Part shown: piece by piece, positions 1 through 40,663 of the stretch
How the letters are laid out: each line of letters opens with the position of its first letter
Numbering within the stretch: position 1 is the stretch's first letter
DNA from: Rhodoferax sp.
Lineage (GTDB): Bacteria; Pseudomonadota; Gammaproteobacteria; Burkholderiales; Burkholderiaceae_C
DNA: 40,663 nucleotides
Assembly (NCBI GenBank): GCA_013791765.1
Contig: VMTC01000050.1
Span: 1 to 40,663 of the forward strand
Direction: 5' to 3'
Position numbers and translations under genes: made by a program
Notes under the pieces: generated by a model
Told to the model about the DNA's origin: nothing
Database searches by the model: none
What the model saw: the letters and a program-made list of their open reading frames with translations, nothing else

Positions 1-162
1 ATTGAAGATAACCTCCAAGACAACGGCGAAACCTTCACCCTGACCGCGACCCCCACGGGCGGCAGCGCCGCCATCGGCACCGCCACCCTCAACGATCAAG
101 GTGGTGGCACCATCTTCACCAGCACCGGCACGGAAAACACCACGGCCACAAAGACCGACGAC
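1..162 (+). repeat. Copy 1 of a 162 bp direct repeat inside the surface-protein gene
   Basis: Bases 1-162 recur at 415-576 with about two substitutions (near 132 and 150). The 414 bp period is 138 codons, so this is part of a tandem repeat domain that probably extends upstream of the window. Confidence 0.9.
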
Positions 163-1662
163 CGGCCCGTCACCGTCACCAGCCCGACCGTCAACGAAGC
201 CTCACCGCACGCCGTGTTCACCGTCACCGGCGTCGCCGGTCAAAGCATCACCCTGAGCCTCAGCGCAGGCAGCGCCACTGCCACCGGGACCGACTTCGGT
301 GCGGTCGACGGCACAAACCTGCAAGTTTCCACCGACGCCGGCCTCACCTGGAGCAACTACAGCAGCGCCGTCACGGTGCCCGCTGGCGGCAGCTTCCTGG
401 TCCGTACCCCCGTCATTGAAGATAACCTCCAAGACAACGGCGAAACCTTCACCCTGACCGCGACCCCCACGGGCGGCAGCGCCGCCATCGGCACCGCCAC
501 CCTCAACGATCAAGGTGGTGGCACCATCTTCACCAGCACCGGCACAGAAAACACCACGGCCACCAAGACCGACGACACGCCGACCCTGAGCGTGAGCAGC
601 CCCACAGTGACCGAGGGTGAATCTGCCGTCTTCACCGTCAGCCTGGATAAGACCTCGACCACGGCGGTCAACTTCATCCCGGCTTTGAGCAACGGCACGG
701 CCACCCTGGGCGCCGACACGCCAGCGGCCAGCACGCTGGAAGTCTCCGCCGATGGCGGCAACACCTGGAGCACCGTCACCGGCGCAGTCACCATTGCCGC
801 TGGCCAAAGCTCAGTGCAGCTGCGCATCGCCACCACCGACGACGCTGTAGTCGAGTCCACGGAAACCTTCACCCTGAGCACCGGTGCCATCACCGGCACG
901 GTGACCAACACCGGTGCTGCTACCGGCACGGCCAGCATCACCGACAACGATGTTGTTGCGCCGACGCCCGTGCCTGAACCAACGCCTGTGGCTGCGCCAG
1001 AGCCGACACCCGCGCAAGCACCTGCACCCACGCCCGACGCGCCATTGACATCCTTCGCCAACTTCAATTCCTCGATTCTGGTGACGGCGGCATCGCCCTT
1101 GTCGGCGCTGGAAAGGACTGCTGAGCCTATTGGTGATGTGCGCACCAGTGCATCTGGTTTCCAGATTGTGGTGACCGAAGCCGCTGAGCCCAGCCTGTCG
1201 CTGTTCCGCGGCATTACCGACCAGTTTATTGAGGCCAACAAACCCGCCACGTTTTCCCTGCCAGCCGATGCGTTTGTGCATACCAAAGCAGATGCCACGG
1301 TCATCATCACCGCCAAACTGGCGGATGGTCGTGACCTGCCGACGTGGATCGTGTTCGATGCCCGCTCGGGCACTTTCCATCTGGATCCGCCTGAAGGCTT
1401 TGATGAAGAATTGCAAATCAAAGTAGTGGCGCGTGACAGCGAAGGCCGCGAGGCCACGGCCATCTTCAAACTCACGGTGGGCGAAGGCAAGCCCAAGCCG
1501 CTGGGACGCATGGGCCTGAGCGAGCAAATCATGCTGGCCGCCAAGCGCTCCTCACCCTGGCTTGACGGGTTTCGCTTGCAGGACGGTAAGTCTATGCCCG
1601 ACAAGCTGCCTGCAGACCGCTTGAAAGCTGCGCCTGCTGTACCGCAGCAGGCCCATGTTTGA
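1..1662 (+). CDS. Calx-beta-like repeat surface protein, C-terminal part (5' end outside window)
   Basis: The frame is open from base 1 with no start, so only the last 553 residues are visible. The visible part has tandem beta-sandwich repeats rich in Thr, Ser, Gly, Ala and Asp, including AVFTVSL, ETFTL and SITDND, typical of Calx-beta-like domains of large bacterial surface or secreted proteins. A Pro/Ala/Thr-rich linker (about residues 320-345) follows, then a cadherin/dystroglycan-like domain (TKADATVIITAKLADGRDLP region, about residues 400-490) and a basic tail. I see no RTX nonapeptides and no obvious type I secretion C-terminus. The stop overlaps the next gene's ATG (TGATG), so it is translationally coupled to the HlyD-like and M50 genes, which suggests dedicated export or processing. 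Role as adhesin or matrix protein is inferred. Confidence 0.8.
   Translation: MEDNLQDNGETFTLTATPTGGSAAIGTATLNDQGGGTIFTSTGTENTTATKTDDRPVTVTSPTVNEASPHAVFTVTGVAGQSITLSLSAGSATATGTDFGAVDGTNLQVSTDAGLTWSNYSSAVTVPAGGSFLVRTPVIEDNLQDNGETFTLTATPTGGSAAIGTATLNDQGGGTIFTSTGTENTTATKTDDTPTLSVSSPTVTEGESAVFTVSLDKTSTTAVNFIPALSNGTATLGADTPAASTLEVSADGGNTWSTVTGAVTIAAGQSSVQLRIATTDDAVVESTETFTLSTGAITGTVTNTGAATGTASITDNDVVAPTPVPEPTPVAAPEPTPAQAPAPTPDAPLTSFANFNSSILVTAASPLSALERTAEPIGDVRTSASGFQIVVTEAAEPSLSLFRGITDQFIEANKPATFSLPADAFVHTKADATVIITAKLADGRDLPTWIVFDARSGTFHLDPPEGFDEELQIKVVARDSEGREATAIFKLTVGEGKPKPLGRMGLSEQIMLAAKRSSPWLDGFRLQDGKSMPDKLPADRLKAAPAVPQQAHV
415..576 (+). repeat. Copy 2 of the 162 bp direct repeat
   Basis: Almost identical to bases 1-162. 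After base 576 the sequence diverges into the last, non-identical Calx-beta-like domain, so this is the final copy of the homogenised array. Confidence 0.9.
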
Positions 1663-3059
1663 TGATTGAGGTGAGTCCACCCGCGTCTGATTCGCTTCAG
1701 GCGCTAGCGGCCTTGCTTGACTTGTCGCGCCGCGCGCGCCAGGCGGCCAGTGCGCGTGAACTGGGTTTTTTGCTGGTCAACGACAGCCACGGGCTAGCCT
1801 CCTATCGGCAGGCTGCTTTGTGGTTGGCCGATGAGGGGGTGCACACCTTGTCGGGCTTGGTACAGGTGGAATCCAATGCGCCCTATGCCTTGTGGTTGAG
1901 CCAGCTTTGTCGCCACTTGTCAGCGTCAGAGCTTGACGCGATGCGGGCATTAACTGCCGCCGACGTGCCGCCCGAGTTGGCGCAACATTGGACAGAATGG
2001 TGGCCTGCACACGCGTTGTGGCTTGCCCTGCCGCTAGATACCGCACCATCAAACAACCCGCGTGAGGTTGGCGCCGGGCTGCTGTTGGTGCGTGACGCCC
2101 CTTGGCCCGTGCCAACCCAAACTCTTTTGCGTGAGTGGGCGGACACTTGGTGGCATGCCTTTCGCGCGGTGCACCGGCCGCGTGTGGGTTCGTTGCAGGG
2201 TTTCATGAAGCGGATCAAGAGTGTTTTCAAGCGCCATCCGGGGCGGTCATGGTGGCGGCAACCGGCATGGCGCTGGAGCGTGCTGGCTGTGGCAGTTATG
2301 GCGCTGCCAGTGCGCTTGACGGTGATGGCACCGGGCGAGTTGGTGCCCGGGCACCCGGTGGTGGTGCGGGCTCCGCTGGATGGCGTGGTGGATGTGTTTC
2401 ATGTGCAGCCAAACCAGTCGGTCAAAAAAGACCAGCCTTTGTTTGGCTTTGACGAGGCCCTGATTCAAAGCCGACTGGCGATTGCGGCGCAGACCCTGGC
2501 CACGGCTGAGACCGAATACCGGCAAACCTCGCAACAAGCCTTGACCGACGCCAAGTTTCGTCCGCAGTTGTCGGTGCTGACCGGCAAGATTGAAGAGAAG
2601 CGCACCGAAGTCGATTTTTTGAACAACCAACTCACGCGCGCCCGCGTGCTGGCCCCGCAAGATGGCGTGGCCCTGTTTGATGACCCCACCGAGTGGATTG
2701 GCCGGCCGGTGGCGGTGGGTGAACGCATCATGCGCATCGCCGCACCGCAAGACACCGAAGTGGAGGCCTGGCTATCGCTGGCCGACGCCATCGCCTTGCC
2801 CCCGGGCGCCCCGGTCAACCTGTACCTGAACGCCAGCCCCTTGTTTGCTGTGTCGGCCACCTTGCGCTACATGGCGCACGATGCCGTGCAGCGCCCGGAT
2901 GGCAGCTATGCCTACCGTGTGCGCGCCGCGCTGCAGGCCCCCACCGCGCACCGCGTGGGCCTGAAAGGCACCGCCAAGCTCAACGGAGCCTGGGTGCCGC
3001 TGGTGTATTGGGTGCTGCGTCGACCGCTGGCCAGTGTGCGCTCGGCCTTAGGGATTTAG
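1662..3059 (+). CDS. HlyD-family periplasmic adaptor with N-terminal GAF-like region
   Basis: A 465-residue protein. The first ~170 residues resemble a degenerate GAF-type domain (ASARELGFLLVNDSHGLASY region). A single membrane segment lies near residues 200-225 (WSVLAVAVMALPVRLTVMA), followed by a biotinyl-lipoyl-like hairpin (APLDGVVDVFHVQPNQSVKK), a short coiled region and a beta-barrel domain as in membrane-fusion proteins. The ATG at 1662 overlaps the upstream TGA; a TTG at 1659 is possible but less likely. The next gene starts 3 bases after its stop. It probably joins an inner-membrane component to an outer-membrane channel for the upstream repeat protein. No ABC ATPase or TolC gene is visible downstream. 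Confidence 0.75.
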   Translation: MIEVSPPASDSLQALAALLDLSRRARQAASARELGFLLVNDSHGLASYRQAALWLADEGVHTLSGLVQVESNAPYALWLSQLCRHLSASELDAMRALTAADVPPELAQHWTEWWPAHALWLALPLDTAPSNNPREVGAGLLLVRDAPWPVPTQTLLREWADTWWHAFRAVHRPRVGSLQGFMKRIKSVFKRHPGRSWWRQPAWRWSVLAVAVMALPVRLTVMAPGELVPGHPVVVRAPLDGVVDVFHVQPNQSVKKDQPLFGFDEALIQSRLAIAAQTLATAETEYRQTSQQALTDAKFRPQLSVLTGKIEEKRTEVDFLNNQLTRARVLAPQDGVALFDDPTEWIGRPVAVGERIMRIAAPQDTEVEAWLSLADAIALPPGAPVNLYLNASPLFAVSATLRYMAHDAVQRPDGSYAYRVRAALQAPTAHRVGLKGTAKLNGAWVPLVYWVLRRPLASVRSALGI

Positions 3060-3062
3060 CGC

Positions 3063-5177
3063 ATGGCGCTGCCGCAGTTGCGTGAGGAGTTGGCGCTGTT
3101 GCCGGGGCCTGTGCTGGCGGACGGCCAAAGCAGTTGGACCTTGCATGACCCAGTGCGCAACCTGTTTTTTCGCATCGATTGGCCCAGCTTTGAGGTGCTG
3201 CAACGCTGGGCGCTGGACGACCCGGTGACGATTGCTGACGATATTTCTGCCACGACACCACTGCACCTGGCGTCCGAAGACGTGTTGGGCGTGGTGCAGT
3301 TTCTGACCAGCAACCAGCTGATTCAGCCCGAGGGCCGTCAAAGTGCCAGCCAGATGGCCGGCAGGCTGGCCCAGATCGAGGGCAGTTTATGGAAATGGCT
3401 GCTGCACCACTACCTGTTTTTTCGGGTGCCGCTGCTGCGCCCAGACGCCTGGCTGGGCCGCTGGCAAGGTGTGGCGGGCATTTTTTTTACCCGCACCTTT
3501 GTCTGGCTGACTTTGGGTGCGCTGCTGCTGGGCTTGAGCCAGGTGGTGCGCAGCTGGGAGAGTTTTAGCGCCTCGCTGGTTGACACCTTCAGCTGGGAAG
3601 GCTTGGCCGCCTATGGGGTGGCCTTGTTTGCCGTGAAGTTGCTACACGAACTGGGCCACGCCTTTACCGCCAAGCGCCTGGGCTGTCGGGTTCCGACCAT
3701 GGGCCTGGCGTTTTTGGTGATGTGGCCAATGGCCTATACCGACACCAACGAGACCTGGCGGCTGACCAACCGATGGCACCGTTTGCAAGTGGCCAGTGCT
3801 GGCATCGTGACTGAATTGATGATTGCGGCTTGGGCCACGCTGGCCTGGGCGCTGCTGCCTGATGGTGCCTTGCGCTCGGCAGCCTTTGTGTTGGCCACCA
3901 TCAGCTGGGTGGCGACGCTGGCCATCAACGCCAGCCCGTTCATGCGCTTTGATGGCTACTTCATCTTGTCAGATTGGTTGGACTGGCCCAATTTGCATGA
4001 GCGCAGTTTTGCGCTGGCGCGTTGGAAGCTGCGTGAATGGCTGTTCGCGCTGGGCGATGAGCCGCCCGAGCATGTGTCGCCCCGGCAGCAGGTGGGCTTG
4101 ATTGCATTTGCCTGGGCCACCTGGATTTACCGGCTGGTGTTGTTCTTGGGCATCGCGCTGTTGGTTTACCACTTCTTTTTCAAGCTCTTGGGCGTGCTGC
4201 TGTTTGTGGTGGAGATTTTGTGGTTTGTGCTGTGGCCGATTCGGCGGGAGTTTCAGGCCTGGCGCGCACGCTGGCCCGACATTCGGGCGCGCCGGCGCAG
4301 CCGCACCAGCGTGCTCATGGCGCTGGCCATGGTCATGCTGGTGTTGGTGCCGTGGCCGGGTCGGGTCACCGCCAGTGGCCTGCTGCGGCCTGCTGAAGTG
4401 TGGCCGGTGTATGCCCCGGCTGGCGCGCGCCTGGATGCACTGCCTTTTGCCGAAGGCGCCCGCGTGCCCGAGGGCAGTGTGCTGTTGCAGTTGCATGTGC
4501 CAGACCTGCAAATGCGCCGTGCCGCGATGCTGGCCCGTGTGGACGGACTGCGCTGGCAGGCGGCGGCCTCGGGCTTCAGTGACGAGGCCCGCAAGCGCCT
4601 GTTGGTGAACGAAGACACCTTGTCCACCGCGCAGGCCGAGTTGGCCAGTGTGGAGACCGAGTTGTTGAACTACGCACCGCGTGCGCCGTTTGCGGGGCAG
4701 TTGCGCGACATGGACCCCGACTTGCAGGTGGGCCAGTGGTTGACCCGCAATGAAAGAATTGCCTTGCTGGTGCGTGACGATGGTCGCTGGCTGGTGGAGA
4801 CCTGGCTGGACGAAGACGCGGTGCAGCGTGTGGCGCCCGGTGACACTGCCCTCTTTATCACCGAGGGCGGGCAGAGTACGGCCTTGCGCCTGCGGGTGAG
4901 TGCTGTTGACCGCGACGCCGCACGCGTTCTGCCTCGGCCTGAGCTGGCCGCTCAGCTTGGCGGGCACTTGCTCACCCGTGAGAAAAAAGGTCAATTAGTC
5001 CCCGAGCGTGCCATTTACCGTGTCACGCTTCTCGTGGAGCCCAATGCCGCTGCGCTGGCTGAGCTGGCCAATCAATCGTGGCGCGGCAAGCTCACCATTC
5101 ACGCCCGCTGGGAAGCCCCGGCCTGGCCCTACTTGCGCCAAATGGTGGCGGTGCTGGTGCGTGAGGTTGGGTTCTAG
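3063..5177 (+). CDS. M50 (site-2-protease-like) membrane metalloprotease fused to HlyD-like adaptor domains
   Basis: A 704-residue polytopic protein. The zinc motif HELGH is at residues 195-199, within a hydrophobic segment. The second S2P motif is at 289-298 ([10 protein letters not shown]), supplying the conserved Asp-Gly. An N-terminal ~100-residue soluble region may be a PqqD-like winged helix. Several transmembrane helices span ~140-400. From about residue 415 there is another membrane segment and then a HlyD-like lipoyl and barrel part ([33 protein letters not shown]). M50/HlyD fusions occur in peptide export and processing systems. Here the gene is coupled to an adaptor gene and a giant repeat protein, so processing or export of that protein is the likeliest role. 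Substrate and mechanism are inferred. Confidence 0.8.
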
Positions 5178-5306
5178 CGGTCTGGATGTAGTTACTGCCC
5201 ATTTCCTGAATAAATTGTGAACAAGTGATTGCAGTAGTCCCCACGTAGACGGTCAGACGCACGGCAAGGCGAAGCAACAACGTGTCGGATTGATATGGAA
5301 ATGGAA

Positions 5307-5579
5307 TCACAAAGCACGCCCATCCACAGACTCCAGCCTGACTGACCAGGAGTTTGCGCGCTGATCTTCGGGCTGCACGCCGATGTGCTCCAAAATCTTC
5401 TGGATGTCTGCGCTGAATGTGATGAACGCGATGATGCGCATCTGGCCCACACACATCGGGCAGATCAGCGGAAGCACCTCGTAGATGCCGGCAATCAGTG
5501 CCGCCCACAGGTAAGGCGATGGTGGGCGCGGTTTGGGTTTGGCTTGCTGCTCAGGCTGGGCCGCTAAACCAGGGCCCAC
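5307..5579 (-). pseudogene. IS91-family transposase, C-terminal remnant
   Basis: The 90-residue frame contains the C-terminal signature of IS91-type transposases: an IYEVLPLICPMC block, then GQMRIIAFITFSADIQKILEHIG. The second Cys-Gly of the usual CPxCGG motif reads CVG. The N-terminal and catalytic parts and the usual C-terminal tail are missing, and sequence on either side shows no matching frame. This is a decayed insertion-sequence fragment just downstream of the M50 gene. Confidence 0.75.
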
Positions 5580-5663
5580 GCCAGCAGCATGATCGCGGCA
5601 AAGCTGCGCCGGCCTTCAAGGCACGACCACTGCGCCACTCTCTTTTTTATTATTGTTGAGCAC

Positions 5664-5873
5664 ATGGTTTATTGCACTGGCCTGGTCTCGGTGGTTGTGG
5701 CCGCAGCGAGATTTACTGGGGATGCTGCGAGGATTGTTGTAAAAAGGCTTCTCCCGGTGCTTGCGATTTTTATTCTGCTGTCGATCGCAAAAATTGTGGT
5801 GAAACTAGTTCGAAAAAGACGCCGCTCAAAGCGTTTCAAGCAAAGAAATAGCGACAGCCCCTGTCACTATTGA
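5664..5873 (+). CDS. Small hypothetical membrane protein (doubtful)
   Basis: A 69-residue frame with one or two hydrophobic segments (TGLVSVVVAAARF; LLPVLAIFILLSIAKIVVKLV) and a very basic tail (KLVRKRRRSKRFK). I do not recognise the family. A longer start at 5589 exists but would run into IS-remnant sequence. No convincing ribosome binding site is visible. It lies between an IS remnant and convergent genes and may be non-coding. Confidence 0.25.
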   Translation: MVYCTGLVSVVVAAARFTGDAARIVVKRLLPVLAIFILLSIAKIVVKLVRKRRRSKRFKQRNSDSPCHY

Positions 5874-5921
5874 ATCTTTGCTACTCAATAAATAGCGCTA
5901 CAGCAGCCCGATGCAAAGCGC

Positions 5922-6062
5922 TCAGACCGAAGCCGCAAACAGCCAACCCGACCCTGCCGTTATCGCCATCGCTGCGGCCATCAAACCGGCTACGCCTGCC
6001 ACCAGCCGATGTGTTGCGTGCGCTGGTTTTCTGTTTGCATGGTGGCGCCATTTGCACGCCAT
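5922..6062 (-). CDS. Small single-pass membrane protein coupled to the DUF2798 gene
   Basis: A 46-residue frame whose ATG overlaps the stop of the upstream DUF2798 gene (TGATG). It has a basic N-terminus and one hydrophobic segment (LVAGVAGLMAAAMAITAGSGWLFAA). Stop-start coupling and a membrane helix make it plausible as the last gene of this operon, but no family is recognised. Confidence 0.35.
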   Translation of the reverse strand: MACKWRHHANRKPAHATHRLVAGVAGLMAAAMAITAGSGWLFAASV

Positions 6063-6295
6063 CAGGCCGGATTCACCCCCAGAAAGCGCCCGGTGAGCTT
6101 GCGCGCCACCGGTGCCAGGAAGAAGATCACCGGCACACCCACGACATAGGCAATGGCGAAGGCCTTGATCCAGAGCCGGAAAAAGTGCTCGGTGAGACCG
6201 ACATTGACAAAGGTGATGACCAGCGTCATCAGGAAAATCATCATCGCGCCCATCACCAATGAAAAGACAAAGTGGAATTTTTTTTGCGGATTCAT
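6062..6295 (-). CDS. DUF2798 family small membrane protein
   Basis: A 77-residue protein with two predicted membrane helices (FSLVMGAMMIFLMTLVITFVNVG; IKAFAIAYVVGVPVIFFLAPVA) and the polar end ARKLTGRFLG typical of DUF2798 proteins. Function of the family is unknown. It lies 21 bases after the thioredoxin-like gene on the same strand, so it is likely co-transcribed with the permease and thioredoxin genes. Confidence 0.7.
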   Translation of the reverse strand: MNPQKKFHFVFSLVMGAMMIFLMTLVITFVNVGLTEHFFRLWIKAFAIAYVVGVPVIFFLAPVARKLTGRFLGVNPA

Positions 6296-6316
6296 GTTCG
6301 TGTTCCTTGGTTTGAC

Positions 6317-6553
6317 TCAAGCCGCTGCCAGCCATTGCTCGATCTTGTCGCGGCTCGGCACACCACCGGCATGCACCACCTTGCCATTGATCACCACGCC
6401 GGGCGTGCTCATCACGCCATAGCCCATGATGTCGCGCAACTCTTCCACTTTTTCCAGTTTCACCGCCACGCCCTTGGCCTGGGCGATCTGGTCGATCAGG
6501 GCGATGGTGGTTTTGCAGTTGGCACAACCGGTGCCTAGTACTTTGATGTCCAT
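6317..6553 (-). CDS. Thioredoxin-like redox-active disulfide protein (TIGR00412 type)
   Basis: A 78-residue protein with the motif GTGCANCKTT near the N-terminus (redox CANC pair) and STPGVVINGK, the cis-Pro region of a small thioredoxin fold. Small proteins of this type are commonly encoded beside YraQ/DUF318 permeases, as here. The ATG at 6553 fits the family start; an in-frame upstream extension overlaps the permease gene and is rejected. It probably supplies or receives electrons for the permease's substrate chemistry; the substrate is unknown. Confidence 0.8.
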   Translation of the reverse strand: MDIKVLGTGCANCKTTIALIDQIAQAKGVAVKLEKVEELRDIMGYGVMSTPGVVINGKVVHAGGVPSRDKIEQWLAAA

Positions 6554-6623
6554 GAGGGTTCCTTGAAGTTGCAATGAAGTTAAAGCGAAATTGAGAACAA
6601 AAACGGGCTGCGGCGCCAGTGGC

Positions 6624-7670
6624 TCAGAGCACCGCGTTAAACACAAAGCCCACCAGCAGGATGCCGCTGGCCACCACGGCCACAAAGGTGGCGATCAGCC
6701 GCACCTTGAGCACCTTGCGCAGGATGATCATCTCGGGCAAAGAGAGCGCAATCACGCTCATCATGAAAGCCAGCACCGTGCCCAGCGCCGCGCCCTTGGC
6801 TAAGAGTGCTTGCACGATCGGGATCACACCGGCTGCGTTGGTGTACATCGGCACGCCCATGATCACGGCCAGCGGCACCGACCACCAGGCCTCCTTGCCC
6901 ATGAAACTGGCCATGAATTCTTCGGGCACATAGCCGTGAATCAGGGCGCCCAGTGCAATGCCGCCCAAGATATAGGGCCAGACCTTGCCGACAATTTCTT
7001 TCACTGCCGCAAAGCCGCCTTCAACGCGGTCACCCAACGTCATGCCGGTGGCTTCAAATTGAGCCGCGGTCTTGGGCATGTCGCGCACCCAGTCTTCCAG
7101 ATAGGCCTCCATCTTCAGGCGGCCAATGATCCAGCCCGCCACAATCGCCACGCTCAAGCCCAGGCCCAGGTACAAGAGCGCGACCTTCCAGCCAAACAGG
7201 CCAAATAGCAAGGTGAGCGCCACTTCATTGACCATCGGCGCCGAGATCAGAAAAGAGAAGGTCACGCCCAGCGGCACACCGGCTTGCACAAAACCAATGA
7301 ACAAGGGCACGGCCGAGCATGAGCAAAAGGGCGTCACGATGCCCAGCGAAGCCGACATCACGTTGGCCACGCCCTCCGAGCGACCGGCCAGCAGGGCGCG
7401 GGTGCGCTCGGGTGTGAAGTAGCTGTTGATCATGCCCATGACAAACACCACGCCGGTCAGCAGCATCAGCACCTTGGGTGTGTCGTAAAAGAAGAATTGC
7501 AGTGCGCCGCCCAGGTGGCTGGCGCGGTCCACCGGCAGGGCAGCGACCAGCGCCTCAGCGCCAGGGTTGAGCGTCTGGTACAGCGCCAGCCAGACAATGG
7601 CGGCCAGAATCAAGAAGAAAACGGGCTGGCGCATCGGCCAGGATTTGGGGGGAGAGGTCAGAGTGCTCAT
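6624..7670 (-). CDS. Permease, YraQ/DUF318 (PF03773) family
   Basis: A 348-residue protein with about eight to ten membrane helices and the family signature TPFCSCSAVPLFIGF in the first half and GVPMYTNAAGVIPI in the second, the usual pair of related half-sites. Some members (ArsP) export methylarsenicals; others are linked to thiol or metal traffic. The neighbouring CANC thioredoxin-like gene is the classic partner. The ATG at 7670 (MSTLTSPP) is preferred over an alternative start at 7715. No ArsR-type regulator gene adjoins this operon. Substrate is not predictable from sequence alone. Confidence 0.8.
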   Translation of the reverse strand: MSTLTSPPKSWPMRQPVFFLILAAIVWLALYQTLNPGAEALVAALPVDRASHLGGALQFFFYDTPKVLMLLTGVVFVMGMINSYFTPERTRALLAGRSEGVANVMSASLGIVTPFCSCSAVPLFIGFVQAGVPLGVTFSFLISAPMVNEVALTLLFGLFGWKVALLYLGLGLSVAIVAGWIIGRLKMEAYLEDWVRDMPKTAAQFEATGMTLGDRVEGGFAAVKEIVGKVWPYILGGIALGALIHGYVPEEFMASFMGKEAWWSVPLAVIMGVPMYTNAAGVIPIVQALLAKGAALGTVLAFMMSVIALSLPEMIILRKVLKVRLIATFVAVVASGILLVGFVFNAVL

Positions 7671-7716
7671 GCCGGTGGAGACGGGTGCACCGGTCAAAAG
7701 ACGCAAACTTGCCAAA

Positions 7717-7780
7717 AATTTATAAAAAATTAGGTTCTAGCCCACGTCGATAGTACGTTATACGCTATCAAAATAAATAG
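7717..7780 (+). repeat. Dispersed CTAGCCC intergenic repeat, copy A
   Basis: AT-rich arm (AATTTATAAAAAAT), core TTCTAGCCCACGT, then GCTATCAAAATAAATAG. It matches copies at 14521, 15351 and 35303 (the last inverted) and two copies inside photolyase genes. It lies just upstream of the permease operon. Confidence 0.7.
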
Positions 7781-7855
7781 GACGGGCTTGTGTCCATCGA
7801 TCAAACTTGGGGTTACGCGGTAGCCCGCTGGCACACGAGATGGGAGCTGGAGCCC

Positions 7856-8179
7856 TCACTTAGGCGACAACTCTTCACGGATGACTCGGCGCAGGTCGGC
7901 TTCCAGGTGACCGGTTTCAATCACTCGGCGCAGCGAATCGTTGATCAGGGTTTGGTAGCCCCGATTGCCCGCCAGCGCCTTGAAGTGTTCGACGATGGGC
8001 GCATCGAGCATGATGTTGATGCGCTGCTTGCCCACCCTGGCGCGCACTGCGGTCTGCCACTCGGCCCGGTTGACATCGCGGCCCGCTACGCGCAGCTTGG
8101 CGCCGTCAAAGTCTGCCTGCGTGAGCTTGGGCGCATCGTCAGAAGTAACCGGCATTTTTGTAAAAGAGGTCTGTTTCAT
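7856..8179 (-). CDS. brnA: BrnA-family antitoxin
   Basis: A 107-residue protein whose C-terminal half has a ribbon-helix-helix-like BrnA signature (QRINIMLDAPIVEHFKALAGN, then YQTLINDSLRRVI). BrnA neutralises the RNase toxin BrnT and represses the operon. It overlaps the end of the toxin gene by 41 bases, in the usual toxin-first order. The ATG at 8179 gives a family-typical length; the longer frame to 8233 is rejected. Confidence 0.85.
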   Translation of the reverse strand: MKQTSFTKMPVTSDDAPKLTQADFDGAKLRVAGRDVNRAEWQTAVRARVGKQRINIMLDAPIVEHFKALAGNRGYQTLINDSLRRVIETGHLEADLRRVIREELSPK

Positions 8180-8417
8180 TGCTGTCAGCCTTTCGCATGG
8201 AAATGATGCGGATGCTTTCATCCGATTCGACATGAACGATCAGCACCACCAGAGAGTCCAGTAGCCCGATACCGATCATGCGCTGTTCGCCATAGTCTTC
8301 GCGCTGGTCTTCAAATAGCACCAATGGCCCGCTGAAAACCTTGACGGCATCTGCAAAGTCCAGACCGTGCTTTTGTAGGTTTGCCTGTCGCTTTGCTTCG
8401 TCCCAGGTGAAGTTCAT
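8139..8417 (-). CDS. brnT: BrnT-family ribonuclease toxin
   Basis: A 92-residue protein starting FTWDEAKRQANLQKHGLDFADA, the BrnT N-terminal signature, with ESIRIISMRKADSNE near the C-terminus, where BrnT proteins carry the R-I-I-S-x-R-K-A motif. BrnT is an RNase that slows growth when free. An inverted repeat 9 bases before the start is a likely autoregulatory site. Confidence 0.88.
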   Translation of the reverse strand: MNFTWDEAKRQANLQKHGLDFADAVKVFSGPLVLFEDQREDYGEQRMIGIGLLDSLVVLIVHVESDESIRIISMRKADSNETDLFYKNAGYF

Positions 8418-8425
8418 GGCTGAAA

Positions 8426-8449
8426 TTATACAGATATGAATGTGTATAA
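8426..8449. promoter_or_regulatory. Inverted-repeat operator for brnTA
   Basis: Perfect palindromic arms TTATACA (8426-8432) and TGTATAA (8443-8449) separated by 10 bases, immediately upstream of the brnT start. Position and symmetry fit binding of a BrnT/BrnA complex, but this is inferred. Confidence 0.5.
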
Positions 8450-8626
8450 CGCCGCATGTACTGCTTCAGCGGCACATGTCCTTGACGTCCTCGGGAATGC
8501 GCGTGCGCCAGACTGGGGCACGGCCTTGACGTTGCTCATGCCTGTGGCGGGGTACACGTTGGGCTCCAGCACCCTGTTGGCTTTGTCTTGCAGCAAATGA
8601 GAGAAAACGCCAGCCAGCAGTTTTAA
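8450..8626 (-). other. Degraded coding remnant left of the MITE
   Basis: No intact gene. Read on the minus strand, one frame ends APVWRTRIPEDVKDMCR before a stop and another gives HLLQDKANRVLEPNVYPATG. Both look protein-like but are broken, so this seems to be the 3' end of a gene disrupted by the MITE and by frameshifts. The family is not recognised. Confidence 0.3.
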
Positions 8627-8860
8627 CCTGGATTCCTCAGTTGACCGCTTGGTTTCTTTACTAACTCCCTATGAACATTGACTTTTCCAGCTTCGACGCG
8701 GTTCACCTTTTGGGTGAGAGCGCTACGCACCCGATTGAGCTACTGGCAACGCGCCCGGGGGTGTTGCTCCGCCTCGCAGGCATGAGCCTGCAGCGTTGTC
8801 GCGCCTACCCGGCCACGCCGCCAGCAGCCCACTCGGGCGCGTCCAACTGAGGAATCCAGG
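8627..8860. mobile_element. 234 bp MITE-like element, possibly IS1380-derived
   Basis: Perfect 17 bp terminal inverted repeats, CCTGGATTCCTCAGTTG at 8627-8643 and its complement at 8844-8860, flanked by a 5 bp direct repeat TTTAA (8622-8626 and 8861-8865). It is too short for a transposase. It contains a 59-codon frame (8671-8850) ending inside the right repeat, which I cannot assign. Terminal repeats beginning CCT and a 5 bp AT-rich duplication resemble the IS1380 family (for example ISEcp1), but that assignment is inferred. Confidence 0.7.
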
Positions 8861-8861
8861 T

Positions 8862-8990
8862 TTAAGCAGTTTGTTGATCTTGAGCTGCGCGGCCAATTTG
8901 CTCACGGTTGAAGGGCTTGCAAAAAGCCTGGCCTATGCAACCTGAGTCACCAATGACCAAAACGCGAAAATCGTCAGGAAATGTGTTCAT
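8862..8990 (-). pseudogene. Short-chain dehydrogenase (C-factor-like), N-terminal remnant
   Basis: Starts MNTFPDDFRVLVIGDSGCIGQAF, the N-terminal strand and dinucleotide-binding turn of C-factor-like short-chain dehydrogenases often found beside photolyase genes. The glycine-rich motif is degenerate and the frame stops after 42 residues next to the MITE, so at least 200 residues are lost. It lies just downstream of the photolyase gene at 9009 on the same strand. Confidence 0.5.
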
Positions 8991-9008
8991 GGTGCGCTGG
9001 CTCTGGTG

Positions 9009-10589
9009 TCAAAGTGAATCGAGCCGCTGGCGGGTTTGGCTGGCCTGGGCTTGCAGCGCGGTGCGTTCTTCGGGGGGCATTTTGGCCAACTGGCGGTAGG
9101 CCATGCCGATGCGCGGGTTGCGCTCCAGTTTGCTGGCGTTGCGCTGGTAAAAGTCCCAGTACAGCGCGTTGAACGGGCAGGCGGTCTCGCCCAGGCGCTG
9201 CTTTTTGTCATAGGCGCAGCCTTTGCAGTAGTCGCTCATGCGGTCAATGTAGGCGGCGCTTGACACATAGGGCTTGGTGGCCAGCAGGCCGCCGTCGGCA
9301 AACTGGCTCATGCCCAGCGTGTTGGGCAGTTCCACCCATTCGAAGGCGTCGATGTAAACGCCCAGGTACCAGCGGTGCAGCGCCTGCACGTCCAGCCCGA
9401 CCAGCAGGGCAAAGTTGCCAATCACCATCAGCCGCTGAATGTGGTGCGCGTGGGCGTTTTGCAGCGAGCTGGTGATGCTTGAGGCCAGGCAGTTCATGCG
9501 GGTGTCACCCGTCCAGAACCACTTGGGCAGCGGCGTGGTGTTCTCAAAGTAGTTGTGCTGGTCGTAGCCCGGCATCTGCGCCCAGTAGATGCCGCGTACA
9601 TATTCACGCCAGCCCATCACCTGGCGGATAAAGCCCTCTGTAGCGGCCAGTTCCACGCGGCCAGCGCGCCACTCGGCCTCGACCCGCTGCACCACTTCAC
9701 GCGGGTTCAACAGCTTCACGTTGAGCGCAAACGACAGCAAAGAGTGAAACAGCCGCTGGGCCTTGCGGCTCATGGCGTCTTCATAGTCGCCAAAGTGGGG
9801 CAGGGCGTGGCCGATGAAGTGCTCCAGCTGCTGCAAGGCTTCCGTGCGATCGAGCGGCCAGCGGAAGTGGGCGGCATTGGGTTCGCCAAAGCTCTGCACG
9901 CCCGCCGCTTCAATGGTGGCCCACAACGCGCTGTGGTCGTGCTGCGGGCGCAAGTCGGGCGGCTCAGGCGGCGTGCCTTTCCAGGGCTTGCGGTTCTCAA
10001 GATCAAAGTTCCACTGACCGCCAGCGGGCTGGTCGGCGCCGTCGATGAGCACACGGTGGCGTTTGCGCATGTGGCGGTAAAAAGTTTCCATCAGCCACTG
10101 CTTGCGGTTGGTGAACAGCTCGGCCACTTCATGGCGCTGGGTGTAGAAATGTTCGCTATCAACACAATAGCTTCCTGCGCTTATTCCACGCGGGCTAGAG
10201 GCGCAAAAGGCTTGTAATTGAAGGCCCAGCCGATATTCATCGGGGTCCTGGTATTCGAACACCTGCGTTTGGTAGTGCTGCAGCAAGGTGCTCAGGTTGC
10301 CGGTCAGGCTTTGCAGGTTGGCGGCATCGTCAATGGCCAGGTAATGCACGCGGTGGCCGGCGTCACGCAGTTGCTGCGCCAGCGCGCGCATGCCGGCAAA
10401 AATGGCGATGATTTTTTGCGCATGGTGCAGCACGTAATCGGTTTCCTGCCGCATTTCCATCAGCACATACACCACGTCGGGGCGCACGGTGGCAAACCAG
10501 CTGTGTTGCGGGTTGAGCTGGTCGCCCAGAATCAGGCGTAAGGTGTGGGCTGGGGCGGCCGGGGTGAGGTTTTGCAGTCGATTTGGCAT
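9009..10589 (-). CDS. FeS-type photolyase / bacterial (6-4) photolyase-related protein (PhrB family)
   Basis: A 526-residue protein of the FeS-BCP group. The N-terminal antenna domain begins LRLILGDQLNPQHSWF. The C-terminal FAD domain contains QVMGWREYVRGIYW and SSLQNAHAHHIQRLMV. Cysteines likely to bind a 4Fe-4S cluster are in MNCLASS, YCKGCAYDKK and ETACPFN, as in Agrobacterium PhrB, which repairs (6-4) photoproducts. The ATG at 10589 is preferred over a TTG at 10622 that overlaps the upstream gene. It lies 17 bases after the DASH cryptochrome gene. Odd feature: residues ~124-145 are encoded by a copy of the genome's intergenic repeat (10153-10217), replacing the usual short link before the SEHF motif. 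Confidence 0.88.
   Translation of the reverse strand: MPNRLQNLTPAAPAHTLRLILGDQLNPQHSWFATVRPDVVYVLMEMRQETDYVLHHAQKIIAIFAGMRALAQQLRDAGHRVHYLAIDDAANLQSLTGNLSTLLQHYQTQVFEYQDPDEYRLGLQLQAFCASSPRGISAGSYCVDSEHFYTQRHEVAELFTNRKQWLMETFYRHMRKRHRVLIDGADQPAGGQWNFDLENRKPWKGTPPEPPDLRPQHDHSALWATIEAAGVQSFGEPNAAHFRWPLDRTEALQQLEHFIGHALPHFGDYEDAMSRKAQRLFHSLLSFALNVKLLNPREVVQRVEAEWRAGRVELAATEGFIRQVMGWREYVRGIYWAQMPGYDQHNYFENTTPLPKWFWTGDTRMNCLASSITSSLQNAHAHHIQRLMVIGNFALLVGLDVQALHRWYLGVYIDAFEWVELPNTLGMSQFADGGLLATKPYVSSAAYIDRMSDYCKGCAYDKKQRLGETACPFNALYWDFYQRNASKLERNPRIGMAYRQLAKMPPEERTALQAQASQTRQRLDSL
10153..10217 (-). repeat. Intergenic repeat family member inside the photolyase gene (copy E)
   Basis: On the minus strand the core GCCTCTAGCCCGCGTG differs at one base from copy C, and the following AATAAGCGCA...GCTAT matches copy B. 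It is read in frame as CASSPRGISAGSYCV, without a stop. Confidence 0.65.
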
Positions 10590-10606
10590 GGTGTGAGGAT
10601 CTCGGG

Positions 10607-11920
10607 CTACACGGTTTGCCAAAGCCGCTGGTAGCTTTGGTCGGGGTCGTGCTCAAGGGCTTGCTTTTGCACGTTAAAGCGTCGCCCGCCGCGCGGGTCG
10701 GTGCCCATGCCGGCAATGTAGAGCCAGTTGCCCTGGTTGTTGTAGACGTCGTAGTCGATCAGCTGAGCTTCAAACCAGGCGGCACCAGCGCGCCAGTCGC
10801 CATGCAGCTCATGGATCCGATAACTCGCCACCACTTGGCGCAGCCGGTTGGACAGGTAGCCGCTGCTCAGCAGCTCGTGCATGGCCGCGTCCACCAAGGG
10901 CTCTTGTGTGCGGCCCAGGCACCAGCGGGTGAACAGCGCCGGGTCGTGGTGCAGTGGCGGCACTTTGTCGCGCAGACCCCGGTATCTGAAAAGCTTGGCG
11001 CCGTGCTGCAGATGCAAAAAACGAAAGTAGTCGCGCCACAGCAGCTCCAGGCGCAGCCACTCGGTGCCCTCGTTGGGGCCAACACGTGCATCGTGCTGGT
11101 CTATCGCGGTCGCCAGTTGCCGCACCGACAGCGCGCCACTGGCCAGCCACATGGCGCACTTGCTGGAAAAGTCGGTGCCGGTCAGCCGATTGCGCGTGGC
11201 TTTGTAGTTTTGCGGCAGGTCACTGGCGAAATAGCGCGCCAGATGGGCCAGCGCGGCACGCTCTCCCCCGGCAAACGCGCTGTGCAGATACGGCATGCTG
11301 GCGCGCGGCTCGGGCGCGGGTTCGCCCAGGTCTTGCAGTTGGCGCGCCAACCGGATGGTGGCGTAGCCGTGGGCAGCTTTGGGCAAGGGCGGCAATTGGG
11401 TGGGGGCGGGCAAGGGCGCGCCGCGCTGGGTGCCCGCCTGCGTCAGCATTTGGCGAAAACGGGTGTACGCCGGGGGCAGGTTTTGCACCTCAAACGGCAG
11501 AGCCTCTGGCGCGAACAGGCTCGACTGCCAGGTGCTGTGGATGTCCATGCCAGCCTGGCGCACCTTGTCCAACTCGTCCTCTTCATGCGTGGCGGCAATG
11601 CTTTCGCAGTGCACGCTGCGGGTGCCCAGTGGGGCCCCGAGCTTGGGCAAGATGTCGGCCGGCGGGCCGTACACCACAGTCAAGGCGCTGCCCAAAGCGC
11701 GCAATTGGGCGTCCAGGTCGATCAAGGTGTCCGTCAGCACGCGTTGCCGGTGCAGGCTGGGTTGCATCACGCCCCAGCGCGGTTCGCCGTTGTGGATGGC
11801 GCTGGCGCTGCCCATGCAATACACCGGCAGCACGGCGCCAGACTGCGCGCAGGCTTGGCCAAGCGCCGGGTTGTCGTGCAGGCGCAAGTCGTTTCTGAAC
11901 CAGTAAATCAGGGTGCTCAT
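10607..11920 (-). CDS. DASH-family cryptochrome/photolyase
   Basis: A 437-residue protein starting STLIYWFRNDLRLHDNPAL, the photolyase antenna-domain signature. The FAD-binding domain includes WLRLELLWRDYFRF, then SGYLSNRLRQVVAS, GDWRAGAAWFEAQLIDYDVYNNQGNW and GTDPRGGRRFN, all characteristic of cryptochrome-DASH. The family binds FAD and an antenna folate and repairs cyclobutane dimers, mainly in single-stranded DNA. The ATG at 11920 lies 1 base after the DUF2256 stop, so these are co-transcribed with the FeS photolyase downstream. Upstream in-frame residues to 12016 lie in the DUF2256 gene and are rejected. Confidence 0.88.
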   Translation of the reverse strand: MSTLIYWFRNDLRLHDNPALGQACAQSGAVLPVYCMGSASAIHNGEPRWGVMQPSLHRQRVLTDTLIDLDAQLRALGSALTVVYGPPADILPKLGAPLGTRSVHCESIAATHEEDELDKVRQAGMDIHSTWQSSLFAPEALPFEVQNLPPAYTRFRQMLTQAGTQRGAPLPAPTQLPPLPKAAHGYATIRLARQLQDLGEPAPEPRASMPYLHSAFAGGERAALAHLARYFASDLPQNYKATRNRLTGTDFSSKCAMWLASGALSVRQLATAIDQHDARVGPNEGTEWLRLELLWRDYFRFLHLQHGAKLFRYRGLRDKVPPLHHDPALFTRWCLGRTQEPLVDAAMHELLSSGYLSNRLRQVVASYRIHELHGDWRAGAAWFEAQLIDYDVYNNQGNWLYIAGMGTDPRGGRRFNVQKQALEHDPDQSYQRLWQTV

Positions 11921-11921
11921 G

Positions 11922-12077
11922 TCAGCCTTGCGGGGTCGGTTGGCCACTTCGACGGCAACGCTCGGAACAGTATTTGACCTGGTCCCAGTCACGCGCCCAC
12001 TTTTTGCGCCAGGCAAAAGCCAGGCCGCAGGTGAGGCAGATTTTGCTGGGCAACTCGGATTTTTTGCGCATTTTCAT
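11922..12077 (-). CDS. DUF2256 family small zinc-finger-like protein
   Basis: A 51-residue protein, [18 protein letters not shown] onwards, with Cys pairs CLTC and CSERC and the core [21 protein letters not shown], which is diagnostic for DUF2256. This family is usually found beside cryptochrome/photolyase genes, and here it immediately precedes the DASH cryptochrome. The four cysteines probably bind zinc. Function is unknown. Confidence 0.85.
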
Positions 12078-12156
12078 GAGGATGGCGGTTGGGTGAGGCA
12101 GACGTCAGGGGGCGAAGGCGTTCAGATTCAGGTTCAGTGAGTTCATTCAAATCCTC

Positions 12157-13227
12157 TCAATCAAAGCCCAGCGTTTGCATCTGGCTCCAGTGAATGCCGG
12201 GCTCGTAGTCCAGAAACTGGCGCGCCAGCCATTGGCCCACCGGCTGCCAGTGCAGCCACAGCGGGTAGGCGGCCACTGAAACCAGCATGGCGCGCATGCG
12301 AAAGTTGAGCCAGCCGGGTTCACGCAGGCCGTCGTAGCCCCGATGCACGTTGCGCCACTCCAGTTCGGGCTCACTCTCCAACTTCTGGATGAAGTGGCAG
12401 TGCCAATGCAATCTGCTTAAAAATGCCTCCAGCCCACGTGCAGCATAAGCAAAGTGCTCTTTAATTTGAAGCAACTTGGCATCGGTGGCTTGCACCACCT
12501 CGCGCAGACTCACACAGCCAAAGCTCAGGTAGGGTGACAGGCGCGAGCAGGCGCTGGGGGCCGACAGCGGCGACGAGATGCCGCCCCGGTAGTGGCGACA
12601 GCGGTCATTCAAAAAATCATCCAGCACCGCCAGCCCCACGCTGCGCCCGCCACGCTGGCGCTGGGGTGGGTCAAAGGCATCCAGGCCCAAATCTTGTGCG
12701 CTGGGCACCGGCTGCGCGGCCCAAGGGCTGGGCTGAAACTGCAGCGTGCCGGGCGCGGGGCTGGGCAACTGGGGCGCTTGCGTGTGGGTGGCCCAGTGGC
12801 TTTGCCAGTGGTTGCGGCTTTTCAAGCGGCGCACCACGCCAAATTGGACGAACTCCTGCCAGCCCACCCCGTGGGCGCGGCACCAGCGCGCCACGGCCTG
12901 GTCGCGCTCAAACGTGACGGCGTTGCCGGTTTCCTCGTGCGACACCAGCCGCGCAAAAGGGGCCAGCGCGTGCAGCTGCGCCAGCACCGCAGGCACTTCC
13001 CCGCTGCGCACATGCAGGCGCCCACCCAGCGCCTTCAACGCGCGGGCCAGCGCGTGCAGGCTCTCCAGTATGAATTCATGGTGTTGGCGTGCCGCATCAG
13101 GCTGTACCCACAAGCTGGGTTCGACCACGTACAGGCACAACAGCGGCCCGTGCGCGGCGGCGCTCATCAGCGCGGCGTGGTCATGCAGCCGCAGGTCGCG
13201 CTTGAACCAGACCACGGTGTAGCTCAT
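12157..13227 (-). CDS. Cryptochrome/photolyase-family protein, C-terminally truncated
   Basis: A 356-residue protein starting MSYTVVWFKRDLRLHDHAAL, with antenna domain and the start of the FAD domain (SPYLSFGCVSLREV, SRLHWHCHFIQKLE, NFRMRAMLVSVAAYPLWLHW, YEPGIHWSQMQ). Family members continue for roughly another 100-150 residues after IHWSQ.QMQ with the remaining FAD-domain helices. Here the frame ends TLGFD and the missing part is not found in any frame before the DUF2256 gene. It is probably inactive or altered. Residues near 265-285 coincide with an inverted copy of the intergenic repeat (12416-12470). The ATG at 13227 overlaps the stop of a small upstream frame. Confidence 0.8.
   Translation of the reverse strand: MSYTVVWFKRDLRLHDHAALMSAAAHGPLLCLYVVEPSLWVQPDAARQHHEFILESLHALARALKALGGRLHVRSGEVPAVLAQLHALAPFARLVSHEETGNAVTFERDQAVARWCRAHGVGWQEFVQFGVVRRLKSRNHWQSHWATHTQAPQLPSPAPGTLQFQPSPWAAQPVPSAQDLGLDAFDPPQRQRGGRSVGLAVLDDFLNDRCRHYRGGISSPLSAPSACSRLSPYLSFGCVSLREVVQATDAKLLQIKEHFAYAARGLEAFLSRLHWHCHFIQKLESEPELEWRNVHRGYDGLREPGWLNFRMRAMLVSVAAYPLWLHWQPVGQWLARQFLDYEPGIHWSQMQTLGFD
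12416..12470 (+). repeat. Intergenic repeat family member inside the truncated photolyase gene (copy F)
   Basis: On the plus strand GCCTCCAGCCCACGTG differs at one base from the core of copy C, and CATAAGC...GTGCT resembles copy B. The gene reads it on the opposite strand without a stop, giving HFAYAARGLEAFL. Part of that peptide may be native, so the insertion limits are uncertain. Confidence 0.5.
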
Positions 13228-13328
13228 GCGCTCATGGCGGCGCTTGGCAGAGCTGGCTCCAGAAAATACACCGACGCCAGGCACAGCCAGGCCACGACGG
13301 CGGGGCGGGAAGACTCGCCAGTGTTCAT
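13224..13328 (-). CDS. Small hydrophobic protein overlapping the photolyase start (doubtful)
   Basis: A 34-residue frame, MNTGESSRPAVVAWLCLASV onwards, whose stop overlaps the photolyase ATG (ATGA). One hydrophobic stretch. It could be a leader or coupling peptide, or the remnant of a larger gene. No family is recognised. Confidence 0.25.
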   Translation of the reverse strand: MNTGESSRPAVVAWLCLASVYFLEPALPSAAMSA

Positions 13329-13338
13329 GGGAGCGTCA

Positions 13339-13701
13339 TCAATCTGCCGCATGGGCTTGAAGTTGGTCCAGGCTCACCCGTTCCAGCGCCTTGCTGTGGG
13401 TGCTTTTGAGGTAAACCGGTGGCACCACGCCCTCGGTCAGGGCCTCGCGCCAGCGCAGCACGCACAGGCACCAGCGGTCATCGGGCTTCAGCCCGGCAAA
13501 GCGGTGTTCAGGCCGGGGGGTGATCAGGTCGTTGCCTTGCGCCAGCGAGAAGTCAAGAAATTCGCGCGTCATGCGGGCGCACACCACGTGGGTGCCGTGG
13601 TCTTGCGCGTCGGTGGCGCAGCAGCCGTCGCGGTAAAAACCGGTGAGCGGGTCATAAGAGCAGGGCAGCAGCTCGGTGCCCAACACGTTGCGTGCAGTCA
13701 T
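13339..13701 (-). CDS. DUF2237 family protein
   Basis: A 120-residue protein with the full family signature: NVLGTELLPCSYDPLTGFYRDG, then CARMTREFLDFSLAQGNDL and GLKPDDRWCLCVLRW. DUF2237 proteins are small, rich in conserved Cys and Trp, and of unknown function; they often travel with photolyase or oxidative-stress genes. The ATG at 13701 gives the family length. It is upstream of, and on the same strand as, the photolyase genes. Confidence 0.85.
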   Translation of the reverse strand: MTARNVLGTELLPCSYDPLTGFYRDGCCATDAQDHGTHVVCARMTREFLDFSLAQGNDLITPRPEHRFAGLKPDDRWCLCVLRWREALTEGVVPPVYLKSTHSKALERVSLDQLQAHAAD

Positions 13702-13827
13702 GGTGATTTTTGGGTGGGTTCGATCAAGTCGTGTCATTGTGTGCCATGCCCCTGGCGGCTGCACCCGTCAATTTGCAAAATACCCCCAGGCATGACGGTC
13801 TTTGCCGGGGCTTGTCTATCATGCGAC

Positions 13828-14523
13828 ATGCTCAAAACCCCCCTACCTGTTTCTCCCCGCAAGCCACGCGTGGCCGTGTGGTTGGCGTTGGCATTTATTT
13901 TGGGCCTGGTTGGCTGGTGGGAATTTGCCGCACCCCGCGCATCGGGGGCCGCGCCACCGCAACCCGCCGCGCTTGCCCTGCCCGCAGGCAGCGAAGTGGC
14001 GGTGCTGGCGGGTGGCTGTTTCTGGTGCACCGAGGCTGACTTTGACAAACTGCCCGGCGTGCTGTCCACCACCTCAGGCTACACCGGCGGCAAAACCGCC
14101 AACCCCACGTATGCCGAGGTGGCCAGCCATGCCACCGGCCACGCTGAGGCGGTGCGCGTGGTGTTTGACCCGACGCGGGTGAGCTATGTGCAATTGCTGG
14201 CCCACTATTGGAAAACCATTGACCCCACCGCGCGCGACCGCCAGTTTTGCGACATTGGCACACCTTACCGCACGGCGATATTTGCCACCACACCCGAGCA
14301 ACTGCAGTTGGCGCAAGCATCCGTGGCGGCGCTGGTGCAGACCAAACCCTTTGCGGAACCTGTGGTGACGCAAATTCTCATGCTCGACGACTTTTACCCG
14401 GCTGAGGAGGAGCACCAAAACTACCACCAGAAAAACCCGGTGCGCTACAGCTACTACCGCACAAGTTGTGGTCGAGATGCCCGCCTCGAGCAGCTTTGGG
14501 GCGCCCCGGCTGCTGCCCGATAA
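13828..14523 (+). CDS. msrA: Peptide methionine sulfoxide reductase A, membrane-anchored or exported
   Basis: A 231-residue protein. An N-terminal hydrophobic segment (VAVWLALAFILGLVGWWEFA) acts as signal anchor or signal peptide. The catalytic motif GGCFWCTEADF, the SGYTGG loop and EEEHQNYHQKNP are the MsrA hallmarks. It reduces the S-epimer of methionine sulfoxide, here probably in the periplasm. The ATG at 13828 is chosen; a longer in-frame extension upstream runs through the antisense of DUF2237 and the photolyases and is not real. Transcribed divergently from the DUF2237/photolyase operon. Confidence 0.92.
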   Translation: MLKTPLPVSPRKPRVAVWLALAFILGLVGWWEFAAPRASGAAPPQPAALALPAGSEVAVLAGGCFWCTEADFDKLPGVLSTTSGYTGGKTANPTYAEVASHATGHAEAVRVVFDPTRVSYVQLLAHYWKTIDPTARDRQFCDIGTPYRTAIFATTPEQLQLAQASVAALVQTKPFAEPVVTQILMLDDFYPAEEEHQNYHQKNPVRYSYYRTSCGRDARLEQLWGAPAAAR

Positions 14524-14583
14524 TTTATAAGAAATCAGGCTGTAGCCCTTATGAAATAAGCGCAATGTGCTATAAAAATATAG
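14521..14583 (+). repeat. Dispersed CTAGCCC-type intergenic repeat, copy B
   Basis: Begins AATTTATAAGAAATCAGGC, has core CTGTAGCCC, then AAATAAGCGCAATGTGCTAT and an AT-rich end. It lies directly after the msrA stop. The rest of the gap to 14815 holds no recognisable gene. Confidence 0.7.
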
Positions 14584-14815
14584 AGCAAGCGCTTGTCTTC
14601 GGCGCTGACACAGCATGGATGCAAAAATAATTTTCGCCACAGTCAAAGTCCTCATAAAAAATGCGAAAACTTGACTTGTTAGAGATTAAATAAGCGCCTA
14701 CAGTGTGAAGCCAGATGATTTGGCGAGCAGTTCGCTGCCAGGCTTGACAGCAAGCCCACACCGCCCGTCACCGCCAAGCACGATCAGTTATCACCAATGA
14801 ACCAGGATGCCAAAC

Positions 14816-15232
14816 ATGCTTATCCGCATCATTTATGTCAGCAAGGCGGTAGGGCCGCAAACCACCACCATGACCAGCGCCATCCTGCAGGCATCGCAAA
14901 CCTGGAACAAAGCCCATGACGTCACTGGCGTGCTGTGTCAGGGGCAAGGGGTGTTTTTGCAGGCGCTTGAAGGCGAGCGCCGCGCGGTGACCGATCTTTA
15001 TGCGCGCATCCATGCCGATCAACGGCACACCGATGTGGAAATGCTGCACTGCGAAAGCATTGTCAAGAGGCGCTATGCCAACTGGTCCATGGCGCACGTC
15101 AGCTTGTCTGATATTGACCCGGAAACAAAAATCGACTGGCCAGAATTTGACCCCTACGGCACCACCGGGGTGCTGGTGATGGCGCGCATTGATGAGCTGC
15201 TGGCATCTGGCAGCGTGATTCAGGGGCGGTAG
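14816..15232 (+). CDS. BLUF-domain blue-light photoreceptor
   Basis: A 138-residue single-domain protein. It begins LIRIIYVSKAV with the flavin-contacting Tyr, followed by SQTWNKAHDVTGVL and GQGVFLQALEG containing the conserved Gln, and RRYANWSMAHVSL with the Trp/Met switch region. BLUF proteins bind FAD and signal blue light. The ATG at 14816 has AGGA about 9 bases upstream; 14807 is an alternative. There is no output domain, so it should act through a partner. It sits beside photolyases and MsrA, which suits a light or photo-oxidative stress island. Confidence 0.88.
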   Translation: MLIRIIYVSKAVGPQTTTMTSAILQASQTWNKAHDVTGVLCQGQGVFLQALEGERRAVTDLYARIHADQRHTDVEMLHCESIVKRRYANWSMAHVSLSDIDPETKIDWPEFDPYGTTGVLVMARIDELLASGSVIQGR

Positions 15233-15350
15233 ACCATCCGCACCGCCTTGACAGGCGCGCCAGCCCTCTCCACTTTCGGCCCGCGCCGCGTGGAAGGACA
15301 GGAAATTGAACCGCATGAGTCCGAGTAAATGATAAAAGGCGAAGATTCGT

Positions 15351-15415
15351 CAAAAATTTATAACAAATAGGCCTCTAGCCCACGTGTTTAATAGGGTTGT
15401 AGCTATTATTTAAGT
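15351..15415 (+). repeat. Dispersed CTAGCCC intergenic repeat, copy C
   Basis: AAATTTATAACAAATAG, core GCCTCTAGCCCACGTG, then GTAGCTATTATTTAAG. It lies between the convergent BLUF and sigma-factor genes. It is the clearest copy for defining the family. Confidence 0.75.
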
Positions 15416-15422
15416 TGCAAAT

Positions 15423-15953
15423 TCAAAGCAAAGGCCGGGGCACAAAGTCGCTGATGCGGCCTCCGTCATCGACCTGCACCTGGCAGACCAGGCTCATCTG
15501 GGTGCGCAGGCGCAGGCGGGCGCGCTGCACCCGTGATTTGGCCGCGCTCAGGCTCAAGCCTTTGAGTTGGGCAAAGTCGGCTTGGCGCATGCCTTGCAGG
15601 TCGCAAAGCAGGATGGCTTCGCGGTCGTCCGGGCTCAACTCGCTGAGCACGCGCGGCAGGCAGGCGGTGAGCGTGTCCACGGTCTCGGTGTCGTCAGCGG
15701 GCGTGGCCAGGTCCTCGGGCAGCTCCACCATGTGATGTGCCAACCGCAAATGGTCCGCCAGCGTGTTGCGCGCCACCTCAAACAGCCAGGCGCGCGCGTT
15801 CTCGACCGCACAAAAGCGCTCGCCCTGGCGCAGCGCCTTCAAAAACAGGTCTTGCATCAGGTCGTCCGCCAGCGCGCTATTGCCAACGCGCCGGCGCAGC
15901 CAGCCGCGCAACTCGCTCTCATGCGCGCTCCAGGCGCTGTTCAGGCAGTTCAT
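15423..15953 (-). CDS. ECF-type RNA polymerase sigma factor (SigZ-like)
   Basis: A 176-residue protein. Region 2 includes NSALADDLMQDLFLKAL and ARAWLFEVARNTLADHLR; region 4 includes SPDDREAILLCDLQGMRQADFAQLKGLSLSAAKSRVQRAR. A short tail VCQVQVDDGGRISDFVPRP follows, as in SigZ-like proteins. No anti-sigma gene is adjacent. The ATG at 15953 lies 19 bases after the stop of the sigma-54 response regulator, so it is very likely the last gene of the regulatory operon. Having an ECF sigma factor there is unusual and suggests a second tier of control. Confidence 0.85.
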   Translation of the reverse strand: MNCLNSAWSAHESELRGWLRRRVGNSALADDLMQDLFLKALRQGERFCAVENARAWLFEVARNTLADHLRLAHHMVELPEDLATPADDTETVDTLTACLPRVLSELSPDDREAILLCDLQGMRQADFAQLKGLSLSAAKSRVQRARLRLRTQMSLVCQVQVDDGGRISDFVPRPLL

Positions 15954-15972
15954 GGTGTGGCTGGCCCCGCGG

Positions 15973-17304
15973 CTATGGGGCGCCAACGCCCTTGTCGATG
16001 CCGAGCTTGCGCATCTTTTCCCACAGGTTCTTGCGGCTGATGCCCAGCGAGTCGGCGCAGCATTGGATCTGCCATTGGCAGGCACCGAGCGCGCGCATGA
16101 TGAAGTCACGCTCGCATTCGCTCAGATAGTCACGCAAGCTGCTCGCCACATCCTGTTGCCCCGTCAACGGCGGTGCGGGTCGGTCGAACAAAATGTCATG
16201 CGCGATCAGGTTGCCGTCGCTCATCAGGCTGGCGCGCTCCAGCGCGTTCTTGAGTTCCCTGATGTTGCCCGGCCAGGGGTAGGCCGTGAGCGCGTGTTCG
16301 GCCGCGGCGGTCAGACTGGGCACCGGCTTGCCATTGGCAAGCGCAATGTCGGCCAGCAGCGAGCGTGCCAGCGGCAGGATGTCTTCAGGGCGCTCGCGCA
16401 GCGCAGGGATGCGCAGCTCAACCACGTTGATGCGGTAATACAGGTCTTCGCGGAAAGCGCCACTCACCACGCGCTCTTGCAGCACCTGGTGCGTGGCGCA
16501 GACCAGGCGCAAGTCCACTTCAATTGGCGCCTCACCGCCGACCCGCACAATGCGGCGCTCCTGCAGCGCGCGCAGCACCTTCACCTGCATCGGCAGCGGC
16601 ATGTCGCCAATCTCGTCCAGAAACAGCGTGCCACCGTCGGCCTGCTCAAACACGCCTTTCTTGGTGCGCACAGCGCCGGTAAAAGCGCCTTTTTCGTAGC
16701 CAAACAACTCGGCTTCGAGCAGGCTCTCGGTCAGCGCGCCACAGTTGACGGCGATAAACGGTTTGTCGGCGCCCGTGAGCTCGTGCAGCGCCTGCGCGAC
16801 CCGCTCCTTGCCAACGCCGGATTCGCCGGTGATCAGCACCGAGGCGGCGCTGGTTGAAATGCGGCGCAACATGGCGTCAATTTGCTGCATCGCGGGCGAC
16901 TGCCCCAGCCCGCTCGGGCCCAGGTCGCGCTCAGGCGCAAGCAGCGCCTGAAGCTTGTCGATCATCGCGTCCAGATCAAAGGGTTTGGTCAGGTAGTCGT
17001 GGGCCCCTTGCTTGAGCAAGCGCACGGCGGTGTCAATGTCGCCATGGCCGGTCATAAAGATGAACGGCGGCAAGTTACCGCGCAAGGCCTGCAACTGTTC
17101 AAACAACATATCGCCGGTGATGTCGGGCAGACGGATGTCGCTCAGAACCAGGGCGTAATCTCGTTGCTGCAGTGCGGCCAGCGCGGCGGCGCCGGTGCGA
17201 TGCCAGTCAAAGCGCATGCCCTCCAGGCCAAAACGGTCGGCCAGCGATTCGCCCATGATTTCATCGTCTTCAATCAGGCAGATTTGGCGTGGCAGTGGCG
17301 GCAT
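15973..17304 (-). CDS. Sigma-54-dependent response regulator (NtrC family; AioR/ArxR-like)
   Basis: A 443-residue protein: receiver domain (about 1-120, phospho-acceptor Asp near 55 in LSDIRLPD, TKPFD near 100), AAA+ sigma-54 interaction domain (about 140-375, Walker A GESGVGKE, GAFTGA loop intact, LFLDEIGDMP) and a C-terminal Fis-type helix-turn-helix (CADSLGISRKNLWEKMRK). The ATG at 17304 (MPPLPRQICLIEDDE) overlaps the kinase 3' end by about 35 bases. It activates sigma-54 promoters; the divergent molybdoenzyme operon has one at 19972-19987, with palindromic upstream sites. Confidence 0.92.
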   Translation of the reverse strand: MPPLPRQICLIEDDEIMGESLADRFGLEGMRFDWHRTGAAALAALQQRDYALVLSDIRLPDITGDMLFEQLQALRGNLPPFIFMTGHGDIDTAVRLLKQGAHDYLTKPFDLDAMIDKLQALLAPERDLGPSGLGQSPAMQQIDAMLRRISTSAASVLITGESGVGKERVAQALHELTGADKPFIAVNCGALTESLLEAELFGYEKGAFTGAVRTKKGVFEQADGGTLFLDEIGDMPLPMQVKVLRALQERRIVRVGGEAPIEVDLRLVCATHQVLQERVVSGAFREDLYYRINVVELRIPALRERPEDILPLARSLLADIALANGKPVPSLTAAAEHALTAYPWPGNIRELKNALERASLMSDGNLIAHDILFDRPAPPLTGQQDVASSLRDYLSECERDFIMRALGACQWQIQCCADSLGISRKNLWEKMRKLGIDKGVGAP

Positions 17305-18742
17305 GAACGGGTTCCAGGGGAATGATGACGGTAAAGCGGGTGAGCGGGTCGCTTGATTCGGCGCTGATGGTACCGCCCAATTGCGTGACGATCTGGTAAC
17401 AAATCCACAGGCCCAGGCCGTTGCCATGCTCCGAGAAACGGGTGAAGGGCTCGAACAGGCGCGTTAACTGCTGCGGCAAGAGCGGTATGCCCGTGTTTTC
17501 AACCACCAGCACGAAGCGCGTTTCGCTGGCCAAGGCCCGCACCGCCACCTGACCGCCAGGGCCGGCCGCTGCAATGGCGTTAAGCAACAGGTTAATGAGC
17601 ACTTGGCGCACCAAGGTAGAAGGCAAAGGCAGTGCGCCGGGCAGTGCCGCCACCCAGGACAGCCGCGTGCCCTGCTTGTTGGCCGCGGGCGTGACCAGAA
17701 TGCGAACGTCGTCCAGGTCGGCGCCGCCCAACGGGCGACTTTTGACTTTGGCCTCCACCAGCAGCGCGGCGACGGTTTCGCGGATCTGCGACAGACCGCG
17801 CTCCAGCAGCGACACGGTCTTTTGCGTCACCGGGTCCGGGTGGCCATGGCGCTTGAGCGTGCTGATGGCGTTGAGCATGCCGCCCAGTGGGTTGTTGATT
17901 TCGTGTGCAATGCTGGCCGTCAGCCGCCCCACTGCAGCCATGCGTTCGCTCTTGATCATTTCTTTTTCAAGCTCGGCCTTTTCCCGGAACTTGGCCAGCA
18001 CGGTTTCATAAGCCAGAAAAAGCTGGCCCGCTTCGTCCTGGTAGCGGTAGAGCGCCGGGTCCAGCACCTCAAGGTCGTCGCTGCCGATGCGGCGGATGCG
18101 CTCGGTCACCAACCGCATCGGCAGCATCATGCGGTGCCCCCAGTAGGCTGTAATGGGCAGCAGCACGCACAGCACCAGCAAGGTGATCCAAAGCGAGTGG
18201 ATCAAAGTCAACTCAAAACGTTGCCACAGCAGGGACTTGTTGTAAGACACGATCAAGGTGCCCAGGCGCACGCCGTCATTGCTGATCGGCACGGCCACGT
18301 CAATGCGCTGGGCGCTGCTTGCATCGCGCACAAAAATGGCCGCGTCCGACGCCATGGGCAGCACGCGATCGAGCGCTGCAAAGTCGGTGTCCAGGGAGGC
18401 CAGCGGGCTGAGCACCGGGTGCTCTTCGGGGTGGGACGACACATAAACCCGGCGCGCACTGTCGAGCACGATCAGGCCTTCAGCCAGTGCGGTGCCGGGG
18501 TTGGCGGCAAAGGGCAGTGAAACGGCCTCAAAAGCACCCCACACGTTGTCATGCAGGATCAGGGGAAATAACGAATGCGCCATGCTGCGCCCCAGGTCCT
18601 GCGCGCTCTTCAGCAGGTCTTCATTGAGGCTGTCCCAAGCCTGCACGATGAAAGACGTTGACAGCGCAAGCGCGGTCGCCACGATCAGGCCGCCGCCCCA
18701 AAGCGGCAGCTTGAAGCGCAAGCTGAGGTGAAACAGGCGCAT
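17270..18742 (-). CDS. Membrane sensor histidine kinase (AioS/TtrS-like)
   Basis: A 490-residue protein with two membrane helices (about 10-32 and 180-203) flanking a periplasmic sensor region, a HAMP-like linker, HisKA with SIAHEINNPLGGML (His near 280), and HATPase_c with LINLLLNAIAAAG and GNGLGLWICYQI. It probably senses through the periplasmic binding protein encoded just before it; their genes overlap by four bases (ATGA). It should phosphorylate the downstream sigma-54 regulator. Confidence 0.9.
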   Translation of the reverse strand: MRLFHLSLRFKLPLWGGGLIVATALALSTSFIVQAWDSLNEDLLKSAQDLGRSMAHSLFPLILHDNVWGAFEAVSLPFAANPGTALAEGLIVLDSARRVYVSSHPEEHPVLSPLASLDTDFAALDRVLPMASDAAIFVRDASSAQRIDVAVPISNDGVRLGTLIVSYNKSLLWQRFELTLIHSLWITLLVLCVLLPITAYWGHRMMLPMRLVTERIRRIGSDDLEVLDPALYRYQDEAGQLFLAYETVLAKFREKAELEKEMIKSERMAAVGRLTASIAHEINNPLGGMLNAISTLKRHGHPDPVTQKTVSLLERGLSQIRETVAALLVEAKVKSRPLGGADLDDVRILVTPAANKQGTRLSWVAALPGALPLPSTLVRQVLINLLLNAIAAAGPGGQVAVRALASETRFVLVVENTGIPLLPQQLTRLFEPFTRFSEHGNGLGLWICYQIVTQLGGTISAESSDPLTRFTVIIPLEPVHAATATPNLPD

Positions 18743-19596
18743 CAGCGATTGTCAACCAGGCGCATCATCTCGGAGACGCTGTCGTAGAGTTTGGGCGATC
18801 CCTCGATGAAGCCATCAAGCTTGAGGCGGGTCAACAGGGCTCGGCCCTGCTCGTTGTTCTTCATGTCCATCAGGACGCTTTGCATGCGCAAAAAATCAAC
18901 CTCAGACACATTTTTTTGGGCCACCATCGGCGGAAAACCATAGTCTGGTGATCTCCAGGCAATGCGGGTCTTGGCGGTGATGTCCGGGCGCACCTTGTTC
19001 AATACATCCCACACATAGCTGTCCACCGCAGCGCCTTGAGACAATCCCGCCGCCACGGCGTCAATGGCTTTGCGGTGCGACCATGTGAAAAACGTGCGTT
19101 TGAAAAAAGTGGCGGGGTTGGCGCCGCGGCGCTTGATCTCAAAACGCGGCACCAGATAACCGGTATTCGAGTAGGGGTCGGCATAGGCAAAGACCGCGCC
19201 TTGGAGATCGCCGACGCTGGTCGTTCGGGTGTCTCGCGCCGGGACAATCAGGTAAGAGCGGTAGGTCGGTTGCCCCTCGTTGAGGGCCACCGCCAGCAGG
19301 CGAACCTCATCTTTGAGCATCACGTAAGGGTAGTCGCAGAGCCACGCGAACTCGACCTTTTGCTGGTTCAGCAAGTCCATGGTCTCGCGGTAGCGGTCGC
19401 GCTGAACAAACTCAACCGGGCGCTTTAAACGGACTTCCAGATAGCCACGCCATTCAGCCAGCAGGGCGTGCTGGTCATGCAAGAAAGCCGGTGTCATGGC
19501 GAAGCGGATGACCTGCGGGTTCGCGCCGGCCTGCGCGCCCAAGCACGCCAGGCCAAACCAAAGGGAGATCAGTAAGCACTTGACTATTTTTGACAT
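18742..19596 (-). CDS. PhnD-type periplasmic binding protein, sensory partner (AioX/ArxX-like)
   Basis: A 284-residue protein with a signal peptide (KIVKCLLISLWFGLACLGAQAGA) and a phosphate/phosphonate-binding (PhnD, PF12974) fold: IRFAMTPAFLHDQHALLAEW, then VEFAWLCDYPYVM and AYADPYSNTGYLVP. No ABC permease or ATPase is nearby; instead it leads a kinase/regulator operon, as in AioXSR and ArxXSR, where the binding protein senses arsenite, and by analogy in TtrSR, where a similar domain is fused to the kinase. Ligand here is unknown. A GTTACC palindrome (19608-19623) lies 11 bases upstream of the ATG, suggesting autoregulation. Confidence 0.85.
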   Translation of the reverse strand: MSKIVKCLLISLWFGLACLGAQAGANPQVIRFAMTPAFLHDQHALLAEWRGYLEVRLKRPVEFVQRDRYRETMDLLNQQKVEFAWLCDYPYVMLKDEVRLLAVALNEGQPTYRSYLIVPARDTRTTSVGDLQGAVFAYADPYSNTGYLVPRFEIKRRGANPATFFKRTFFTWSHRKAIDAVAAGLSQGAAVDSYVWDVLNKVRPDITAKTRIAWRSPDYGFPPMVAQKNVSEVDFLRMQSVLMDMKNNEQGRALLTRLKLDGFIEGSPKLYDSVSEMMRLVDNR

Positions 19597-19607
19597 TCCA
19601 TTTTCTC

Positions 19608-19623
19608 GTTACCAGGTGGTGAC
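19608..19623. promoter_or_regulatory. Upstream activator palindrome, site 1
   Basis: GTTACCAGGTGGTGAC, one base off a perfect GTTACC-N4-GGTAAC palindrome. It lies close to the start of the binding-protein gene, probably over its promoter. Confidence 0.65.
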
Positions 19624-19647
19624 ATCAGTCAAAGTTTGTTGGCTCAG

Positions 19648-19663
19648 GTTACCAGACGGTAAC
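19648..19663. promoter_or_regulatory. Upstream activator palindrome, site 2
   Basis: GTTACCAGACGGTAAC, a perfect 6-4-6 palindrome centred exactly 40 bp from site 1. It is a likely binding site for the NtrC-type regulator encoded at 15973. Confidence 0.7.
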
Positions 19664-19806
19664 TTCTCGTTGGCCGCCACGGGCAACCCGGTGGTCTAAG
19701 ACGTGGAAGCCTGAAAGCCAAGTGAATTTTAGCGATTGATGTCTGTGCAGCATTCGGCGCGGTGGCCATGCCCCGGCTAAGAAACCCGCATTGGCGCTGT
19801 CCACCT

Positions 19807-19822
19807 GTTACCAACGGGTAAC
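19807..19822. promoter_or_regulatory. Upstream activator palindrome, site 3
   Basis: GTTACCAACGGGTAAC, a perfect 6-4-6 palindrome about 160 bp upstream of the sigma-54 promoter, a normal enhancer distance for NtrC-type activators. Confidence 0.7.
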
Positions 19823-19971
19823 GAGGGCGCCGGCAGCGCACCGACCGCGCGAAGGCGCAAATGGTGACCGGGCAGGTCTGTGTTCCAAGGTATAGCTGCC
19901 TCTGAACGGGTGGCTTGAGTGGGCTGTTCGCGCATGCGTGAACGGGGGTCTATTCGCGCGTTCTTGATCCG

Positions 19972-19987
19972 TGGCATGGAGTTTGCA
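19972..19987 (+). promoter_or_regulatory. Sigma-54 (-24/-12) promoter of the molybdoenzyme operon
   Basis: TGGCATGGAGTTTGCA matches the consensus TGGCACG-N4-TTGCA with one mismatch and correct GG/GC spacing. It lies 185 bp upstream of the molybdoenzyme start, on the same side as the NtrC-type enhancer palindromes. Confidence 0.75.
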
Positions 19988-20080
19988 TGGAGAACGGTGA
20001 CGGATCGAATTCACGGGAATCAATACGAGCCTGTTCAAGCCCAAAACCGGGCATCAACGAGAAGGCAAAAGCCCTGTCGT

Positions 20081-20121
20081 TTGATCTGAATCAGGAATCT
20101 TTTTTTTTGACCTCGTACAGT
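20081..20121 (+). promoter_or_regulatory. FNR/Anr-type promoter of the molybdoenzyme operon
   Basis: TTGATCTGAATCAG at 20081-20094 matches the FNR box TTGAT-N4-ATCAA at 9 of 10 positions. A -10-like TACAGT at 20116-20121 puts the box at about -41.5, the class II position. A run of nine to ten T residues lies between them. Confidence 0.6.
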
Positions 20122-20172
20122 CATAGCGTGTCGCCAAGGCGATAGGGTCGAATTTCACACTAGGAGCATGGC

Positions 20173-22728
20173 ATGAAGCTGACAAGACGAATTTTCATCA
20201 TGGCATCGGGCATTTCTGCCGGGTCGCTAATCACGGGGCGCGTCGGTATGGCGGCGCAGCCCATCCACAGCGCGCTGATCCCGCGCAAGGCAAAACCCAG
20301 CAGCCCGGCGGTTGGCACTTGGGTTGCCAGCACCTGCCAGGGCTGTACCCAATGGTGCGCAGTCCAGATTTTGGTTCAGAACGGTCGTGCCACCCGCGTG
20401 CGCGGCAACCCGCTGTCAAAAACCAACCATGGTTATGTCTGCCCGCGTGGCCACATGATTCCGCAGCAGATGTATGACCCAGACCGCATCAAGACCCCCA
20501 TGAAGCGCACCAACCCACTCAAGGGCCGGGGCATTGATCCGAAGTTTGTGCCGATCTCCTGGGACGAAGCGCTTGACACCGTCGCCGAAAAAATGATGGA
20601 ACTGCGCCGCGCCGGTGAGCCGGGCAAGCTGATGTACATGCGCGGTCGCTATTCGTCTACGAGCACCAGTTTGTTGTACGGCACCTTGCCCAAGGTGTGG
20701 GGCACGGCCAACTATTTCTCACACAGTTCCATCTGTGCCGAAGCCGAAAAAATGGGACCTGGCCTGACGCAGGGCTTTTTTGGCTACCGCGACTACGACC
20801 TTGGCAACACCAACTGCCTGGTGGCGTGGGGCTGCGACCCGCTGAGTTCCAACCGCATGGTGCCCAACACCATGAACCACTTTGCAGACATCGTAAAACG
20901 TGGCACCGTGATCGCCATTGACCCGCGCATGTCCACAATCGCCGCCAAGGCGCACGAGTGGCTGCCCATCAACCCGGGCACCGACGGTGCATTGGCCGGT
21001 GCCGTTGCCCATGTGTTGTTAACAGAAGGCATGTGGAGCCGCGAGTTTGTGGGTGACTTCGTGAATGGCAAAAACCTGTTTGTGGCTGGCCAGACCATCG
21101 ATGAGGCGGCCTTTGTAGAGAAGGAAACCAATGGTGTCATCAAGTGGTGGAACCTGGAACTCAAAGACCGCACACCTGCCTGGGCTGCAAAAGAAACGCT
21201 GATTCCCGTAGAGCAGATTTTGCGTGTTGCCCGCGCCATGGGTAAAGCCGGCTCCAAGACGGCGGTCTGGATGGGCCCGGGTGTGGCCATGAACCCGCGC
21301 GGCACCTACACCGCCATGGCGGTGCACGCACTCAATGGCTTGTTGGGGTCGATTGATGCCGAGGGCGGTGTCTGGCAGAGCAGCAGCGTGCCGCTGGGCA
21401 AATTCCCAAGTGCCGATAAATATGTTGACGACGTTGCAAAAGCGGCCGGCAAAGGCAAGAAGCTCGATGGGCGCGGCGCCAAAGACATGCCGGCCATGAT
21501 GAATGCCAAGCCCGGCAGTGGCGTGGTGACCAACAACGTGGCCAACGGCCTGCTCAAGGACCCCGGTGCGGTCAAGGTGTTTATTTCATCCTGGTCCAAC
21601 TTCAACTTTTCCTGCACTGGCGCTGGCCGTTGGGACGAAGCCATGGCCAAAGTGCCTTTCTTTGTGCACATGGTGCCCAACGTTTCCGAGATGACGCAGT
21701 TTGCCGACATCGTGCTGCCCTCAACCTTCAACTCGGCTGAGGGTTGGTCAATCATCACGAACGCGGGCAACGGCCATGGCTACGCCTCCATCCAGCAAGC
21801 CGCCGTCAAACGCTTGTGGGACGTCAAGCAAGAAGAAACCGAAGTGATGTGGTTGTTGGCTGAAAAGCTCAAAGCCAAAGGGTTTGCCAACTTGTTTGAT
21901 TACTACTCGAAGGAATTCATAGACCCTGAAACTGGCAAATTGCCTACCACGGCCATGGAATTCAGCGAGATCGCAGCCAAGATCAGCAGTGCCACGCTGT
22001 GGATGCCCAAGGAGCCGCTGAAAGGCGACCCGGCCATCAACGGTTGGGCCGACTTCAAGGCCAAGGGCATGTTCAGTGGCCCCAAATACACGCTCAAAAA
22101 GGGCTGGGGTGGCAAATTTGCAACCGAGACCAAGAAGTTTGAGTTCTACAGCGAAACCCTTAAAAAGGGCTTGCTGGAGCACGCCAAAAAGTACGAGACC
22201 ACAACCGACGACATCATGACGGTCAGCGGATACACGGCGCGTGGTGACGTGGCCTTTATGCCGCACTACGAGCCCGTCAAGCGCCACGGCAGCGTGGCAG
22301 ACTACCCGTTCACCTTCATCGACTACAAGTCGCGTCTGAACCGCGAAGGTCGCTCGGCCAACATCACCTGGTACCAGGAGTTCAAGAAGGTTGACCCGGG
22401 TGATGTGTCTTGGGGTGATGTGGTCAAAATGAACCCGCTGGACGGGGCCAAATTCGGCCTCAAGTCGGGTGACAACGTGACGATCACCTCCATGGCTGGC
22501 ACGATCAGTTGCCAACTTAAGCTGTGGGAGGGCGTGCGCCCCGGCACCGTGGCTAAATGTTTTGGCCAGGGGCACTGGGCTTATGGCCGCGTGGCCACCA
22601 AAGACTTTGCCAAAGCGATTCCTCTTGGCGGAAACAACAACGAAATTCTGGTCGATGACTATGACCGGCTCAGCGGTGCCACAGCCCGCAACGGTGGTTT
22701 CACCGGCGTTCGCATTCAAAAGGCCTGA
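20173..22728 (+). CDS. Molybdopterin oxidoreductase catalytic subunit, ArrA/ArxA/PsrA group, Tat-exported
   Basis: An 851-residue DMSO-reductase-family enzyme with a Tat signal (TRRIFIM). N-terminal 4Fe-4S ligands are C55, C58, C62 and C90. The molybdenum ligand is predicted as C188 in SHSSICAEAEK. Residues known at the active site of Shewanella ArrA (Arg165, Tyr166, His189, Cys193, Lys198, Tyr210) align here as R159, Y160 (RGRY), H184, C188, K193 and Y205 (GYRDYD). RGRY is the ArrA-type motif, not the GRGWG-type I recall for ArxA. Length equals ArrA (~854). It should be periplasmic with bis-MGD. Neighbours (FeS subunit, TorD chaperone, MobB) fit. Arsenate reductase is the best guess, but sulfur-compound reduction by a related clade is not excluded. 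AGGAG precedes the ATG. Confidence 0.85.
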   Translation: MKLTRRIFIMASGISAGSLITGRVGMAAQPIHSALIPRKAKPSSPAVGTWVASTCQGCTQWCAVQILVQNGRATRVRGNPLSKTNHGYVCPRGHMIPQQMYDPDRIKTPMKRTNPLKGRGIDPKFVPISWDEALDTVAEKMMELRRAGEPGKLMYMRGRYSSTSTSLLYGTLPKVWGTANYFSHSSICAEAEKMGPGLTQGFFGYRDYDLGNTNCLVAWGCDPLSSNRMVPNTMNHFADIVKRGTVIAIDPRMSTIAAKAHEWLPINPGTDGALAGAVAHVLLTEGMWSREFVGDFVNGKNLFVAGQTIDEAAFVEKETNGVIKWWNLELKDRTPAWAAKETLIPVEQILRVARAMGKAGSKTAVWMGPGVAMNPRGTYTAMAVHALNGLLGSIDAEGGVWQSSSVPLGKFPSADKYVDDVAKAAGKGKKLDGRGAKDMPAMMNAKPGSGVVTNNVANGLLKDPGAVKVFISSWSNFNFSCTGAGRWDEAMAKVPFFVHMVPNVSEMTQFADIVLPSTFNSAEGWSIITNAGNGHGYASIQQAAVKRLWDVKQEETEVMWLLAEKLKAKGFANLFDYYSKEFIDPETGKLPTTAMEFSEIAAKISSATLWMPKEPLKGDPAINGWADFKAKGMFSGPKYTLKKGWGGKFATETKKFEFYSETLKKGLLEHAKKYETTTDDIMTVSGYTARGDVAFMPHYEPVKRHGSVADYPFTFIDYKSRLNREGRSANITWYQEFKKVDPGDVSWGDVVKMNPLDGAKFGLKSGDNVTITSMAGTISCQLKLWEGVRPGTVAKCFGQGHWAYGRVATKDFAKAIPLGGNNNEILVDDYDRLSGATARNGGFTGVRIQKA

Positions 22729-22758
22729 TCGCCGTCAACAAGTACAGGAGTAAATATC

Positions 22759-23574
22759 ATGACAAGACTTGGAATGGTCATTGACCTTGCAAAATGCAAC
22801 GGCTGCGGCGCTTGCGCCTTTGCGTGTAAAGCCGAAAACAACACCCGTGACCGAGGCGACGATCAAAGCTTCAACTGGGCTGATTTTTTGATGAAGACCG
22901 AGGGCACGTTCCCTAACACCACACATTCGGTTATACCGGTGCTGTGCAACCATTGTTCGGACGCACCTTGCGTCAAAATTTGTCCTGGCAATCCGGAGAA
23001 AGCGGGCAATCCCAAGAGGTCTCCAAAAGGCAAGCCCTGGAAAGCGCTTTACAAGACGCCAGAGGGCATCACCCTGCACGACCCCGCCCTGTGCATTGGC
23101 TGTGGCGATTGCCAAACGGCATGCCCCTACAGCGTGCCCAGACTCGATGCCTCCAGCCTGCACGGCGGTAGCTACAGCATCATCAGCCTCAACACATCGG
23201 GTGAAGACCCGCAACCACGCTGGTCCGACAAAACATCGGCCGTACCCGGTTGCACATCCTCCGGTGCAGAGGTTGCAGCCCTGGCAGGGGCAGTGCCGCC
23301 CATGTTGAATCAGTGGAAAGGCGGTGACGTGCAACCAGTGCGCACGGACGACGTGATTGAAAAGTGCACCTTCTGCTACCACCGTGTGCTCAACGGTTTG
23401 CAGCCCGCCTGCGTAGAGGTTTGCCCGTCCAAGGCGCGCATTTTTGGTGACCAGGAAGATTCGAAGAGCGAAATTGCCAAGATTTTGAAGAACGAAAAGT
23501 CGTGGCGTTTGCTGGAAGAGAAGGGCACCAAGCCCAATGTGCACTATATTGGCAAGTACAGCCCCAGGGCTTGA
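22759..23574 (+). CDS. 4Fe-4S ferredoxin-type electron-transfer subunit (ArrB/PsrB/TtrB-like)
   Basis: A 271-residue protein with four cysteine clusters: CNGCGACAFACK, CNHCSDAPCVKICP, CIGCGDCQTACP, and CTFC with PACVEVCP, so four 4Fe-4S centres. No signal peptide, as usual for subunits co-exported with a Tat-bearing partner. It should pass electrons from the cytochromes to the molybdoenzyme. The start follows the catalytic gene by 30 bases with AGGAG. An insert of about 60 residues lies between clusters 3 and 4 (SLHGGSYSIISLNT region). Confidence 0.9.
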   Translation: MTRLGMVIDLAKCNGCGACAFACKAENNTRDRGDDQSFNWADFLMKTEGTFPNTTHSVIPVLCNHCSDAPCVKICPGNPEKAGNPKRSPKGKPWKALYKTPEGITLHDPALCIGCGDCQTACPYSVPRLDASSLHGGSYSIISLNTSGEDPQPRWSDKTSAVPGCTSSGAEVAALAGAVPPMLNQWKGGDVQPVRTDDVIEKCTFCYHRVLNGLQPACVEVCPSKARIFGDQEDSKSEIAKILKNEKSWRLLEEKGTKPNVHYIGKYSPRA

Positions 23575-23598
23575 CAATTTTTGTTGCCAATTGCCGCA

Positions 23599-23624
23599 GG
23601 GGCCGGGTTGACCGGCCCCTTTTT
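23599..23624 (+). terminator. Intrinsic-terminator-like hairpin inside the operon
   Basis: GGGGCCGG, a 5-base loop, CCGGCCCC, then TTTTT. It stands between the FeS subunit and the TorD gene, whose ribosome site (AAGGA) follows at once. It may attenuate expression of the downstream genes relative to the enzyme subunits. Confidence 0.75.
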
Positions 23625-23636
23625 CAAGGAAATTTG

Positions 23637-24284
23637 ATGTCTGACTATGCTCCCGACGAAGCCACCGCACGTGCTGACCTGTGCCGTTTCCTGTCTGCCT
23701 GCTACTACGAGCCCGCGCCAGAATTTGCCGAAGAAAACCTGTTTGACTCCCTGCTGGTAGCTACCCGGCAGGTGCACCCTGATCTGGCGGAGCAGGCACG
23801 CAAGTTGGGTGAAGCCTTTGCATCGCAAGACTTGCAGACCTTGCTCGTGGACTACACGCGGCTCTTCCTCGGGCCGATGCAGGCACTGGCCTCTCCCTAT
23901 GGCTCGGCCTGGCTGAACACGCCTGTGCCGACTGAAGGCAATCCGCCCCTGGCCGTACTTGATTTGTACAGTGAAGGCGGCTTTGACATGGATGCTGATT
24001 TCAGGGAGCTGCCAGACCATGTGGCCGTAGAGCTGGAGTTCTTGTACTTGCTTACATTCAACAAAAACCATGCCGATGCTGCTGGCGTGCAAAACGATTC
24101 AGCCACCACCCCCACCACCATCGCAGCGCTGCGTGAGCGTTTTCTGCATGAACACTTGGGCGCCTGGATTGGCCCCTTTGCTGCGGCTGTCAAGGCGAAT
24201 GCAACGACTGATTTTTATCGGGAACTGGCGGATTTAACTGAACGTTTTGTGCGCTTGGAGTCGGCTCAGTTGAGCCTTCATTGA
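23637..24284 (+). CDS. TorD/DmsD-family molybdoenzyme chaperone
   Basis: A 215-residue all-alpha protein with TorD-family features: RADLCRFLSACYYEPAPEF at the N-terminus, DYTRLFLGPMQALASPYGSAW centrally, and PDHVAVELEFLYLLTF. It should bind the Tat signal of the catalytic subunit and aid cofactor insertion before export. The ATG at 23637 has AAGGA 7 bases upstream; the in-frame extension to 23502 lies inside the FeS subunit gene and is rejected. Confidence 0.85.
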   Translation: MSDYAPDEATARADLCRFLSACYYEPAPEFAEENLFDSLLVATRQVHPDLAEQARKLGEAFASQDLQTLLVDYTRLFLGPMQALASPYGSAWLNTPVPTEGNPPLAVLDLYSEGGFDMDADFRELPDHVAVELEFLYLLTFNKNHADAAGVQNDSATTPTTIAALRERFLHEHLGAWIGPFAAAVKANATTDFYRELADLTERFVRLESAQLSLH

Positions 24285-24332
24285 ACTGCTGCTGGCCTAC
24301 CTTGGCAGCCTATACTTTTAATCACAAAAATC

Positions 24333-24497
24333 ATGACTTCCTCGACCACATCGCAACCCCAAAAACACAATCGACTGAAAGACATAGCGCTGTTTCTCGC
24401 ATCGCCCTTCATCGGTCTTGTGTATGCCGTTTTGCTGCCTGGCAAGGTGCTTCAAATTGCCCTGCGTGAACGCAAGGAAAATTCAAAGAATAACTGA
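24333..24497 (+). CDS. 54-residue membrane protein of the molybdoenzyme operon
   Basis: A short frame, MTSSTTSQPQKHNRLKDIAL onwards, with one hydrophobic helix (IALFLASPFIGLVYAVLLPG) and a basic C-terminus (LRERKENSKNN). It fills the gap between the chaperone and the nine-heme cytochrome with no overlap. The pattern resembles small membrane partners of respiratory complexes such as TorE or NapE, but the family is not recognised. No strong ribosome site is visible. Confidence 0.55.
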   Translation: MTSSTTSQPQKHNRLKDIALFLASPFIGLVYAVLLPGKVLQIALRERKENSKNN

Positions 24498-24518
24498 CTC
24501 AGCGATGACCGCTGAGTC
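24496..24518 (+). terminator. Stem-loop between the small membrane protein and cytochrome genes
   Basis: A perfect 9 bp stem GACTCAGCG / CGCTGAGTC with a 5-base loop, followed by GCAGTTTTGCCTTTT. It could be a weak terminator or an mRNA processing or stability element inside the operon. Confidence 0.55.
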
Positions 24519-24554
24519 GCAGTTTTGCCTTTTGTCAACCAAAATTACACGCCA

Positions 24555-25913
24555 ATGAAAAACTTTCACAAAATGCGCGGATGGAATTTGCCCCTGTTCA
24601 AGAACACCATGATGATCTCGGGTCTTCTCTGCCTGGTGCTCTTTTTTGCTGGGTCGGCTCATGCGGCTGAAGCCGAAGCGGCTGAGCTTGGCTCAGAAGA
24701 CAAAGCCTGTCAGAGCTGTCACGACAGTGACGCCATCAAGGCAAAAATTACCGAAGCTGGCGAATCTCTTTCAATGAGGATTTCCACCCAGGCATTCCTC
24801 GCCTCCATGCACAACGAGACCAGTTGCACGGATTGCCATGAAGATGCCGACGGCAAAGATCACGGCAAGGTGTCTGTGCCCATGAAGAGCAAGCGCGACT
24901 ACCGGCTCTCGTTTCAGGATTCCTGCACCACATGTCACAAAAAGAGTGTGGCCGAGTTCAAAGACAGCGTGCATGCGATTCTGGTCAAAGAGGGCAGCGA
25001 CAAGGCGCCCACCTGCTCCGACTGCCACAACCCCCATACGGTGCGCTCGGTCAAACTGGTTGAGCCAATCGCCAATGTGCCGTGCGCCAATTGCCACAAG
25101 GACATTTTCAAAGCGTACTCGCAAGACGTTCACGGGCTTGAGCGCGTTGCCAAAGGCAAGTCAGCCCCCTTGTGTGCTGACTGCCATAAGTCCCATGCAA
25201 TTCAGGCTGCCTCGCTGGGTGATGGCATTCGAGACGCTTGCCTGACCTGCCACAAGGACGCTGCCGTTCAACATGAAGTCTGGCTGCCCAACTCCAGGTT
25301 GCACTTTAAGTCCATCGAATGCCAGGTCTGTCATGCACCCAACGCCCAACGCCGTGTCAACCTCCGAATGGTGGACAGCGTCGGTGGAAAACAACTCGTA
25401 GAGCAAGAGGGCGCGCCGCGATTTGAACGTCTGAGCAAAGCGGTCGATGGCACCGATCGGAACTTGAACGAAAGTGAAATGAGGGGCTTTCTCAAGGCCT
25501 TCAACCTGGAAAGCCCAGACAACAAAGCTGTTCTGAGCGCTCGCCTGGAACTTAGTTCAGGCTTGGAGGCTCATCAACTCAGCACCAAAGACTTGGCACT
25601 CAAAGATTGCCAGGTCTGCCATCGAGCGGGCGCAGCACCTTTTTCGAGCGTGATCCTGACCATGGCGGGGTCCAATGGTCGGGCCTTGCGCCAAGGTATT
25701 GACAATAAAGTGCTGACATCAGCAACCTCTTTTGACTCACTGCGTGGTTTCTATGCCATTGGCAGCACCCGCATCAAGCTGCTGGATTACTTGCTGGTGC
25801 TGGTGATTTTGGGTGTCTTGTGCGTACCGATCGCGCACTTGACCGTAAATCGGCTGTTCAAGGCCAAGCGCGACAAGCTGCGGTCTGAGCGGCAACAGGC
25901 ATCAACAAAATAA
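24555..25913 (+). CDS. Nine-heme c-type cytochrome, C-terminally membrane-anchored
   Basis: A 452-residue protein. The N-terminal signal or anchor is hydrophobic (MMISGLLCLVLFFAGSAHAA). Nine CxxCH motifs are present: CQSCH, CTDCH, CTTCH, CSDCH, CANCH, CADCH, CLTCH, CQVCH and CQVCH, the last separated by a ~90-residue heme-free stretch. A C-terminal helix (LLDYLLVLVILGVLCVPIAHLTV) anchors it, with a basic tail. It is followed 12 bases later by a b-type cytochrome, so the pair likely forms a quinol-oxidising conduit to the periplasmic molybdoenzyme. Start is uncertain; a TTG at 24525 is also possible. Confidence 0.85.
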   Translation: MKNFHKMRGWNLPLFKNTMMISGLLCLVLFFAGSAHAAEAEAAELGSEDKACQSCHDSDAIKAKITEAGESLSMRISTQAFLASMHNETSCTDCHEDADGKDHGKVSVPMKSKRDYRLSFQDSCTTCHKKSVAEFKDSVHAILVKEGSDKAPTCSDCHNPHTVRSVKLVEPIANVPCANCHKDIFKAYSQDVHGLERVAKGKSAPLCADCHKSHAIQAASLGDGIRDACLTCHKDAAVQHEVWLPNSRLHFKSIECQVCHAPNAQRRVNLRMVDSVGGKQLVEQEGAPRFERLSKAVDGTDRNLNESEMRGFLKAFNLESPDNKAVLSARLELSSGLEAHQLSTKDLALKDCQVCHRAGAAPFSSVILTMAGSNGRALRQGIDNKVLTSATSFDSLRGFYAIGSTRIKLLDYLLVLVILGVLCVPIAHLTVNRLFKAKRDKLRSERQQASTK

Positions 25914-25925
25914 CAAGGAACAGCC

Positions 25926-26558
25926 GTGAAAAACATTTACATCCACCCGCTGCCTGTGCGTATCTGGCATTGGCTCAACGCACTGGGGTTCCTGTTGCTG
26001 ATTGCAACAGGCGTGCAAATCAGGTACCTGGATCTGTTTCAGGTGCTCTCGTTCAGAACCGCCGTTGTGACGCACAACTACATTGGTTTTGCGCTGATTG
26101 CCAATTACTTCTTATGGTTGTGTTTTTACCTGTTTACCAACAAGATCACCGTCTACTTGCCAGAGATGAACGCCAAAAAGTACTTTGAGGACTCCTGGCG
26201 GCAACTCAAGTTCTATGGCTACGGCATTTTCCTGGGTGAGGAGAACCCTCACCACCCCACGATCCACCATAAATTCAATCCCCTGCAGATCATGATGTAC
26301 CAGATCATCATGCTGCTGTGCATGCCCATTTTGTTTGTGTCTGGGCTATTGCTATGGGATGTGCAGCAATTCGCGGGCATCGTCAACTTTCTGGGTGGCG
26401 TGCGTGTGGTTGCCAACATTCACGTGCTGATGTTCATTGTGTTCGTGGGTTTCCTGCTCATGCACCTCTACCTGATCACGCTGGGTCACTCGCGGTTTGC
26501 GCACATCAAGGCCATGATCACTGGCTTTGAAGAAGTTCACGACAAACCCAAACCTTAA
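25926..26558 (+). CDS. b-type membrane cytochrome (cytochrome b561/HupC-like)
   Basis: A 210-residue protein with four predicted membrane helices. Likely heme-ligand histidines lie in HPLPVRIWHWLNALGF, VVTHNYIGFAL, NIHVLMFIVF and MHLYLITLGH. It ends IKAMITGFEEVHDKPKP, almost the same ending as the b-type cytochrome at 30599, so the two are paralogues. It probably takes electrons from quinol and passes them to the nine-heme cytochrome encoded just upstream. Confidence 0.85.
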   Translation: MKNIYIHPLPVRIWHWLNALGFLLLIATGVQIRYLDLFQVLSFRTAVVTHNYIGFALIANYFLWLCFYLFTNKITVYLPEMNAKKYFEDSWRQLKFYGYGIFLGEENPHHPTIHHKFNPLQIMMYQIIMLLCMPILFVSGLLLWDVQQFAGIVNFLGGVRVVANIHVLMFIVFVGFLLMHLYLITLGHSRFAHIKAMITGFEEVHDKPKP

Positions 26559-26703
26559 GCTTAGGCTTTTTAGCTCAAATGGTCTGTTCGATGATTTCGA
26601 TCAGGCCATAGATTTTTTTGCCAGCCATCGACGTAATCTGCCGTAGATCTTTCAGTCCAAGTCAACTTTTTGTAGACAGTTGTTTTTTAAAAGGAATTTT
26701 CAA

Positions 26704-27048
26704 ATGTTCAAATTTTCAGTGTCAGCCCTGAGCGCATCAGTTTTGTTTGCACTTGGTGGCATGGCGCCTGCCCATGCCGCCGTTGACGTGGATGCCGCCA
26801 AGGCCCTCGGCAAGAGCAACGATTGCCTTAAATGCCACGCTGCTGACAAAGACAAAAAGGGCCCTTCCATGAAGAAGATCGCCGCCAAGTACAAGGGCAA
26901 GCCCGATGCGCAAGAAAAGCTGATCAAGTCCATGACTGACGGCCACATGGTCAAACTGACCGATGGCACGGAAGAAAAACACAAGGTCATTGACACCAAA
27001 GACCCGAAAGAGTTGAAGAACATCGCTGACTGGTATTTGTCACACTGA
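26704..27048 (+). CDS. Small mono-heme c-type cytochrome
   Basis: A 114-residue protein with signal peptide (FSVSALSASVLFALGGMAPAHA) and one CLKCH motif, then KGPSMKKIAAKYKGKPDAQEKL as in class I cytochromes of the c551/c552 type. The usual WGPxPMPP Met-ligand loop is replaced by DGHMVKLTDGTEEKHK, so the distal ligand is unclear. AAGGA lies 8 bases upstream of the ATG at 26704. The gap 26559-26703 shows no gene; it may hold a separate promoter. Possibly a soluble electron shuttle for the operon. Confidence 0.8.
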   Translation: MFKFSVSALSASVLFALGGMAPAHAAVDVDAAKALGKSNDCLKCHAADKDKKGPSMKKIAAKYKGKPDAQEKLIKSMTDGHMVKLTDGTEEKHKVIDTKDPKELKNIADWYLSH

Positions 27049-27062
27049 TCTCTTCTCAATTG

Positions 27063-28226
27063 GTGTCTTTTTCGACCTCGAATTTGAAAATATTCGGCAT
27101 CGCCGGGTATTCCGGCATGGGCAAGACGACGCTGCTGGAGCGCTTGGTGCCTGAACTCACCGCGCGCGGCCTGGTGGTGTCGCTGATCAAGCACAGCCAC
27201 AAAAATATCGACATCGACCGGCCCGGCAAAGACTCTTATCGCCTGCGTGAATCGGGCTGCAAAGAAGTGCTGCTGCTGGGCAATGACCGCTGGGCGCTGA
27301 TGCACGAGCTGCGCGGCGCGCCCGAGCCCTCGTTGGACTACCTGCTTGACCGGCTGCAGCCCTGTGACCTGGTCTTGATTGAAGGCTTCAAGCACGGTGA
27401 TTTTCCGAAGCTCGAAGTCTGGCGCGCGTCGGTTGGCAAGCCTACCTTGGCGCCTGACTGGCCGGGCATTGTGGCGATTGCCAGCGATGCGCCCTTGCCG
27501 ACAAGCGTACCGGCGGGTCTGACTCAGCTCGACTTGGCGGATGCGTCGTCAATAGCCGCCTTTGTGCTGGCGAACGCAGCCACGCGTTTAGCCCGGTCTG
27601 CGGCTGCCGTGTCGCCGTATGAACCGCCCGATGGTGCCAAGCTGGGTTTGACACCAGAATCCATTTTCACCGAGGCGCTGATCAGTTCCCGGCAAAACAT
27701 TCTGCCCCGGCGCCTGAGTGAACCCGGCCCATCAGCGGCGCAGGTCGAGCAACTGTTTCGCGCCGCCGCTTGCGCGCCGGACCACGGCGAACTGCGGCCT
27801 TGGCGCTTTGTGCTGGTGCCAGCGAGCAAGCGCGCCAATCTGGCGGAAGTTTTTGCCCAAGCCTTGCTGGAGCGCGATGCGCAAGCGACTGCAGAGCAAC
27901 TGGCTCAAGCGCGCGAAAAGGCGCACCGCGCGCCCCTGTTGATGCTGGTGGTGGCCTGCCTGGGGCCGCGTGAGCCCGCTATTCCGACGCTCGAGCGCAT
28001 GGTGTCGGTGGGCTGCGCCATTCAAAACATCTTGCTCACTGCACACAGCATGGCATTTGGCGCAGGCCTGACCAGCGGCCAGGCGATGGCGTCGCCGCAC
28101 ATGCGCAGCCTGTTCCAATTGCTTGCGGGCGAAGAAGCGGTGTGTTTTCTAAATGTGGGTACCACGTCCAAACGCAAAGCACCGCGTCTGCGCCCTGACC
28201 CTGTTGATTTTGTGACGAGCTTGTAA
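27063..28226 (+). CDS. MobB - nitroreductase (YdjA-like) fusion protein
   Basis: A 387-residue protein of two parts. Residues ~1-170 are MobB-like: Walker A GYSGMGKTT, VVSLIKHSHKNIDIDRPGKDS and LVLIEGFKHGDFPKLEVW, the GTP-binding adaptor family in molybdopterin guanine dinucleotide synthesis. Residues ~195-387 resemble the FMN nitroreductase YdjA: APDHGELRPWRFVLVP, AHRAPLLMLVVA, SVGCAIQNILLTAHSMAFGAG and DPVDFVTSL. A fusion of these two is unusual. There is no ATG at the start; GTG at 27063 (or TTG at 27060) follows the cytochrome stop by about 14 bases. It probably supports cofactor maturation of the operon's molybdoenzyme; the role of the nitroreductase part is unknown. Confidence 0.85.
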   Translation: MSFSTSNLKIFGIAGYSGMGKTTLLERLVPELTARGLVVSLIKHSHKNIDIDRPGKDSYRLRESGCKEVLLLGNDRWALMHELRGAPEPSLDYLLDRLQPCDLVLIEGFKHGDFPKLEVWRASVGKPTLAPDWPGIVAIASDAPLPTSVPAGLTQLDLADASSIAAFVLANAATRLARSAAAVSPYEPPDGAKLGLTPESIFTEALISSRQNILPRRLSEPGPSAAQVEQLFRAAACAPDHGELRPWRFVLVPASKRANLAEVFAQALLERDAQATAEQLAQAREKAHRAPLLMLVVACLGPREPAIPTLERMVSVGCAIQNILLTAHSMAFGAGLTSGQAMASPHMRSLFQLLAGEEAVCFLNVGTTSKRKAPRLRPDPVDFVTSL

Positions 28227-28334
28227 GGCGCCTGGCGTTCTCGCCCTGCCGGCCTTGGGGTCGGGCTATGGGGTAACGGTTATGGCGGCAGCGCTATTGC
28301 ACAATCAGCGTATATTCATGTCAACAAAACAAAG

Positions 28335-28703
28335 ATGTCACCCTTTCGGCGCGCCCCCATGACAAAAGCTAAAGAACAAGCCATTCCCTCAGACCTGGAC
28401 CGACCCGATGAGGTGTTTGAGCTCGCGGCCGAGTTGTTTCGGGTGATGTCGGCGCCGATGCGCCTGAAAATCATCAGCTGTCTGTGCGACGGCGAAAAGA
28501 ACGTGAGCTACCTGCTCAGCAAGATTGGCACCACCCAGCCCAATATGTCGCAGCATCTGAACACGCTTTACAAGAACGGCGTGCTCGGCAAACGCCGTGA
28601 CGGCGTGCAAATCTATTACCGCATCACCGACGAGCGCATACCGGCGCTTTGCCGCGCGGTCTGCACCAAGATCGAGACTGAAGGCAGCTTCAAGCCGGCC
28701 TGA
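28335..28703 (+). CDS. ArsR-family transcriptional regulator with two cysteine pairs
   Basis: A 122-residue winged-helix protein: LFRVMSAPMRLKIISCLCDG, recognition helix TTQPNMSQHLNTLYKNGVL, wing KRRDGVQIYYRIT. The classical arsenic motif ELCVCDL is absent. Cysteines 49 and 51 (SCLCDGE) and 106 and 110 (ALCRAVC) sit in the second and last helices, roughly where BigR/SqrR/SoxR-type sulfide or persulfide sensors carry their reactive cysteines. It lies between two respiratory operons and may control one or both. An internal ATG at 28359 is an alternative start. Confidence 0.8.
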   Translation: MSPFRRAPMTKAKEQAIPSDLDRPDEVFELAAELFRVMSAPMRLKIISCLCDGEKNVSYLLSKIGTTQPNMSQHLNTLYKNGVLGKRRDGVQIYYRITDERIPALCRAVCTKIETEGSFKPA

Positions 28704-28861
28704 TCGGCTTCGCCCATTGCCGCCAAACGGCTTTTTGCTCGCAGCCACGTTCAGCTGGCAGGGCGGGCCGATTCATTTTTTTCAGCGACGCAGGCCAAGG
28801 CGGCTAGCAGATCATTGCATTCGTAATTAGGCACGTTCATCCATAAGCACATACCGATACA

Positions 28862-28903
28862 TTGATCTACATCAGAACTTTACACGGGCTTAATCACTAG
28901 TAT
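28862..28903 (+). promoter_or_regulatory. FNR/Anr-type promoter of the octaheme cytochrome operon
   Basis: TTGATCTACATCAG at 28862-28875 matches the FNR box at 9 of 10 positions. A -10-like TAGTAT at 28898-28903 predicts a start near 28910 and places the box at -41.5. It is the same configuration as at 20081, with the same A-to-G end mismatch. The remaining sequence 28704-28861 shows only a weak GCCG/CGGC hairpin followed by TTTTT (28719-28736), a possible terminator of the regulator gene. Confidence 0.65.
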
Positions 28904-28971
28904 TAACCCTAATAGTGTTGCCAGTACGCCATCGCAGCTGGGCACTACCGCTTGTAAAGTAGGAGTTTCTG

Positions 28972-30588
28972 ATGCGTAGTCGATATCTACTGGTTGCCGC
29001 CCTGGCAGCCCTCTTCTTCACCGCGACAGCGCCTGCAGCCACGGAGTCGGCTCCGGCGGCGGCTCCGGCCACGTTGCCCAAGACCACCGCTGACCACAGT
29101 AAGTTCGAGATTCTGAATCAGGATTTTGCTTCCGGCCCTGAGGTGACCAAGGCTTGCCTGAGCTGCCATACCGAGGCGTCCAAACAAATTCACCAGACGC
29201 AGCACTGGAAGTGGGAATTCGTCAACCCTGACACCAAGCAATTGCTGGGCAAGAAACACCTTGTCAACAATTTCTGTACCTCGATCAAAACGAACGAAGC
29301 CGCTTGCAACAGTTGCCATATCGGCTATGGCTGGAAAGACGACACCTTTGACTTCAAGTCGGAAGTAAACGTCGACTGTCTGGCCTGCCATGACAACAGC
29401 GGCAAGTACGCCAAGCCCAGTGGTTTCGCCGGCAACCCGGTCGCCAAGGACACGGAGTATCCTCCCGGTTCGGGCAAGATCATCAAGGGCATCAACCTCA
29501 AGGAAATCGCCCAGAAAGTCGGTCCCTCCTCGCGCAATACCTGCGGTGCCTGCCACTTCAAGGGCGGCGGCGGTGATGGCGTCAAACACGGCGACCTCGA
29601 CAGCTCGCTCGAGTTCCCGGACAAAGACCTTGACGTGCACATGGACACCGAGGGCCTGAACTTTTCGTGCGCAACCTGCCACAAAACCGATGGCCACCTG
29701 GTCACCGGCAGTCGCTACGCGCCTACGGCTCTGGACAAGAACGCAGCCCACATCCGTGGCGCAGCCAACAAGAGCAGCCCCGCGACCTGCCAGGCTTGCC
29801 ACGGCCAGGCTCCGCACAAGCAGGTCAAGCTCAACGATCACACCACCAAGATTGCTTGCCAGACCTGCCACATTCCGGCCTTTGCCCGTGGCGGTATCCC
29901 GACCAAGATGTGGTGGGACTGGTCGACCGCTGGCAAACCCGGCCCTGATGGCAAGTTCCAGACCATCCGCGACGAAAACGACTATGACACTTACATGACG
30001 ACCAAGGGCGACTTCAAGTGGGCCGAGAACGTCACGCCCGAATACGTCTGGTTCAATGGCACCAACAAGTACACCCTGATCACCGACAAGATCGAGAAGA
30101 GCAACCAGCCGATTCAGATCAATGGTTTTGAAGGCAGCGCCACCGACGGCAAGTCGATGATCTGGCCGATCAAGATGTTCCGCGGCAAGCAGCAGTACGA
30201 CCCGATCAACAAGTCGCTGGTGATCACACACCTGGCGGGCAATGACGATACCGCCTACTGGAAGAACCTCGACTGGGTCAAAGCGGTCACGACGGGCATG
30301 GCCAAAGGCGGCGTCAAGTTCTCCGGCGAAGTTGATTTCATCGAAACCCAAAGTATGTGGGCGATCAATCATATGGTAGCGCCCAAGGAAAAAGCTGTGG
30401 GCTGTGTGGAGTGCCACATGAACAACGGCCGGCTCGAAAAGATCGACGGCGTCTACATGCCGGGTCGCAGTCGTGACCATGCCCGCTGGCTTGAAATCGG
30501 TGGCTGGCTTCTTGCCGCCCTGACCCTGGTCGGTGTCTTGGGCCACGGCTTGATCCGCATCGTCGCAAGCAAACGCAATCGTAAATAG
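28972..30588 (+). CDS. Octaheme c-type cytochrome, tetrathionate reductase (OTR) family, membrane-anchored
   Basis: A 538-residue protein with signal peptide (LLVAALAALFFTATAPAA), eight CxxCH motifs (CLSCH at 62-66, CNSCH at 112-116, then CLACH, CGACH, CATCH, CQACH, CQTCH, CVECH) and a C-terminal helix (WLEIGGWLLAALTLVGVLGHGLI). The block HLVNNFCTSIKTNEAACNSCH before heme 2 is the signature of Shewanella-type octaheme tetrathionate reductase, whose catalytic heme is Lys-ligated. Such enzymes reduce tetrathionate, and also nitrite or hydroxylamine in vitro. The membrane anchor and the adjacent b-type cytochrome suggest a quinol-linked reductase or electron conduit. The physiological substrate is uncertain. 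Confidence 0.88.
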   Translation: MRSRYLLVAALAALFFTATAPAATESAPAAAPATLPKTTADHSKFEILNQDFASGPEVTKACLSCHTEASKQIHQTQHWKWEFVNPDTKQLLGKKHLVNNFCTSIKTNEAACNSCHIGYGWKDDTFDFKSEVNVDCLACHDNSGKYAKPSGFAGNPVAKDTEYPPGSGKIIKGINLKEIAQKVGPSSRNTCGACHFKGGGGDGVKHGDLDSSLEFPDKDLDVHMDTEGLNFSCATCHKTDGHLVTGSRYAPTALDKNAAHIRGAANKSSPATCQACHGQAPHKQVKLNDHTTKIACQTCHIPAFARGGIPTKMWWDWSTAGKPGPDGKFQTIRDENDYDTYMTTKGDFKWAENVTPEYVWFNGTNKYTLITDKIEKSNQPIQINGFEGSATDGKSMIWPIKMFRGKQQYDPINKSLVITHLAGNDDTAYWKNLDWVKAVTTGMAKGGVKFSGEVDFIETQSMWAINHMVAPKEKAVGCVECHMNNGRLEKIDGVYMPGRSRDHARWLEIGGWLLAALTLVGVLGHGLIRIVASKRNRK

Positions 30589-30598
30589 GAGAACCTTC

Positions 30599-31219
30599 AT
30601 GTCACGCGTCTATCTCTTTAAACCCTTCGAGCGCTTTTGGCACTGGTGCCAGGCGGCACTGATCATTTTCATGCTGCTGACCGGCTTTGAGGTCCATGGC
30701 ACCTATTCCATCTTTGGCTTCGAAAAAGCGGTCGAATACCACACCATCGCCGCCTGGACGCTGGTGGGGCTGTGGATCTTTGCGATCTTCTGGCATATCA
30801 CCTCTGGCGAATGGCGCCATTACATCCCCACCACGGACAAAATCGTGGCGGTGGCCAACTACTACTCGTCTGGCATTTTCAAGGGCGAAGAGCATCCGTT
30901 TCGTCCCAGCGGCAGCAACAAGCACAACCCCTTGCAGCGCCTGACCTACCTGGCGGTGCTGACGCTGCTCAGTCCGCTGATCTGGGTGAGTGGCTGGCTC
31001 TACCTGTTCTATGCCGACTTGCCGGCCTGGGGCCTGGGTGGCTTGCAGCTGCAATGGATTGCGACTGCCCACACGGCCGGTGCCTTCCTGATGCTGGCCT
31101 TCTTGATCTCGCACCTGTATCTGGCCACCACCGGCCACAAGATCACATCGCAGGTCAAAGCCATGATTACCGGCTGGGAAGACCTGGGTGACGATCACAA
31201 GCCAGGCCAGCCCCGCTAA
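30599..31219 (+). CDS. b-type membrane cytochrome paired with the octaheme cytochrome
   Basis: A 206-residue protein with four membrane helices and likely heme-ligand histidines in RFWHWCQAALI, VEYHTIAAWTLVG, ATAHTAGAFLML and SHLYLATTGH. It ends VKAMITGWEDLGDDHKP, nearly the same as the cytochrome b at 25926, and HNPLQ is also shared, so the two are paralogues. It starts 10 bases after the octaheme gene with AGGAG, so co-translation is likely. It probably oxidises quinol for the octaheme cytochrome. Confidence 0.88.
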   Translation: MSRVYLFKPFERFWHWCQAALIIFMLLTGFEVHGTYSIFGFEKAVEYHTIAAWTLVGLWIFAIFWHITSGEWRHYIPTTDKIVAVANYYSSGIFKGEEHPFRPSGSNKHNPLQRLTYLAVLTLLSPLIWVSGWLYLFYADLPAWGLGGLQLQWIATAHTAGAFLMLAFLISHLYLATTGHKITSQVKAMITGWEDLGDDHKPGQPR

Positions 31220-31263
31220 GGCTGGGCAAAACGTTTCATTGTTGTCATTTTTAGGAGTAGTTC

Positions 31264-33123
31264 ATGGACAAGAAGTTTAAGAAGAAGCTGTTGGTCGCCC
31301 TGATCGCAGCGATGGCGCTGCCGCTGGCAGCCAGTGCTGCAGATGCTGATTTGATGAACAAGATCGAGTCGATGTCACGCGAGCTCGAAGCCCTCAAGGC
31401 CCAGGTCAAGGCCAACGAAGCCAAGTCAGCCCAGACGGCAGAACAGGTCAACGCGGTCGCAGCCAAGTCCGACGCCGCAGCCATCGCCGACCTGAAGAGC
31501 CAGGTGACGAAGCTGCAGGACAAGTCGCTGAGCAAATGGCTGACGGTGGGCGGTGATTACCGATTCCGTATCGACAGCCTGAAGGGCGAGACCAAGACCT
31601 TTACCGATGTGAATCAGGTTTTCGCGAACGCGGGGAACCGTTTGCAAGGTGCGTTCTTTATGGATCCGACTGGGGCTTCACTCCAGTTCCCTGGCTATAC
31701 AAACGGTCAGGCTCTGACTGGTTTGGGGAACTTTGCGCAGCAAATGAACGCAGTGAAGACGGTTGGCGAGGCGCAGACTTTTATTGGTAATAACTTGGCC
31801 ATGGTTCATCCTACGACCGGGTTGATCGGTCAGTACGTTATGCCAGCCACGGCAAATGTCGCATATCCGGGTGCTCCGGCATTTCCTGGGGCCATGGTGC
31901 CAGCCTACAAACCCAAAAACTCCACCCTGTACAGCAACCGCTTTGGTCTGGACCTGAGCGCCAAGGCCCTGCAGGACGTCACCGTCAATGCGCACCTGAA
32001 CATGTACAAGGTGTTTGGCTCCCAGAGCGAAGGCGCCATCACCAATGCGGGCAGCGCGCCCTTCTTTGCTGACCGCGTCGGCGCTTTTGACGGCACCATC
32101 GGGCATGTGCCCTCCAACAGTTACTTGAACGTTGACCGCGTTTACGCGACCTGGAGCAATATTGCCGACGAGCCGATCTGGTTGTCCGTTGGTCGGCGCC
32201 CCTCCACCGGTGGCGCACCGAGCAATCTGCGCGAGAACCGGCCTACTCCGGGCAACGGCGGCACGCCCGCCCTGCTGGTGGACTACGCCTTTGACGGGAT
32301 GACGGTTGGCTACGCGCCAGACATCGACGGCTGGCCTGGTGCCTACGCCAAAATCTGCTACGGCCGCGGTTTGGAGACCGGCTTTACCGACTTCAAGGGC
32401 AACTCCCTGAAAGACACCGACATGCTCGGCGTGGCGATTATTCCAATCGACACCGACCCGCTGCGCGTCTGGCTGCAGTGGAACCGTGGTATGAACATCT
32501 TTGATGCGCCGGCGATGAGCAACACCTACTTTGGTGACACAACGGCCAAGACCAATCTGGGCGATATCGACTGGTTGGGCATCGGCTTCATGAGCACCTT
32601 CAAGAACATCGGCCCGGGAAAACTCAATGTCTTTGGTGACCTGGGCTTTAGCAAAACCCATCCGAACCAGAACGTGTCGGCGCAGTTCGGCTTCCAGGGT
32701 TTGATGACGGGTTCCTTCTTCAACCCCGAAGCGCCGACCAGCAAGACCGGCACGGCGATTGCGCTGGGCGTGCGCTATGACCTGCCATCGAACTCCAAGT
32801 TCGGTTTTGAGTACAACCACGGTTCCAAGAACTGGATCACCTTTGCCCCGGCCGCCGATGACCTGTGGACTGCCAAGGCCGGCACGCGCGGTGATGTGTA
32901 TGAGGCCTACTTCATTCAGGAGCTCGACCACAAGCCGATTTCGTCCTACTTCAGCAAGGCATTCTTCCGCGTCGGCGTGCAGTACTACAACTTTGATTAC
33001 ACCGGCAGCAACAACTGGGTCGGTGCACCCGTTGCTATCGGTGCTGTCAACGGCGACATGATGACGATGACGCCGCTGGAAAACGCTACCAACGTGTACG
33101 CCACCTTCGAAGTCAAATTCTGA
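31264..33123 (+). CDS. DUF3373-type outer-membrane beta-barrel with N-terminal coiled coil
   Basis: A 619-residue protein with signal peptide, a coiled coil (about 25-95, MNKIESMSRELEALKAQVKA onward), then a barrel starting WLTVGGDYRFRIDSLKGET and ending YATFEVKF with the C-terminal Phe typical of outer-membrane porins. The motif set (LSVGRRPSTGGAPSNLREN, FGFEYNHGSKNW) fits DUF3373 proteins, which often accompany multiheme cytochromes. Residues ~115-214 (31605-31905) use noticeably less GC-biased codons than the flanks and may be a variable surface loop acquired by recombination. Possibly a porin for the substrate or product of the octaheme reductase. Confidence 0.8.
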   Translation: MDKKFKKKLLVALIAAMALPLAASAADADLMNKIESMSRELEALKAQVKANEAKSAQTAEQVNAVAAKSDAAAIADLKSQVTKLQDKSLSKWLTVGGDYRFRIDSLKGETKTFTDVNQVFANAGNRLQGAFFMDPTGASLQFPGYTNGQALTGLGNFAQQMNAVKTVGEAQTFIGNNLAMVHPTTGLIGQYVMPATANVAYPGAPAFPGAMVPAYKPKNSTLYSNRFGLDLSAKALQDVTVNAHLNMYKVFGSQSEGAITNAGSAPFFADRVGAFDGTIGHVPSNSYLNVDRVYATWSNIADEPIWLSVGRRPSTGGAPSNLRENRPTPGNGGTPALLVDYAFDGMTVGYAPDIDGWPGAYAKICYGRGLETGFTDFKGNSLKDTDMLGVAIIPIDTDPLRVWLQWNRGMNIFDAPAMSNTYFGDTTAKTNLGDIDWLGIGFMSTFKNIGPGKLNVFGDLGFSKTHPNQNVSAQFGFQGLMTGSFFNPEAPTSKTGTAIALGVRYDLPSNSKFGFEYNHGSKNWITFAPAADDLWTAKAGTRGDVYEAYFIQELDHKPISSYFSKAFFRVGVQYYNFDYTGSNNWVGAPVAIGAVNGDMMTMTPLENATNVYATFEVKF

Positions 33124-33197
33124 TTTGACCACCCAAGCGGTTGGGCACAAGCAATTGCGCTCAACGATTATTTAGTCATTTACCAAAGGATTTCACC

Positions 33198-33518
33198 ATG
33201 AAAACCAAACTCTCCACTCTCGCTGTTTCCCTCACGCTGGCCTTGTCTGGCCTGGCGTTCACAGGCAGCGCCGCCGCCGAAGATGGCAAGATGGTCGGCC
33301 CGATCACCAAGATCACGCTCGCCGCAGACGGCAAGTCAGCCACAGCCATTCTCAAAGACACCAAGGGGGGTGCACCCGTCACCATCACCATCACCGACGA
33401 GCTCACGCTGGACAAGCTGAAAGACAAGCGCATCGTGGTAGATGACGAGATTCGTGCCCGTTTTGAGAAGGACGGCAAGAACACCGCCAAGTCCTTCAAG
33501 AAGACAGCCGGCTGCTAA
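33198..33518 (+). CDS. Small periplasmic protein of unknown function
   Basis: A 106-residue protein with a clear signal peptide (LAVSLTLALSGLAFTGSAAA) and a mature domain of about 80 residues (MVGPITKITLAADGKSATAI onward) predicted as small beta strands, with one Cys as the last residue. AAGGA lies upstream of the ATG at 33198. It sits between the barrel and rhodanese genes, so it may help carry a sulfur species or redox equivalent, but I do not recognise the family. Confidence 0.7.
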   Translation: MKTKLSTLAVSLTLALSGLAFTGSAAAEDGKMVGPITKITLAADGKSATAILKDTKGGAPVTITITDELTLDKLKDKRIVVDDEIRARFEKDGKNTAKSFKKTAGC

Positions 33519-33527
33519 ACCAGCACA

Positions 33528-33567
33528 GCCACCCCCACCGTCAAGCGGCCCGGCCACATGGGGTGGC
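33528..33567. other. Stem-loop before the rhodanese genes
   Basis: Arms GCCACCCC (33528-33535) and GGGGTGGC (33560-33567) flank a 24-base GC-rich loop. There is no T run, so this is more likely an mRNA processing or stability element than a terminator. Confidence 0.4.
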
Positions 33568-33609
33568 AGTGCCGGGAAAACGTTCACCTCACACTGAAGG
33601 AGTTCCGTC

Positions 33610-34668
33610 ATGAAGCGTTTAATTTTGGCAGCCGCCTTGGTTGCAACCGTTTTTTCGTCAGTTGTCGGTGCGAATGCCTATGCGGCAGAGCAGCTTGAAG
33701 CTGATGAAGTAGCCAACGAGCAAGTGGTGTCGTACTACGAGACTGGCAAGATTGGCACAAGCGTCTGGCTGGTTGATAGCCGCCCCGCTGGAAAATTCAG
33801 TGCCGGACACATCCCAGGCGCCTTGAGCCTGCCGCTGGACGTGTTGAAGAAAGACCCCGCCAGCGTGGACAAACTGGGCATCCCCAAAACCGGTAAAGTC
33901 ATTTTCTACTGCGCCGGTCGTGAGTGCATGTTGTCGGTCGACTCGGCTGTAATTTTCAAGAAGATGGGTTACGCTGATTCCTGGGTCTATCGCAATGGTG
34001 TGCCGGGCTGGAACCAAAAGGCGCAGCCCCTGCTGGCCGAAGAAGCCTTCGTCAAAAAGGGCAACCTGGTGTTGATCGACACAGCGCCCGCCAAACCCAG
34101 CATCGTGACGGCGTCCAACCAGCTGGTGCAGCTTCCTTTGAGTGATCTCCAGGGTGACAAAGGCGACATGGCCTTGGGCAAACTGTCCAAGAATGCGCCC
34201 CTGGTCGTGATTGACCGCGGTGACATGGCGGCGGTCAATGCCGTGCTGGAAAATCTTCGCGAACGCGATTTCCGCCGTCTGGCTTACTTCCCGTTGAGCG
34301 CCTGGACCGGCACGCTCGCCGCTGCGCCAGCGCTGACCGCATTGAGCTGGGCACCGGTCTACGGCCCAGGCCAGATCTCGCCCAAGGCCTTCGAAGAAGC
34401 GGTCGCTGCAGGCAAGTTCCTCCTGGATGTGCGCCCGGCAGCCGACTTTGCACGCGGCCATTTCAAGGGCGCGGTGAACCTGCCGGTTGAAGAGCTGGAA
34501 AAAGACTTCGCCAAAATCCCGAAGGACGTGCCGGTGTTCGTGAGTTGCGCTTCAGGCGCCAAGAGCCAAAAGACTTTTGACATCCTGGGCCGCAAGGGCT
34601 ACGCCAATGTGTCTTACCTTGACGCTGAAATCTCCTGCAAGGGCGAACTCTGCACCATCAAGGAATGA
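33610..34668 (+). CDS. Exported protein with three rhodanese-like domains
   Basis: A 352-residue protein with a signal peptide (LILAAALVATVFSSVVGANAYA). Domain 1 has WLVDSRPAGKFSAGHIPGAL and active-site Cys in FYCAGRECMLS. Domain 2 (about 150-240) keeps the fold outline (NLVLIDTAPAK, APLVVIDRGDMAAV) but lacks a catalytic Cys. Domain 3 has FLLDVRPAADFARGHFKGAVNLP and VSCASGAKS. Rhodaneses transfer sulfane sulfur via a Cys-persulfide. In this operon it could handle thiosulfate, polysulfide or tetrathionate products in the periplasm. Its stop overlaps the next gene's start (ATGA). Confidence 0.85.
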   Translation: MKRLILAAALVATVFSSVVGANAYAAEQLEADEVANEQVVSYYETGKIGTSVWLVDSRPAGKFSAGHIPGALSLPLDVLKKDPASVDKLGIPKTGKVIFYCAGRECMLSVDSAVIFKKMGYADSWVYRNGVPGWNQKAQPLLAEEAFVKKGNLVLIDTAPAKPSIVTASNQLVQLPLSDLQGDKGDMALGKLSKNAPLVVIDRGDMAAVNAVLENLRERDFRRLAYFPLSAWTGTLAAAPALTALSWAPVYGPGQISPKAFEEAVAAGKFLLDVRPAADFARGHFKGAVNLPVEELEKDFAKIPKDVPVFVSCASGAKSQKTFDILGRKGYANVSYLDAEISCKGELCTIKE

Positions 34669-35246
34669 AGCGACTGACGGTGCTGGCGCTGGCGGGCGCT
34701 GTTTGGAGCCTGTGCGCGCAGGCCCAGGACAGCGCGCCGCTGCGCATCACGAAACAGAGCCACGAGTTTGTGGTTCAGACCCCGAATGGGCCCTTGGTCA
34801 TCACCCGCGCCAAAACGGCGTGTGGTTTTGCCAAGGGCTTTATTCAGCCCTTCGTGCCACAGCCGGGCGTGACACCAGTCACTGAAATCGACGTGTTGCA
34901 CGCACTCAATGATCCGTCGACCATGGTCATTGACATGCGCGACGAAGACGCTCCCCTGGACGCCACCATCCCCAACAGCTACCACATTCCCTACAACGAG
35001 CTTGAAGACCGCATGGCTGAACTGGGTTGCCAGAAGCGCGGGAAAAACCAGTGGGATTGCACCAACGCGTTCAAGATTGTTGGTTTTTGCCATGGCCCGA
35101 TGTGCCTTCAGAGCCCGGCCGGCATTGCCAGCCTGGTGCGCATGGGTTTTCCGGTGAACAAAATTTCGTATTACCGCGGCGGCATGATGGCTTGGGAGGG
35201 CTTGGGCTTGACCACCGTGACGGGCAACCGGCCAACGACCCGCTAA
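34665..35246 (+). CDS. Exported single-domain rhodanese-like protein
   Basis: A 193-residue protein with a signal peptide (RLTVLALAGAVWSLCAQA) and a rhodanese fold: TMVIDMRDEDAPLDATIPNS and active-site loop VGFCHGPMCLQSP, a Cys-rich variant (CHGPMC) instead of the usual CxxGxR. Translationally coupled to the three-domain rhodanese through ATGA overlap, so the two products probably act together. It ends the octaheme cytochrome operon. Confidence 0.85.
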   Translation: MKRLTVLALAGAVWSLCAQAQDSAPLRITKQSHEFVVQTPNGPLVITRAKTACGFAKGFIQPFVPQPGVTPVTEIDVLHALNDPSTMVIDMRDEDAPLDATIPNSYHIPYNELEDRMAELGCQKRGKNQWDCTNAFKIVGFCHGPMCLQSPAGIASLVRMGFPVNKISYYRGGMMAWEGLGLTTVTGNRPTTR

Positions 35247-35302
35247 TGCGGACTATGGGTTTGCTTCGAGCCATTGTTGCCCCGTTCGCTGGCATTGTTT
35301 GC

Positions 35303-35366
35303 TCTATATTAAATAGCTGTTAGTGCATGCTGGATAAGGGCTAGAGCCTTATTCCTTATAAATTTT
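35303..35366 (-). repeat. Dispersed CTAGCCC intergenic repeat, copy D (inverted)
   Basis: On the minus strand AAATTTATAAGGAATAAGGC, core GCTCTAGCCC, then an AT-rich arm with AGCTATTTAATATAGAGC. It fills the gap between the convergent rhodanese and methyltransferase genes. Confidence 0.7.
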
Positions 35367-35374
35367 CTGGTGTT

Positions 35375-36076
35375 TCATGTTGCCTCCAACTTGCGCAGCA
35401 GGTTCACGCGCATGGGGCGCACAAAGTGGGCGCCATCCACGCTCATGTGCGGCGCAAAGCGCGCACGCACTGCTCCCAAGGTCGTGGCATCCAGGCGGTG
35501 CGTGAGATAGGTCACGCCGATCATGCGGCGCTCGAACTCCGCAAAGTCGCGGTAATGCACCGGCATCTCAAACAGGGTCTCGCTGAGCTGATCCCAGGCG
35601 CCTGAGCGCACGGCGGCTTGCACGGCCCGCTCTGCAGCGGCGCGCACTTGCTCTTCGTCATGGAACAGACGCATGACCTCGTTGAGCGCGCCGGCAAACA
35701 CCGGCTCTGAAACATAAAGCAGGCCGCCCGGTCGCAGCACGCGATGCACCTCTGCCAAGGCCTGGGCCATTTGGTCCAGGGGCACGTGGTGCAGTGATTT
35801 GAGCATCAGCGCCAGATCAAAGGACTCGGCCGGCAGCGGGATGGACTGTGCCCCGGCTGGCACGAAGCGTAGACGCGGCATCGGCTCGAGCAGGTTTTTG
35901 ACGTTCTGGCGTTCGTCCACCTCCAGCGCGGTGATCTCGCAGTCGGGGCGGCGCGCGAGCAGCTTGCGCGAAAACTCTGCGGCGCCACAGCCGAGCTCGA
36001 TGATGCGCGGGTGTTGCTCCAGGTCGACCAGCGTTTGCAGCAGGTCCAGTTCGTCGCTGATCTGTAAGGTGCTCAT
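35375..36076 (-). CDS. Class I SAM-dependent methyltransferase
   Basis: A 233-residue protein with motif I IELGCGAAEFSRKLL, motif II EITALEVDE, and SFDLALMLKSLHHVP followed by VHRVLRPGGLLYVSEP, the UbiE/methyltransferase-11 pattern. The substrate cannot be predicted. The ATG at 36076 (MSTLQISDE) gives a compact domain; the longer frame to 36115 is rejected. It lies 51 bases after the MlaC-like gene and may be co-transcribed. Confidence 0.85.
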   Translation of the reverse strand: MSTLQISDELDLLQTLVDLEQHPRIIELGCGAAEFSRKLLARRPDCEITALEVDERQNVKNLLEPMPRLRFVPAGAQSIPLPAESFDLALMLKSLHHVPLDQMAQALAEVHRVLRPGGLLYVSEPVFAGALNEVMRLFHDEEQVRAAAERAVQAAVRSGAWDQLSETLFEMPVHYRDFAEFERRMIGVTYLTHRLDATTLGAVRARFAPHMSVDGAHFVRPMRVNLLRKLEAT

Positions 36077-36127
36077 CGGGTCTTTCGAAAATTTGGGGGG
36101 TTCACATACGCGCAAGAAGCATACACG

Positions 36128-36766
36128 TCAGCCCTTGCTGGCATTGCTCTTGTTGCGCTCGGACAGGGTGGCGATCAGGCCGTCAACGCCTTTGGCGTTG
36201 ACTTCTTGCGCAAACTGGCTGCGGTAGGTTTCCACCAGCCAGACGCCCATCACGTTCAGGTTGTAGATTTTCCAGCCGGCACCGTCGCCACTGGTCTTCG
36301 CCAGCCGGTAGTCAAGCTGCACCGGGTCGCCCCGGCCCTGAATCTCGGTGCGAACCACCACCTCGGCGTCTTGTGGCGAGGCCCGCAGAGGCTTGACCAC
36401 CACGCGCAGATCAGCCACCTGGGCGACTGCGCCCGCGTAGGTGCGCACCAGCAAGGTCTTGAACTCTTCTTGCAGGCGCCTTTGTTGCTGCGGGCTGGCT
36501 TGTCGCCAGGCGGGGCCGACCGCAGAGGCCGTCATGCGCTTGAAATCCATGTGCGGCATGACCGCAGTATCGACCAGCGCCACGATCGTGCTCACATCAC
36601 CGCCTTGGACCGACGCGCTGGCCTTGATGCTACCCAGCACCTCGGTGGACAGCCGCTTGATCAAGGCATTGGCGGCTTCGTCGGCGGCCAGCGCCGGCAG
36701 CGCCAGCAGACTGGCGCTACCGAGCAAGAGCACGGTCAGCCAGCGGGACAATGAGCGAAGTTTCAT
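36128..36766 (-). CDS. MlaC-family phospholipid-binding protein (Tgt2/Ttg2D)
   Basis: A 212-residue protein with signal peptide (WLTVLLLGSASLLALPALA), then VMPHMDFKRMTASAVGPAWRQ, RRLQEEFKTLLVRTYAGAV, and WKIYNLNVMGVWLVETYRSQF near the end, all MlaC hallmarks. MlaC shuttles phospholipids between membranes. No mlaFEDB genes adjoin it, so this is an orphan copy. Its promoter region contains a TATAAT-like -10 on the minus strand near 36791-36799. Confidence 0.85.
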   Translation of the reverse strand: MKLRSLSRWLTVLLLGSASLLALPALAADEAANALIKRLSTEVLGSIKASASVQGGDVSTIVALVDTAVMPHMDFKRMTASAVGPAWRQASPQQQRRLQEEFKTLLVRTYAGAVAQVADLRVVVKPLRASPQDAEVVVRTEIQGRGDPVQLDYRLAKTSGDGAGWKIYNLNVMGVWLVETYRSQFAQEVNAKGVDGLIATLSERNKSNASKG

Positions 36767-36909
36767 GATGGGACTTTCAGAAGGTTGACTTCATTATATC
36801 CATCATTGCTTATATACAGTATTTTGACGGTGCCTCATCACCCTTGAGCGGCCAGGGTCGCGTCCAGCGCCTTGAGCTTGCGGGGGGCAGAGCCGGGTTG
36901 GGAGCCGGA

Positions 36910-37275
36910 TCAGTTCGGGCTGGCGCTTGGCGCAGGCGCCATGCTCTCCCAAGCCTTGAGCGTCTCAGCGGCATGCATCAGCGCCGGGCCACCGCCCATG
37001 TACACGCAGACATTGAGCATTTCTTCGAGCTCGGCCCGGGTGCAGTTGAGCTTGTGCAAGGCCTTGACATGAAAACCGATGCAGCCAGAACACCCTTGCG
37101 TGATGCCAATGGCCAGGGCCATCAGTTCCTTGTGCTTGGCGCTGACAGCGCCCTCGGCCATGGCGGCGCGTGCCAGTTGCCCGAAGCCTTGCATGACCTC
37201 CGGTTGCGTCTTGCGAAACGGGGCCAGGCCTTCGTTGATGTCATGAATCAGCCCAAGATGGTCAAAAGTGCCCAT
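36910..37275 (-). CDS. Carboxymuconolactone decarboxylase / AhpD-like protein
   Basis: A 121-residue all-alpha protein with KHKELMALAIGITQGCSGCIGF, where CSGC and the following His form the AhpD-type redox active site, and ELEEMLNVCVYMGGGPALMHAA. Such proteins act as peroxidase or disulfide partners; precise role unknown. AAGGA precedes the ATG. Divergent from the PaaI-type thioesterase, with 56 bp between the starts. Between it and the MlaC start (36767-36909) I see no gene. Confidence 0.85.
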   Translation of the reverse strand: MGTFDHLGLIHDINEGLAPFRKTQPEVMQGFGQLARAAMAEGAVSAKHKELMALAIGITQGCSGCIGFHVKALHKLNCTRAELEEMLNVCVYMGGGPALMHAAETLKAWESMAPAPSASPN

Positions 37276-37331
37276 AATGATTCCTTAAAATATCAGTGGT
37301 TCATTATATATTTTGCGAGAACTTCCAGATC

Positions 37332-37802
37332 ATGAAAGCATTTCAAGACTACTACCCCGAGAACCTGTCGCACTGTTACGGTTGCGGCTCCAAGAACGAC
37401 CACGGGCACCGCATCAAGACCTTTTGGGACGGTGAAGAAACCGTGACGCATTTCACGCCTGAGCCCTTTCACACGGCCATTCCGGGCTTCACTTACGGTG
37501 GCTTGTTGGCCTCGTTGATTGACTGCCACAGCACCGGCTCGGCCGCAGCGGCCATGTATCAGCAAGCGGGCCGAGAGATGGACACGCTGCCTGCCTTTCG
37601 CTTTGTCACCGGATCGTTGCACGTGGACTACCTCAAGCCCACGCCACTTGCCGGAGTCCTGGAAATTCGCGGCCGGGTCAAAGAGATCAAGGGCCGCAAA
37701 GTGGTGATTGAAAGTACCGTGTACGCCGCCGGTGTGGCCACGGCGCGCGGCGAGGTGGTGGCGATTCAGATGCCGGAGAACTTTGGCACAGCACCCGCCT
37801 GA
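37332..37802 (+). CDS. PaaI-family hotdog-fold thioesterase
   Basis: A 156-residue protein with HCYGCGSKNDHGHRIK, a PaaI-type N-terminal Cys-rich signature, then TYGGLLASLIDCHSTGSA and TGSLHVDYLKPTPL of the hotdog core. It would hydrolyse acyl-CoA thioesters; the acyl group is unknown. The ATG at 37332 is chosen because an in-frame extension to 37296 covers the divergent promoter region. It converges on, and overlaps by 37 bases, the diguanylate cyclase gene. Confidence 0.85.
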   Translation: MKAFQDYYPENLSHCYGCGSKNDHGHRIKTFWDGEETVTHFTPEPFHTAIPGFTYGGLLASLIDCHSTGSAAAAMYQQAGREMDTLPAFRFVTGSLHVDYLKPTPLAGVLEIRGRVKEIKGRKVVIESTVYAAGVATARGEVVAIQMPENFGTAPA

Positions 37803-40291
37803 GGGCCCAGGGCTGCAAACAGGACAAAAAAGGCCCGGTCGGCATGCAGGAAATGACCCGCGACCAGGTCTGTGACCAAAAACTTGACCAGTTCCCCCTG
37901 AACGGCATCGCCGACATCCGCAGTCTGCGCTGCTTGGTGCAGCGCATGGGCGCGTGCGACCAGGGCCTGATGCTGCTGCGCATGGGCTGCCAGATCGCTA
38001 AAGCTGTGCGCCTGCAAGATGGCTTCTTCATGCGCAAAATGCTGCGTCACATGCGCCATCAGCACGTCAAACGCGGCCTCAAATGCAGCCGGTTGCTGGT
38101 GCAGCAAGGCAACTTGGTCCAGCAGCGTGTTGGTCAATTGAAACAGGGCCTCATGCTCCTGATCAATCGCCGGGTTGCCGCTGGCATAGGCGGCTTTCCA
38201 GCGCAGGTGCACATAGGATTTTGCTGAGCTGGTGTCAGACGCAGGATGCGGTTCAGAGGCTCTGGGCAAGCACAAGAACACGGCATTGCGTCCACTTCTT
38301 TTGGCTCGGTACATGGCTTCGTCGCCCAAGCGCAACAATTCTTTCTCGTCGCCAGCGTGGTCCGGGTACAAAGCGGCGCCGATGCTCGATGAAATGTGCA
38401 GCACCAGCCCCTGGTCGGTCACCAACTCCTGCGCCAGAGCGCTGCGGATTTTCTCGGCCACGGCCAATGCCGCCTCGCCGCTTTGCAGGTCAGGCAGCAG
38501 CACCACAAACTCATCGCCACCGATGCGCGCGGCGGTGTCTGACTCGCGCAGGCAGGTCTGAATGCGCCGTGCCACGGCTTGCAGCACCCAATCTCCTACC
38601 TCGTGCCCGAGCTCGTCGTTGATTTGCTTGAACTTATCCAGGTCAATGAACAGCAGCGCCAGGCGACTTTTTGCACGACGCGCGCGCGCCAGTTGCTGCG
38701 TCAGGCGCTCCAGCGCCAGGCGCCGGTTGGGCAATTGGGTCAGCGGGTCATAAAAAGCCATGTCGCGCATCTGGCTCTCCAACTCGATACGCTCGCTAAT
38801 GTTTTCCAGGGAAACGACCGCGCCTTGCAGCGTCTCGCCTTGCAGCAGCGGCGTCACGCTCATGCTGAACCAGCGCTGACGCTGCGGCGAAGGGCAGGGG
38901 TATTCCAAGTAAAAGCGCGGCAAACGGCCGTTCAGCACCGCGCGAATGCCGTCTTGCGCGGGCAGGGCCTCGCGCAGAGCTGGATTGATTTTGATCCCCT
39001 CGCAGGCGGCGAGGTAATTGCCGCCTACCGCGGCGCTGGCAGCGCTTTGCCCGAGTTCGGCCGCACACTCCTGTGAATAACGCCGCCAAGCCTCGTTGAC
39101 CGTCAGAATGACGCCGTCGTGGTTGAGCACGGCAATCTCGGCCGTCACCGAATTGAGCACTGCCTGCTTGAAAATCTCGCTGTCCTGCAGTACTTTTTGC
39201 TGTTGCGCCAAGGTGCCGAGCAGCCGGTTAAAACCGCTCACCAACTGGCCTATTTCGTCTGGCCGAACCACCGGCAGCGCTTTCGGCGGCTGGTTTTGCC
39301 GAACAAAACCGTCCAGCGTTTTAAGCGCTGCCGTCATGGGGGCGAGCTGGCGGCGCAGCATCCACCAGATCAAGCTCAGGGCCAGCAAGCCCAGCAGCAG
39401 TGCGGCCAGTCGGCCGCCTGGCTTGATCGCCTCAACCAGGGCAAAGGTTTCGTCGGGCGGCAGGGTGACGGAGGCGTACCAGTGGGCCAGGGGAATCTGC
39501 CCGATGCTGACCAGCACCTCCACGCCATGCGGGTCTATCACCCGCGCGCTTCCCTCAAAGCCCTGCACAAAACGGTCGATCCAGGGGCTCGCGCCAGGTG
39601 GGGGCAGCACCTCCAGCACGCGCGGCGCATCCGAGGTGGCAAAGATCAATCTCTGGTCTGCCTCGATCAGAAAAAAATTGCCGGTCTTGCCATAGCGATG
39701 CGACGCCAACTGGCTCAAAAAATTGGGCTGATCGAGCCGGATCGCCCCTGCCAAAGCACCGATGATCTCACCCTGCGGGTTGCGAATCGGCACGGCCATG
39801 GCAAAGCCTGCGGCCTTGGATCGGGAGTACACATGCATGCGGCCAATGACAGTTTCGCCGCCCTGGAGCACCCGCTTCAGTTCTGGCGGCGCGAGCGCGC
39901 TCAGGGCCAATCCATCCTTCAAAAATTGCACCTGCGCCTGCAGCACCCCTTGATGGTCCCAGATCATCGCGCCGGCATTGAACGGCCCGGCCAGAAAGGG
40001 CCGTTCCAGCAGAAATGCCTGCAATGCCGCGGGGTCGTCCAGTTGCGCTGGCGAGACCCTGGAAGCGACAGTTTCAAGGGCGGCAAGGCGGTCTTGCAGG
40101 CCGTGATTGACTTCGGCGGTGAGTAAAGCCAAGGCCGAGCGCTGCTGTTCGCCGGTATAGAGCAGCAACTCTTCGCGCAGCAGCCCTTTGGTGTAAGCGC
40201 CCAGCGCCACGAAGCTGATCACAACAATCAGCAGCGTCAGCAGGGTGATGCGGGTTTTGAGCGACTGGGGCGCAAAGCGCTGGAGGAACAT
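37766..40291 (-). CDS. Cache-HAMP-PAS-GGDEF diguanylate cyclase with C-terminal hemerythrin
   Basis: An 841-residue sensor. A first membrane helix (about 15-34) is followed by a periplasmic dCache domain (to ~290), a second helix, a HAMP linker (LDGFVRQNQPPKALPVVRPDEIG), a PAS region (about 375-500) and a GGDEF domain with an intact RIGGDEFVVLLPD near residue 590. The C-terminal hemerythrin has all metal ligands in order: DQEHEALF, HFAHEE, HAQQH, HFLHAD. It should make c-di-GMP under control of a periplasmic ligand and of oxygen or di-iron state. The ATG at 40291 is used; a TTG at 40366 is possible. The 372 bases beyond it to the window end carry no gene. Confidence 0.9.
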   Translation of the reverse strand: MFLQRFAPQSLKTRITLLTLLIVVISFVALGAYTKGLLREELLLYTGEQQRSALALLTAEVNHGLQDRLAALETVASRVSPAQLDDPAALQAFLLERPFLAGPFNAGAMIWDHQGVLQAQVQFLKDGLALSALAPPELKRVLQGGETVIGRMHVYSRSKAAGFAMAVPIRNPQGEIIGALAGAIRLDQPNFLSQLASHRYGKTGNFFLIEADQRLIFATSDAPRVLEVLPPPGASPWIDRFVQGFEGSARVIDPHGVEVLVSIGQIPLAHWYASVTLPPDETFALVEAIKPGGRLAALLLGLLALSLIWWMLRRQLAPMTAALKTLDGFVRQNQPPKALPVVRPDEIGQLVSGFNRLLGTLAQQQKVLQDSEIFKQAVLNSVTAEIAVLNHDGVILTVNEAWRRYSQECAAELGQSAASAAVGGNYLAACEGIKINPALREALPAQDGIRAVLNGRLPRFYLEYPCPSPQRQRWFSMSVTPLLQGETLQGAVVSLENISERIELESQMRDMAFYDPLTQLPNRRLALERLTQQLARARRAKSRLALLFIDLDKFKQINDELGHEVGDWVLQAVARRIQTCLRESDTAARIGGDEFVVLLPDLQSGEAALAVAEKIRSALAQELVTDQGLVLHISSSIGAALYPDHAGDEKELLRLGDEAMYRAKRSGRNAVFLCLPRASEPHPASDTSSAKSYVHLRWKAAYASGNPAIDQEHEALFQLTNTLLDQVALLHQQPAAFEAAFDVLMAHVTQHFAHEEAILQAHSFSDLAAHAQQHQALVARAHALHQAAQTADVGDAVQGELVKFLVTDLVAGHFLHADRAFFVLFAALGPQAGAVPKFSGI

Positions 40292-40463
40292 GCAGGCGGT
40301 TGTAAGTGGATGTTGCAGTTCTGAATCATATTGGATGCGGCGCAGGGTACGCTCGGGTGTGGTCAACCGGGGTGCGATTCAAAAGTTATGTGGGCTTCAG
40401 TGGTTCTTTTTCGAAGCACTCTGGTGCGTCTGCTGGATCGGGGCAGATATCACTGTGGCGGGT

Positions 40464-40555
40464 GAATCAGCCGGGCGATACGCTTTGCTACGTGTCCCCC
40501 GCCCGCTTCGCGTGCTCCTCCTTTACCTTCGCAAAGCGTATCACCCGACTGATTC
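40464..40555. repeat. 25 bp imperfect inverted repeat with 42 bp loop
   Basis: Arms at 40464-40488 and 40531-40555 pair at 23 of 25 positions, with a perfect 12 bp inner core GATACGCTTTGC / GCAAAGCGTATC. No gene overlaps. It could be a MITE-like or repeat end, a bidirectional transcription barrier or a structured RNA; nothing else in 40292-40663 is recognised. Confidence 0.6.
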
Positions 40556-40663
40556 TGCGAGCGGTTGGGTATGCTGGCAGGGGGAATTCAAAAATTACCT
40601 GCGTTGGCGTGGCGCTAATTGGTGTGCGCCGCTTGCTGCAGAAATTTTGACTTCGACGGCGTC

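Follow-up and report, generated by a model that had tools for sequence, protein, structure and literature searches.

A Rhodoferax arr locus adjoined by a nine-heme cytochrome c/cytochrome b cassette, a candidate split quinol dehydrogenase for arsenate respiration

Introduction

Arsenic is released from sediments by ferric mineral reduction as well as by arsenate respiration, two traits that are usually considered separately. In Shewanella sp. ANA-3 the arsenate reductase ArrAB (ArrA structure 6CZ7) is fed by CymA. ArxA enzymes, encoded in arxB2ABCD clusters whose XSR regulators are usually divergent, belong to the same larger family and are told apart from ArrA by an XGRGWG rather than a (R/K)GRY motif (excerpts of PMC6549141). 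Clusters with arrAB, TorD, the R/KGRY motif and nearby arsenic-resistance-like genes have been described in Geobacter sp. OR-1 (PMC4319506; compared here by description only) and in Burkholderiales (excerpts of PMC11283718); the parts consulted name arrDE, for TorD and a 4Fe-4S protein, and do not mention a cassette of the nine-heme/cytochrome b kind. For Burkholderiaceae and Rhodocyclaceae the same excerpts report arrA genes of this type as arsenate reductases, so Burkholderiales arrA genes as such are not new, and Burkholderiales are reported there to account for a large share of the arsenate reducers in mine tailings. Rhodoferax is reported to dominate arsenate-respiring peat enrichments (excerpts of PMC8290898).

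CbcL, MtrH and MtoC are quinone oxidoreductases. CbcL combines nine c-type hemes with a HydC/FdnI-like cytochrome b domain; all three are single fused polypeptides, and mtrH and mtoC genes often adjoin mtrAB or mtoAB (excerpts of PMC6295460 and PMC9129911). Rhodoferax ferrireducens is reported to have two cymA genes as well as mtrH adjoining mtrABC (PMC6295460, in part), and relatives of the organism studied here may therefore use CymA.

Here, we describe an arr locus of Rhodoferax sp. in which what is unusual is not arrA itself, but a downstream cassette that pairs a nine-heme cytochrome c gene with one for a cytochrome b.

Results

Organization of the arr locus

The window, the whole 40,663-nucleotide stretch analysed (contig VMTC01000050.1), contains a divergent sensor operon, an arr block and the cytochrome cassette (Table 1). 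A preliminary description had passed over the ArrB and TorD genes, the MobB-nitroreductase fusion and the regulator triad at 15973-19596. The TorD open reading frame opens at 23502, and its listed start is inferred. The ArsR-family gene may belong to the module that follows.

Table 1. Features of the arr locus and its flanks (window coordinates)
Feature	Position	Strand	Remarks
NtrC-type sigma-54-dependent response regulator	15973..17427	-	ArrR/ArxR/AioR-like by position
Sensor histidine kinase	17270..18742	-	ArrS/ArxS/AioS-like by position
Periplasmic sensor, AioX/ArrX family	18742..19596	-	Assigned by bit scores
Three dyads GTTACC-N4-GGTAAC	19608..19822		At 19608 (one mismatch), 19648 and 19807; proposed regulator binding sites
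Sigma-54-type match TGGCATGGAGTTTGCA	19972..19987	+	
ArrA-clade molybdoenzyme catalytic subunit	20173..22728	+	Twin-arginine-like start
ArrB-like 4Fe-4S subunit	22759..23574	+	Best NCBIfam match ArrB, 222 bits, below cut-off 450
TorD-family chaperone	~23637..24284	+	PF02613 over cut-off; NCBIfam TorD 66 bits, below cut-off
54-residue membrane protein, first cassette gene	24333..24497	+	One hydrophobic stretch, judged by eye
Inverted repeat	24496..24518		Hairpin, 9 pairs, -17.9 kcal/mol; possible attenuator or terminator
Nine-heme cytochrome c, C-terminal membrane helix	24525..25913	+	Nine CxxCH and C-terminal hydrophobic stretch; ATG at 24555
PF01292 cytochrome b	25926..26558	+	Weakly like HydC, FdnI and PhsC; NCBIfam matches below cut-offs
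Small monoheme cytochrome c	26680..27048	+	ATG at 26704
MobB fused to nitroreductase-like domain	27060..28226	+	
ArsR-family regulator, some BigR likeness	28335..28703	+	

The catalytic subunit belongs to the ArrA clade

The ArrA active-site residues noted previously are present in the translation, with RGRY at residues 157-160, SHSSIC, the following K193 and GYRDYD. Seven positions, aligned to 6cz7, are invariant in all 108 RGRY rows (97 distinct sequences, query included) of an alignment of 122 rows, each 700 residues or longer, from which four short rows and L056|9 were left out; R165 and the Mo ligand C193 are our own additions to this set. The remaining five are Y166, H189, S190, K198 and Y210 (excerpts of PMC10654088), and the Y166 position is G in 14/14 XGRGWG (ArxA-type) rows.

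A first tree (75 of 115 rows kept after thinning) and a second with 40 chosen rows both place the query in an RGRY clade with Shewanella-type ArrA. In the latter the RGRY and ArxA-type rows are split at 100/100 and the query lies among Rhodoferax sequences, the only well-studied ArrA included, the Shewanella-type L102, branching near the base. Motif, active-site residues and grouping apart from ArxA all agree, and from these sequence features the assignment of the gene product as an ArrA-clade arsenate reductase subunit is well supported. The query is 48% identical to the L102 protein and matches the 6cz7 structure over residues 45-850 (905 bits); it scores 995 bits against the NCBIfam ArrA equivalog NF041714 (cut-off 1600), a threshold passed only by L102 among the matches listed. 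The XGRGWG motif is absent and identity to ArxA-type proteins is 31-34%, which excludes ArxA; a TtrA-, PsrA- or SerA-like enzyme was likewise rejected, the top library and structure matches being ArrA.

A divergent sensor operon and an array of promoter dyads

The periplasmic sensor scores 213 bits with AioX (6esk) and 130 bits with ArrX (6x6b), against 44 bits or less with phosphonate-binding proteins, and is thus nearer to AioX/ArrX, as expected of a member of the AioX/ArrX/ArxX group. Its AWLC aligns with AWIC of AioX, and we take this cysteine to be the counterpart of the AioX ligand Cys106 (residue number from PMC5908839).

Among 76 loci with at least 600 bases upstream, window included, the GTTACC dyads occur in 17/17 with a divergent sensor (window included), 2/6 with a sensor nearby and 4/53 with no sensor. 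Because the window itself supplied the motif, and because these loci are related, the enrichment does not amount to an independent test. The array offers a handle on the arr promoter. No GTTACC dyads lie upstream of the cytochrome cassette in the window. The sigma-54-type match was discarded as a conserved feature, its pattern being found in 4 of the 16 other divergent-sensor loci.

The cytochrome cassette

The cassette had been described as encoding a small membrane protein, a nine-heme cytochrome c, a cytochrome b and a small cytochrome c, and motifs together with PF01292 bear this out. It had also been read as part of a single operon with the catalytic gene; the gene set stands, while a single transcription unit is uncertain in view of the hairpin at 24496-24518 and a switch in DNA similarity to the nearest relative at 24259-24360. 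Six His residues are conserved in the cytochrome b alignment (16 rows), and the protein falls short as a PhsC (NF011582, 116 bits versus a cut-off of 204). A structure model of the nine-heme protein was unusable (mean pLDDT 35.6). The pair resembles CbcL in composition and differs from CbcL, MtrH and MtoC in being encoded by two genes and in lying beside arr.

The earlier observation that the locus has no NrfD- or NapC/CymA-type partner holds for the whole window and extends to the genome for NapC/NirT/CymA: PF03264 has no matches genome-wide or in P0004, in a search that among 14 control genomes found a match in E. coli only. The two NrfD genes of the genome sit in two other molybdoenzyme clusters. 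The locus shares the active-site residues and an ArrB partner with that of Shewanella sp. ANA-3 but differs in the missing NapC/CymA-family match and in the adjoining TorD gene and sensor triad; unlike ArxA systems, it lacks both XGRGWG and an NrfD (ArxC) gene. The single nine-heme match of the genome is the gene beside arr. An mtr cluster is present on contig C104, where MtrA-like, MtrB and MtrC proteins exceed their cut-offs and two genes homologous to that of the small cytochrome c lie beside mtrA, without a nine-heme/cytochrome b pair.

Distribution of the cassette

A gene order unlike either arrAB with CymA or arxB2ABCD had been noted, and holds up on comparison: of 42 loci, the window among them, that have flanks of 3.5 kb or more upstream and 4.5 kb or more downstream, just two, the window and L017, carry the nine-heme/cytochrome b cassette next to arr. 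A distant seven-heme/cytochrome b pair is found just upstream of arrA in three loci (L055, L064 and L080), and in 34 of the 42 no membrane quinol module of those tested lies near arr. With these counts the cassette cannot be regarded as a fixed part of the arr operon. A ten-heme cytochrome adjoins arr in L065, L066 and L069; a 'NapC-like' label for it was dropped, as L066, the one of the three tested, has no PF03264 match. Partners of arr thus seem exchangeable, the cassette, the seven-heme/b pair and the ten-heme cytochrome each adjoining arrA in some lineages.

In 16/16 cassette stretches, window included, the cytochrome b gene follows the nine-heme gene. Genes for mtrA/mtrB are present in at least four of the 16, a lower bound because the stretches span only 5-17 kb. 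In L145 mtrCAB-family genes immediately precede the cassette, and in L146, L151 and L156 mtr genes are close by; the mtr genes examined in L145 and L017 pass curated MtrC, MtrA-like and MtrB cut-offs. Rhodoferax sp. U2-2l (L017/L156) has arr, cassette and mtrAB-family genes in one co-directional cluster. No nine-heme/b set of this kind figures among the MtrCAB accessory modules named in the excerpts of PMC8805035 (CymA, NetBCD, PdsA, MtoC, MtoD and others). By gene neighbourhood, then, the cassette is a separate module, partly linked to mtr.

Nine-heme homologues were found in 11 of 25 other ArrA-clade genomes, a phylogenetically related set within a search of 26 hand-picked genomes, versus 3 of 298 other genomes in a family sample; none of the five other ArrA-clade genomes of the family sample, apparently the same draw, is one of the four that carry the nine-heme gene. 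PLSDB contains no match to the nine-heme protein at 1e-15 or to ArrA at 1e-100, and plasmid carriage was rejected, with only three partial, unlike hits at 1e-40.

Discussion

We lean, by a little, towards arsenate respiration fed by a split quinol dehydrogenase that resembles CbcL and MtrH and would also serve the Mtr pathway. Expression of arr is probably turned on through the AioX/ArrX-type sensor together with its kinase and the sigma-54 activator, with the cassette presumably co-regulated. In the inner membrane the cytochrome b would oxidise quinol and pass electrons to the membrane-anchored nine-heme cytochrome, and this in turn to ArrB and the ArrA molybdenum site, directly or via the small cytochrome c; periplasmic ArrAB, assisted by TorD, would then reduce arsenate to arsenite. 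The nine-heme/b pair would take the role of CymA in Shewanella, and would be common to arr and to the MtrCAB-family conduit, whose genes lie elsewhere in the genome. As the cassette is not confined to the neighbourhood of arr, and in part adjoins mtr, its proposed link to ArrAB rests on adjacency together with the missing NapC/CymA match.

An ordinary ArrAB could instead draw on a generic periplasmic cytochrome pool, with a cassette that serves Mtr only and came to lie beside arr by rearrangement. We consider this possible though doubtful. In the closest relative (a MAG with 94% ArrA identity) arr and cassette are on different contigs, the cassette directly 3' of mtrCAB-family genes, and DNA similarity to it jumps between its contigs within 24259-24360; this switch and the hairpin (together 24259-24518), the proximity of cassette and arr in no more than two of the 16 cassette stretches and a regulator-kinase pair beside the cassette in eight of the 16 are all consistent with such a rearrangement. 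Against it stand a genome with neither a NapC/CymA match nor a second nine-heme match, and the distant multiheme/cytochrome b pair beside arrA in another branch. Arsenite oxidation, with electrons leaving through the cytochromes via Mtr or entering the quinone pool, would accord with a sensor closer to AioX, which binds arsenite, than to ArrX and with the proposal that CbcL, MtrH and MtoC run both ways (excerpts of PMC6295460), but we regard it as improbable given RGRY in place of the XGRGWG of ArxA, and separate ArxA-type genes that share a locus with an ArrA-type gene in L032, L077 and L082. A new substrate clade (antimonate, selenate, tetrathionate or polysulfide), as first suggested, is the least probable: the unreached NCBIfam ArrA cut-off favours it, and the listing of ArrA among Sb(V) reductases in excerpts of a paper mentioning ANA-3 makes a second substrate possible, but the active-site positions are identical in 97/97 distinct rows, the RGRY clade includes Shewanella-type ArrA, arrA genes of this type are reported as arsenate reductases (PMC11283718, in part), the adjoining sensor is of the arsenic type, and an ArsP-family permease gene in the window and arsenic-resistance-like genes near arr in relatives point the same way. 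The latter encode SBF- and LMWPc-family proteins; we take these to be ACR3 and ArsC.

Returning to the split CbcL-like dehydrogenase, we tentatively suggest that it may act in Rhodoferax-type bacteria as a hub that replaces CymA and feeds both the arsenate reductase and MtrCAB, in which case ferric mineral reduction and the reduction of arsenate freed from those minerals would depend on a common source of electrons. For strains such as U2-2l, extracellular electrons might even arrive at ArrAB by way of Mtr. Should a single quinol dehydrogenase serve both processes in Burkholderiales, iron and arsenate reduction would be coupled by a single gene set.

Genomic setting of the arr locus

The window is a contig (C135) of a 4.17 Mb genome with an estimated completeness of 100%, and among named relatives its catalytic protein is closest to those of Rhodoferax MAGs, with a top identity of 94%. 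The preliminary description had the cytochromes and the small membrane protein right, and overlooked ArrB and TorD. Homologues of the window's ArsP-family permease, thioredoxin-domain and SigZ-like genes recur in relatives' arr loci, and the arsenic island may therefore extend further. The octaheme cytochrome of a second multiheme module belongs to the tetrathionate-reductase family (TIGR04315, 633 bits, above cut-off), and octaheme homologues share a locus with arr in L034, L050 and L053.

Features of the window, with aligned segments of the nearest relative
Feature	Position	Strand	Remarks
ArsP-family permease, small thioredoxin-domain protein, SigZ-like sigma factor	6317-7715 and 15423-16109
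Binding protein	18742-19596		Divergent from arrA, as are an NtrC-type regulator and a kinase
Segment aligned with relative's arr locus (L014)	20152-24259		87%
851-aa molybdoenzyme (arrA), ArrB-like 4Fe-4S protein, TorD-family chaperone	from 20173	plus	In this order, then the cassette
Segment aligned with a different contig of the same relative (L145)	24360-27048		83%
Cassette		plus	54-aa membrane protein, nine-heme cytochrome c (C-terminal helix), PF01292 cytochrome b, monoheme cytochrome c
MobB-nitroreductase fusion, then ArsR-family regulator			3' of cassette
Second multiheme module	28335-35246		Starts with the same ArsR-family regulator, of BigR likeness; also octaheme cytochrome, another PF01292-like cytochrome b, DUF3373 protein, two rhodanese-like proteins

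The catalytic subunit

ArrA is the best match of the catalytic protein both in NCBIfam (995 bits, below the cut-off of 1600) and in the PDB (6CZ7, 905 bits). The published signatures are XGRGWG for ArxA and (R/K)GRY for ArrA (PMC6549141, section 18); RGRY is present in 108 of 122 aligned catalytic rows (97 distinct, the query among them) and XGRGWG in 14. Seven active-site positions are invariant across all 108 RGRY rows, and the Y166 position is G in every XGRGWG row. The query is 48-55% identical to the tested distant RGRY rows and 71% to two deltaproteobacterial-type rows (L061 and L110), as against 31-34% for ArxA-type rows. Trees of 40 and 75 rows were built. In the one with 40 rows, those with RGRY are separated with 100/100 support; the Shewanella-type L102 branches close to the base, and the query groups with Rhodoferax among Burkholderiales, not far from rows of Geobacteraceae and Nitrospirota.

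Published accounts report 35 genomes of Burkholderiaceae and 19 of Rhodocyclaceae that carry arrA, with stable-isotope probing linking Ramlibacter and others to arsenate reduction (PMC11283718), arsenate-respiring enrichments dominated by Rhodoferax, without an isolate (PMC8290898), and arrA in Rhodocyclaceae and Nitrospirae MAGs (PMC6730927); arr has also been described for arsenate-respiring Geobacter sp. OR-1 (PMC4319506). A Burkholderiales-type ArrA-clade gene occurs in a MAG titled Bordetella parapertussis isolate MaH-09apr19-245 (L051), whose organism label is probably wrong. Three loci (L032, L077 and L082) hold both an ArrA-type and an ArxA-type (XGRGWG) gene, so that genes for arsenate reduction and for arsenite oxidation lie together on one island. 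On contig C7 of the window's own genome, a further molybdoenzyme cluster (L170) encodes an Fe-S subunit, NrfD, an 881-aa catalytic protein nearest to PhsA (below its cut-off) and TorD, and its divergent binding protein is 36% identical to the arr sensor.

Sensor and promoter

The divergently encoded binding protein scores 213 bits with AioX, 130 bits with the PDB entry for ArrX and at most 44 with phosphonate-binding proteins; being nearer to the arsenite-binding AioX than to ArrX, it may respond to arsenite as the signal. The gap between its gene and arrA contains three GTTACC-N4-GGTAAC dyads and one sigma-54-type site. Across 76 loci, with up to one mismatch permitted, the dyad is present in 17 of 17 divergent-sensor loci (window counted), two of six with a sensor nearby and four of 53 without one, and there are 48 copies in 53.2 kb upstream of arrA versus 16 in 1231 kb elsewhere. 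The sigma-54 pattern is seen in only four of the 16 other divergent-sensor loci.

The cassette as a module

In the nearest relative's L145 the cassette follows MtrC-, MtrA- and MtrB-family genes (all above curated cut-offs), and Rhodoferax sp. U2-2l (L017, L156) has, in succession, arrA, arrB, torD, mobB and the genes for the 54-aa protein, nine-heme c, cytochrome b, cytochrome c, MtrA-like and MtrB. The cytochrome b gene lies 3' of the nine-heme homologue in all 16 stretches that have one (window counted), of which two have arr adjoining, at least four have mtrA/mtrB genes and eight have a regulator-kinase pair next to the cassette. Of 26 chosen ArrA-clade genomes, 12 have a nine-heme homologue, versus four of 299 in a family sample (the window's genome in both), and none of the five other ArrA-clade genomes of what is apparently the same family sample is among the carriers.

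Electron supply

Several observations speak against a supply of ArrAB by the cassette: the tested membrane quinol modules are absent near arr in 34 of 42 long-flank loci, arr and cassette lie on different contigs in the nearest relative (a MAG), a hairpin and a switch in similarity separate them in the window, and cymA genes are reported for Rhodoferax ferrireducens (PMC6295460). The cassette may simply be part of Mtr.

Other loci differ in what accompanies arr: a distant seven-heme/cytochrome b pair is located upstream of arrA in three of the long-flank loci (L055, L064 and L080), and three more (L065, L066 and L069) have a ten-heme cytochrome, such that arr partners seem to be exchanged. In L055, L064 and L080 the pair is joined by a heme protein of the ethylbenzene-dehydrogenase family (PF09459 in L080), and all three genes lie immediately upstream of arrA as a further set of electron partners. 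In L010 and L098 a PF03916 NrfD gene directly precedes an RGRY-type enzyme and then ArrB-like and TorD-like genes, a joining of an arx-like membrane partner to an ArrA-type active site.

Within the window's genome, PF03264 (NapC/NirT/CymA) has no matches, and its two NrfD genes belong to two other molybdoenzyme clusters, with catalytic proteins nearest to TtrA (1170 bits, below the cut-off of 1750) and PhsA (347 bits, below 694). The only nine-heme match adjoins arr, and the mtr cluster on C104 has two small-cytochrome-c homologues without the nine-heme/b pair. Together these make a single quinol dehydrogenase common to arr and Mtr the economical reading of the gene content, in which the nine-heme cytochrome c and cytochrome b would form the quinol dehydrogenase supplying ArrAB. 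Shewanella CymA supplies both arsenate and metal respiration. Its role in Mtr is stated in PMC8805035. CbcL is reported to consist of nine c hemes and a HydC/FdnI-like cytochrome b, and the genes of its relatives MtrH and MtoC are often beside mtrAB (PMC6295460, PMC9129911); compared by make-up alone, the cassette has a like composition, although split over two genes. Enzyme and regulator are of known type, and it is the electron partner that is unusual, and testable.
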